From Patiria pectinifera (Eukaryota > Echinodermata > Asteroidea > Valvatida > Asterinidae): a DNA stretch of 64,000 nucleotides. Shown piece after piece: positions 1 to 64,000 of this stretch. The notes beneath the pieces are model-generated. The model was given only the letters and a program-made list of their open reading frames with translations, did no database searches and was not told where the DNA came from. The stretch covers positions 7,955,501 to 8,019,500 of the forward strand of contig CM057146.1 in the NCBI GenBank assembly GCA_029964075.1, read 5' to 3'. How positions within the stretch are numbered: the stretch's first letter is position 1; every line of letters starts with the position of its first letter. The translations under genes were made by a program, and so were the position numbers.

Positions 1-205
1 TCCCTAGCATAATTTACTAGGAACCATACCCATTCTGGCAAATACCAACACCAACGTGGGAAATTGTACAAACACACTGTTTTTGGAGGTGTGCCAAACC
101 CAATGTAACAGACCATCAGTTATTAGGGGCACTGTACCTATCCCAACATATTTCAACAAAACCTGCTGTTGGGCTTTGATGGGTTGAGTTCGGTTAGGGT
201 TATCT
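1..205. repeat. Dispersed repeat fragment, ends in GGTTAGGGTTA
   Basis: This segment reappears in inverted orientation at about 13012-13215. Shared blocks include a phrase about a pyrimidine-rich 'accatacccattctggcaaa' and an 'aacccaatgtaa' block. Both copies have telomere-like ends of the TTAACCCT/AGGGTTAA type. It is cut by the left window edge. It is probably a non-autonomous DNA element; the family is not recognised by name. Confidence 0.6.
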
Positions 206-1665
206 ATTATAGTGTAAAAGACTGCTGTAAGATCTCTTGAATAACATTTTACATTAAACCTTTAATATTTGCAAAAGCCATCTTGACTGATCTTACATGT
301 GCTTCACAGTCAAAGATTAACATACACCAAAGCTTTAACTATCCATGTAGGCTTCCGATTACCATGTAACCATTAGATTTTTGTTGCATTATCTGATAAA
401 GGTTATATAATATTTTCAATGAATGGAATTCAGTTGCTGAAAACAGAGGCTTTTTCTCTTCTTTTCTTTTATAATAATCGTGAACAAAACGTTCCAGCTT
501 AACCTTCCTTTTAAAGAAATTCATTTACGACCGGCTGGACCTAACTTTATAAGTAAAAAAAAAAAGCAAAAACAAAAGCAAAAACAAAACAAAATAACAA
601 TTTTAATATCGTACAGCATATTATGTTAATGTTATTATTCATAGTACATTTGTAGGATATTTATATTCTCAATATTTCTGTAATAGAACTATTAAATACA
701 ATATAACGCAGCTAGCTGTATCTGTGTAATTCGGGGGAAAACAGTGCACGTGTCAGCCATTCCTTATTAGGTATTATACAATATTTGATGTTGCTCTAAT
801 TTTCACAAATGGGTGAATTTGGGGGTTAGAATTTTATAGTAAATATTGTTGCACTGACCTGTTTAATTTTGTGTGTGTTCATAGATGCTGGAAAAACCAA
901 GAAACAAATATGCTGTTCTTGTAGTCTGGTTCCCTGACCCTACTTCAGACAAAATTTACAGACGACAGGGATATTGTAAGGTCAGGGAACAAGACTAGTT
1001 GGCTTTCACCCATTCGGGGACATGAACTAAATTGGTAAACTGGGAGCAGTTTTTGAAAAAACATCAGGTTTTTTTTCCAACGATGGTTGGCTGACCATCG
1101 TTGGAAATTGATACAAAAATTCGACTTTTCTTGAAAGTGACAGCACACCAGGTGCAACAATTTCACAGGATGCTTGAGACTATTATTCACTTACAGTCAA
1201 GTAAGGCATTTCATAATAATTTGGTAGTTTTTTAATATGTTTGTAAATGCTACACCTTTAAGAAAAAGTCAGGGACGCTTTACATGCTGTTATATGCTCC
1301 AATGAGTAGGCCAAACAGTAGCATATACAGATTCCTGTACAGGGTCCTTAGCATCAACAGCCTGTGTTGTTTGTTTCGGTCAACTATTTGATGTAACTAT
1401 GTACATAATCAAGGCATCCTAATGTGAATAAAAAAAGGTCTAGAAAAATTCTGTTATACATGTACAGACAGAACCTCTCAAGTACGGTTGGCCTCCTTTT
1501 TGGTGATTATATCTGATTTTAATTTAACCCTTCTATTCAAAAAAAGTAACAAAAAAAAAAATCGTATTCAAATGAGTCATCTCTTGTTCCAGTTAAAAAA
1601 AAAAAAACATTTTCAGGATAATGCTCTAGTTTTACACATTTAATGTAAAGATCCCAAAGAAACTG
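206..1665. other. Gene-free flank downstream of the GGA gene
   Basis: No supported coding exon or RNA gene was seen. The short open frames here are AT-rich and match nothing known to me. The stretch holds A-runs near 560-590, 1548-1560 and 1595-1608. Part of it must be the 3' untranslated region of the GGA gene, but no clear AATAAA signal was found on the minus strand close to the stop codon. A small inverted repeat around 1078-1105 (CCAACGATGGT against ACCATCGTTGG) forms a hairpin. Confidence 0.5.
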
Positions 1666-4600
1666 TTAAACTGGGAATTTATCGACCTCACCCACGTCCG
1701 TTGTCACTTGGTCGTTGATTGTGTACTGCATCTTGAACTTGAGACGAACTTTCTCCTAGTACGCAAGAGATTAACATGTAAGAGATTTGCATGTAAGTCA
1801 TTTTTATAAAATATGTATTACAGCCCACTTTGACAAAACTTAAAGCTATAGTCCATCATTTGCAGCCATCCGAAAAGTAACTGGCGTAATTACTGTTGAA
1901 AAACAAACTTGGTTGAAAGATAGTAAGTGGACTAAACTCCCTGTGAAATTATTCTTTCTGGGAAGCTGTCATTTTGAAGTAATCAACGAAAGAAGGCATT
2001 TCCAACGGTGATTCTTAAGAAGCACCGTAGGAAAATTTAAATTAGTAGTTCGTTTTGTTATTCAGCGCAGCGCGCACAAGTATTGGAACGACGCACAGGC
2101 GCGAGAGGTTGTTATAATTCGTCGGATCAGTGCGCGACGCCGCGTGTAGCTGCAATTCAAAACAATTCAAAACATGATTCAGTAACTTTTGATTTGAAAT
2201 TGAGATCTTAGAATGCTGCTTTTCTCGGAATGTACAGCTGAAGCTTAGCTGAAACTTCATCAGGTTAGTTGCTCAGTATCCTTCATTAGATTTTGAACAC
2301 TTTTGTTGCTTCAAACGAACAAAATGCACTAATTACAAATGATGGACTATAGCTTTAACGCTTCTTTGTTCCACTGACTGATTCTGGTTATTATTTTGAT
2401 ACAATCACGCACCACAATGTCTCAAAAACTTTGAAAGCTTGAACATTTCAATTCTTGGAACTCGGAAAACTAGATGTTACAATATTGAACCTGGTAGCTC
2501 CAGTAGTTCCAGTTATTGTGGAAATATTATGCCTACTAGTATAATAATAATGGGTATTTATAAAGTGCACGTATCTATATATATAAGAGAGAAGTTTACT
2601 CGGCCTGCGAGACGATGTTTGCTCATGAAAGGATCCGAGACCGCGGGCTCACGCGGCGCCAAAATCGCTCCACGTCCGTGGAAAAATGTGGAGGGTGTCT
2701 TTCGCCGGGTCGGACGCTTCGGGTCGTCCTTATTTTCCCGTACGGACCGGCGATCCGTTTCGTCGATTTTTCGTGACTGCATTTTGCACAGGAAGTTGCC
2801 GTCGTGTGCGCTTTCACGTTGACTGCCTGGCCGCCCCCCGTGCTGGCTTTTCTGCGTGTCTAGACTGTGCGAGGTCAGCGAGGCCAACGTAGGGGTTTCG
2901 TTTACGTGTTCTACTCGGCCGTTCGGCAAAAGCGTTCACCAAACGTTAGTATGGGGTGACCTTGGTAAAATATTTTTTGTCCATGGTGCGTGGCCACCAA
3001 GTGTCCCTATTTTTTCATATATTTCGCTTGCCGCCCCTGCGCCGAGTGCAACGAATACTCAGAAGGACTACACATTAGTATCCTAGATATGCCTAGCGCG
3101 GTCTGACCAATCGAAAGTCTACACTGCGTGGCACTTCCCGGCTATGCGTAAAACTGTCACTGGCAACGCGTACTGCAGCCTGCTCCACACCCTGCAAACG
3201 AGGTCGTGTCTACGGTGCTCGCTATTTGAAGCGCAAGCATGTGACGTCGCGTGATAGAGTGCTGTTGCTCCATAATGTGTTTACACTTACAGCTCCATGC
3301 TTCCACCACCAAGGCTGAGCTTTGTGAGTTCGCTGCCCGCCACGTATAATTCAGTGTCGCGTTATAATTTCGGGGGCCTGTTTGGGGTCAACGAAGGATC
3401 GATGCATTGCTTCAAATATCGCGATCTTAAAACGAAGTCACAAAGAAATCGACGAAAAAGTGTCCGACCCGGCGGAAGACACCCACATTTTTCCACGGAC
3501 GTGAAGCCGCGGTACGTCTCGGATCCTTTCAGAAGCAAACATTTCTCGGAGGCCGAGTACAACTTGCTCTTATATATATATAGATGGTTGAACCAACTTG
3601 AATAAAAGTTGAATCGCAGACGGTCTCGCAAATTGTAAGAAGTTCAAGTTTACGTTTGTTGAAGAGTCCAATACTGAAACTTAATTATGACCTTCCTCCA
3701 TGATTCAGACCGTTTGTAATTTTTGGTAACACTCAACATTTTCATTTTCAATGACACCTTCACGTTTTATTGCATTATGATTTATTGTCAAACTGTACAA
3801 CCAGCCTTCGCCTGTGTACTACACCTTTTTCACTACGTTTTCCAAATGCGACTTCCTCACAAAAAGCCAATTTAACACACCAACGGCAACATTTACAGAC
3901 AGTTGCCATAATACATAATTATCATGTGCGTAAATCGACGGGGGACAGGGGACCCCCCCCCCCCCCCACACACACATTTTCAGGGGGTACATTGTTTGGT
4001 CTCCCCCCCCCCCCACACACACACACTTTTTCTTCCCCGAATAAAAATATTGTAGCCTACAATAATGATTCTATTGCTCAGAATACATGTATGATGTAGC
4101 TGATTCAATTACTCAAAACTCAAAACTTTCACAGATGATCGTTTGCTCAAATTGGTTTTAGTGATCAGAAATTGCCTCAGATCACACCACAGAAATTGGT
4201 ATTCTTTAACTGCATGTCTCCCCAACTATATCCCCCATTTACATTTAACTCCCCACATTTTCATCCCCAACACTACGCCCTACCCGATCTATGATCGGGT
4301 AAATCAGCTTGTCCACCAATATTGGTGCCCAAGGCGCTACATCATTATTACCATGCTCATTGGGCCAATGAAACATTCCAAATACCATCTCAGCTCCCTG
4401 GGGACTATATAGCTCGATGTTGCCATTTCGGCGCAAAGCAGCTTAAAATCAACAACAATAACCACATCTGCCCTCACAGGTACCCATTTACTCCAGGGTG
4501 GACAGAAGTAATGAGTGGCAAAATGCCTTGCCCAAGGGTACACACACCATAACCCCAGGCTGGACTCGAACCCACAACCTGCAGAATTACCCGCAGACCA

Positions 4601-7600
4601 CGAATCCAATGCTCCAGACCACGAGGCCACGGCGCTCCACCGTATGACCCATAACTCAACAAATGCCTACTGTATTGTTCCCACTTGGAACATGCTCAAA
4701 ATTCCCGAAATGAGAGTTTGGTACAGAAAGGAATTGGCAAAAGGAAGCTAGTCCTGCTTGGGTGATTTTGCTCAACACTGTGGGAAAGCTGTGGGGCAGC
4801 ACCTGTAGTTTTTTAATGTTTTCCTCCCTGAACAGTGGTACGATATTTTGTTTTTACAACAATCACCAAATCCAGAAAAGCCAAAAAAAAGCCTATAAAG
4901 CATATCAAGTTTCATTATGTACTCGATACCTACACCAAAACAGGTGTACAAAACGAAAACAGTTGTACAAAGTAATTTATATCGGACCTTTACCAAAAAA
5001 AATCAAAAAAATTTTGAAATTTTTCAACAGGGAGACAAAAACTGTACCTCAAAATGTCTTACCTTCTGCGGGTTGGCTATAAGCATGACTTGGGTGATGG
5101 CGGACGGGGGGAGAATGGGATTAAAGGCAGGCAGGTCTGTGGCCGATGGCGGCTGAAGTTTGACTCTCATCGTCTGAAATTGTAAACAGACAACCAAAGT
5201 TTTAAAATGAAATTTGGTACGCATGTAGAGACTTTCAGTTTCATGCTTATTTTCGATCAGTCCGACAAAGCGTTTGTAAGGATCGTTAATATTTCACACT
5301 TTGTAACTGCACCAAGCTCATTTTCACTTTACTTATGAGGACCTGATCCTTTCCTTCTTTTGTTGCCTTTTGTTTGTACTTAACTTTTTCTCGACAGCTC
5401 CCACAAGCTAGGTTTGTACACAAAATTCTTGCAAGGACCTCAGGCCCATTGAAATCGCACACACCCACTGTCCCAAGTCCTCAGTCTAAATGGATTTTAT
5501 AACCAACCCATCCATTCTTATTCCGTTACTGTGGGGAATACACATGTGTTGTCCCGTGGTATTATGGGGACCGAATACGCTATGGGGACAGCAGAAGGTC
5601 CCCATAACTCGGTCCTAATTTCCCTAACAATAAAAAAACTTCCCCATTACGTGGAGACGGCCCACCCATGACTGCATTTTCATTTTATACACACTCAATG
5701 GAGCACATCTCAGTACGTGATGTCAAAAAATTTGATATTTTGTTTGAATGCTACGTCCACTTATTTTGAAATTGGTGTCAAACCATCCACAAGACATCTA
5801 AGTACAAACTCATTCCAAAAAAACAACTGCCCGGTGATGGTGTAACAATATGTATAGTGGGGGTGGGGGATTCACAAGCCCTAGTCGGAGTGGGGGATTC
5901 CCAAGCCCTAGTCTTAGGATTCATCTAAAAGAATATGTGGTGAGTGTGGCCTACTGGTTTGGTTTTGTGCCTCATGATCAGAGGGCCAGGGGTTCAACTC
6001 CAGCTGCTGGTCATAAGCTGTGTCCTTGGGCAAGCCACTTCACCCCCATTTGCCTCTCTCCACCCAGGAGTATAAATGGGTACCGGCATTAGCTGGGGAG
6101 TAGGCCTAACAGGGAAGAAATATTCTCAGTCGTTTCGTGCTACTGAAACCGGAGATAAACCCTGACCTGATGAGCCACATTGGCTCGTGACAGACTTTAC
6201 TTTACTTTAAAAAGAATATCCGGGATCCATTGAGGACTAGGCCTGTTCTATTGGCTATTAGTTGCAGAATTCTAAAAAAAAAATACATTTCCCAAGAATT
6301 TATGTACAAAGAAGTTATTACTTTGTAAACAATGTTGATTACTTCATTAACCCTAACCGCCCTGAATCCTCCAAAATCCTTTTTGCAAATTGGAGGAATT
6401 TGCAGGATTGAGGTTACATGGCAAAAGTGGGTTGCTGATTTCGGAGTATGCACTGTGTCAAGGTCTTGGGCCGGACCTTGTGTTGTTTATGCTCAGCCGT
6501 GCATGAATTTAGCCCTTGATTATACTTGACATCCTCCGCACTGCTCCAGGATGTCAATGCCTCTGCCTCAGGCTATTGACAGTCATAGCCGGAGGGTTTT
6601 GCAGGATTCAGGCAGTGGTCACCCCTCCATGGACCATATTCAAGAAATAGCGGAGGAATTTGCAGGATTGAGGCTATATGCTATTTTTCCATGAGGCCAA
6701 TTGGAGGATTTCGCAGGATTGAGGCTACATCCTAGCAAAAAGGCCTAGGGAGTTAGGGTTAAGGAAAAAACTCTGATATTAACAGAGGATATGATGGGCC
6801 TACGGCAGATAAACATTTCCACAACTTATCCGGATATTTAATAAAACGGTTGATTAAGTAGAGAAGTCAACACTGAAGACGTCCCTACCTTTGGTACTGC
6901 TGCCTGGAATACAACGCTTTTTACGGCTGACGGATTCGTGCTCATCGTCGAGACAACCAGGACCGTTATGTCAGGCCTAGGAACATTCTTTGCAAAATGG
7001 AACACGGTTTTTATAAGGTTTTTCTCGTACGCTGTAATTGGTGCAACAGTGCCTGGAAGATGAAATAGAAAATTGGGGAAAAGTGAATGTCTCTGTGAAC
7101 AAAAGATGTGGACAAAAATGTCTGATTCTCAAATCTACTGTAATGCTCAGGCTCATAAGTAATGTTTTTAACTTTTTAAGAAATACCTTACAATGCCATT
7201 ATATTAATGAAAAGCACCACTTAAAATTGGGGCAGGTTACAGAAGTACCAGAAAAATATTGTGACAATCAAGTCATGAAAGAAATGTTGCGGCCATCTTG
7301 ATGTTTTCACATTCAAATCAACGTAACCAAAGCGAGGCTGGAAGGAAAAATAGTCTTGTTCCTTTTTGCACAAAAAAAAAAAATCATTCAGTACTGTTAT
7401 TGGATACAGGGAACATGACTGCAATGGTGGCAGCATGATAAAGGTCTATACTCACCAGGCTGTACTGTTTCCAGTGGAACAAAGACATCAGCTAATGAGA
7501 GAACCGTAGCCGAGGGAGGGCTGGCCACAACCGGTGGCACCGTCCCCTGTGCTGTGGGTTGTGTCATCCCTTGTGTGGCAGGTTGTGTCAGTCCTGGTGC

Positions 7601-10600
7601 TGTGGGAAGCAGGGGTTGCACGGGCTGTTGTGCAGGTGGTTGTGTTGGGGGTTGGGTCACTGGTTGCGATGCTGATTGCATGGTCGTCAGTAACTGTTGG
7701 CCGGGTAGTGTCTGGCTTGTTGGCTGTGACACTGGCGGTTGCTGCAGTGTTGTTGGTTGGGGAGCCGCAATTGGTTGCTGCGTGCTAAAAAGAGAGAACA
7801 AAACTAATAATTACCAGATCCATTCCAACAAAATGAGTCACAAGATTAATACCAGTCATAAGACTGCAAAAGTTATTACTTATGCACTACCAAGTTTCAT
7901 GAAATGTGCCTTAAATTCCTCAATTGCACCTTAACAAGAGGAGTTACGCCATGGCATGAAGTTGGAATTGGATGCTGGTCACATTTTTGAGACGTTCTGG
8001 CAAAAATGAGATGGAACTGGGCACAGGCCACAGTGGAGAAAGATGCAAAAAACCAACAACATATGGGGACATATCTTTTAATCAATTTCCAGATAGATTG
8101 ATATCTGTATTCTTTGTTATGTCTACTATACAAAGTGTAGAGAAATAGTATAAAAATTGTTCAATGAATTTTTTTTTAAAATGAAAAACAAGGGGCATCT
8201 TTTCTTTTCACGAATATACAACTCAAAACTTTAAAGGCCTTTTTCTCAGTATTTTCATTTTTGACATGTCGATAAATGCGAACTTCAAACAGCCATAGCT
8301 TGTCAACGGAATGTCCGATTGAAGTGCAACAAACAGTACTGTAAGGAGAATGTTATTCTCTTTCCTAATACCTGCACAACCCTCATTTTGACCTCTGCCC
8401 AGTTCTGTCTCATTTTGCCAAAACGCCTCATTTGTTTGTCATTCTGCTCACCTGACTGGCTGCTTGACTCCATTCATCTGCTGTTTCACCATGCTCTTTC
8501 CGAGAGACTCCAAATCGGCAAACGGTGAATGGGCACCTCCCCCGCCTTGAGGTGGTGCAGCCCCGCCCCCGCTGGGGGTCCTGCTGTATTGAGGCAGTCT
8601 GGCTCCAACTTGGTTAACATTAGGGCTCATCCCCACCGGATGAATGGTAGCGCCCATGGACCCCATCTGCTGAGTGGGACGGACCATCACGCCCGCTGCA
8701 CCGGACGCTGTGGGCCTGGCCATGACGGGAGCACCCATTCTTGGCCGCAGGGGGTTCGTCGGTTGTTGATAATCAAAGACTGAGGAACCCTATAACACAA
8801 AGCAAAATCTGAGTCCAACTTCAGAAAAAAAGGAATCTCTCGACTCAAATTCATCATATGAATAGTTTAATTGCGGCACCCGCTGCTACATGTATATCAG
8901 ATTCGAACCAGCCAAGCGATCCCATAAGCTTGGTGGTTGAGTGGTAAGACGTCTGCACTACAAAGCCTGAGGTCGTTAGTTCGAGTCCCACCCGAATGAT
9001 TTTTTTCCACATCTTTCACTCGGGAGGTAACACACTGAGTATACAGTGCTTATGCGTCGGTGAAGGGCAAAATCTAGCATAGGTTACTCAAGGTAATGGA
9101 CTACAAGGCAAAAAATGGTCATAGGCGTCACTTGACCCTGCACCCCAAAGGCACACCACCTGAGCAGTACAGTAGAGGTTACGCCATAATTTGAAAGCAT
9201 TCACAAGGGACTCAACAGATCGCATTCGTTCAATGAAGACCAACTTGGGTGGATGGGTTGCCGTTACAAAAATCTCGTTTAGTATCTCGAAGTAGTCAAT
9301 GTCAAAGGTCATTTTGGATAAAAATCGCTGACGTGATGTTGTCTTGCGCCCGTCTCCGTGCGCGTTCAAGCACCTTCGATGAATGATGAATGATTATCCC
9401 GAATGACCGTGACCCATATCATTGTGCGCATGCGCAGTTCAAATACCGAACAGGCTTAGTATACCTCTACTACCCTGCATGAGTCTGTGGCATCTGGGTT
9501 AGGGTAAAAAAAAGAAGAAGAAGACGACAGTTTTAGGAACTTACTGCTTGCTGTTGTGGGATGTTGTAGTTGGGCAAGTTTGAGGATGGGATTGGGCCCA
9601 TCATGCTCTCCAGCACAGTGGGGCTTGTCTTCTGGGTCACCGAGGTCCTCGTGAAGCCTTGGGTAGCCGGAGGAATTTGCTGAGCTGCGGTGTTGTTAGC
9701 GATACCTGGATTTGCAAGCAGGAATACAGAAATTCAGCAACGGCTGATCTGTTTTTATCAATCCGAGCATGAAAGCAAGGCGAGGTTTGCCTCAAGAAAC
9801 GTTCGCAACAAAATTCACCAGGGTTGACATATGTGTTCAGCTTGTGTGATTAAGCAGCGCTTATATTTTGCCTCAATAAGCCAGTTCGGTATTTCAATGA
9901 CATCGCTGACGTGATGTTACGCGATGTTACTCGATGTTACGCGATGTTACGCGATGTTACGCGCACGCCCATTCTGCTGGTAATTTACATGCAAGCGTTC
10001 GTGCACCTTCGAAATATTCGATTATCCCGAAAGACCCGTGACCCATATCGTTGTGCACATGCGCAGTTGCAATACCAAACTGGCTTATATGACAACCCAC
10101 ATTCATATCTGCTTTCATTGTAGATGGCTTGTTTCAACCGATGTTACTCTTCCCGTTTCCAAAGGTTTTCCATTCGTTGTGAATCCTTTATCATTTTTTA
10201 ATTCGTGTTTTTACATTCAGTTTTCCCTGCAATCGTGTTTCCTTCAACTGAATTTTCAACAGGCTAGTGCTGCGCACCAGCCTTCCTAAAAAATATGAGG
10301 AAGTTGTCCCAATATCCGTTAATGTTTTTGATTAACTTCTGCACTGAAAAAAAACATCGCTATTTCACTTGCCACTTATCAAAACCTTTTGCCGCTCGCG
10401 CTCGCGAACATTAATCTCTCAAATAAACCCCAATATATTTTGGGCACGCATGTTCGCTGACTTCGCGTTATTATAATAAGACGTCCAAGTGCTGTGAATT
10501 ATTCAGTACGAACATTAACATAACAAAGGCGCAGGTTTCGTGACTACCTCATTAACTTGACCACGGATGGATGAGTAGCTCCGCGAAGTTCGCAAAGTGC

Positions 10601-13600
10601 TCTGCTCTAAGATATTCGCGAAGTTCGCGAACAGTTCGCGAAGTCAATTTTGAAGGCTGCCCTTAGTGAATACAAATTAAAAAAAAAAATAAGGAAAAGG
10701 GGAAAAGAGGGCCCTAGTGTCAAATGTGGTCCGTTTCCACAGCAAGGAACATAGAAAAGCAGCATGAAGGTTTGGGTCGGGGAGTGAGGGAGTGAAAATG
10801 AGTTGAGCAAGCAATTTGGAACACATGAGTGATAGCCAAGTACCAGTGTTTCCCCTGGCTAATGAACTGAGCGAGGTGGTAACAATTCAAGTTGATGACT
10901 GAAACGAAATTGATGCAGTCTGCAAACTGAAAAGAATGCAGCGCTCACAGAAATGCGCGATGATTCCAAAAACACATCGAAATTGTGAGTTCTTGATACA
11001 TGGAGGTGAGGGAAAACACTCATATATTACACAAACTGAAAATTTTTCAATTGACATTTCCTTTATTGTAAATCTTCACAGCGAGGTGATGATATTGGCA
11101 AAAATTGAGCGAGGTGGCCGCTGAAAGTAGCGAGGTGGGCCGCCTCACATTTGAATGGGTAAGGGGAAACACTGCTAAGTGCTAACGCTAGACCTCAAGA
11201 ACAAGACACTAAAACAAAGTCAAGGACCAGATGGGGTTGAACTGGCCAAGGAACACATCTGTTTTTCGACCGTGGCCTTTTTCTTACCGAGTGATGAGAG
11301 TTGATCATGAAGAAGCTGCGTGCTGAATGGCTGAGTTGTTGAGGTGACGCCTGGGGCCCCTAGTGGGGACGACGGTGGGGTGTATGGGGGGAACGATGGC
11401 AGCCCATCGCTGGGGTTATTGACGGCCGCGGGCGCTGGGTCCAGCCCGCTCAGGTCTAGCAATGAGTCTGTGATGGGGAACAAGTTGGGAGTGAGAGGGG
11501 AAAAAAACACGGGATGACATGGCAGTTTTGAGTTTGACAATAATAAATTGTAAACTTGGGGTAACCTAAAGACTAAAAATGTCTTTTCCTTCCCCAAGTT
11601 TTCCTTATGTCTGGGAGTTAGATCAATTAATTGCTGCACTGAACAGGGGTAAGTGACTCTGAATATTATGTTTTATATAAGAAGCCCTTAACCCTAAAAG
11701 GGCCGGGGGCGGAGGGAGGAGCGGAATCCGCTCCCCCCCTCAACTTTTTTCCGCAATAGCTTTGAAATTCTTTTTTTCGTGACCGGAGCCGTTATGACTT
11801 TTTGGCCTCGAGCCCTGCGCATCTTTTGATACCAAAAACATAAAAATCGAGAAAAAAAATCTGGCGCAAAAAAAACAACTGAATTCTCCCATATACGTCG
11901 TGTACACAGAGCAGAATTACCATTCGTGCATATGATTAATTAATTAGCCATGATTCCAAAACCCTTTGACCTATAGTCATGAAAGTTCTTGGGTATGTTC
12001 ATAATGAGTTGCTCTATGCATGTACCGAGTTTCACAATTTTTCATCACTCGATGGCCGAGATCTTTTCGGGGGGCCGAATCCCCCCCCCCCCCACCATCT
12101 GGGAAGATCAATTCTCCTGCAAGAGGAGCACGTGCCACATGGCTCGGCCCTACAAGTACCTTCTTGCTGCGTCTGGGCGGGAGGCGCCAAGGGAGCATTG
12201 TTCAGGAGTCCAGGGGAGGATGGCTGCTCTAGACTGGCCAAGCCGATCTTGTCCTTGTACGTCTCCATCACCTTGACGACCGCATCGTTGGTCTGTAATA
12301 CATCAGCTGCTTGGACCAAGAAAAAGACAATCTCTGAATTTTTGCCAGGGTTGCTGGACCCAAAGGCTGGCCTAGTGTCCTCTGACTTACTGAGTCATTG
12401 ACTGAATGAGTAACTGATCAATGACTGACTGCCTGACTGTGTCACTGATTATAATGTCCTTCACTGAGATTTTCAGGTCCAGCTTGTCCGGACCACATTT
12501 GTAAGCCTATTCTTGTTGTTTTTGTCGACTCCATCTGACTCAGCAAACATGAAATTGTACTCAACTTCTTAGTACATTCATGCTTCTAGCTTTTGGGTCT
12601 ATTCACTTTTGTTCGGCAACGAATACTCCGCCCCCTCCTTGTATGGTCATTGTCATGTTACTAAATGACATTCCCTATTCTTGGTTCTTGGTTGGTTCTT
12701 CTCCTAAATACTCCACGTGGGAGTTTATACAGGAGGCCAGAAACACCGGGGCAAACCCCTTCTCTTAGCGATAAGTGTTTACTGGGTTCTTTTACGTGCA
12801 TTTATACAACACACGGGACCTACGGCTTAACGTCCCATCCCAAGGACGAAGCAATAATGGTTAAGTACCTTGCTTAAGAGCACAAGTGTCCGCCGGCGGG
12901 CTCGAACTATGATGCCTCTTTTATGCACTGGGCTGTCTTTCCATCCATGTTTATTTCTGGCTTCCGGCGAAATATGTTTTGCACAACACTGAATTTAATT
13001 TAACCCTTACAGAACTCAACCCATCAAACCCCAACGGCATGTTTTGTTGGAATCTGTCAGGATGGGTACAGTACCCCTAAACTGACAGTCTTTTACATTG
13101 GGTTGGGCACACCTCCAGAAACAAAGTCAGAAATGTGTGTGTGAAGTTTCCCAAATGGTGTTGGAATTTGCCAGGATGGGTATGGTTCTTAGTAAATCAT
13201 ATTAGGGAGTTAGGGTTTAAGTAAAGTACGGATTAACAATGTTCACCTACCTATTCCATCATCCTTTTCCTCAGAGTCACTGGCTAACCGAAACAGGTTA
13301 GGTCGCATCTTCTCACAGGCAATGTAAAGCTCCTGAAATAAATACAACACATCAGTATTATGGTATAAATTGTTGACAAAAAAGTGAGGTCATTTTCTTA
13401 TATTATCCCCCCCCCCAAAATCTGTCATCCGTTCCGAAAACCACAAAACTTTTGCCTGTATTAATGATGTGCTTCGGGTCGGGTCGACCAGGCCAAACCG
13501 GCCCGAAACATTAGAGATATAAACTGAATCCGAACCGAAACCGATCTTAACTCCCTCAAACCGACCTGACCCGACCCAACAAAAAATGAGGTAAAACCGA

Positions 13601-16600
13601 CCCGCACCGACCCGAAAACCCCCCGAAAATAACCAAATACCTGGCTTGGACAAAGTGATGACTTTTTTGAGCCTGCCCTTACCCACGTGACATGAATTCT
13701 TTTGCAAAACCATCGTCTCTCTCTCTCTGTCATACTCAGTGGGCTGATCGAGAGTAAGTCCGCTTATTGAACAAACGCATGGTCACCAAGCGGTATCTAT
13801 CTATTTCTGTTCCAATCCGACTGGAGAAATTAATACCGTGGGAACTTAATTGTGCGCTCGGTGGCCACACCACACAATGGGCTGCGGTCACAGTGACTGT
13901 CAATAATATTGCATCACCTGAATTTCTCAACTGTTTCGGTTTATTTCGTTTTTTTCAAAAGATGGCTAAACCGACCCGACCCAAAAATGTAAATGCAAAA
14001 CTGAAACCGACCTGACCCGACTGAAAAGATGGACAAACCGACCCGACCCGACCCAAAGTTGGTTTCGGGTCGGGTTGGTTTCAGTTTCGGGTCGGGTTTG
14101 CACATCATTAGCACGTATACATGGCCTACGGCGTGAACTGATTAACAATTAACATCCACCCACCTTCATGAGTTCCATCTCCTGTTCACTGGTCACCCCC
14201 GGCTGGTAGTGCTCCATCATCTCCGTCAGCAGCTTGACGTTGTTATTGCAACTCTCCAGTTCGTTCATCCGGCGCGAGACTTTCTCCGTCTTCTTCTCGT
14301 CCTCTTTGACCATGTTCTTGATGAGGCGGTTGGCTGCTTGCAGGTCCTCCGGGTGCTTGCTCTTGAGCAGTCTTGCGAGAAGCTGAGCAGTTAAAGTTGA
14401 GAGGTCGAGTGTTCATATGTACTGTTTTCGAGTCCATCCCTTTTCCCCTATTTCTTTTTTCAGTTGCTATCATGGCTATTTTTCTAGCAATATATAATAT
14501 TGATTGGTGAGACACTGAACAAGAACAAGTGATCCGCCGATCGCAAGTGTTGCCTTTTCTCGCGGGCGATCCTTATAAGTTTTGTGTTCTCTAAAAAAGT
14601 CAAATGTTGTGCATTTTTAAACAACGACCTCAACTGACCCCTAGAAGACCTTTGACCTCCAATTTGGGAAGAGTTGTCATGAACCCACACCCAAGGACCA
14701 CTCCATTCAAGTTACATTAAAATCAAATTCTGTAGGCAAGGAAACATTTGAAGCATATTTGAACAATCACCTGTAACGATCTTGACATGACCTTTGACCT
14801 CAGCAATCCAATAAAAAACTGTGTCTTCCCACCCAAGGGTCAATGCATCCAAGTTTCGTCAAAATCCATGAAAGCATGTAGAAGTTATACATGTTTTTTT
14901 TTCAAAAACTTAACCTTAACTTTAACATACAGAGATACTACGAAATGCTACACACCTTGGACTTTTCGTCGTCCTCAAATGCGGCATTCTTGGGTCTTGG
15001 GGCTGGAGGAGGGAAGTATGCCTTATCCATGTACACCGGATCCTCCGTGACAAGGCCTGAGATGGAGTGAAATTAATCACAGGTTAACTGAGCAAACCGT
15101 TCAGTTTGAAAACAAAACGGCTGAATTATTTGAAATTGAAATCAATATTTAAAAATCAACATCTTAAATTCCAAACATTTCTTTCCACACAATATCAGTT
15201 CATACAGCAAGTCAAACATTATAACAGATGTAGAGGTATTGTCTAAAAAGCTGAAACATGTGGCGGATGCACTCAACTAAACCAATCGAAGACTGATTAC
15301 AATGTTTGCTGACCTTGTTTTTTCAACATCTGGTAAGCCTCAATGATCTTGGGTTCCTGGGGTAAGCCGGCCTGCCAGCTATACAGCATCTCGATCACCT
15401 TTTTCTTGACAGACTCAGGTGACTTTGTGCCAAGATACTGAAGGGAAAGAAAGGCAAAGGAGAAAATAAAAATGGAGCCAGTTTTCAGGGCAGAGATTAC
15501 GGGCGTACTTATAGACACTCATCTTAATCTTAAATGAAGTGAAGTGAAATTGCTGCAATTCGGGCGATTCACAATACAGTGCGCCACCAAGAGTTTGCCA
15601 GGGAGAGTTCGTTTTTCAAGTTTACGGTCGACAAAACATGGCCCATTTGAACGAGTGTCAGTAGAAAACTTGAGCTAATTTGTTATAGATTGGGGCATAG
15701 CGTTCTGCCGCATTACAAAAAACACCATATTGATAAAACGAAAAGAAAAGGGCAAACAAATACTCAAATCATATGCTTACGAACTTTCTGGCCGGAAAAA
15801 CTAACAATTTCAAATGTCCCGCGCTGCGAATTTGTCGACCATCTCCCACAATGCACTGGGAAAAATGAACTCTCCGTGGCAAATTGTTGGTGGCGCACTG
15901 CATTGAGAATCGCCCGAATTAGCATTTTGGTTAATTATCTGCTTTAAAGGAAGAGTACATCATTGTGCATTATGTTTGTTTGAAGCAACAAAAGTGCTCA
16001 TAATCTAGAGAAGGGTGCTGAACAACTAACCTGATGAACTTTCAGCTCAGTAAATGCTGTATATTCCGAGCAAAACAATATTCTAGGACACGCTCTCTTT
16101 CAGCCGATAGCCGCTAAGCGATGTTGTGCACTTTACTGACGAATTATAGCAACCCAGCGCCATCGTGTCAATGCTTGTGTGCACTTTGCTGAATTAAAAA
16201 ACGAACTGCCAATGGAAATTTCCAAGAAAATTTCCAAGTAAAACATTGTGAATCCTAAAGGGTAAACCCCAATTTACTGCCTGTTTAATTTCGCATTTAC
16301 CCGTAATTGCTGCAAGATTTATGCAGTTTCTCTGCTTTGTTCTCACCTTTGGCGATATTAATTTGATCATCTCATTCAGGAAGCGGAATTTCCCCACTTG
16401 CCGATGGAAGGACTCTCCACAGTTTTTCACACACGCTTCCACGACAGTCAAGGCCTAGACGCCAAAAAAATATTAAAACTAGAACATTATTAACCAATCA
16501 ACTTCAGGATAAACATGTACATTAGCTATCTTTGCTTTTAAGCAGACCAAAGAGAAATAGTAGAACAGTAAGATCAACATTTCACCAAAGAAAAAAAGGA

Positions 16601-19600
16601 GAAGACAAAGGTAGGACTTTGGAGGACAAAATAAGGACAAACATAGGACTTTTGCAGGCTTTCAGGAGCAGTTTTCGTTGATCATATTCGCAGCATCATA
16701 AGGCTCATTTGCCACGTTCTGTACTCACAACACTTGTGCTCCATCCTCAACTAAGCTCTTGGAAGTACAGATGCAGTACTCTTGTGCCCAAGCCCTTCAT
16801 TGTACAATTTACAATGTACATGAAAGTGTGCAACACTGTTACGAAAAATATTCAATGAGATTTCATTTTTTCGGAGTTGTGGGACAACAAACGTTGGAAA
16901 AAGTGGGAATTTCAAGAAAAGTAGGAACAAGGTAAAAAAAACGAGGAAAAAGTTGGAATTACTAGGAACATTTGAAAGCCTGCTTCAATCGGGGTTTTAA
17001 TCACAGGTGGGGGTGGGGGGAGGTCACTTTTGACTTGTCGGATAATGTTACACTGAGCAGGCTTCTCATTTTGAGAAGTATTCTTTCAGCTGAGCTTCCT
17101 TCCAGACAAGATACCCTGAAGGGTTAAGACTCAAAACGCTGCCTCAGATTCTTACCTGTAGAGCTTCCCTTTCTTGAGGTGACTGCATCTTGTGACCAAG
17201 AAGTCGACATGATATCTCCGGTCTGGTGAAGTTAATGCACACAGAAAGGCACGAGTTTCATTCATTCATTCATACGTATTTATTTCCACTTAATCATTTT
17301 GAAGGGAAAAGCTTTGGACAATAGTTTAGATAAACGGATAAGATTAAGCGGTGGGCTTCTCCAAAGAGCAAGCTTGTCAACTGAAGAAGTCCATTATGTG
17401 GAGAAGAAAATATCTATTAAGATAAATACTAATTACATTTGTTCCTTTAACTTAACTACACAACGAAATACACTTTAAGTTGCACATACAGAGACAAGGG
17501 ACCAACAGAAACAGGACAAGACAAAAACAAATCAAGTAGAATCAGAACCTACTTGGGATATCCTTAGAAGAATATGTGCACAGCAAATAATGAGTAAACC
17601 TAAAATTAAGCATTGTTGCAACATTCCATAAGCAGAGACTTTAGCTTTTTCTTGAAAAGAGGCCTACTGCTGACACTTCTAAGAGTTTGATTTAATGAGT
17701 TCCAGAATTTGGGGCCCTGATAATGAATGAACTTTTTAGCTTTAGCAGTACGTATGTGTGGGATATGGAAATCCCTGGACTGTCTGGTATGATGACGATG
17801 ACTAACGGTATTAGTCTAAAACATTCATTCAAAAGAATTAGGTAAATCGTGGGCAACGAACTGATGCATACAATTTCCAAGCTGGCTCAGTTTGGAGCAG
17901 TGATTTATAGTACACCTGCATCAAAGTGATACAGACGCCAATTTCTGTTTGTGTGAACCTGAAAAGCTGTGTCTCTGAAGTTATGGCAAAAGCAAAGTTT
18001 AACCCTAACCCCCTAGCCCTTTTTGCTGGGAACCATCCTCAATCCTCCAAAATCCTCCAAATCTTTTAATTTTTCAAAATTTTCAGAAAATTTTCAGACA
18101 GTCCTGCCTCAAAATGCATTCATCCTCAATCCTTCAAAATCCTCCTGATCCAAAAATGTTCAAATGAAGGGTACCCAGCCCCTCAATCCTTCAAAATCGT
18201 CAGACAGTCCTGCCTCAAAATACCATTCAGCCTCAATCCTCCAAAATCCTTTTCTGAAAAAATACCATTCAGCCTCAATCCTCCAAAATCCTTTTCAGAA
18301 AAAATACCATTCAGCCTCAATCCTCCAAAATCCTGATTTAAAAAAAATACCATTCAGCCTCATTCCTCCAAAATCCTCCAAAACCACAAGGAGGATTTTG
18401 GAGGATTGAGGAGGGTTAGGATTAAGTAAACAATGTTGGAGTTGAGTGAACAACAACTTGTAATGTAGGGCCATTCTTTGGTCACTGTGTGACATCAAAT
18501 TGGGCTTGTCTGATTTTTGAAGCTTTACCCTTGTTAACTACATCTGACATATTACTTTCACTGATTCAGTTTAGTACTTTTTACTCCCTACCTCAAAGTA
18601 TAGTTTCTATTTACACAAACTGTGTCAAAATACAATAGTGTGTGACATTTTGATCAGTCACGTATGAGACATTTTGTAGTTACAATTATGCTAGTTTATG
18701 CACGGACAGACCAACTTATGAAACACCTTAAGAAATCTGCATCTTTAATCCCTAGCGACAGTTCACTTGGTTTTTTAAATTAATTTTTTTCTCACCTCAG
18801 AAAGCTTTCTCTTGTATTTCGCTTTAATAAAATCCGTAAAACATGTTTAACATGAATATTTATACTCTACCTGGCAGTCATTTTGAACCGAACCTGGCGG
18901 CCATTTTGAATTTAAATACTTGGCGGCCATCTTGGAAAAAATATTTAAAAAAACAAAATAAAAGGGCCCTCATCCTCCTCTTTTTGAAAAAAACCCGGAC
19001 GATCAACTATTATTTTTTTTAACTTGGTCTTCATTCAACTTTTTTGGGACAAATCTGATCAGTGCCACTTTCTATCATGCCTCTTGTCCAACTCACCCTT
19101 CAAGTTCTATGTTGACTCTGTCGCAGAAGTTCATGATGTACTCCCAATCCTCATCTCTGTTCATGGGACTGGTTGCCTTGTCTGGAAAAAATTGTCCAAT
19201 GGATTTTTTTTTTCTGGAAATCTTCATTTGTGATTTTTTTTCTATAAAATATATCATTATCAATCGGTGGCATACTTCTCAAATTCTTTGATAAGGTTTA
19301 TTTTTTTTGGTTACCACATCCCCCATAGACTTGTGTGCGTTCGTCTCCTTTGTTTATCTCTCGAAAATTGTCAGCAATCAGATCTCGCGCATGTGCGACT
19401 GGAATGGTGAACTGGCTTATTCCACACAGACATACAATGGGAAAGTGAAACTAGGGTAATCCTTACTTTTAGGACCCTGTTCCTATACAGAAGGGAAAGA
19501 CTCACCAAAACAGTTGACTAAGATGACACTCAAAATTGACATTATGATATTTCTTGGCACATCTGAACAATTGGCAATGACACCTTCTTAAAATTAAGGA

Positions 19601-21772
19601 AAGATTTCCATATACGAAGTTCACTAATTTTCCTCTGTATTGTCTAACAAGCCCCCAGATAGCAATTTCATGTCATCAAAGTCAATTTGAGCAGTGAGAA
19701 AATACAAGCATTTTCTTAGAAAACACTTAGAATTTTTCAGTCCAATCTCATAGGGTTTGTACACAGGGTGTTGAGTGAACTTCGTATATGGAAATCTTTC
19801 CAAAATTAAATATCAGCAGATTTAATTTTGTGGAAAGAGGGCAGGGCTTTGATTTATGAGGGAAATTCAGGGGTAAAAGACGACGATGACAACCAGAAAA
19901 CAGACTCAAAAACCAAGATGGCAAACGTGAAAGCTCGATGCGATGAAAGCGCAATGCTGATTGGCTGATAAAAAATGAACATCTTATTTTTTTTTTTTAG
20001 CAGCCAATCAGCATCGGGCTTTCATTATGTAGGGCTTTCACGAGTGTGAGAACATGGAGGAATAAGGTGAGAACTACAACATGCACGTCTGACTGCGAAA
20101 AAAGGTAGGAAAGTCACATTTTCTTTGAAGTGCTATCAAAATTACAACTAACATGAGTTTATATGAAGAAAAAAAGACTGCTTTAGCCTGCAAAAGTCAC
20201 TTTGGTACTGGACAGTCATCTGCAAAAGTCAGTTTTGAACAGAACTCGTAAAAAATAGAGGTGTCCTAAAAGTAAGGATTACCGAAACTAGTATTAGTAA
20301 GAGTAGCCCGACTGCGTCTGGCCGTACAGTACTATCGCAAGCTCTGTAGTACGGCCAGACGCCCGATGCTTCCACAGAGACTGAATTTTGTTGGCCGCCG
20401 ATGTAGCGATTTCGCTACATCTTTCGATCGCGATTATCTTTTCATCCAGGACACACATTTCCAAAGTTAAGGTTCGTAGTCGTAGAGCAACTCATACCTT
20501 TTCGAAAAAACGTTCTTTTGTCTCAATATTTTCATCCATCTGGCCACAAGACGAATTTCAGTCATCAGATTCCACAAACATCGTCCCCCATGCGATTTCA
20601 AAATGGCGGCCGCGCTGTAATGTATGCAATATGCAGGCGCCCCCCGCGCAAACTCGTGAATATGCATAAACAGTCTGTGACGTATGACCGTACGGCCCCG
20701 CCACACGCACGTCCAAAAACACGAGGTCATACGTCACAGACTATTTATGCATATTCACGAGTTTACATATTGCATACATTACAGCTCGGCCGCCATTTTG
20801 AAATCGCATGGGGATCGCATGGGGGACGATATTTGTGGAATCTGATGACTGAAATTCTTGTGGCCAGATGGATGAAAATATTGAGACCAAAGAACGTTTT
20901 TCGAAGGGTATGAGTTGCTCTCGACTACGAACCTTAACTTTGGAAATGTGTGTCCTGGATGAAAAGATAATCGAAATCGCTACATCGGCGGCCAACAAAA
21001 TTCAGTCTCTGTGGAAGCATCGGGAGTCTGGCCGTACTACAGAGCTTGCGATAGTACTGTACGGCCAGACGCAGTCGGGCTATAGTAAGAGTATAAGAAA
21101 ACCATTCAATTTTCATTTACAACTACTATTGTTACGGTATTGCAAAATCACCATTGCGAATCTACATGACACTTATAGCAACCCATCCAACCAGAATGCT
21201 TCAGTAGCTCGTCGGTTACACGTTCGACTACTGTGCCAGGAAGCAGGGTTTAAATCCGCTGCTGCTTTCCATTTTTTTTGGGGGGGGGGTAAGTTTTCTT
21301 TACGTTCACGTTTTTAATCAAGTCATTCTTGCTTGTTGGACTATCTCTGTTACTAGTTACTGGCTTATATCAATTGTTAACAATTGAGGTGTCCTAAATT
21401 ACACAATTACCAAGAGTTCAAACAGTCAATAATAATCAAAAATCACCATACAGACGTAACTCATAGCATAACTGGTTAAGTACAGAACATGCAGAAGTAC
21501 ACGTCACGCGTCACACTCAGCAGCGATTTCAGCACGCCCACCCCGCATATTCATCATCAATGTCTCATGCCCCGAATAAAATAACTTGCAAAAATAGGTA
21601 CCTCAAAGTCATTGTTGGTCTTAGCAAAAAAAAAGGAAGACGACAAGTCAGCCATTTATTCTTTCAAATGTTTACTTTTCCTGCAAATATAAGCAGCAAT
21701 AATGTGAATAGGTAAAACAGAGCACTTACTGAGCAACGTTTCCAGCGTTTCATTCTCATCCGCGGACGCCAT
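1666..21772 (-). CDS. GGA: GGA-family clathrin adaptor (VHS-GAT-hinge-GAE), complete
   Basis: Monomeric Arf-dependent adaptor that sorts acidic-dileucine cargo from the trans-Golgi network to endosomes. Sixteen exons (minus, 5' to 3'): 21772-21730, 19181-19097, 17222-17156, 16454-16347, 15437-15314, 15056-14956, 14382-14164, 13332-13251, 12309-12160, 11467-11288, 9705-9545, 8789-8452, 7784-7456, 7052-6889, 5173-5063, 1755-1666. All join in frame with GT-AG sites to give 783 aa, starting MASADENETL and ending GEVDKFPV. The VHS domain is about residues 5-145 (VGKFRFLNEMIKLISPK, then YLGTKSPESVKKKV). GAT is about 165-305 (HPEDLQAANRLIKNMV). The hinge carries an LLDLSGLD clathrin-box-like motif at about 329 and long Q/P/T-rich exons 12-13. 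The gamma-ear domain (GAE) is about 645-783 (MRVKLQPPSATDLPAFNP). From memory, vertebrate GGA1 is about 640 aa, so the extra length is hinge. The exon 5 donor (gtcagc) is weak. Confidence 0.95.
1842..2361. repeat. MITE-like element with inverted ends (family B)
   Basis: The left end AAGCTATAGTCCATCATTTG is matched by its reverse complement at about 2337-2359, and TTAA lies at both outer ends. The interior is repeated, inverted, at 56250-56840, and one end recurs at 15943-16205. The right half contains the AT-rich and CG-rich blocks common to all copies (for example ACGAATTATAGCAA or its complement). It lies in the last intron of the GGA gene. No coding capacity was seen. Confidence 0.75.
2573..3585. 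repeat. Foldback element, about 1 kb
   Basis: The two ends are long, imperfect inverted copies: 2573-2800 against 3420-3585 reversed. Each begins with a TA-rich tip (ATCTATATATATAAGAG). Both then share TACTCGGCC, AAAGGATCCGAGAC, the CACGTCCGTGGAAAAATGTG block and GCCGGGTCGGAC. The GC-rich middle has no recognisable gene, and the open frames on both strands are by-products of the repeat. It sits in the last GGA intron. This is a non-autonomous DNA element; its superfamily is uncertain. Confidence 0.75.
3947..4030. repeat. C-run/CA microsatellite pair
   Basis: Two runs of 11-15 C followed by short CA arrays are separated by about 40 bases. Similar G/C homopolymer blocks recur at 12080, 22284, 23375, 25137, 41095 and 63020. 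They are length-unstable low-complexity DNA. Confidence 0.8.
4290..4640 (-). mobile_element. tRNA-derived SINE (minus strand)
   Basis: On the minus strand a tRNA-like head carries a box A (TGGCCTCGTGGT) near 4630 and a box B (GGGTTCGAGTCC) near 4568. The body reads through TACCCTTGGGCAAGGCA and TAAATGGGTACC, then a GCGCCTTGGGC segment near the tail at about 4330. The same style of body occurs in the plus-strand SINE at 5935. It is inside the last GGA intron. Confidence 0.75.
5935..6205 (+). mobile_element. tRNA-derived SINE with CTTTA-type tail
   Basis: The box B-like GGGTTCAACTCC lies at about 5992, after a degenerate box A. The body then has TGTCCTTGGGCAAGCCACTT and TATAAATGGGTACCGG. The 3' tail is ACTTTACTTTA just before 6205. 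It shares the 'CCTTGGGCAAG...AATGGGTACC' core with the SINE at 4290-4640 but is a different subfamily. It lies in a GGA intron. Confidence 0.75.
6350..6765. repeat. TTAACCCTAAC-ended element with 'CAGGATTGAGG' repeats
   Basis: It starts TTAACCCTAACCGCCCT and ends AGGGAGTTAGGGTTAA, so short inverted ends carry TTAA. The interior has repeated 'GGAGGAATTTGCAGGATTGAGG' type phrases separated by unrelated spacers. The same family, inverted, is at 18000-18425. TTAA flanks recall piggyBac-type target sites, but no transposase is present, so this is only a suggestion. Confidence 0.65.
8841..9075 (+). mobile_element. tRNA-derived SINE (family with CACTCGGGAGG body)
   Basis: The tRNA-like head has a box A (TGGTTGAGTGG, about 8935) and a box B (AGTTCGAGTCC, about 8980). 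The body has CACTCGGGAGGTAACACACT and GTGAAGGGCAAAA. A second copy at 63606-63825 matches along the whole length, including the 5' extension with CCCGCTGCTA and CAGATTCGAACCAGCCAA. The head could pass for a tRNA gene in an automated search, but the shared flanks show it is a SINE. Confidence 0.85.
9325..9465. repeat. Second, partial copy of the 9867-10090 element
   Basis: Shares ATCGCTGACGTGATGTT, TTATCCCGAA, GTGACCCATAT, TTGTGC and CATGCGCAGTT with the neighbouring element and ends at a diverged form of the same tip (ACAGGCTTA). It has only one unit of the motif that is expanded in the other copy. Confidence 0.65.
9867..10090. repeat. Inverted-end MITE holding a 10-bp tandem array
   Basis: The ends are inverted copies: TAAGCCAGTTCGGTATTTCA at 9867 and its near complement ending CTGGCTTA at 10089. 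Inside, 9911-9960 holds five direct copies of the 10-mer GCGATGTTAC with few changes. The part from ATCGCTGACGTGATGTT to ATGCGCAGTT is also present at 9325-9465 without the tandem expansion. It is in the GGA intron between exons 10 and 11. Confidence 0.75.
11689..12095. repeat. Intronic repeat with AACCCTAA tip and G/C-run end
   Basis: It starts CCTTAACCCTAAAAGGG and ends at a GGGGGGCCGAATCCCCC block, with AT-rich sequence between. The block lies in the GGA intron between exons 9 and 10, its right end about 65 bases from the exon 9 donor (exon ends 12160). No second copy in the window was established, so the boundaries are approximate. Confidence 0.35.
12700..12925 (-). mobile_element. SINE fragment (minus strand)
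   Basis: On the minus strand a box B-like GTTCGAGCCCGCCGGCGG lies at about 12905. It is followed by AAGCAAGGTACTTAACCATTA and a body with GGGACGTTAAGCCGTAGGTC. This layout, a tRNA-like promoter then a 'GCAAGGYACTTAAC' segment, is typical of animal SINEs of the same broad group as those at 4290 and 5935. The head is truncated. Confidence 0.6.
13001..13220. repeat. Dispersed repeat, inverted partner of 1-205
   Basis: It begins TTTAACCCTTACAGAACTCA and ends GGGAGTTAGGGTTTAAG. The interior matches the left window edge in reverse: AACTCAACCCATCAAA, GTACAGTACCCCTAA and GGATGGGTATGGTTC are visible landmarks. It abuts GGA exon 8 (13332-13251) on its downstream side. Confidence 0.65.
13463..14111. 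repeat. Inverted-end element rich in CCGACCCGACCC
   Basis: The ends AATGATGTGC (13464) and GCACATCATT (14100) are inverted. Just inside both, GGGTCGGGT pentamer-like arrays occur in opposite orientation. The middle has no recognisable gene. It lies in the GGA intron between exons 7 and 8. It looks like a non-autonomous DNA transposon; the superfamily was not determined. Confidence 0.7.
15943..16205. repeat. Partial copy of MITE family B
   Basis: The tip CTTTAAAGGAAGAGTACATC, the GAAGCAACAAAAGTGCTCA block, AACCTGATGAA, GCTGTATATTCCGAG and GACGAATTATAGCAA match the copies at 1842-2361 and 56250-56840. It sits in the GGA intron between exons 4 and 5. Confidence 0.65.
18000..18425. repeat. TTAACCCTAAC-ended element with about 42-bp tandem units
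   Basis: It starts TTTAACCCTAACCCCCTAG and ends GGAGGGTTAGGATTAAG. From about 18217 to 18385 there are four tandem units of about 41-43 bases, each with CCATTCAGCCTCAATCCTCC and a short A-rich linker. It is the inverse-oriented relative of 6350-6765. An open frame runs through the repeats only because the unit is close to a multiple of three. Confidence 0.75.
19447..20291. mobile_element. Foldback DNA element with 8-bp target duplication
   Basis: The element body is 19455-20283 (829 bp). Its ends are GGTAATCCTTACTTTTAGGA and the exact reverse complement. It is flanked on both sides by the 8-mer GAAACTAG (19447-19454 and 20284-20291). A second inverted pair lies inside (AAGATTTCCATATACGAAGT near 19601 and its complement near 19778). 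No transposase is encoded. Eight-base duplications are typical of hAT-type insertions, so it may be a non-autonomous hAT relative. Confidence 0.88.
20295..21091. mobile_element. Foldback element with 9-bp target duplication (Mutator-like)
   Basis: The body is 20304-21082 (779 bp), two arms of about 340 bases in inverted orientation around a spacer of about 100 bases. Tips are TAGCCCGACTGCGTCTGGCC and its complement. The 9-mer TAGTAAGAG flanks it exactly (20295-20303 and 21083-21091). Long inverted arms with a 9-base duplication are the usual picture of Mutator-like non-autonomous elements. Long open frames on both strands here are palindrome artefacts. It begins 3 bases after the previous element's target duplication. 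Confidence 0.88.
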
Positions 21773-21820
21773 GTTGCTTTTTGATATTACCTTATTAGAC
21801 TGGTATCCGGCCCTGTTTAG

Positions 21821-21950
21821 TGTGCGTTCGTTTAGCTCACCCGGGTCAACACGGGTCAGCCCCGTGCCGTTCGATTAGCTCTGACGTCATTCTCGGGGCT
21901 CACCCCGAGGGTCAGCCACGGCCAATGGCCAGCGGCTAATCGAACGCTCA
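21821..21950. repeat. Short inverted-end element beside the GGA start
   Basis: The ends GTGCGTTCGTTTAGCT and GGCTAATCGAACGC are inverted. The interior has CGGGTCAACACGGGTCAG and TTCTCGGGGCTCACCC. A copy in the other orientation is at 24862-24958. It lies 49 bases upstream of the GGA start codon, so it falls in the promoter or 5' leader. Confidence 0.7.
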
Positions 21951-22349
21951 ACCGCGGGCCATCACGATCCTCGTGTGACACCTTTATACTTATAGCCGTA
22001 GCCGTAGCCACAGACTAGCGTTTTGGATTGCCTGGGGTTGGTTCGTGAGATTTACTGCTTTTTAGTCAATTGCAAAACTCTTTGATTACCTTTAGACTTC
22101 AAATAAAGTCAACTTTTAAGTTCACTACTTGAGATTTCCGCTGTCCTCGGTGGCAGCCATATTTGTCCGTTTCTAGCAGTTACGCACCTAGGATTTGTTT
22201 TTTGGGGGAGGGGGCCTAAAATATTGTTCCAAAAATGTTGCCGAAAATTTTTGGCCACAGAAAAAAATTGAGTTTTTTTCGGGGGGGGGGGGGAACTATT
22301 TTGACGTTGGTGGCGCCACTTACACCCCTATATAGGTCACATAATTATT

Positions 22350-22456
22350 CGCTCGTACCCCCCGCCCTGTCACAGGTCGCGCAAATCTATCCAATGAGAG
22401 CTCAAATGACGTCAGCCCTGACCAGCGTCCTGTTTGCAGGGCGGGGGGTACGAGCG
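22350..22456. repeat. 107-bp MITE with perfect 20-bp inverted ends
   Basis: The ends CGCTCGTACCCCCCGCCCTG (22350-22369) and the exact reverse complement (22437-22456) flank 67 bases. The phrase AGGTCACATAAT occurs just outside both ends, separated by a few bases, and looks like a target duplication. Confidence 0.8.
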
Positions 22457-24861
22457 AAGGTCACATAATGACGGACTCCCTATTATCGCGGCATCCCTAT
22501 AATATCGCGGCATGAGAAATTTCTCTTTTTGCGTTGCCAAAACTCCTTCAAGTGGCGATTTTTATCCAGTTCACCAGTCATTAAGGACGTTTTGCCGAGT
22601 TGTATAAAAAAAGACGATTAAAAAAATGTTGTGTCTTTCGGGACTTTTAACGATTTTTAATAAATATTAACGTTTTCCAAAACTTGCAAATTTCCCCTCA
22701 CCGTGTCTGCTAAAAGGTACTGTTTATATTTTAACATTAATCTTTAATGGTGCTCTGTCCATGAAAGTTCCATTCTCTGGTTCCCATTCTTCAGCTGCAA
22801 ATGTAAAATGAAGTCGAACGACGATATTTGCACCGCGAAATCGTAAAAAAAATGTACGGGAACAAAATAAAACGACACACCGTGTAAAGTGAATGGCGCC
22901 CCCAATCGTCAATCAGTAGACTTGCCTCAGTGATTTGTGTTCTCCTTTCGGGGGAACGGCAGGGTCTAAGAAATCATCCTGCAGAAATATAGTCTTTAAT
23001 CAACTTGAACGTTACAGGGAAAATATCAGACTTTATTCAGGGGATGTTTTTGTCAAACATTAATTAAATAAAATATGAATTAAATAGTTGAGACCATTAT
23101 AAAAACCACTTCCTGTTTTCACAGGCATCGTACACGGAATAAACCACACCACCGTCGGGTGTTTTTTTTATGTCAATTTGAAAAGGAAGAGTTATACTAC
23201 ACAAAAGACAGGACAATTCGGGAAGGTTAGTGGGCAATCTGTATTCCGAACGAGAAACGTGACAAGTATCGCGATAAAATGGCAACCCATATCCTACATA
23301 TCACCAACTGAAGGTAAAATCGTGGGACTAAAAAAAAAATACCATCATAAAAACCAACAAAATTGACAACCTGGGGGGGGGGGGGGGCACATGCTCTCTC
23401 ACCCTGGTATTGGATCATTTGCATGTGCAAGATTTTTGAACACGTATGCAACTGAGGAATAGTCTGGTGCCTGCCTGTGCGTTACATTTGCGTTTGTGTT
23501 TGTAGGCGGTGTCTGGGGTAAAACCGAGCATGGCATGATATGAGTAACGAAAAGACAAATTTAATTTTAATTAAACTGTTACGATCTTTACGAGACAACA
23601 TGCAGTTTCACATTTAATTTTAATATTAACAAAATGGAAAGGAAATGGATGTTTTTGAGAAGGCGTGGACGAATGATCGCGAAAACACGTACAGCACGTT
23701 GTGAATAACAACACCAAGTACACGATATATATCAATTTCTAGCCAATTGCAGTATCGAATCGGGATACAGGAAGAACATTTTCTATCCAGGGCTTACTAT
23801 TGGAAACGACGTTGGAAATAAAGCAAGCACTGGGGACGAGGTTAGGTCTGTGGTGGCTGACCTAGCCTTTTATGGTCAAGGCGTTCGTCGTTAACCTTCT
23901 GTATGGTATTCCGCAGCATATCTTCGCCATGCACTGACTGCTGTTATATAACCGACATACAGATCCTTGTCATTTGATTGGTGGAACTCACATCACGTGG
24001 CATTCGTTATTGCTCCCATTCATGCCGCGGCTCAAAAAGTACTATCCGCCCATGGGGAATGGCAGGGGGGGGGGGCGGAAGGGGTCTGGGTTTCAGACCA
24101 AAAATTCGCTGACTATTCTCTTTGGATACATTCCATTTTTAAAAGAGGTGAGCGTTGTTTTTTTAAAAAAAAGGAAACCATTGTTAACGTTGAAATGCTC
24201 TCTCTATCAGCATTGAAAACATGACAGCATAGGTTCAACGAGTAATTCCAATTGATACGATTGCTAAATTTATATAAAAATGCGTAAAAACATTAGTGAA
24301 CATTTGTCATTGATTTATGCCAGGATCAACGTGCTTAACTGCTTTGAATGTGTCTAGGTGGGAAATTCATTACAAAATGTCTCCCCTGAAACGGGTACAA
24401 ATATCGACATAATTTGAAAAATTGTATCGTTCATCCTCTGATTTTTTTCTCTGATCGTAATTTTTAAAGATCGATCTTTTGTTCCTGGAAGTTTCACAAA
24501 AATCGCTCCGTACATCCTCTAGATATTTGACAGTTTTTTCCAGGGTTTGTTTGAGAAAATGGTTTCTGCCATTTACTCAGCGCTGCACCGGCACGCGCAC
24601 AAGATGTTGATGTATACGTACGTGACCCCTCGCGAGCACTCGGTTCCGTGTAACAATACGTGGAGCCCCACGGAATCGTCTGCGCTGCACACGTACACAA
24701 GTATTGGTTGGTTTGTGCACGGAGCTACGTGCGTTAACGACGGAGCTTCGAACTGCCAACGTCGCGAGGGGGAAATGAGATCAATTTCAACGTAGAGGGC
24801 GTTACCCCTTCCGCCCCCCCGGGGAATGGGAAATACTATAGACCGCTTGCAGAGGCTATGG

Positions 24862-24958
24862 CTGACCAGGGTGAGCCCCGAGAATGACCGTGACGTCAGC
24901 GCAAATCGAAAGGCACGGGTCTGACCCGTGTCGACCCGGTTGAGCTAAACGAACGCAC
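24862..24958. repeat. Inverted copy of the 21821-21950 element
   Basis: Read on the minus strand it starts GTGCGTTCGTTTAGCTCAAC and continues GGTCGACACGGGTCAG and TTCTCGGGGCTCACCC, matching the copy beside the GGA start. The inner end is shorter or more diverged. Confidence 0.7.
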
Positions 24959-27446
24959 CCAATGACTGCCGAGTCCCCGCGCCCAGCCTTGTCATCAGGG
25001 TGTCGAGCAGTATGCGCCCACCACTACCTGCTCTCTCACGAGGTTGGAAATAAAGTAAGGACCGGGGACGCTGTTGCCCCGCGCCGCCTATAGCGCGCGG
25101 TAGCTAGTTCTCATTTTGAAGACATTTTGGGGTGGGGGGGGGGGTGTGGGGGTGGTTAAACCCCCCCCTGCTCTGACGCTTAATATATATGAACAAGGCT
25201 ATCCGCCTGTTCGCAACAATCGGACTTAAGAAATCCGACGGCCCCGACCACCCGCCGCCACCCCCCCCCCCGCAAACATTGCTGGATCCGCCCCTGCATC
25301 TCTTAAGTCCACTTAATTGATTGTTCACTGATGATGAGACACTTTCAATAAACTTCAGCGACAATCGAAGCTCATCGCAAACTGCAAAGTTAGAGGTAGT
25401 CTTGATGCCTTTTTGCAGCAATGGGGTGTGATCGTCATACGGTAAATAAGACCGTTGTTGTAAATATTGATATCTTCGAACAAAAGAGCAGCATCCATTA
25501 TTTTGATCCCGGTAGTTGCGCATAATTAGCAATGCTTGGTCACCGCATGCAGCGCGTGTATAGTTTACAACCGTCGCGAGAAGATAAACTTTCCAAGAAA
25601 AGAAAGAGGATTTCCAAGACGTTAATAGTGTTGTCATAGATGACGAGGATGTCCCTTAGACTTCGCCACAACTTCACTTGTTATAAATAGCTCAGTAGTC
25701 TTTCTGTAATGACTGATTCAGGAGTTACTAAAGTAATAATGTTCATCACTTGCAACAAGGTCTATGCGCTAAGCTGTAGTTATTTCTCCCGTCCTATGAC
25801 CTAGACGATGACCTTAACACAATGACGAAAACCTCAAATTGACACGTCCTCTGACTTCGAAGATGATGACAAACCATAATGTTGACATAAAATTGTCTTT
25901 GGGTTAATAAAAAAAAAATCTGACCAATAAGCTTTTATTACCATATCAATGGGAGTTGGACAAACATAATGTATGTCGGAAAGTCAAAACAACAGAAGTA
26001 TTTTAATAAAATGCCCTTGACCCTTGTCCTTGGAGCAAGAAAATGACCTCTGATTACTTCTAAACCACCATCAATCGATTCCGTGACCCTAAAAAATAAA
26101 TATAACGGTAAGCTTTTTTATCCACTGGCCGCGATTTCCATAATATTGGGTTAATATCCAAAACTTGGGGGCGGGGTCAAATATTTAGCCACAACTCCAA
26201 TATAAAATGCCACATCCTTTTTTTATTAAATGGATTTGGGATAAATGAAGTTGGGATAATTTGGAAAAATTGTAAAGCAATAAGTAGGCCTCTATCACCA
26301 TATCTATGGGAGCTAGGTAAAAAATAATGCCGATCATGGGCAAATAAAAATGACGCATTTTTTTACCAAAATGACCTTGACTTTCGCCTGAATTGCGTGA
26401 CCTTGACCTCCAACTATTTTAAAAACCTCGAAAATCGATTTAGCAACCCAGAAATGTATAATTTTGACACCAGAATTATCAAAATCGGCTCATCAGTTAC
26501 TGACAGTGACACTTAGCGATTTTAATTATTCGCACGGCAGCCATCTTGGAAATATGCAAATTAGGGCATCATGGGACAATTTTTTTCGCTGGCAACATAA
26601 AAATTCTTTAATCAGATGTCCTAGGAATTCTAAAAATTATCTTGGAATTTTATTGGGGGGGGGGGTGCATGGGAACCCATTTCTCCCATTTCTCCTGCCG
26701 TACTTATATGGGATCATGGTTTATCGCGTTCTTGAGTGGAGAATTCGTCTCGCGCACATTGAGGTAATCACACCGTGGTCGACTTTCATTCTCTTTAATA
26801 AAAAAATCATCAAGATTCCAGAACCATGAATCAGAAAGAAACAGATAAATTTATTTCCCAATTATATAACGTGTTTTGTCCTCTAGCCTTTATTCAAGGC
26901 GCCCAATATGGAATACCCATGACTGTTGTGTAAAAAAAAAACCATCGGTATATACGATGGGCATAAGTGCAAAGAACGGGCCAGCCGGTAAACAGGATTT
27001 GTCGAACGAAAAAGCTAAAAAAAAGTTGAAGCTGAACCATCGCCGGCTGAACAAAAATCTTGTAAAGGTACGCTTGAACTTCCTTCATAATATTATTCAA
27101 TGGGGTTGGGGAGACCAGTGATATGAATAGTAGAATAAAAGAGAAGAATTACATCAAGGTGGCGTGGTTGGACGATTGTTCGGCTGATCACGCGATGCTC
27201 GTGACAAAAGTCATAGTGCATCAACACCCGAAATACTATTATTGTACGTGGCTCTATACTCATATCACATTTCAGGGGTCACCAACAATTTTTTGGAGCG
27301 GAAACACATCCTGCAGGGACTGTTTTTCAATTCTTTTAGGCGTGTCTGGCTGTCCTGGTTTCGGTATGAGGCCAGAGTAGGTAGGTAAAGGCCAATGCGA
27401 CCTCCGGACTCTGGACTCATGCCCGCATTAAATGACAGCCACCATC

Positions 27447-28148
27447 ATGGATTTCATGCAGAACTCAGTACTGTCTCTTTTCTGCGCCGTTGAGCATTCA
27501 TCACCAGCCTTATTGCAGCCGGTCAGCCGCAAAGCTAGAGCAAGGCAACCAGCCTCAGCAGCTGCCCCAGCCCGTAAAAGAGCAAGAGGAGATGCGCCAT
27601 TTCGATCCCCAGCCGCTTTTTCATCGGTCCTTGAGGAAATTACTGCACCCTTGGTCGGGTACGCCTTCGTCCCTTCCAGTTTCAAGACAGCCGTCCCAGA
27701 AGTTGACATCTTCCCGAGCGGCATCGGTGTCCTAGCCAAGGGTCACCAATTCTCCATCTTTAAGAAATCGCACGCGGATGAGGCAGCCACGGTGGTCAAC
27801 TACCTGGTCTCCTGCAACTGCTTCAAGAAATTCCAGGAGGATGCCGCTCGTCTCCGAGAAATTCTGAACGAGGGCATCTACCTGTACGCCATCTCCACGG
27901 CCGTGCTGCACCGTAAGGACACCGGCGGTGCCCTGTTGCCTCCGCTATGGCAGGTCAACCCTCGAAATTATTTTCCGGGGCCGATCATCAAGCGTGCTTT
28001 CGATCAGGCTCGCCTCGGTAAAAGTGACGCCTCTGACGGCTCGATTCCTCCCGCCTTTACCACAGGTTCCAACCGGGACCCGGAGTTCAAGCTTGCCTGG
28101 TGGAGGGAAGATTGTGGCTTCAATTCTCACCACTATCACTGGCACCAG
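27447..28148 (+). CDS. Lone first exon of a hemocyanin/prophenoloxidase-like gene (copy 1)
   Basis: The frame encodes 234 aa, the N-terminal domain plus the start of the copper-A site, ending at HHYHWHQ with a consensus-like donor (CACCAG then gtatga, phase 0). From [10 protein letters not shown] onward it is almost identical to exon 1 of copy 2. Before that it has about 40 extra residues, Arg/Ala-rich (RKARARQPASAAAPARKRAR). The ATG at 27447 aligns with the copy 2 start; an in-frame ATG at 27432 is also possible. Exons 2-8 are not found before copy 2. The downstream DNA at about 29580-29712 resembles copy 2 intron 1 at about 32737-32870, so exon 1 plus part of intron 1 was duplicated. It is either a truncated relic or an alternative first exon for copy 2, because the phase fits exon 2 at 34438. 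No TATA box was seen. Confidence 0.8.
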
Positions 28149-28987
28149 GTATGACCCATCCCCATTTACAGTATAATCGTAGAGCAAGTAGCCTGACTAC
28201 TATTTATGTTCTTTCACTTTGATGATTTGCAGTTTACATGTAGATTATAATTATTTTCTTATAAACCAAACTCAGTTTCAGATAGTGCTTCAACGTATTT
28301 AATCGCACCGTCACTGTGGAGTCGACTTGGTATTGAAACGGGAGGCCCACACAGTCAACAGGGATGTTGTTTTGATAGTTCATGCAATTACAAGAAATAA
28401 GCCAAACTAAAGTGTAGAAAAGTGATTTTTTTTTTTTAACATTTTTTTTTTAACCAGTTGCTGTGCAAACCCATGAATGCAGGGTTGATAAGGTATCAGT
28501 GAAAAGTTGGCAAATGAGCCATCCTTCAGATAACCACATTGACATTTGCCAATTCAAAATGTCATATACTTGTAACGTACTCATAATTTTTGTGTGTATC
28601 GTTTCACACACCCTGAACATGCCAATTAAGTTAGGGTATTGCGTCATTCGATACTATAATAGGTAGATTCGGTCCGTACAAATGAATTATGAGTGAGAGA
28701 GTGTGAGAAAAGACATAGTCCCTGTCCATAATTCACTTGGTTGTAGTTGTTTTCAACGTTTGGAACCCGCCTAGATTTGTAATTGTCTTGCATTTCAACA
28801 AAACGTCGGATCGATTTTGGGTCGACCTGATTCCTGGAGATAAGCTAATTTTGACAAGGAACAAAAAACAAAATGAAATCATCAAACTGAAGAAAAATAA
28901 TTAAATATCTTATTGAATTCATGCACGAAGCTCATTATATACCCTATTGCATATTTTGCATATTTTTACGGTTGGAATATTAGTATT

Positions 28988-29140
28988 CAAAATACAACAT
29001 GGTTTGCTGGGAAATAGTGAAAACTAATGACCCGGAGGTGTTGGATGTTTGGGTCTCCCGAGGCGAGATATTCCCAATCTCCAACACCGAGAGATCATTT
29101 GTTTTCATTATTTCCCCGCAAAAACATGTTGTATTTGTTT
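28988..29140. repeat. Palindromic MITE, about 150 bp
   Basis: The arms starting AATACAACATGGTTTGC and the inverted GCAAAAACATGTTGTATT extend about 40 bases each, with a shorter inverted pair (GGTGTTGGA against TCCAACACC) inside. Open frames on both strands give similar peptides because the sequence is nearly self-complementary. No gene function is implied. Confidence 0.7.
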
Positions 29141-30938
29141 TGCTAGTCATAAAAATATTCATCAAACAGCTGCGATATTTCATTAGTCATGATTCCACCA
29201 TGTCTGTGATCGTGAGGTATTCGGATAAACTGAAACATTAATAAGGAGACAAACAAAATAGAATAGAAAGTCCCTTTTTTCACAGGACCCCCCTTCTTGT
29301 CACTCACAGATCCCTCGGGGCGCATACACGTGCACCAGTGACCTCATTGCCAGTCCATAATGTGGATATTCCCACAAACCATGTTGTACAGTATCTGCTC
29401 TTACTTTGAACAGAACTTGCTGCTCAATCCGACAATCTGTAAAATTCCCATTATATTTAGGAATTTGAGTTCCAGCTCTTGCAGATAATGAGAATGATTA
29501 CAACGTTCAAAGTGATATGGCCACGAAACACTCAGAGGAAATGACGCACGGGTTCATATAAACAGTTCATGCAATGAATTTTTCTAAGAAACATACTCTG
29601 TTCAACTTTCTCCTCTTCTTAAATGTATGAAAACTATTTGACATCCCTTCGTAGTTAACTTTGTTTAAGTGCACTTCTTTAAACATGCAACAGTTTCCAT
29701 GCATTTCCGGACAACTGAGAGCGCTGCTGCTGTGATGTCATCCTTTAAGGGGTTTTGTTTAAATTGTGAACCCGAACATTTCCTCATTTTGTGAGAAAAT
29801 TTGGCTCATAATTGACTTTATACCATGTACCGACACAACAACAAATCACCAAAGAAAAGAAAAGCTATAGAACAGCAAAATATCCTAAATTCTGGCAACT
29901 TGTGCCGGGGTGCTGAAATAACTGTGAAATTTCTACCTGAAATGACATCACACTTTTGTTCATGAATATGGAAAGTTGCATTAGCATAAAAACCTAAAAG
30001 CACCTAAATACCCTTGAAAATGACGAAAATTGAAAATAAGGTTTAATGGGATACAAAGTGACATTTTCAAGGATAGCATTAACAAAAATTACATTTTCAT
30101 GGGCCCTTTAAAGCATCGGTTGTTTTTTCGCGTTTTCCCGTTACTCTTAAGAAACATATTAAAGCGCTCAAAATATTAAGAAGGGTGTATAAACAACTTA
30201 CCTGTGGTACTTCTAGTAAAGTGATTACTTTACGCATTGAGAAAACACAGACAAGTTTATACGCGCTCGATGTTGGGGGTCTCGAAATTAAATTTCGTTG
30301 TTAATGAGGCCTTAATTATGTGCGTGAGAAAGTGCCTGCGTGGCACCTATTTTGAAACTATGGATCTGTTGATCCATAGTTCATCTCACTGTCCACTGGA
30401 CTACTGTGGCTGATTGAAATGCTGTAATATATATGCCTAAATACTGTAACATTTGTGCTCACGTCATATTGTTCTTTCATGAATAAATATAAATTTCCCT
30501 TCGAAACTACTGAATTATTTAATTGCTTCACCCGCCAACGGAAAAAAAGGAATCTCTCCCAGCATACCGTACTTAGCTGAACATCTCCAGCCATGCATCG
30601 CGGACTTCAGTGGAGCGAACGCCGAGTCCGATCTACCAGGGGCCTGGCTTTTTTTTCAGTACGTCATTCAAAACCGAGGAAGGAATAATAATTCATAATC
30701 ACGTGGCTAGCGTGATAAATCACAGAGTGCAGTGGTACACCCCCCGATGTAGCGTGGTAACCACCATGGGCAATCAGTATTCACTGGCTCATGCCACTTC
30801 AGGCCGCACCAATCAGCACCAACTGGCCCCCGGAATCATGCATATTCAGCAAAGAAAAGGCCACCTCTTGACCCTTTAGCGAGAAACTAGCTCATTTGTT
30901 CCCTAGTCCTAGATCCTGTATCATATGAAAATCGGACT

Positions 30939-31033
30939 CGTATGAAAATCGGACTTTTTTCCTTTTATTGGTTAAACCCTCTCACGTGACCGGTCCCTCT
31001 CCTAATTATCTACGCATGAGCATCCGCAATACC
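30939..31033 (+). repeat. 95-bp repeat just upstream of the copy 2 promoter
   Basis: Landmarks are CGTATGAAAATCGGAC, TTATTGGTTAAACCCTC, CACGTGACCGGTC and GCATCCGCAATACC. An inverted copy lies at 39741-39836 and a diverged piece at about 59046-59105. Its E-box-like CACGTG lies about 140 bases upstream of the TATA box. Confidence 0.65.
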
Positions 31034-31125
31034 ACCAATGAGTCCGTATTAAACCGTACCAAACAGAAACCACGCACAGGGACGTGCTTTTGTTTGTGAG
31101 GTGTGTCCGGAAGCGAACGTTTCGG

Positions 31126-31134
31126 TATAAAAGG
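31126..31134 (+). promoter_or_regulatory. TATA box of copper-protein copy 2
   Basis: TATAAAAGG lies 60 bases before the ATG at 31186, which leaves room for a leader of about 30 bases. Copy 3 has no such box at the matching place (weak GTATAG only), and none was seen before copy 1, although copies 1 and 2 share leader words (TGCCCGC, CAGCC). Confidence 0.7.
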
Positions 31135-31185
31135 ACGCTCCTGGCCTGTCTGCGCTCGTGCCCGCGTCAAATCGCAGCCGTAATT

Positions 31186-34100
31186 ATGGATTCCAAGCAG
31201 AACTCGGTACTGTCTCTTTTCAGCGCTGTTGATCATTCACCAGCCCACTTTTCCCCTGCTCCTGATTCTGTTGCGTCCTTGGTCGGGTACGCCTTCGTCC
31301 CTTCCAGTTTCAATACAGCCGTCCCAGAAGTTGACATCTTCCCGAGCGGCATCGGTGTCCTAGCCAAGGGTCACCAATTCTCCATCTTCAAGAAATCGCA
31401 CGCTGATGAGGCAGCCACTGTGGTCAACTACCTGGTCTCCTGCAACAGCTTCAAGAAATTCCAGGAGGATGCCACTCGTCTCCGAGAAATTCTGAACGAG
31501 GGCATCTACCTGTACGCCATCTCCACGGCCGTGCTGCACCGTAAGGACACCGGCGGTGCCCTGTTGCCTCCGCTATGGCAGGTCAACCCTCGAAATTATT
31601 TTCCTGGGCCGATCATCAAGCGTGCTTTCGATCAGGCTCGCCTCGGTAACGCCTCTGACGGCTCGACTCCTCCCGCCTTTACCACAGGTTCCAACCGGGA
31701 CCCGGAGTTCAAGCTTGCCTGGTGGAGAGAAGATTGTGGTTTCAACTCTCACCACTATCACTGGCATCAGGTACAAATCGTACTTTTTTAAAGTTTAATT
31801 TAGTAGATCCTTATATTTGCGTGGCAGCATGGTGTTCGTTTGTTCCACGGGATCGAACGGATGCCTATCAGTAAATAGTTTGTGATTTTCGGTATAGGAC
31901 ATTTAAAACAAAGGCACCCCTTCCCCTAAAAAGAAAACAATAAAAAAAAACTACAAAAATAACCACCCCATGCTATCTGATTTGTTATTATCTAAAACCC
32001 ATTGGAAAGGGCTTTATCACACCACCCGGCTGAAAGACGTTCAACCAATAATACTTCCGCGACCATGGGGCAACACTTATCGCTGTAAGAGCTGATAATA
32101 ACACAAGCAGTCATATAAAGTAATGAATCCAGATGATATTCACAATTATGAGACAGGTATAGGCCTAGTTGTGTCATGTTATGAGCAGAAAAAGAATACC
32201 GTATACTTGGGGCATGCTGGTGTTTTACGGTACAGGTTTGTCTGAATCTCGATAAAATAGGAGCTACTGCCGTAGCATCACTAAATGAGATTCATTCCAA
32301 TGCCTCCTCGCCACTTGCCTTCTGAAATAGAGACCAGAAAATGACCTTCGAGTTTCAACTCGACAAACCATACCTTCCGTCCAAAACACGGGGATAGATA
32401 TTTGACTCTTCGCTAAACTTTGCCCGATCCTGACCTTTTGTCATATAATTACGTGGTAACTGCATGGAGGCTTGTTTAGGCCTACTCTATGTTTGTACAT
32501 GTCTAGTGTGTATGTCATAGGTATTGTGACAGTTTTCGAATGATAGCTGCATTGCTGACATTATTCCTGTCTACTCTGTAAGCCGTTTAGCCAGTTAAAC
32601 TGAGAGATGATCGCATGTTTTGCTGAAAATAATCTTAAGGAAAAAGAATGACGCCCATCCAAGCAAAAACTGTAATCATGTAGATTTCCTCAACATATGG
32701 TTTTCCCGTTAAAAGGTTTAGGGATGCATGCATTTTTCTGAGGAGCACATTTTGTTCAATTTTCTACACCACTTAAATGTATGAAAACTGTTTGACATCC
32801 TTTTTGGTCCATTTTATTTAAAGACTGCACTTGTTTACACTTTCAAATTGTCCATACTTTTCCGGACAAGAGTATGTTAATAGCCGTCCTCGTAGATCAG
32901 GGTATTATGAGACACTACTGATATGGAATTTCACAGACGAAGCTTACCTAATACCTGGGGACTTGTTTATTATTATAAGGGGTTTTTTTTTGGGGGGGGA
33001 GGGGTGGTGGTTGTGCTGAACAATCGTTTTGTACATTGAACGTGCTAGATCCGGGTTATTCAATACAATGGCGTTTACTTCTGGGAAGAAACCCTGGATC
33101 GTTCTATATCTAATCGGTTTCCTCGAGCATTCACCTGGGTTTTTCCCGGGGTATTTTACAGTATAAGTCCCTATAAAGTGAAAGCTGGCTGTTTCCTCGC
33201 GAGGATTTCCTGGTTCCGTGGTTGTTTTACTGGTGGAAAGACCACCTAAATCAAACTCACATGCATTCAATCAGTCTATACAGTACATTAAACTGTGTAT
33301 CAGAATTATTCGAAAACGCACAGTTCAAGTTCAATGAACCTCACATTATAGCGGTGAATAACTCGATCAATTTTCCACCTGGTTTTCATTCACCAAGTTC
33401 CTCCTCACTTTTCGTTTTCCATTTTTTTCTGAACCATACAGGGCTTCACCTTTAGATAATGATTTCCACAACAATCAAAGATTACCGAACCGTGCTAAAA
33501 CAGTGTGATCTGAGTAGACAGTTCTGCGGTATCCTGATCTGTGCTATAAATACAATAAATCCGAAGTATAAGGTCAATCTTTTTTCATGTATAGCCTATT
33601 GTGATCAAGCGCTGTCTGCTGCGCACGCGCAGACATAGGCAGTGTGGGCTGAGCTCCATCTATAATATAAGCTGCCCCTGTGTTCAACTAAGCCGTAGGT
33701 ATAATTCCAATAAAACTCAGCTACCAGCTCAGCTGACTGACAGCAAGTCACAGCTGAGCTCAGCTCAGCTAAATTTCAGGTCAAGTCGATCAGCTCAGGT
33801 CACCCCGGGTCTGCTTAGATATAAGCCCATCCCGTGTATAGCTCAGCCCACTTGCCTCACCTGATCTGCAGCTTACTTCAGCTCGTCTTCCATCCCAGCT
33901 AACAGCTCATCTGGGCTTGGCGCAGATTAGCTGATATCAAGTCAGTTTAGTTCTCACATCAGTACGGATCAGCTCACGTTAGCTCAGACCAGCTCATCAG
34001 TTAATGTGTCGATATGTCAGCTAAATGCAGCTATATAGCTGCAGATCCCCCCCCCCCCCCATGCACAACTCAGCGTGTCTGCAGCTGAGCTGAGCACACG

Positions 34101-37100
34101 ACGCGTCGCGACGGCTCAGATCAGAGGAGATAAGAGCACATCAAGTAAGCTCGGCTTCGCTCAGTAGCAGCTCACCTGCATTTAAGCACATCTCAGATAA
34201 GATCAAACGAGATCAGATCGGATTATAACAGTTCAGCTTGGCGCTGCATTCCACCTGCAGTTCAGCTAGGGTCAACCGATCCGACGTCAGCTCAGTTTAA
34301 GATAAGATCAGATCAACTCAGCTCAGCTTGACTCAGCTCACCTCAGGTTAGACCATATCGGCTTAAATTAGCTCAGCTCATTACTGCTCATCAATGCTGC
34401 CACTCAACGCTTGTTTTACCCTTTTTGTGTTGTCCAGTCCTATCCATGGCGTGGTGTCAACGGAGTAACCAAGGACCGTCAGGGGGAGCTGTTCTACTAC
34501 ATGCATCAGCAGATGTTGGCCCGTTACGATGCTGAGAGGCTGGCCGTAGGCCTTATGAGGGTGGATCCCTACTCCAACTGGCACCTTCCCATCCCGGTAA
34601 ATTAAAAGTTTAAAAATCCATTGGCATGAATCGCGTATATTAATTGTTTTTCACTACTGGTATATATGCCAATTCAATTTTTTTTCTTCTCTTTTCTACT
34701 TTCGTAATCGGTGCGTTGAACCTGGAATTGTGGTATTGACCCTATTGTGAAAGAGCCAGAAGATTTTGTTGGCTGAAGTATGACTGAAATTTGGTAAAGG
34801 GTTTGCGGTAACATCGTGTATTCAGGTATCTTTTATGAGTTTGTTTGGTTCTGAAAAGAATCGTTTGACATTTTGTTCTGCAGGAAGGGTATAACCCACA
34901 GCTGACGGACTACTACGGGGCCTACCAGTTCGCTGCGCGGCCCGCAGGGATGATCCTAGCCGACAATTGGCGCGATCCCTCGGATCCTACGCTGATCATC
35001 CAGCAGGAGTACCATCGCAACCGACTTCTGGATGCCATCAACACTGGCAAGTTTGAAAAGGTGAGAAAAAAACTATCAAAGGAGGAGTATTGTCCCTGGT
35101 GTCAAAATCTGAGTTATTAAACAGAAACCTCTTCGGCAGAGTTCAGGTTTTCTTGATTTTTTTTTTGGTATAGATACACGAGAAGTGAATTACGACTTTA
35201 GGTATAAATGCAATCTCTAGCGTGAGATCGAGTTCATGAGTTTTGCAATTACATTTTCAAAACATGTTTCAGTAGACCTACTAAAATTCGGCTCCCTCAA
35301 AAGCACTGTTTATTGTGGGTTTTGTGGCATTATTATTGTGCACAGACCGATGGCAACAAAGTGGACGTCGACATCGTTGGTCTGGGCGCGGCCATAGAGG
35401 CTAATGCCAGCACACCCAACCCAGACCTGTACGGTTCTGTGGGGATCCACAACCGCGGTCACGACATCCTGGCCGGAATCACGGACCCAGACTACCGCTA
35501 CAATCAGGTGCGTCAGAATTCACCTTGGAGTATGTTTTGGCCTAAATGCACTTTAGGGGAAGAGAAAGGCTTGTAATAGCTTGTGCTTAGCATATCTTGC
35601 AGCGTCAGTGTGTTCCACTCCTCAATTGTGTATACGAACAATGTTTTCGTTGAGCCCATCGCAAGTCACCAGGAGTCGTCATACGTCCATGCACAAGTCC
35701 ATCACAAGTCATGTCCCCCAGTCTCAAGTCCCACACATTTACTGTTACAAAAGAAGTCTTCGTATAATGTTCATCCACCGGTGCTTGCAATAGGACTTTT
35801 GAAATCACTTGTGCTTTACGTGTGACAGACCTGTGATAGACTTGTGATTGACTCATCTACAATACTGAGAGGTAGGAGATTGAAAGAGATTGAAGGAGGA
35901 CACTCCGTAGGCTACAATCCTAAAATGTTATCTAAGATGATGGTGTGGTGTTTTAATAATTAGTGGCCTTGAACTTTCACCCACGGTGTGTCGAAAACAC
36001 CAAAAGCTCTTAACTTTCCAAGCGCCTGCTCTAGGCTAGTGGGAAACAAACCCTCACCATCCTGATTTCTGATATTAACTGTTTCTGACTGCATGTTGTG
36101 TTTTCCACAAGGCCGGGGGAGTTATGGGCGACACCTCCGCTGCCATCCGGGACCCGATCTTCTTCCGCTGGCACAAATTCATCGATGATCTGTTCTTCCT
36201 GCATAAGATCAAGTTGACGCCATACAACCAGACTGATTTGGAATTCCAGAATGTTCAAGTGGACTCTGTGCAGGTGCAGGTAGGTCAAACTTTAAGCCTT
36301 ATTTTATTTGGGTAATCTGTGGCCGTGCTGTAGTCCAGTCTACCAGAAGTACATCACAAGCCCTGTCACAGGTCCTGTCATGGATCTGGTCAAAGTAACG
36401 GGGGATGAACAACAATAAAATAAATCATTTGTCTGTAAATTTGATTAGCATATGGCTGGACATAGGACAGGAGGACTTGTAATGATGCTCTTGTTAGGAA
36501 TTGTGATACACTAATAGTCTATAACATCTATTGTCAGCTCGGTCTACAAGGTGGTCCCAAAAAAACCCTTCAAACTTCCACTACTTTGAGACTTAAACCA
36601 CCTGTACCGATTGATGGAGAATCTTTTTAGAAGAATTATGATACCAAAATATCCCGATTCGGTACTGCACCAGTAGATTTTGCTGCAGAGCCTATTTTGT
36701 GAATGATACGTCTTTCATGCGGGTATTATTAGATAACAATGTCCCTCTATCAATTACAATGTAAGTCAAATTCCCGGGAGCGGTTTAGTAATTCATCAGG
36801 ACAAAAATGACCCCACCTTGCTTCACAAAATAGGCTCCAGAACAAAAAGTACTGGACCGAATCGGGCGATCTTGGTTTCATTTTTCTTCTAAAAAGATTC
36901 TCCATGGATTGGTACATGTGGTTTGAGTCTCAGGTTCCGTTTTTGTGGACTACCCTGTACATCCTACCACTCGCTCAATTGGTTTTCTGAATCTGTTTTT
37001 CATTAATGCTCAACTGACAGGTGAACGATCCAGCTCGGCCTGCCAACACTCTGATCACTCGCATGGAGGACGTTGTGGTGGACATCGCCAATGACATGTT

Positions 37101-38742
37101 CCTGAACCCAAATGACAAGCCTAATACTGAAGTCAACGTAAGTGTTACTGCTCATTTAAGTACAGTAGGCCTACACAGGCAACCACCGAGGCTCTTTTTT
37201 ATTTTTAAGTCCCCGAAGTCCAAAAGAAGGGATGCAGATATTGCATTAATATAACTAGTCACACAAAATTAGGGATGTATTGGGCGACGTTTTTGCGAGC
37301 TGCATTCGTCTACCCGTCTTTGCATAAAAAGTAGACGCATGCAGTTCGGAAAAAATAGTATTGAAATGTTTTTCTTTTTCTAACTCGTGGCTCCGGAGGA
37401 TTTTTTAAAAGGTAATCAAGTTCCTTTTGCGAAGGCATTCCTGCCAGATATGGATGTATATTCCAGAAACGCTGTTATCCATACTAACGGCACGACCCAG
37501 AGTTTGGCTGAAATCTGTCCCAATGGCAAACACCCCTATAATCCACTTCAAACGGAGGTGATGTACAAAACAAAATGTACATGTTTCTGTAAATTAGTAT
37601 TAAAACAGTTTGCACAAACATGCTATGCTAAAGATCAACTTGGTTTACATACGAATTTGAATCTCACATTCATCGTTCCAATTTAACATAGAGGACTGAA
37701 ATCTTAGGCCCATCCTATTATCCGTGATATATTTTGTGAAGGATAATGACAAAGGCGTGAATAAGTGTCAAAGGGCTTCTGTTAATGTCAAAGCCGCATA
37801 TTCTTGTTCAACAGGTAACCGTGAAACAGGTGAACCACGGTGAATTTAATTACAAACTGGGGGTTACCAGCAACAGCGGGACACCATTGAAGGCAGCCAT
37901 CCGCATCTTCATTGCGCCCTCTCTCGACGAGCATGGGACCCAATATCAGTTGGACTCCCAGCGCCGCCTTTTTATCGAGATGGACAAGTTTGTGACAACT
38001 CGTGAGTAAAATCGTTCATCTCGACGTTTTCAGATTGCAAATGAAGTTTCAAAACAATCATGACAACTCCCAAAGGCACTGAAAGGAGTGTCGGTCAGCA
38101 AAACCTTATGTCACACTTACCAATGTCCACAATCAGCTTGCGGGTCGTTGATCTATGATGAAACATCCAAAACAAATCTGACATGCAGGGGCTGGAGTTT
38201 TAATTGGTCTCTCACATCTGATCGGCGAGGTATTAGGCACTAAATACGATCCTCTGTTCTCGTTCAACTAATAGAATAGTTACCAATGTCAGCTTCCTTT
38301 ATTCACAGTGGAAACTGGTAACAATGCCATCACTCGCAGCTCAACCCGCTCCTCCGTCATCAAGCCACGAGAGCTGACCATTGCAGAGCTGAGGAAGAGA
38401 GGCACCGCAGCGAAGGGAGCAGACGACGGCTCCACATGCCGAGCAGACCGCTACTGCGAGTGCGGCTGGCCCGAGCACATGCTGGTACCCAGAGGCACAG
38501 CGGCAGGCATGCCCTTTGACCTCTTCGTCATGGTTACCAACTGGGCCAAGGACAGCAGCACGGATGACCTGGATCGGGGTACCAGTTACTGCGGCGTGAA
38601 GGACAAGACCTACCCGGACAAGCGCCCCATGGGATTCCCCTTCGACCGCAAGATAGACAGCGCCCTCTACAAGAATGTGGCCGACTTCGCCAAGGGCTTC
38701 TCTAACATGAAGACGCTCCCGATTAAAATCACATGCGTGTGA
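31186..38742 (+). CDS. Arthropod-type hemocyanin/prophenoloxidase-like protein, complete (copy 2)
   Basis: Type-3 copper protein that binds O2 or oxidises phenols. Exons: 31186-31770, 34438-34596, 34884-35060, 35346-35507, 36112-36279, 37021-37137, 37815-38001, 38309-38742. All junctions are GT-AG and in frame, giving 662 aa. Copper A: HHYHWH with H190 and H194 spaced HxxxH, then H218 in [10 protein letters not shown]. Copper B: H342 and H346 in [12 protein letters not shown]382 in [14 protein letters not shown]. The N-terminal FSIF (65-68) aligns from memory with the placeholder Phe region of Limulus hemocyanin. The C-terminal domain has [22 protein letters not shown] and [13 protein letters not shown]. 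No signal peptide is visible, as in arthropod prophenoloxidases and unlike most secreted hemocyanins. The canonical Arg-Phe activation site is absent (SSFNT instead). Oxygen transport and phenoloxidase activity cannot be told apart from sequence alone. Confidence 0.94.
33690..34380. repeat. AGCTC-rich degenerate repeat in intron 1 of copy 2
   Basis: Short irregular units of AGCTC, CAGCT, AGCTCAG and GATCAGAT run for about 700 bases up to the exon 2 acceptor region. A matching GAGCT-rich tract, inverted, lies in copy 3 intron 1 (48840-49290 and 49955-50165). No transposon ends were identified around it. Confidence 0.8.
36538..36962. repeat. Foldback MITE in intron 5 of copy 2
   Basis: The ends TACAAGGTGGTCC and GGACTACCCTGTAC are inverted. 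Nested inverted pairs follow: GATGGAGAATCTTTTTAGAAG against its complement and GAGCCTATTTTGTGAA against TTCACAAAATAGGCTC. Copy 3 intron 5 is about half as long (362 against 741 bases) and lacks it, so this insertion followed the duplication or was lost from copy 3. Confidence 0.8.
37399..37557 (+). other. Candidate cassette exon in intron 6 of copy 2
   Basis: Fifty-three codons (starting [10 protein letters not shown], ending YNPLQTE) are open. They follow a pyrimidine tract (TGTTTTTCTTTTTC, 37367-37380) and CCGGAG, and are followed by GAG then gtgatg. Both edges are phase 0, matching exons 6 and 7, so inclusion would keep the frame. The peptide matches no family I recognise. Known hemocyanins run straight from exon 6 to exon 7 without such an insert, and copy 3 lacks it. 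It may be an alternative exon, an exon of a nested gene, or a fragment of a mobile element. Confidence 0.3.
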
Positions 38743-38843
38743 GGTGGGTCCTGAAACGCGCGTTTGATCTGTTTAGTCTCTGGCGGAATTTGTAATCACG
38801 AAACCGGGATTTAGACAATTGTAGGAGTTTGTCAGTTATTGGA

Positions 38844-38849
38844 AATAAA
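38844..38849 (+). terminator. Poly(A) signal AATAAA of copy 2
   Basis: AATAAA lies about 100 bases after the stop codon. The aligned place in copy 3 (complement of 43974-43979) reads AATACA, a weaker variant. Confidence 0.6.
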
Positions 38850-40280
38850 TCATTTTGAATTATTAAGCTCAATAGTAAACTAGTTTTTGGCGCAATTTGA
38901 GGTTGTTTATGTAGCCTTTTAGTTAAATAGTTATCAGTGAAACAATTTACTGTTGTTGTTATACACGAAATCCAAGCAAATAATGCATATCGGTTAACAT
39001 CTTTTTATCACATTTTGGAATTTCTTTCTGGTAAGACCGACAATAGTTTTGGGCCCATTTACTTTTATGTGCACTGGAAAATGATTGTAATGGACTGAAT
39101 TGTGTCATTAGTTAAATATAATTCTATTCTTTGTGTTATACCTGCTGAAATTACTAACAAAATCTCGCAAAGATATAAAAGCAAATTCACGCTTCCTATT
39201 AGCTTAATGTTTGCAATACTTAGACAAAATAGCTTTATTATATTCTTTATTTTTATGCACATGTATTTTCAAATTAGAGGCAACGTCTAGACTAAATATC
39301 AATAATGACTGTAAAACAGCTTTTTTGGTGTCTTTTTTAATTGGCTGCTGTGAGATTTAGAATAAAAATATTGAAAACAAAAAAAACTAATTCGTAAGGC
39401 ATCACAGAATAAGTTCTCTTGAAGGTAACAAGTTTATGGTTAGTTTCGAGAATTTTCTTTTTACAAAGCAAGGTGGAAAGTGAAGCCGATTTTTTACTTG
39501 CTTACAGTACACACATTTTTAATAGTAATGCTGGTGGAGGTAAACAAGAATAATTATGTAAAATAATGTCTGTATCATGAGAACCATGTAGCTAGATAGG
39601 CGGAGTCCGAACAATTTGGCTACGTTCAGCATTTACACGTGGGCCTATGGAGGTGGCTGATCCATGCACTTTCATAGACGCGCGTGACACGACAGGTGTA
39701 GCTTGAATATCCGACGCCATGAAATATCATTTCTTTAGTAGTATTGCGCATGCGTAAGTATGATAATTAAGAAAGTGACTGGTCACGTGCGAGGGCTAAA
39801 CCAATAAACAGGGAATAAGAGTCTGATTTTCATACGAATTGGGTTTTCATAATTATGACACCGGCAATCCATGCAAGTCCCATAGAATCGCGAGTTACTA
39901 CCAGTTTAACTTTGCCAAATAAATCGGAGCGAGCTATAAGACTTTGTTCAGCTGTTTGAATGAGTATTTCCTGAGGTATGAAAAAAATAACATTAGAATG
40001 GAAAAAGGTTTTTGTTCTTCCTTTAAATTTATATCGGTGTTGCTGTGAATCTTTATTAAAATGGCTTTTTACATTTCTTGTTAACGAGCTTGAAATTTTG
40101 TTGTGATATTTAGAAGATGGATTGATTGATTTATATTGATTTGTTGTGATGTACAAACCAAGAAGCTACATTGAAGTCTTTATAATGATCCGAGAGCGTA
40201 TTAAAGCTGAGTTCGATTGATTCTTCTCCAATATCTTGTGATGTAGAACTTGTTGAGTCGATGTATGGTAAATTTGACCA

Positions 40281-40502
40281 GGGGCCAATTCCATGGAGCT
40301 GCTAAGCACAAAAATGTGCTGAGCACAAACAAATTCCCTGGCTTAGTAAAAGCAGGTTACCAGTCAAAACTCCATGTGATTTTTATGCTTTACAAACAAT
40401 AGCTGAATACCAAACACAGGCAATAATAATTATACATCACATGGAAATTTGGTTGGTAATCCTGTTTTTACCATGGAAGACTTTTCATGCTAAGCAAATT
40501 GC
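40281..40502. repeat. Palindromic MITE in the spacer
   Basis: The left arm GGCTTAGTAAAAGCAGGTTA then ACTCCATGTGAT is repeated inverted as ATCACATGGAAATTTGG, TAATCCTGTTTTTACCA and TGCTAAGCAAATT. An extra TGCTAAGCAC/GTGCTGAGCAC pair lies at the left. No coding content. Confidence 0.6.
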
Positions 40503-42416
40503 GTGTTTCACGATTTTTTTCTGACTTGTGCCAGGACCCTCTGAACGTATTTAAGATATGACAAGAAATAACTCCAAGTTTTGATAAAAATGTAAAAAGA
40601 GGATAATGCATATTAACGTCGATTTCGAAGAAACTGCCCCTGATTAAATTTAGTGATATGCAAAAAAGGCCGGCGGCCAACAAAAAAAACCAAAACTCCC
40701 AATTTCTGTCCAGTTTCACACCACCAGCATTGTTTTATTTAGTTTCGAATTTAAATGAAACCATTAGCCCAAGGAACGCGCACAGGAACATTTTACTTTT
40801 CGAAAAGTGACACTGCATATGGCGTGGGGGAGGGGCAAGGTGATTACTTGCCCCCTCCCTCAGAAAAGCATAACAAAAAACTAACAAAAAAAAGTAGAGA
40901 CGAAAAAATGGGGAGGGGGGGGGGGGAGAAGAGAAGAGGGACGAATAAATAATAAATGTAAAGTTTAGTATAATCAGCAACTCACAACTGCGACCGTCAG
41001 TATTATCCTGCCAGCTTTTAACCAATTTTTCGATAGTTATTGTCCGCTCTGCTGAGCATCGCCATAAGTCACAAGGGCGGATCCAGAACATAACTTTGGG
41101 GGGGGGGGGCAAACAAATAACCCCCCCCCCCAAAAAAAAATAGGGGGGGGGGGGGCAAAAAATCACGGCGTGGGGTTCGGGGACCGCTTAAGGGCACAGT
41201 TTATTTGGATATTAGTTGCTCTGCGGTGCTGCAGTTTGAGGGAATACCTAGTACTTTCCACTTTAACCATTTTTTTCGAGCAAAATATGGTGGTGTCAGG
41301 CGCAGATCCAGAGGGGTACCCCCCCCCAGCTCTGTCAATTTTTTTTCCCATAGAAATTCATGAAAAAAAGCGAACCCCCCCGCTCCGACACCAAATTATT
41401 TTTGACTAGTAATTATTTCCAGCTTGCCCAAAATACGTACCGAGCCAGCTTGGTTAGGGCTTGGTTATGGGGTACATGTACATGTACATTATTATGTGAT
41501 ATAGTGTTAATAATCGTCAGATTTGAATAGCGCCCCCATTGAAAATATGGTACAAGCCCTCCCCCCCCCCCCCTTTGATTTTACGGAGGCCAAGTGTCGG
41601 TTTTTTTTGCCGATGAACCCCCTGCGAAAATTCCTGGATTCGCCTTTGGGTGTACGCATGCAGTGGCTGCCTTTTTGGCGACGTCACTGAAAAAAAAAAT
41701 TGGGCTCGTGAAAACATGAAAACAAGGAGTCTGGTCGCTCCATATTTTTGAATTTTTTTTATCGCGATGAGTCATTTCGATCCACTGTCACAATCATCAT
41801 TTACCCACTTGAGGGCATCTGAGACAAAGCAATTTGTCAACACATGTACCGTTATGTGTCACGGTTCTAGTCGCAGACATAATACTAGTCTTGGCCCGAG
41901 ACGCTAGTGCTTGATAGTGGATTGTGCATAGTGCGCCCTCTAATGGCACAACAATTAGACCAGCGCGCCTACTCGCACTACTATATAATGTCTTGCCCAT
42001 TTCGTATCAGCGGTTTAACTTTTTTCTGTGTTTTCTCCCTAGGCTTTCCTAGGGAACAAATTAGCGATCAAGAAAAGGTTCAATGGCTCGCCCGACGGTT
42101 GTAAACATTCGCGCTATACGTTAGGTGATCAAGCAACATCGCGCAACGCAAAGATACCCCCGCGCGAGGGCGCGACTACTGCGTCAAATAGGAACTGCTG
42201 TTTGTTTCGAATCTATACAGACGGTCCATTGCTACGAAATGACTAAGACATAAGTGCGAGCAGGTAAAACAAAAACCAATTATGCAAGGGCGCTACACAA
42301 CGTTGCAACTATACGCGCTTTTGATCACTGACGTCTTGGGCCAAGACTAACATAATTCACGTATACTGTCCGTGAACTTGAAGTCTGGTACGTATAGGTC
42401 TGCTACCGTTAGCATA

Positions 42417-42905
42417 CAAATAATGAATGTTTGTGAGTGCAATGGTAAGAATAATTTCATGAGGTGACAGATGAAATGTTCCATTCCACGAGGCGAAGCC
42501 GAGTGGAATGGGACATTTCATCTGTCACCGAATGAAATTATTCTTTCCATTGCACGAACGTGAACATTCATTATTTGTTTTATATAACACCTGAATAAAT
42601 CCTAGTCATCTGATTGGTTGACTTTCAATAGCCAATTTATTCAGGTTAAAAACTGTTTCAAAGTTCGACAAGTTCATCTTATTTATATTAATGCAAACTG
42701 TTCAACAGGTTGAGAACAATCATATTCAATTTATCTCGACTTAAAACGGCGCCACCACCAGCAGCAGTGACACCGTGCAATGGAAGTTCTGTTCACCGTG
42801 CAATAGAACTTCCATCGCACCGTGCGTTAGTACGAATAATTCAATGACATGTGATCAACGATCCACCAATCAAATGACGGGGATTTATTCAGGTGTTGTA
42901 TAAAA
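42417..42905. repeat. 73-bp-arm hairpin adjoining an inverted-end MITE
   Basis: 42417-42489 and 42503-42577 are nearly exact inverted copies around a 13-base loop (GAGGCGAAGCCGA). Immediately after, TTTATATAACACCTGAATAA (about 42579) and its complement near 42881-42905 bound a second inverted-end element, with CACCGTGCAATAGAACTTCC type repeats inside. The pair may be one compound element. Confidence 0.8.
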
Positions 42906-44107
42906 AGCAATGTAATCCTGTTTTGGCTTTTGTAAATACGTTGTTTAGTTCCTTTTGTAAGTATAGGCAAAGATTATACTTTTTTTTTAGATAATACGAT
43001 AAATACCAGAAGACCCTGGCAGCTTTACATACACGTTTCATACAAATAGTTTTTGGTTTCAGAAACAATCAGGCTTGTCATCACGTTTGTACTCGACTTA
43101 AAAGGTGAATTCTAATAAGAACTTATTCTGTGATGCCTTGTGAATTAGACATTTGGTTTTTCACAGCTTTCTTCCTAAACCGTACAATTATAGCTAATTC
43201 AAAAAAAACACACACAAACAATTAAAAACGCTGGTTTTTTTCTTAAAAACGCCAGGATTTTTTTCTAGAGGGGGCAAAACATGTTTCCCCCCCAAAATTC
43301 CTGTATTTCTCATTATATCGTCGATTTATCAGTTTTAGAGGGGGCAGGGACATTTTCCCCCCTCTCCCAAACCCATTAAGTTTACACCTATATGACTTCG
43401 TGCCTCTTTTTCTTCTTCTTTTTTTCTCTTTTTTTTTCTTCCATTTTTTTGGGGTGTGCTTTTGAGGGGAGGGGGCAAGCGCCCCCTTGCCCCCCCCCCC
43501 TCGCAACGCCCATGTTTACGGTCATTGTTGATATTTAGCATAGACGTTGCCTCTAAATTGAAAATACATGTGTATGAACAAAAATGATACGATAAATATA
43601 TATTTTGTCTGAGTATTGCAAACATTTACCTAAGAGGGAGTGTGAATTTGCTGTTACATGTTTGCGAGATTTCGTTCGTAATTTAAGCAGGTATAACACA
43701 AAGCATTACAATTAGTAAGCTGCATTTGGTTGCCTCACTAATGACACAATTCCTTTACACAATTTCCAAGTACACATAAAAGTAAAATAGCCGAAATCAT
43801 TTGCTGTTCTTAGCAGAAACAATTTTCAAAATGTTAAAAGGTGTGAACCAATGTGCATCATTTACTTGAATTCGTGTATGATAATAACAAACGTGTTTTA
43901 CTGTTTCACTAATAACTATTTACAACCTCAAATTACGCCTAAAACAATTACTGGTTACTTTAATTCAAAGGATGTATTTCCAATAATTGACAAACTCCTA
44001 CAATTGTCTAAATCCCTGGGTTCGTGATTACAGATTCCGCTAAAGACAGATTAAACACGCGTTTCGGGGCCCACATCACACGCATTTGATTTTAATCGGG
44101 AGCGTCA

Positions 44108-47100
44108 TCATGTTAGAGAAGCCCTTGGCTTGTAGAGGGCGCTGTCTATCTTGCGGTCGAAGGGGAATCCCATGGGGCGCTTGTCCGGGTAGGTCTTGTC
44201 CTTTACGCCGCAGTAACTGGTACCCCGATCCAGGTCATCCGTGCTGCTGTCCTTGGCCCAGTTGGTAACCATGACGAAGAGGTCAAAGGGCATGCCTGCC
44301 GCTGTGCCCCTGGGTACCAGCATGTGCTCGGGCCAGCCGCACTCGCAGTAGCGGTCTGCTCGGCATGCGCAGCCATCGTCTGCTCCCTTCGCTGGGGTGC
44401 CTCTCTTCCTCAGCTCTGCAATGGTCAGCTCTCGTGGTTTGATGACGGAGGAGCGGGTTGAGCTGCGTGTGATGGCACTACTACCAGTTGTCACTGTGAA
44501 TAAAGGAAGCTGACATTGGTAATTACACTGCTTGTTGCTCGAGACCATCAGAGGATCGTATATAGTGACCTACGAACTCCCTGATCAGATGCGAGAGACC
44601 AATTAAAACTCCAGCCCCTGTTGCTTTGGATGTTGTCGCCAAGTTACATCATGGTCAACGATCCCCTATAGCTGGAAAAGGCCTCGCGGACATTGATAAG
44701 TGTGACATAACTAAAATTTTTGTCCCTGACCGACATTGTGCATTTTAGGAGTTGTCATTATTGTTTTGATATTTGACTTCAAGATGCTTCGCCTTTACTC
44801 TTCTCATTTCATTAGCAATCTGCAAAACGTCCAGACAAACCATTTTACTCACGTGTTGTCACAAACTTGTCCATCTCGATAAAAAGGCGGCGCTGAGAGT
44901 CCAACTGATATTGGGTCCCATACTCGTCGAGAGAGGGCGCAATGAAGATGCGGAAGGCTGCCGTCAATGGTGCCCCGCTGCTGTTGGTAACTCCCAGTTC
45001 GTAACTAAATTTATCGTGGTTCACCTGTTTCACGGTTACCTGTTGAACAAGAATATTTGGCTTTGACAATAACAGAAGCTCTTTGGCACTTATTCGCGTC
45101 ATTTGTCATTATCCTTCGCATCACGGATAATACTAGGATGGGCCTAAGATTTCAGTCATCTATAGGTAAGTTGGAACGATGAATGTGGGATTCAAATTTG
45201 TATTCTAACCAAATTGATCTTTTGCATGCAATGTTTATGAAAACTGTGTTAATACTACGTTATATAAGCGTGTATGTATTCCAAGCACTCATCTTTCCTA
45301 TCGCGACATACGCTGCAGAAACATGGACCCTCAAAGCAGAAGACCATCGTAAACTAGAGTCCTTCGAAATGCGCGCTGTCTTAGAACCATCCTCGGAGTG
45401 ACTCTCCGAGACCGACTCACCAACATCACAGTGCGGGAACAGCTGAAAGTGCAACTCACAATCACAGAAGTCATCAGGCGATTGGCCATGTAGCAAGAAG
45501 GCCACCGGACAGCTATGTCGCTAGAGCATACCGGCAGGATTTCACGAACCCAAGACCTCGTGGCAGACCTCCAAAAACCGGCCGACCAATAGCAACAGCC
45601 GAACGACGAGCATCAGACCGCGAGGGCATTCGAGGTTGTCTACGCCAGGGGAGCGCAAGGGTTCCAATGGGACTGAGCATTTAAGTCAAGTAAGTCAAGT
45701 ATTTCTAGTGGATTCTAAGGGTGTTGACCTTTGGTCGCATGATATATTATGTCCTAAAAGGATAGCGATTGTTTTTCTTTTGTTTTGTTTTGTTTGAAAG
45801 AGCGTCGGGTGGTTGCCTGTGCACTGTACTTACAATGAGCATTAACACTCACTTTGACTTCAGTATTAGGCTTGTCATTTGAGTCCAGGAACATGTCATT
45901 GGCGATGTCCACCACAACGTCCTCCATGCGAGTGATCAGAGTGTTGGCAGGCCGAGCTGGATTGATCACCTGTCAGTTCAACAATAACGCCAATTAAGCA
46001 AACAAATTGAGTGATGGTGGGATATATTTATACACTGAACACGGATCGCCCATTAATTGAAGTAGGGACAGAGCTAACGCTGTATTGGACTATTAGAGTC
46101 CACCACAATTCAAAACAAGAACATCATCACAAGTCCGCCTGTCCTTTAGTCCAGCTGCATGCTAAGCAAATGTACAAACAAAATAAGATCTCTTTTATTT
46201 TTGTTCACTTTGTTATTTTGACCAGACCCATGATAGGACTTGTGACAGGGCTTGTGATGTACTTCTGGTAGCCTTGACTGCAACACTGACACAGATTACC
46301 CAAATAATATCAGTCTTAAAGTTTGACCTACCTGCACCTGCACAGAGTCCACTTGAACATTCTGGAATTCCAAATCAGTCTGGGTGTATGGCGCCAACTT
46401 GATCTTATGCAGGAAGAACAGATCATCGACGAATTTGTGCCAGCGAAAGAAGATCGGGTCCCGGATGGCAGCTGAGATGTCGCCCATGACTCCCCCGGCC
46501 TTGTGGAAAACACAACATGCCGTCAGAAACGGTTTAAATTATAAAACAGGAAGTCGTGAGGTTGTTTCCCGCTTGCCTATGGCTCATGGAAAGTTAAGAG
46601 CTTTTGGTACTTTGTGACACACGTGGGTGAAAGTTCTAGGCCACAACCAAATTATCAAAACACCACACCATCATCTTAGATGACATGTTAGGATTGCGGC
46701 CTACGGAGTGTCCTCCTTTCAATCTCCCACCACTCAGTGATGAGTCCATCACAAGTCTATCACAAGTCTGGTCACACGTAAAGCACAAGTAATTTCAAAA
46801 GTGCTACATGTATTGCGAACACCAGTCGGGGAGTCTGGTTGGCGTAGCGGTTCTTTCAACCCTCGCCTTCCACTGCTGTGACCCGGGTTCGAATCCCGCC
46901 CTGGGCCAATACGTGGAATGGATATTCAGTCCCTACCTGATTCCGTGGGTTTTCCTCAGAATATTCCTCTGGGCTTTTCCTCCCACCCGTCTAAAACTGT
47001 AATTTCTTCTCATTCCGTACAGCTTTCTTCAGGCTTTCGAGCTACAGTGCCTTGGGCACTTTTGATGAATCCTTGGTTTCATTACCAGAAAGAAATAAAA

Positions 47101-50100
47101 AATTTAAAAAATGGATGAACAATACAAAGACTCCTTTTGTAACAGTTAGTGTGTGTGACTTGAGACTGGAGGACAAGTGATGGATTTGTGCATGGAGGAC
47201 TTCTGATGACTTGCGATGGGCTCAACTATTTCGTACACACAATCATCGGGGAGCTGGAGTGAGGCACACTGAGGTTGCAGGCAAGATGCAAAGCTCAAGC
47301 TATCGTATGCCTTTCTCTTTCCCTAAAGTGCATTTGGGCCAAGACATACGCCAAGGTGTTCCTTCTGACGCACCTGATTGTAGCGGTAGTCTGGATCCGT
47401 GATGCCAGCCAGGATATCGTGACCGCGGTTGTGGATCCCCACAGAACCGTACAGGTCTTTATTGGGTGTGCTGGCATTAGCCTCTATGGCCGCGCCCAGA
47501 CCATTGATGTCGACGTCCACTTTGGTGCCATCGTTCTGTTCACAGCATCCAAAAAAACAAAACGGGTTTTAGTAGGTATAGTGAAACTTTATGTATAAAC
47601 TGTTATTGCATAGCTTATCAACATTTACTTCTCGTGTTTACCGCATTATCTTAGCGCCTGCTTACTGAGTTTGAAAATCACTTGTTTTTTAAAGGGGGCA
47701 TGGGTTCGATTTTAACAGTTGTATTATTCCCAAAAGCCACACGTTAAAAAAAAACACAATTATGAGAATAAAATGATTTCCCCAAACAAATCCGAAAACA
47801 GTTTCTGTATTCTGTTTAATATTAATATAACTCAGATTTTTTTCTACAAAATTTCGATATTCTTTTGCGAACGAAATTTAAAGGAGTATAATGTCATGTA
47901 ACAATAAATGGGCTTCGATATTTTTGCAGGCCTGTATACAGTTTTAAAAAAGTCGTTTTGAAGGCGCGCTCCAGTTCAGAAATAGCGCACACTATTCTAA
48001 ACGAATTAGAAGCGTCCCGCTCAAGAGTTGAAATTAATAAATTGATTACTTAATATTGTCGTGGGCCACTTTTTCCGCGCGATGTCTCATTGGAAAGCTC
48101 ATAACTAATGTAATGCATAAAATTATCAATTCAATTTTAAAATCTTTTTTTTCAAGGTGCAACACCGAAACAAAATCACGTATACACCAACTGTACTAGG
48201 TCTCTGTATTTCTCACCAACCTTTTCAAACTTGCCAGTGTTGATGGCGTCCAGAAGTCGGTTGCGATGGTACTCCTGTTGGATGATCAGCGTAGGATCCG
48301 AGGGATCGCGCCAATTGTCGGCTAGGATCATCCCTGCGGGCCGCGCAGCGAACTGGTAGGCCCCATAGTAGTCCGTCAGCTGTGGGTTATACCCTTCCTA
48401 CAGAACAAAATGTCAAACGATTCTTTTCAGAACCAAAAAAACTCATAACAGATACCTGAATACACGATGTTACCGCAAACCCAAATTTCAGTCATACTTC
48501 AGCCAACCAGATCTTCAGGCTCCTAACCACAATGTCAGGTTCAAAGCACCAGTTGCGAAAGTAGGGGAGAAGACACATTTGATTTATGCATGAATATACG
48601 CGATCGATACCAATGTCCTTTTAAAACTTTTAATTTACCGGGATGGGAAGGTGCCAGTTGGAGTAGGGATCCACCCTCATAAGGCCTACGGCCAGCCTCT
48701 CAGCATCGTAACGGGCCAACATCTGCTGATGCATGTAGTAGAACAGCTCCCCCTGACGGTCCTTGGTTACTCCGTTGACACCGCGCCATGGATAGGACTG
48801 GACAAGGCAAAAAGGGTAAAACAAGCGTTGAGAGGCAGCATTGGTGAACTGTATGAGCTGAGCTAATTTAAGCTGAGCTGTATAGCTGAGCTTGGCTGCA
48901 AGCCTGGGCCGATATGGTCTAACCTGAGGTGAGCTGAGGCAAGCTGAACTGAGTTGATTTAATCTTTAATACATATGAGCTGACGTCGGATCGGTTGAGC
49001 CGAGCTAAACTGCTGGTGGACTGCAGCGCCAAAGCTGAGCTGTTATAATCCGATCTGATTTCATTTGATCTGATGTGATATGAGCTGTCTGCAGGTTAGC
49101 TGCTGCTGATCGAAGCTGAGCTGATCTGATCGAGCCGTCGTGTGCTCAGCTCAGCTGCAGACACGCTGAGATAAGCCCGGGGATCTGCAGTTATGTAGCT
49201 GTATAGCTGACCTATAGACAAAATGAGCTGGTGCGGTGGTATGAGCTATCGATCCGACGAGCTGAAGCGGGCTGAGGTGAACGACCCTGATAAGGCAAAA
49301 GAGAAGTGGTGCGGTGACGCGACTTTTTTCGGCTTATTTATTTATCAAATGTCGGCTGATGTTGTAGATGACGCTTCGATCCCCTTAAAACTCTCAAAAT
49401 ACCATTAGCGTGAAGCTGAGCCTTGATAATTTGATAACTTGATAATTCTGCACCCACTTACGATCTCGACCGACGTGAACATTCTTCGGGAAATTTGGAT
49501 AGTCAAGACAAAAGTCAGAGAAAACGGTATTAAAACGGTATTTAAAGTCAGACCATAACGACATCGACATCGTGCATGTGCTGCCAGGTTGGTCATTAGT
49601 CTGCTCCCTTACATATTGCGCTAATTAAAGCGAGTTTATGGGTTCCGGATCCCTCAGTCTGGCTTCCAGACGCACAATTACAAAATTACAACACCATCTA
49701 CAAATGGTGGCCGACTTAATCTAGTGCAAAATATATGGGAGCCCAGAGAGGCCAAATAAAGCTTACACTCGATCGTAACCCCATCTAAAACACGTTGTGC
49801 AACAGCAGGATTCCAGTCAAACCAAAGAGTTTTGCGGATTTGAGACATCATCTTACATTGGAAAAAAAGTTTTAAATTTTGCCGACGCGCAAGGCTACCG
49901 GGCAATGTGCGAGCAGACCAGAGACAGGAGACATGTTTTTTTGGCCTAAGCTACGCAAGCCGAGATGCCGAGCTGCAGTGAGCTACAGCTGAGGTGAGCC
50001 AAGTTGGGTTGAGGTATGGGCCTACATGAGGGGTGCTAAGCTGAGCGGACCCGAGGTGACCTGTGAGCTGACCTGACCTCAGCTAAGCTAAGCTGAGCTG

Positions 50101-52687
50101 ATAGCTGAGCTTTATGTAGATATACCTACAGCTTAGCTGAGCTCGGCGGCGGCTTATAGAGAGAGCTCAGCCCACACTCCCTAGTATCTCTGCTTTACAC
50201 ATTCATATTGACCTTACTTCGGATTTATTGTATTAATAACGCAGAAGGATACCGCAGAACTGTCTACTCTGGCAAGGGTCGGTTATCTTTGATACTTGTG
50301 AAGGAACCCTGCATACTCAGGGTGATACAAAAGCTGTTTATTCTAAGAGAAGGGAGAGGTAACCCAGACAGCGGTAAACAGGCTTCGCGGGGCAGTGCTC
50401 CGGAACTAGTGTCAAACGAGAAGGGATAGAAATCTGTGTCAGTCATGAGAAGGAGATGAGAGGAATGGCCTCCGAGTTGGGGAAAAGACAGATATAATTC
50501 CCCTGAATACCGCTGGAAATCATGATGAAGGCTACTGTTTGCCGTGATTAGCCTGGTGCAGCGACTGGCTACCTCCTTCCCTTCGACTCTGAGCAACCAA
50601 TGAAGACGAATGAACATTAATGAATGAATAAATAATCAGTGATTCTCCCGTGAAACTTAATCTCCACTGTGTGTACGTGTGTGTATGTCAACTCGCCCCC
50701 AACGAGACTCTGAAGCCCCACGGCGCTACTCCGCGCTCTCTACATTAACATGCCCTGTTCACTTGCAGTACAGTATATACACGCTGCATTCAAATCTTTG
50801 GCTGTTAAAACTGAATTTCGGGGAAGATCGACAATCGCACTTTAATTAACAGTGCTAACTACCAGATAAAAAAAGAGTCCCATGGCACGACCGCAATGCG
50901 CAAAGCTGCTTATTTCAACCCGAGCAAAACTACGCTAATGTGTATGATTATAGAGTCCTAAGTCAAGTTACTTTTTTAAGTTATAAATGCAGTTTCCAGT
51001 GTGACAGAATTCTCAGAACGGTGTCCGATGCTTTGCGAAGACTCTGTCGTCTTTGAGAAAATGTAAATTCACATCAAATGATCACAATGTACGTCTTAGT
51101 TGATAAAAGTTGAAGCTCTGGTCTCTATTTCGGAAGGAAAGTGGCCAGGATCCTCGAGGCACTGGTATTTGGGGTTACATTTGGTATAAAACGAATCTCA
51201 TATTTAGTGATGCTACGGCAGTAGCTTCTATTTCCTCGAGATTCCGGCAAAACGTGCACCACAAAACCGTGACCAACATGACTTAAGTACGGTATTATGT
51301 TTCTGCTCATGTCAAGAAACATTTATCCAGTTTTTGATTGTTTTTTGAATTTGCGGCTTTGGAGGATTTTTTTTTTATTAAAGGATTGAAAGTCTGAATT
51401 TCATTGGGGTTATTTTTTTTGTATATATATATCAATCATTTTTTTCTATCATGTTTTTAGGTAAGTAAAGTGAAGTCCAAAACCTCATAAGCGTACATAG
51501 GCCTACACCCCATCAGTTATGTCGTTTTGGGGACAAATCACGGGCGGGCCCAGTGACAGGCTGGTGGACAGCCTTAATTAACATAACAATGATGCCATCA
51601 CAATAGCGGATTTCAATGAGTTGAGACCAGGGTTCTCCAGACTGAGTCTCAGAGAACATCACAGAGTCAAAATAAACCGCCTCACAAAGGAGGCACTGAG
51701 TGCCCCGGCCCCCAAGCGCAGAGTAATGGAACAAGGACGCCGGGCCAAATCTATGTGAACCAATGAGCTACCGAAGCGTTCTGGTTGGATGGGTAGATAT
51801 AGATTCCCAATGGTGATTTTGCAATCTGTTTAATAACTTGAAAATCGCGTTACGGCCGCCGTAATGATAGCCACTTCCTGTAAGAACAAATCAGCAAGCA
51901 CTTACATGGGATGGTTATTTATGTAGTTTTATGTGATTGTTTTCTTTGGGGGAAAGGGGAAACTTGTGTTAAATTAGTGTCGTGAACCGAATGGATTATT
52001 TACGGATACACATCTTTTCGATCCCGTTGAACAAACGAACACCATATGCAAAAAAAAAAAAAAAAATATGAAAAATACGATTTGTACCTGATGCCAGTGA
52101 TAGTGGTGAGCGTTGAAGCCACAATCTTCTCTCCACCAGGCAAGCTTGAACTCCGGGTCCCGGTTGGAACCGGTAGTAAAGGCGGGAGGAGTCGAGCCGT
52201 CAGAAGCGTCACTTTTACCGCGGCGTACCTGGTCGAAAGCACGCTTGATGACCGGCCCAGGAAAATAACTCCGAGGGTTGACCTGCCATAGCGGAGGCAA
52301 CAGGGCACCGCCGGTGTCATTACGGTGCAGTATGGCCGTGGATATGGCGTACAGATAGATTCCCTCGTTCAGAATTTCCCGGAGACGAGCGGCATCCTCC
52401 TGGAAGTTCTCGAAGCTGTTGCAGGAGACCAGGTAGTTAACCACCTTGGCTGCCTCATCGGCGTGCGATTTCTTGAAGATGGAGAATTGGTGACCCTTGG
52501 CTAAGACACCGATGCCGCTCGGGAAGATGTCATTGTCAACTTCTGGGACAGCTTTCGTGAATCTGCAACTAGGGACGAGGGCGTTCCCCACCAAAGACGC
52601 AACATAATCGAGAGCCGGGCAATAGTGGGCCAGTGAATGCTCAACAGCGATGAAAAGAGATAGTACCGAATTCTGCTTGGAATCCAT
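44108..52687 (-). CDS. Hemocyanin/prophenoloxidase-like protein, copy 3, altered C-terminus
   Basis: Type-3 copper protein paired tail to tail with copy 2. Exons (minus): 52687-52088, 48797-48639, 48397-48221, 47535-47374, 46499-46332, 45969-45853, 45039-44853, 44493-44108; all junctions keep frame, 651 aa. All six copper ligands are present ([31 protein letters not shown]), as are FSIF and ECGWPEHM. Residues 1-55 differ from copy 2 and include CRF at 41-43, where arthropod proenzymes have an Arg-Phe cleavage site. A 16-base deletion after DSALYK shifts the frame, so the last 22 residues of copy 2 are replaced by PRASLT. No TATA box was seen, and the poly(A) signal is AATACA. It could be functional with a trimmed tail or at an early stage of decay. 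Confidence 0.9.
45273..45690 (+). mobile_element. 3' fragment of a LINE reverse transcriptase
   Basis: Translation gives [18 protein letters not shown] and LESFEMR. In the next frame it gives [14 protein letters not shown] and TVREQLKV, and further on words such as PRPRGRPPK. This is the familiar C-terminal end of non-LTR (RTE/CR1-like) polymerases. It has at least two frame changes and an in-frame stop, so it is dead. The tail AAGTCAAGTAAGTCAAGT looks like a short 3' repeat. It lies in intron 6 of copy 3, opposite to the gene, and is absent from copy 2. Confidence 0.85.
46826..47112 (+). mobile_element. tRNA-derived SINE in intron 4 of copy 3
   Basis: Box A TGGCGTAGCGGT (about 46839) and box B GGGTTCGAATCCC (about 46886) form a tRNA-like head. 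The body has GTGGGTTTTCCTC and GTGCCTTGGGCAC and ends in an A-rich tail (AAAGAAATAAAAAATTT). It is not present in intron 4 of copy 2, so it inserted after the duplication or was lost from copy 2. Confidence 0.8.
48840..50165. repeat. GAGCT-rich repeat in intron 1 of copy 3, split by a MITE
   Basis: Irregular GAGCTGAGCTG units occupy about 48840-49290 and 49955-50165. They are the inverted equivalent of 33690-34380 and share non-repeat anchors (for example GTCGGATCGGTTGA and TGCAGCGCCAA with their complements). A separate element interrupts the tract at 49294-49947. Confidence 0.8.
49294..49947. repeat. MITE (family E) inside the GAGCT tract
   Basis: Shares GTGGTGCGG, AAATGTCGGCTGATG, ATATGGGAG and CAGAGAGGCC, ACCCCATCTAAAA and TTTTGCCGACGCGCA with the element at 60535-60914 and ends in TTTTTTTGGCC. 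It carries about 300 extra bases in the middle (about 49365-49675), perhaps another insertion. Confidence 0.7.
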
Positions 52688-54576
52688 GTTTGGTCAAGTC
52701 GACCGTTAGCCAACTCGACTCGAACCAACTCGAGCGTTTAATCCTGCCCCGCACAGGAGAGCTATACGAGCTGAACAAAAAGTCTCAAGGCCGTTTCCCT
52801 CAGCACGTTGTTCAACGTGTACGGTAAATTGTTGCAGCGTTTTCTGTTCCGCCAGGTCGTGAGGCCAATTTATCGCCCTCTGATCTCACAAACTCGAGTT
52901 TGTTTTGCGCCGGGTAAGAACCGGGCTTAACTTAGATACAGCGTAAAGCCCGGTTAATACTCGGCGCAAAGGAGAAAGCGAAAGCGAATAATTATGTGAC
53001 GTCAGGGCAAGTATTCGCGCTACGAATTCGTAAAAGTTTAACATAATTATTTCAACTCGGGCGAATTTCGCAGCGAATGTTTCATGACGTCGAATTCGCT
53101 TCGCATTCGCATTCGCGTGGAGTATGAACCGGGCTCACTGTTAAAAATGCCCGTAAATTTACGGACTCCGTAAAGTGAAATATTCCGTATTTTCGGCGTA
53201 ATTATACGGATCTTTCCGTATATTCAAATATTAATTATGCTAATTAGCGTGATTACAATCAACCACATCGGCCCAAACACCTACACGTAATATAGTACAT
53301 CTAATTACATATTGTAATTTCACCCACAACCGTGTACACATGTCCAAACTCGTGTTAAGGGTCTGTTTATTTTACGGAATGAAAAACGTTTCCGGAAATT
53401 TTGCTGCCGGAAAACAAATAGCGCTCCGTTTTCCTCAACAATTCAACTGATGGGCAGTACGTGTTTAATGAAATAGTTGTCTACCCGATAACCCTGCGTT
53501 TTTTGTTTGTCACTCAACAAACGCGAATCTCTAGTGATTTTTTTTTTATATTTGCATGCACAAAATATTACTCAACTAGTGCAAAATGTAATACGAGTAC
53601 AAATATTTTTTTTTTTTATCTTTGCCTTTTAATATTAGAGTATTTTTACCTTAATTAGCCAATTAAAATACGTGTACTTCAAAATACCTTTAAAAATATC
53701 ACTATAGATTTGTTTTACAACCTTTAGTAGCTTACAACTATTGTATAACCATGGAGGTATTCCTACATCCATGTTGAAACTCATTTTGGGCAGCAAAGAC
53801 TTCTTCTCAACAAAAACGATTTGATAAAAGAAGTCGCTGTTATTTGATTTTAATTAATACGTGCTTGGACGTTTTTCTTTTTCAAACTTTGTGTCGATTA
53901 TTGGAACTTCAAACTTCAAATCTAAAACTTAAGCACTACTTAAATCTACAAAATCTGCAATTGCAAGCTGCTTTGCTGGGGTTATAAGAAAGTGGAACTT
54001 AAATCTTCGAAGTTATCCATATAAGCCTTTAGACCAAAGAGGAGTACAGTGCTTGTTAGTATTCATTCTAAGTTCCATTCGCCCATGATTGGGTTGGTTT
54101 TAGGCTTGATCACGAATTTCAAAGAAGAATCTCAATTTGCCCCCCCCCCCACGGGGATCCTAAAATAGATTATGATAACTGTAAAGCCTTTAATGTACCT
54201 AAAGCAAAAACAACAATAGTCAATATTCAGTTTAAATTCTGTAAACAGTATTCCATATCTACCATTATAAAAAAAATGACACAAATTATTTCAGTTAAAA
54301 TGGTGGTTCAACACAATTATAGCAAGTATATTCCAATCATTCTATGCCAATTAAGCTTCAGTTCGTTTACAATTAACATGACACAGCATGTAATTTTAAG
54401 TGAAAGAAATTCAGTCATAAATAATGACTCAAGAATAAAGTGCTCCATTTGTCAATACAATTTCTTCTGTGACCCCAACACGTATAAATGTGTGCAGGGC
54501 AACTCGAAAAACAGGATAAAATTCCAACAGGAAACAAAACTACAAACCCCAAAGATTAAAAACAAATCATTCCCTT
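52688..54576. other. Divergent promoter side of copy 3 and downstream side of P450
   Basis: No supported gene. It contains an inverted-end element (52950-53134) and a region with CCGTAAATTTACGG-like palindromes (53150-53215). After that comes AT-rich DNA with T-runs near 53540 and 53606. The plus-strand frame at 54276-54578 is AT-rich, has no known match and is not called. The copy 3 promoter must lie just above 52687, but no TATA box is evident. Confidence 0.5.
52950..53134. repeat. Inverted-end MITE (AGCCCGGTTAATACTC tips)
   Basis: The tips AGCCCGGTTAATACTC and GAGTATGAACCGGGCT are near-perfect inverses. The interior has GGCAAGTATTCGCGCTACG and TTCGCATTCGCATTCGCGT. A related copy is at 59941-60133. 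Confidence 0.75.
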
Positions 54577-54861
54577 AAATGACATGAAATCCAGAGCAAT
54601 CGATGCTCACTTATGAGCTTACAGTTATGATACTTAGGAAAAATGTCTAAATTAAATGGAATCAAAAGCTATCGTTGCTCACTTATGCGGTTTATACAGC
54701 CATGATACTTACGAAAATGTCTAAATGACATGGAGTCCAAAGCTATCGATGCTCACTTATGAGGTAACAGTTATGATACTTAGGAACATGTCTAAATGAC
54801 ATGGAATCAAAAGCTATCGATGCTCACTTTGGTTACAGCCATGATACCTACGAAAATGTCT
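54577..54861. repeat. Four ~70-bp tandem units in an A-B-A-B order
   Basis: Units are 54577-54648, 54649-54722, 54723-54793 and 54794-54861, each with ATCGATGCTCACTT (or a one-base variant) and AAATGTCT at the end. Units 1 and 3 share GTTATGATACTTAGGA, while units 2 and 4 share ACAGCCATGATAC then TACGAAAATG, so the array grew as a dimer. It lies about 110 bases beyond the P450 stop, possibly within its 3' untranslated region. Confidence 0.85.
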
Positions 54862-54969
54862 AAATGTTTAGTGAGCAAATAACACCTAACTTGGGAATTC
54901 CGTGGGAAATATCATCATATCAGGTTACAATCTTCCAACGCTGTGCGTCCAGCCTTCTTGGTCAGGTCC

Positions 54970-57900
54970 TTAGGATCGAGGAACAGCCGACAGTTTGAAA
55001 CCCTTGGGTGGAGTCAGGAATCCAAGCGTGCCCAGGACTGGTGGAATCTAATTAAAAAGATTGAAAGTACAATGTAATGTGCAGTTGCCCGGATGTACAC
55101 CACCACACAAACATACAATATATGATTCAAACCATATGAAATATGACGTTTTCGTGTACGTTCAGCAGAGAGTAGTTGAGAGCAACGAGCATATATGCCC
55201 CCGTATAACCTTAACCGCGCAATATTTTACCAATGATAATGATAACACAGTTTAAGTTACCAAACCAAGGGAAATTCTAATAACTCATGTTGAAAGTATT
55301 GGACTACACACCCATTGAAATGTGCATCAGTGCAACTTTTTGCTTTGGCGATGTAAAACTACAGACATATGACCTGACCAAACAAAAGAGGGCAGGACAC
55401 TTTTTAAAAGTTACTGAGAAGCTGGCTATACGCCTTAAAGGTTCTGCACACGCATATTCGTCTGTGTACATGTGCATAACAGTTCAAAGCAAAAAGCTGG
55501 CCGTATTCGTATGCTGTACCTGAGAAGTTGCAATAGGGTTCAACCACACTGACGCATGTGTGCCTTCCTGATCAGCACGCAACAAATAAATCAAAGCTTG
55601 CAACGCTTGTACATTAGGCAACAAATATAACTTGTTCCCACTGTTCGAGCCTTTCTTGACAATGTGCTCCTTAACACTTATAGTGATCAGTCTGGTTCCA
55701 AGCCTTCTTCAACATACCTCAGTTTCTGCACAAGTCTCCAGACGGAAGTTCTGCAGCATCCGAACCAATCCCATTTTAGTCTGTTCAAAGAGAGCAATCA
55801 AAATACGAATTATGCACTGGTGTACACCGCAATTGTGACGGTTTTAACAGACAATGACATTATTTGTGAAAGCGGGTCCACTCTTAAAACCATAAGGGCC
55901 ATCAAAACTGGAAAACAAAATATAGGCCTAAAACCGAAAAAGTTGTTGAAATGGAGTGATTTGGTGTTGTTCTATTCACAAAGTATTCGTTCGCACCCCA
56001 GCATTATAAATGTTATTACTATGGGTCATCCAAAACAAAAGGTAAGGAAAGGCCGTTTTTGTCCAGTAGCGCATTATAGCAAAGGTCAACACTGTGCGTA
56101 TCAGTCTTTCTGCATCAAACTACAAGGACTCATGGTGAGTCAGCAATGTGTTTGAACGAGTCTTCCACATGCATAGTTATGGGAGATCGCACTTAGACAA
56201 TGAAGACAATGACTTATAGGAAAAAGAAATAATGCCAAGAGACCAATTTAACGATAAAGTCTATCATTTGTAATTTGTCCTGATGAAGTTTCAGCTCAGC
56301 TTCAGCTGTATATTCCAAGAAAAACAGCATATCAGGATCTCAATTTTAAAACAAAAGTTGCTGAATCGTGTTTTGAATTGGGCCTGAATTCAGTGTTCGG
56401 GATACGTTCTCACTGAGCCGATTGCAGCTATGCGATGTCGCACACTGATCCGACGAATTATAGCAAACCGCGCGTGCGTGTGCGTCGTGCCAATGCTTGC
56501 GCACGCTTCGCCGAATAACAAAACGAACTACTAATTTAAATTTCCTACGGTGCGTCTAAGAAGCACCGTTGGAAAGGCCTTCTTTCGTCGATTACTTCAA
56601 AATGACAGCTCTTCAGAACCATTCTCTTAGTTGAGAAACTATTCGCACATGGTGTTTCCGCAAACCCTTCATTATTTAGTATCTCCACCATGCAAAGCCT
56701 CAAATCTTACTTAGCTTGCCAGAAAGAATAATTTCACAGGGAGTTTTGTCCCTTACTATCTTTCAACCAAGTATGTTGTTCAACAATAATTACGCCAGTT
56801 ACTTTTGGGATAGCTGCAAATGATGGACTGTAGCTTTAAGTGGCCTTTTCCTGGCAAAATCTTGGTTGACGTTAGATGAATAGCTGTTATTGCTAATCAT
56901 TGTAACAACTAACCTGCAGCAGTGCGAAGCGCATTCCAACACAGTTGCGAGGGCCGGCACCAAATGGAATCCAAGCGCATGGATGGCGCTTCTCACGTTG
57001 CTCTGGTGTGAACCTGTAAATAAAAAGGCATTTGTTACCTTTAATAACAGAAATCAGGCAAACCTTCTTTGACATTTTACACGAACGTGATTCTTGAGGG
57101 CAATTCAAAAACTCTGACCAATATTTTGGCCGGGGACTTGTGTTGGACTTGTGACTGACTTGTGGTGGACTTGTGATTGACTTGTGATTGACATGTGATT
57201 GACTTGTGATGGACTTGTGACTGACTTGTGATTGACTCGTGGATGACTTGTGGATGACTTGTGATCGACTTGTGGATGACTTGTGGATGACTTGTGATTG
57301 ACTCGTGGATGAATTGTGATTGACTTGTGATTGACTTGTAGTTGTAGATGACTTATGATGGACTCGTGGATGACTTGTGATTGACTTGTGCTTGTCTCGT
57401 GGATGGCTTGTGATTGACTTGTGATTGACTTGTGATTGACTTGTGATGACTTGTGAATGACTTGTGACTGACTTGTGCTTGACTTGTGATTGACTTGGAC
57501 CATGAAGGATCTCTCTTTTATCACAGGCATAATGACAGGGACAGAAAGATCGGATGCACATACCTGTCGGGGTCGAACTTGTCCGGGTTCTCCCACAGCT
57601 CTGGATCATGATGGATCTGCCAGATTGAGATGAAAATCTCTATGCCTTCGGGAATGGTGTACCCTTGATACTGGTAGTCCCGATTTGTCTCACGAGCAGT
57701 GCTGTTGATTATCCATCAAAACATTAATGTCGGTCTACTTTTGTTCTCAGCCACAGTAAAAGTTGGCACAGAGTGATTTGAAAGCCAGTGAGGAAAAACA
57801 AAGTATAACCCACGTTTGAAATTACGATGCGACTATTAAAACAAAGAGTATAATAAACACTCCACCGAAAACTAAGCGAAGATGCTGTACAACCCTAATT

Positions 57901-60900
57901 TGTAGTAGGTCTAAATAGGAGGGTATTAAAACAGAAATCAACTGCAGGAATTAAGGCTTGACAGCTACTGGATAGCGCACTGGGACATGGATAGACGAAA
58001 ACAATGTAGGGTTGGGCACAACATGCGAAAGAAGTCACACACGAATGGCATAATAATAGCCAAACACGTTGATTACATTAGTGCAAAACAAACAAACAAA
58101 CAATTTTGCAGCAATACGCACATGATGGCGGGAGGATACACTCGCAGCGTCTCACATATGACCTGGTCCAGATAGGTCATCTTGGTGATATTCTCATAGG
58201 TGACGTCATCGCGTCCTGGGGCCAGGGTGTCAATCTCGTTCACCAACTTGTCCTGAACTTCCGGGTTGGTTGCCAGGAGGTAGGAGGCGAAGCCCAGCGT
58301 GGTGCTGGAGGTCTCATAGCCGGCGAGGAAGAAGGTCAATCCCTGTCCACCACAAAACAAGAAAAAAATACTTATGAAGTATTGACAAAAAGGTAACAGT
58401 TAAACAAAACATTAATCTCTCATTTCAAAAGAGTGAAATTACACTCTATCACTTGAAACTGAAAATTGACAGAGTCCAAAAAGACTTTGCTGGAGCGGAG
58501 ACTCGATTCCTCAACATGCATCTAACTCAATTGTCAGCCAACAAAGTGAACATTCACTGTTGCAAAAAGGAGTAGGCCTTTCCTTGATTAACTTTCGGGA
58601 ACACGAAGTTAAAATGTAATAATCGAAATTCAACATGTTAATAATAAGGTTCTCCATCACTTGCTGACATACTGAGCACCACTCACCTGTGATTTGAGTT
58701 CATCCATAGTCAGGGATTTCTCGTTCATGCGCTTGCGGTGCTCCTCTTCCAACTTCTCTTCCTCGGTCGCCTGTGCTTTGTCTTCAGCCGTCAAGTCAGA
58801 TTTCTTGTGTGCGTCTAACATGAGCTGCAGGAAATCTATTCTCTGTAACAAGGAGCAATAACTGTCGTCAGCAGGTTCACAAGTCCAGTCTCACGGGTAC
58901 AGGAAATGAACGACATCAAAAGGGCTGCCTTTGTCACAGTTCATTTGAATATTGTGACTTGACTTGTGATTGGAGGCCTAGTGATTGAATTCCGACGAAA
59001 AGACGACTGCAGTTTCTCGCCGAAGGATACTCTTTTTTTGTATTCTGAAAATCGGACTCATATGAAATTTGGACTCCTTTACCCTATTGGTGACCCCCTT
59101 TTACGTTATACAGGGTGGATAAAAAAACGAAACCGAGATGTTATTGCTAATTGGAACAGAAGTAGGGCACATGTGAATCGAAGGGAGATATCCTCTGTTA
59201 GGGTTGAATCTCCTCTTTAAAATGATATCCTGACCATGTCCTTACATTCATGGTTGACTGAGCAGTGACCAATTTTATGAAAGGGTCTATTTAGAGAATT
59301 GCGCCACTTTTCATGTTGAAATCTGAGAAATCTCTTTTACAAAGCCGTAATTGGCATATCATCCTGGATAGGTGAATCCACACAAATCAGCATATTGATA
59401 TAAGGTAATTTCGATTTTGAGGATCAGCTTTTATATTTCATATATAGCAGCCAATTCAACTCGGGGCTTACGTGCTATCTTTGGTCATAGCACCGCTGAT
59501 ATCGAGAGAAATTGTATATACCTATTCGTACGCAGCAGCATATCGACAGTCAGTAAGCTTCTAATATTTTGCGCTGCATGCCCAGGCACCCCCAATTTGG
59601 TAAAAATGGAGTCAACTTTAATGTACTGCATATAAATAAAGAAGTCAACGATGCATATACAACGATCTCCATGAAAAACGTTCTACTTATGGACATTTAT
59701 GGCCAATGAGATTGACAGATTTTTTTTAGTTTTTAGATAGACTTGAAGGACATTGTACCCGCTCTGCTCCACTCCTCCGGAGTTCCACTGCCTGGTCCAT
59801 GATGTTCTCAAAGAAATCCATAGTTGACCGTTTGAAGGTACTGACGTTGAAATAGTTCAGCACAGGACCCAGGAATGGTGCGAACACTACACGAAAACAA
59901 AACAGTATCCGGGTAATGTAATCATACTGCTCAGTGTTTTGGCCGGTTAATATGCATACTCCACGCGAAAGCAAACGCGAACGTGAATTCGTGAAGTCAC
60001 GGCAAGCATTCGCCATGCCAATTCGCAAAAGTTGAACACATTCCAACTCCGATGAATTTCGCAGTGAATGCTTTCTGGTTTCATTTTCTCTTCGCATTCG
60101 CATTCACATTCGTGTGAAAGAATGAACCGGTCTTTTGGCTTAAATCATTCCCCATAGACCGTTTCACGGAAACGCGGCCATATTATGGCTGCATCCGAAT
60201 CAATTGTCTAGAGCTAGGTCTAGGTCCACGCCCATTGAAAATACGCGGGGACGCGCTGACAATAGACGTAGCCGTAGCTCTGGAAGCCCGTTTCGGACAC
60301 GGCCTTAGTGATCATTTCACATTTTGGGGCATTCAAAATACGTCCCATCATGATCAGGATACAACGGCATGATGGGACTTATTTTGCACGAAATGTCCCC
60401 AGAGATTACCACGTGATCATTCAGATGGCGGTATCCGTGAAACAATCTGTGCAAATTGAGTTGACAATATGTTGTGATTGTCTTTTGGTCTATCATAACA
60501 CGCACATACACTGTAAAAAAAAAAGGGTGGATAAGGCCAAAAAAAAAAAGTCTCCGGTTTCTGGTATGGAGCTTGTCCAAAAAGTGGTGCGGCGACGCGG
60601 CTTTTTTTTTTTTACCCGACTTTTTTGCTTCAAATTTGCTTCAAATGTCGGCTGATGACTGCAAATGGTGCCCGACTAAACTTAGTGCAAATATATGGGA
60701 GTCCAGAGAGGCCACATAAAGCTTATTCTCGATCATAACCCCATCTAAAAACACGTTGAAATTACGCAGCAGCAGAATTCCAGTCAAACCAGTGAGTTTG
60801 GCGGTTTTGAGACATCATCTTTCATTGAAAAAAAAACTTTTTCATTTTGCCGACGCGCATGGCTACGGCGACGCGCGCGCATACCAGAAACCGGAGACCT

Positions 60901-63348
60901 TTTTTTTTTTGGCCTTAGTGATCATTTCACATTTTGGGGCATTCAAAATACGTCCCATCATGATCAGGATACAACGGCATGATGGGACTTATTTTGCACG
61001 AAATGTCCCCAGAGATTACCACGTGATCATTCAGATGGCGGTATCCGTGAAACAATCTGTGCAAATTGAGTTGACAATATGTTGTGATTGTCTTTTGGTC
61101 TATCATAACACGCACATACACTGTAAAAAAAAAAAAGGTTGGATAAAACACTGTTGGGCAATGTCATTTACCCAGCATTGGTATGAAATTACCTCATATT
61201 GGGTTGAATTGGGTAAAAACTGTCTCAAACTATTGGTAAGAATTTGCCCAAGAGTGTAGGCAGTTGATAGTTCGACCAGCATTTGGTCGAATTATCAACC
61301 AGCATTGGTCGAATTATCAACCCATTTTGCCAAACTTTTTTTTTTACAGTGTAACGTGACAACTAAAAAAATATCCCTTTGCCAGCTTTTGTGAACCTAC
61401 TCAGAAATCGGGACACACGTTTCGGGGAGCTTCTCAGTATGCCGAGAGAAATGATAACGCACCGTCAGAAATGTATGTATACCAATCACAATTTAGTTGA
61501 AACTATCGAAAGCATAATATATCCGAATTCATACATATAGGCCTATATCTAGCACTGTATTCTCCCATGGCGTAGAGTGTATACTTACGCAGAACGAAGG
61601 TTGCGAAGTTCAATCTCGGAGTAAAAATGTCTTTGGCATGGAAGAGAAAGGGGTCGTTTTCAGTTTCCTGCGAGTTGAGGGTCAGCCCGAAAGCGCAGTT
61701 GCCGATAGCATCAATCAGATATCCACCGTAGATACTGAGAACAAAGAAATGCCCGATAAACCCACACAGAAAGTCAGTGGCTTAATTCAAAAAAAGAACA
61801 CATGCATACAGCGCCCTCTGTGAGGATAGTTGTTTGTACCTCTGTGATATGCATGCACGAATAGACACTGAATTGTTACTTTCGTTGTCAATGCATTTTA
61901 TTCCAAAAAAAAACTTGTCCTCCGTTATGGTGCGCTGCGCACGGGGTCAATTATTGACCTGGACCGTTTCATTGCCACTATTCGAAGCGTTGGGTTATTT
62001 GATTTGTGAAATTAAGAAAAAAATGGTCTCGAAGATTCCCAAATTAAACTCAACCTCTCTCAAACTCGCTTGACTTTTCATGTCAAGAGTTGAGTTAAAG
62101 AGACAAGAATTGATCCACAATGTTTGAAAGATACAGACGAAAAACCAAATTGGAGTATAAGGTCAGGAAGGAAATACTCTGGCCCAGCTTCACTTACGAA
62201 AAAGATGATTTATTAATTTGTTTTTGCAACAGGTATTGATTGTTCATATTGTTTTTGCAACAGGTAACAAGAAATAGTTGTATTCATGTATAAATAAATA
62301 CATATATTCATATTGTCATTCTGAAACAGTAGACTTACTCTTTCATCTGTAAGCTCTTGCCTTCTTCATGGTGTTTAGCAACTTTCCTGATCATAGGATC
62401 GAGGCAACCGTTGATGAGTGGCGCCATCTGAACAGAAGACATCAAAAATGTGTTTGGTAATTTCAAATCATTAGAGAAACACGAACGCTTTGGTTGTATG
62501 TTTGTTCTGTTAGGGGGAAAAAACGATATAGATGTTCAAAGAACGTCCGGTAATGTCAGAAATATTAACTTATTAAATTGAGGGGTCTATAAACAGGTAC
62601 TGGTATCATTATCCGTCGAAGAGAAGAGGACAACAGTCTGGCCCTCTCTGGTAAAAGAAAGAAAGGTGTGTAAAGCTTCAGAAATCCTGCAGGTTTTGGA
62701 CGCTACAACTTACCAGCTTCATCTTGGAACCGCTGAAAGTTGGACTGAGGATTCCACGCACGTCCTTCCAATGGTCATCTCTCAGGACACTCAAGGCCTT
62801 GTCAAATGGCTTGTTGTCAATCACCTGCTTCTGATGTTCCAAAATATTAAGAAAACACATCAATTATGATGACAACAGTCATTTCAGTGCTTCACATTGC
62901 GAATGAAGGGCCTACAGACGAATTTGAATTCAGCCTGGTTAAAAAACAGTCCTTCATGTCGAACCAACAATTACTGTAGACTGCTGTGATGTTGGATATG
63001 GCGTTTTAACACCCGGAGGGGGGGGGGGGAGAGGGGCTAAGAGGGAGTTAAAAGAGCCATAAGCAACATCACATTCAGCAGTCAACAAGTGTTTAGTATA
63101 TCCTGCTTATCAGTCAAAAGAGATAGTTGCTCGTAACTAACTGTGAAAATTTAGCCAAACCCAGTGCCCTCCGATTTTATCATGTCTCAAAAAGTCAACA
63201 GTAAATTTCTCATCAATATTGGTGAAGTTGTGTTTCAGCGAGTATACTTACTCTCCGATTGGTGAAATTAGAGAAATCTTTGATGCACAACATCCGGACG
63301 AAATCGACATCTGCAGTCAGTACTACGGGGCGCCAGCCGACATAAAAA
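54970..63348 (-). CDS. CYP3-like cytochrome P450, N-terminal exons not seen
   Basis: Heme-thiolate monooxygenase of the microsomal membrane. Eleven exons (minus): 63348-63252, 62830-62714, 62427-62339, 61734-61589, 59886-59759, 58842-58687, 58342-58122, 57701-57564, 57013-56914, 55780-55718, 55047-54970. They join in frame to 443 aa plus stop, from [10 protein letters not shown] to SAVPRS. Landmarks in order: NFTNRR and [19 protein letters not shown] (C-helix); [13 protein letters not shown]-helix [11 protein letters not shown]; ExxR in [17 protein letters not shown]; heme loop [14 protein letters not shown]. Exon order and breaks follow the vertebrate CYP3A plan as I remember it. The family norm is about 500 aa, so about 55-60 residues (membrane anchor, proline-rich hinge, YGKV segment) should lie upstream, probably past the window edge. 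The acidic insert [16 protein letters not shown] before the I-helix is longer than usual. Confidence 0.94.
56250..56840. repeat. MITE family B, longest copy
   Basis: The ends ATAAAGTCTATCATTTG and CAAATGATGGACTGTAGCTT are inverted. Inner landmarks (CCTGATGAAGTTTCAGCT, GACGAATTATAGCAA, AGCACCGTTGGAAA, ACGCCAGTTACTTTTGGGAT) match 1842-2361 in reverse. It lies in a P450 intron between exons 9 and 10 of those seen. Confidence 0.75.
57134..57498. repeat. Minisatellite of ~11-bp GACTTGTGATT units
   Basis: About 33 tandem units of GACTTGTGATT with frequent GACTCGTGGAT variants fill most of the P450 intron between 57013 and 57564. Because there are few stops, long frames arise on the minus strand, but these are repeat translations. 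Short runs of the same word (CACAAGTC and complements) also occur in introns of copies 2 and 3 (about 35690-35860, 46740-46790). Confidence 0.9.
59941..60133. repeat. Second copy of the GGTTAATACTC-tip MITE
   Basis: Tips GGCCGGTTAATATGCATACT and GAATGAACCGGTC. The interior GGCAAGCATTCGCCATGCC and TTCGCATTCGCATTCACATT match 52950-53134. It lies in a P450 intron. Confidence 0.7.
60301..61146. repeat. Direct repeat D - MITE E - direct repeat D
   Basis: D1 (60301-60534) and D2 (60911-61146) are nearly identical blocks of about 230 bases from GGCCTTAGTGATCATTTCAC to a GGATAA tail. Between them is MITE E (60535-60914) with inverted ends GGCCAAAAA...GTCTCCGGTTTCTGGTAT and complement. D itself is partly palindromic (GACGGTAT/GATGGGAC words around ATACAACGGCAT). 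The GGCC boundary is shared by all junctions. Confidence 0.85.
61118..61353. repeat. CACTGTAAAAA-tip MITE
   Basis: ACACTGTAAAAAAAAA at the left and TTTTTTTTTACAGTGT at the right are inverted. The interior has repeated GGTCGAATTATCAACCAGCA and TGGGTTGAATTGGGTAA phrases. The left tip overlaps the tail of D2. Confidence 0.7.
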
Positions 63349-64000
63349 CTACAAGAACCAATGCCAACAAGCGATAAAATCGAAGAAATAAAGACCTCAA
63401 CAAAAGTAATAAGCACAAGTTGTATATATTGGCAGAGAGAATAATGTTTACTGAATAATCGAATATTTCCTAAGGTAGAGAGGCTTCCCTTTCTATTTAA
63501 GACTGTTTGGGTTTGCTAATTACATATGATCAACTTCCGAGTGTTTGCCTTAGTTTTCGTTGTCATATTGTTTTTCAAAACCTATAATTTGATTTAATCA
63601 CCCCGACGCAAAAATTCCATCTTATAATAGTTTATGCGGTACCCGCTGCTATGTACATCAGATTCGAACCAGCCAACCGATCCCATTAGCTCGGTGGTCG
63701 AGTGGTAAGACATCTGCACTAGAAAGCAGGAGGTCGTGGGTTCGAGTGATTTTTTGAAACTTTCACTCGGGAGGTAACACACTGAGTATACAGTGTTTAA
63801 ACGTAGGTGAAGGGCAAAACCTTTAATTTGAGTAGTAACCTGTAGTATGCATTTCTTTCCATACAAGTGTGCACAACAAATGTGGTATTCTGTGGTATTT
63901 GGTACTTGACGTACCCCCAAAGAGCCCTTAGGGGGTTGGGTTAATCAACTACATACTTAAACTCTTCTTGTGTCTTCATAAATTCCCTTCAAATCGCGAT
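63349..64000. other. P450 intron at the right edge
   Basis: Contains a SINE (63606-63825) and no clear exon. The missing P450 N-terminal segment containing YGKV was not found here. A weak coding-like stretch at about 63950-63984 is discussed among the rejected items. Confidence 0.5.
63606..63825 (+). mobile_element. tRNA-derived SINE, second copy of the 8841 family
   Basis: Box A TGGTCGAGTGG (about 63693) and GGGTTCGAGT (about 63738), then CACTCGGGAGGTAACACACT and GGTGAAGGGCAAAA, match 8841-9075. A few bases after box B are missing compared with the first copy. It lies in a P450 intron. Confidence 0.85.

Follow-up and report, generated by a model that had tools for sequence, protein, structure and literature searches.

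Hemocyanins and prophenoloxidases (PPOs) are textbook arthropod proteins, known for wound blackening and oxygen carriage. The locus described here raises the question whether an intact member of this family exists in a genome that, to the first-pass annotation, looked deuterostome, and what its product might do there. That annotation had claimed an intact gene at 31186-38742 of the window (the whole analysed stretch of DNA, 64,000 nucleotides), and the gene model confirmed it. On the plus strand, from the ATG at 31186 to a stop codon ending at 38742, splice sites and tblastn joined eight exons (copy 2) in a single frame across 7/7 GT-AG introns, giving a predicted protein of 662 aa. MDSK at 31186 was the first in-frame ATG, the surrounding ORF being open from 31042. 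The features of copy 2 were as follows.

31126..31133, plus strand: candidate TATA box TATAAAAG, separated from the ATG by 52 bases (position only; weak)
31186..31770, plus strand: exon 1, N-terminal all-alpha domain, placeholder Phe F68, CuA His H190/H194 (ORF, GT donor, Pfam PF03722/PF00372)
34438..34596, plus strand: exon 2, third CuA His H218 (GT-AG, frame, tblastn)
34884..35060, plus strand: exon 3 (GT-AG, frame, tblastn)
35346..35507, plus strand: exon 4, waterkeeper Glu E325, CuB His H342/H346 (GT-AG, frame, alignment)
36112..36279, plus strand: exon 5, sixth copper His H382 (GT-AG, frame, alignment)
37021..37137, plus strand: exon 6 (GT-AG, frame, tblastn)
37815..38001, plus strand: exon 7, IEMDKF inside (GT-AG, phase-1 end)
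38309..38742, plus strand: exon 8, terminal Ig-like domain, stop codon (AG acceptor, TGA stop, Pfam PF03723)
38844..38849, plus strand: candidate polyadenylation signal AATAAA, starting 102 nt past the stop

Since the TATAAAAG octamer occurred 4 times in the window, close to the 3.25 expected, it is by its position that it qualifies as a candidate TATA box.

Copy 2 belongs to the arthropod hemocyanin/prophenoloxidase family, as had been supposed. All three Pfam domains exceeded their gathering scores (Hemocyanin_C 4.7e-67, Hemocyanin_M 3.3e-53, Hemocyanin_N 3.4e-14), and judged by sequence comparison the likeness to hemocyanins is far beyond chance: the best solved matches were hemocyanin 3ixv (1.8e-137), Limulus hemocyanin 1oxy (1.6e-123) and Manduca PPO 3hhs_B (1.2e-118), with AsqI at 2.1e-20. 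Identity was highest to the chelicerate hemocyanins (42% and 40%), followed by the insect-type prophenoloxidases (36-38%). The six type-3 copper His and the FSIF placeholder of the first-pass annotation held up in the alignment: H190, H194, H218, H342, H346 and H382, together with F68 (the second F of FSIF), aligned with the same residues in 8/8 solved arthropod sequences, and the words EMDKF and CGWPEHM were both found in the protein. With residue roles taken from the accessible parts of PMC4700666 and PMC8049008, the catalytic (waterkeeper) Glu was E325, the equivalent of AgPPO8 E364, and it was kept in copy 2 and in its inverted paralogue, copy 3 (see below), as were the equivalents of N380, F248 and F415. 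The basic partner of this Glu, Arg in 4/4 PPOs and Lys in 4/4 hemocyanins, was Gln in both copies (Q210 in copy 2). At the position of MsPPO2 E395 copy 2 had Thr, as did two chelicerate hemocyanins, and copy 3 had Ile. In domain III, C568, C570 and C613 were kept and the C636 equivalent aligned with Leu, beside a gap, i.e. one of the four conserved disulfide Cys was absent and the two disulfides of insect-type prophenoloxidase were not both found. Because the Glu partner is Gln and one disulfide Cys is absent, the activity may differ from that of insect PPO.

The phylogenetic position was approached with a tree of copies 2 and 3 and eight arthropod sequences (four hemocyanins and four PPOs), taken from 25 distinct solved matches; near-duplicates, hexamerins, the crustacean PPO 3wky and AsqI were omitted. 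Rows were the aligned parts of the matches, and two crustacean rows were without the C-terminal end. In this sample the two copies formed their own long branch, with a stem of 0.99 substitutions/site; a tree with this branch placed beside the insect clade as a whole is identical to the unrooted ML tree. The branch dividing the hemocyanin side from the PPO side was weak (SH-aLRT 18.5, UFBoot 52). A position as sister to the scorpion sequence was rejected (AU 1.5e-6), and so was a grouping with Anopheles (AU 0.0022), both of them again on four column sets. The first constrained trees held an insect sub-topology 6.5 log units below ML; the rerun on four column sets left the insect part free. A sister position to crustacean hemocyanin was not rejected (AU 0.23; 0.43-0.51 on the four column sets).

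As each placement tried within the chelicerate and insect clades was rejected, the gene appears to fall outside the sampled chelicerate-hemocyanin and insect-PPO clades, and contamination from the sampled arthropod lineages is unlikely. The concern of the first-pass annotation, that the contig might be arthropod DNA or the gene a contaminant, is thereby weakened, but the place beside crustacean hemocyanin keeps it from being removed. The contig could instead derive from a lineage on the arthropod side beyond this sample (myriapod, pycnogonid, onychophoran, priapulid or divergent crustacean), the gene then being one of that lineage's usual PPOs or hemocyanins. We consider this unlikely: the retained crustacean position, the chelicerate hemocyanins as top matches and the small share of solved matches in the tree speak for it, but identity to each of the eight arthropod sequences was 34-42%, against 61% between scorpion and Limulus, the tested inside-clade placements failed and one conserved arthropod disulfide Cys is missing. 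As to function, copy 2 probably encodes a cytosolic, lysis-released phenoloxidase-like protein. Blood or coelomic cells would synthesise it in their cytosol, where the domain-I Phe would cover the active site and keep the protein latent; upon cell rupture it would be released and act as a phenoloxidase, converting phenols to quinones and melanin. A cytosolic location fits the N-terminus, which likely carries no signal peptide as judged by hydropathy and ORF start: within residues 1-40 the best 11-residue Kyte-Doolittle mean was 1.77 (at 28-38) and no strongly hydrophobic core stood at the start, which makes the earlier claim of a missing signal peptide likely, though short of proof. Because K4 and K61 were the only Lys/Arg before F68 and no Arg-Phe activation site was found in copy 2, activation would proceed by conformational change rather than by insect-style cleavage. 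Phenoloxidase function is an inferred one, and since chelicerate hemocyanins are closer in overall identity than each of the four PPOs, the protein may also carry oxygen or serve in both roles. A pair of hemocyanins for oxygen storage or transport, in place of a phenoloxidase, seems improbable to us, even though the top identities, the Thr at the MsPPO2 E395 position (in copy 2 only) and the lack of a zymogen cleavage site point that way. A secreted plasma carrier would need a signal peptide, which copy 2 probably lacks. This argument is weak, because chelicerate hemocyanins are not known to have one either. Non-arthropod relatives are thought to act as phenoloxidases, functional analyses being missing according to the accessible part of PMC6034248.

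Could the locus be decaying, all copies being pseudogenes or assembly duplicates? The second eight-exon gene, copy 3, lies on the minus strand (52687-44108), tail-to-tail with copy 2, as follows.

52088..52687, minus strand: copy 3 exon 1 (tblastn, splice site, Pfam)
48639..48797, minus strand: copy 3 exon 2
48221..48397, minus strand: copy 3 exon 3, with 4 extra donor bases compared with copy 2; the GT donor is still there
47374..47535, minus strand: copy 3 exon 4
46332..46499, minus strand: copy 3 exon 5
45853..45969, minus strand: copy 3 exon 6
44853..45039, minus strand: copy 3 exon 7
44108..44493, minus strand: copy 3 exon 8, up to the first stop, tail frame-shifted by a 16-bp deletion

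Compared with copy 2, this deletion puts the end of the protein out of frame: 6 residues stand where copy 2 has its last 22, and the protein is 651 aa long. This lesion, the single exon of copy 1 (below) and the uneven constraint between copies 2 and 3 (exon 6 with 5 nonsynonymous and 0 synonymous differences, exon 7 with a ratio of 0.97) would fit decay. But copy 2 is free of lesions, copy 3 retains 7/7 GT-AG introns and all six copper His, the overall dN/dS between the two is 0.39 (dS 0.124, dN 0.049; 646 codons, frame-shifted tail counted), and the introns have diverged between copies, which argues against an assembly echo. Decay of the whole locus is therefore very improbable. Copy 1 lies upstream of copy 2.

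27447..28148, plus strand: copy 1, open first exon only, 234 codons (an in-frame ATG also upstream at 27432; the phase-0 GT donor fits copy 2 exon 2)

Judged by sequence, this exon is perhaps the most interesting feature of the locus, as its 36-residue Arg-rich insert appears to be located at the activation-segment site of insect zymogens. Copy 1 has 9 Arg/Lys between residues 28 and 53, within the stretch of the AgPPO8 pro-region, and the placeholder stands at residue 105, close to F99 in AgPPO8, compared with 68 in copy 2. Copy 1 might serve the copy 2 gene as an alternative first exon: joined to exon 2 it would yield a product of 701 aa that includes an Arg-rich activation segment, and the one locus would then make protease-sensitive and protease-insensitive forms. 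The open frame and phase-0 donor are consistent with this. The last 165 codons are also near copy 2 (dS 0.072, dN 0.016), though over the initial 300 nt of the intron behind them the likeness is only that of shuffled sequence (60.0% vs 60.6% for the shuffled control); copies 2 and 3 share 78% over the same 300 nt. Copy 1 may instead be a partial tandem duplicate held alike by gene conversion, and it has TATGAGG in place of the copy 2 TATA motif, so that we regard the alternative exon as possible but doubtful. More speculative still, and quite unlikely as a whole, is the proposal that a lineage where beta-subclass genes were not found carries a duplicated hemocyanin/phenoloxidase locus in which this exon adds an Arg-rich segment at the zymogen pro-region site, yielding protease-activated and unactivatable forms from one gene. 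AlphaFold on the three first exons was uninformative (mean pLDDT 31).

The neighbour genes, GGA and a CYP3-like P450, were both non-diagnostic of phylum. The octamer TAGGCCTA was enriched in the window (7 vs 0.53 expected); it is presumably known from ambulacrarian and fish genomes and was not used as evidence, and among the literature matches listed for this string all were unrelated. A search for tRNA genes and one against Rfam at gathering scores were both negative. In viral and genome contig collections, 6 and 13 stretches fitted the peptide pattern of possible relatives, none of them upheld by tblastn. A 25-mer taken from a repeat, meant to reveal host contamination, had 0 matches in either collection.

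Intact members elsewhere show that the oxygen carriers of arthropods arose by recruitment out of an enzyme family of greater age, and non-arthropod members offer a gene behind the phenoloxidase activity reported outside arthropods. As the recruitment framework is already published, how much this locus adds hinges on the species. Such genes are already known in sea squirts, acorn worms and sponges; the find is sound and mostly another member. A prophenoloxidase was reportedly described in a cephalochordate by Pang et al. 2004. If the DNA is cephalochordate, the locus would be a candidate gene for that protein, no beta-subclass gene being shown there in the survey table as accessible (PMC3658974). 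If it is hemichordate, the locus would confirm the known distribution and add a duplicated layout and an extra first exon. The bearing on family age claimed by the first-pass annotation was overstated, since a wide non-arthropod distribution is already published: the accessible part of the 2013 survey records the beta-subclass from hemichordates, urochordates, sponges, fungi and amoebozoans, with gamma members only in cephalochordates and none in the sea urchin (PMC3658974). Ascidian phenoloxidase is likewise described as highly similar to arthropod hemocyanins in the available text of PMC5465252.

Compared with known systems, the insect prophenoloxidases (Manduca 3hhs, Anopheles PPO8) have the copper site, placeholder Phe and catalytic Glu of copy 2, which differs from them in the absent Arg-Phe site, the placeholder at 68 instead of 99 and the change of the Arg partner to Gln. 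The chelicerate hemocyanins (3ixv, Limulus 1oxy) have the same copper site and are the closest in identity, but copy 2 has Gln where they pair the catalytic Glu with Lys, one disulfide Cys is absent and the tested placement inside their clade was rejected. AsqI (5yy2), a fungal protein, is a distant homologue over query residues 121-633 and had the lowest score among the 25 matches. In the 2013 table, the beta members of hemichordates and urochordates, compared by description, have no disulfide bridge, whereas one pair is possible in copy 2, C570/C613 (PMC3658974). According to the accessible text of the same source, beta-subclass type-3 copper proteins are cytosolic and without a signal peptide, and a Phe placeholder is a further mark of the subclass; this placeholder and the apparent absence of a signal peptide are common to copy 2 (PMC3658974).

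The hemocyanin locus is more structured than first reported. The coding features in the window were as follows:

14152-15518, minus strand: GGA-type adaptor gene, a GAT piece and a weak VHS piece
27447-28148, plus strand: copy 1, first exon only, 234 open codons with a phase-0 GT donor
31186-38742, plus strand: copy 2, eight exons, a 1,989-base joined frame (662 aa and stop)
52687 to 44108, minus strand: copy 3, eight exons, its tail facing the tail of copy 2
57524-58399, minus strand: exons of a CYP3-like cytochrome P450 gene, matched by Pfam at 1.4e-23 and 1.4e-16

The first-pass annotation had claimed an intact arthropod-type hemocyanin/prophenoloxidase (PPO) gene at copy 2, and this was borne out. 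The joined exons and their reading frame showed that the gene is real and that its ends, 31186 and 38742, are correct. Its seven introns are all GT-AG (phase 0 in the first six, phase 1 in the last), the six copper histidines are present, and Pfam matched the hemocyanin N-terminal domain (3.4e-14), copper domain (3.3e-53) and C-terminal domain (4.7e-67). ATG 31186 is the earliest in-frame ATG of a stretch open from 31042. Among the 25 Protein Data Bank sequences matched, the top chain was hemocyanin 3ixv, presumably of a scorpion (1.8e-137), and the lowest was AsqI, which we take to be fungal (2.1e-20). We also assume that 1hc1 is from a spiny lobster and that 6l8s is shrimp-type. Limulus hemocyanin 1oxy and Manduca phenoloxidase 3hhs_B, with sources as named in a 2013 survey, matched at 1.6e-123 and 1.2e-118, respectively (PMC3658974). 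Entry 8jib, filed as 'TK receptor', shares 60% identity with Manduca PPO1 and was therefore taken as an insect-type PPO; 4yzw (AGAP004976) was taken as Anopheles PPO8 (AgPPO8) because residues named in the AgPPO8 paper fall on it (PMC4700666).

Copy 2 was 42% and 40% identical to two chelicerate hemocyanins, 36-38% to four PPOs and 34-35% to two crustacean hemocyanins. In an unrooted maximum-likelihood tree (569 columns, LG+F+G4; arthropod sequences only besides copies 2 and 3), the two copies shared a stem of 0.99 substitutions per site, which sat between a strong PPO group (SH-aLRT 99.9, UFBoot 100) and a weak chelicerate-plus-crustacean hemocyanin group (18.5 and 52). Placement inside an arthropod clade, the alternative to the first-pass reading, was rejected for the sampled chelicerate and insect positions: with the scorpion (AU 1.5e-6), with Anopheles (0.0022) and, with weaker rejection, as sister of the chelicerate pair (0.022). 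A position sister to crustacean hemocyanin was not rejected (AU 0.23). The tests were repeated with the full alignment, the gap-free columns, domain II and domain III. The scorpion and Anopheles placements were rejected on all four (AU 4.4e-5 to 0.011 and 0.0003 to 0.026), the both-chelicerate placement on two (0.049 and 0.047; single domains 0.29 and 0.13) and the crustacean placement on none (0.43 to 0.51). The tree makes an origin of copy 2 in the sampled chelicerate or insect lineages unlikely, and is silent on deuterostome membership.

The protein of copy 3, the inverted paralogue, is 91% identical to that of copy 2. Its seven introns are GT-AG, the donor of exon 3 is four bases longer, and all six copper histidines are present. 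Exon 8 lacks 16 bp relative to copy 2, a deletion that turns the last 22 residues into 6 and leaves a protein of 651 aa. In blocks that cover exons together with portions of the introns, copies 2 and 3 are 81-86% alike, and one intron block is 66% alike; these values speak against an assembly echo. Across 646 codons, the frame-shifted tail counted in, dS was 0.124 and dN 0.049. The 112 codons of exons 2 and 3 are free of amino-acid changes, exon 6 had five amino-acid-changing and no silent differences, and exon 7 had a ratio of 0.97. Between the two exon 2 sequences (34438-34596 in copy 2; 48639-48797 in copy 3) a single silent base is different, and the opening 15 nt of the following intron are the same. 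This near-identity against a dS of 0.20 in exon 1 (ratio 0.31) points to patchy gene conversion.

Copy 1, the extra first exon, may be an alternative first exon or a partial duplicate. Joined to exon 2 at 34438 it is in frame and would yield a 701-aa form; no further exons of the gene were found between copies 1 and 2 (tblastn, E 10). Its divergence from copy 2 in the final 165 codons is dS 0.072 and dN 0.016. The first 300 nt past the donor were 60.0% alike between copies 1 and 2 (shuffled sequence 60.6%) and 78% alike between copies 2 and 3. A conserved exon beside an unlike intron suggests exon-limited gene conversion or retention under constraint.

GGA and CYP3-like P450 genes are both widespread in animals, and the deuterostome label is therefore an impression of the first-pass annotation. 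The GAT piece (14152-14412, minus strand) matched GGA1 at 3.9e-23, the VHS piece (15300-15518, minus strand) scored 6.9e-05, under the Pfam cut-off, and coding-looking stretches at 7400-8789, without Pfam match, may be hinge exons of this gene. The joined P450 pieces matched CYP3A5 at 8.3e-30; 62681-62863 is a possible further exon without Pfam match. A minisatellite of about 33 copies of the 11-bp unit GACTTGTGATT (57135-57497) adjoins a P450 exon and supplies the commonest octamers of the window. The octamer TAGGCCTA is found at seven sites, where 0.53 would be expected; none of 100 shuffles reached seven. It is a possible lineage signature. A self-complementary element of about 780 bp (20304-21082; 82.9% against its own reverse complement) is like a large foldback element. 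A direct repeat (60301-60534 and 60911-61146; 98.7% identity over 236 aligned bases) is probably a recent mobile-element copy; a 25-mer taken from it had no match in two sequence collections.

The bearing on family age, also claimed at first pass, is mostly already published. In the 2013 survey, which recognises alpha, beta and gamma subclasses of type-3 copper proteins, arthropod hemocyanins and tyrosinases (PPOs) belong to the cytosolic beta-subclass, and beta members are also recorded for hemichordates, urochordates, sponges, fungi and amoebozoans. The sea urchin draft genome yielded no type-3 copper gene there, and for cephalochordates the survey's table gives gamma only (PMC3658974). Non-arthropod relatives were described in 2018 as probable phenoloxidases with functional analyses missing (PMC6034248). 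According to a tunicate review, ascidian phenoloxidase is highly similar to arthropod hemocyanins and its activation by serine proteases is supported (PMC5465252).

Published residue roles were transferred by alignment with eight solved arthropod sequences, and AgPPO8 numbering was anchored on F99 (12 of 12 positions looked up, F99 included, match the paper's letters). Besides the six histidines, copies 2 and 3 keep the placeholder Phe, the equivalents of AgPPO8 N380, F248 and F415, and the catalytic Glu (AgPPO8 E364; E325 in copy 2). One of four disulfide Cys is changed, the C636 position aligning with Leu. The basic partner of the Glu is Arg in the four PPOs and Lys in the four hemocyanins, whereas both copies have Gln. 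The MsPPO2 E395 position is Ile in copy 3 and Thr in copy 2, a Thr common to copy 2 and the two chelicerate hemocyanins.

The family, a complete site that includes the catalytic Glu and the probable absence of a signal peptide together make it most likely that copy 2 encodes a latent phenoloxidase, kept within cells and set free when these rupture; the chief competing function is oxygen binding. By analogy with homologues, latency of such a phenoloxidase would come from the domain-I Phe, though the AgPPO8 authors doubt that this residue needs to move (PMC4700666). K4 and K61 are the only Lys or Arg before the placeholder in copy 2, so insect-style Arg-Phe activation is impossible there, and activation would need to be conformational. 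Were a form containing copy 1 to exist, a trypsin-like protease could cleave its Arg-rich segment: an insert of 36 residues follows residue 18 of copy 1, and residues 28-53 hold nine Arg or Lys. The insert lies where AgPPO8 has its pro-region (residues 17-81, cut after R51; PMC4700666), and the placeholder is residue 105 in copy 1, 99 in AgPPO8 and 68 in copy 2.
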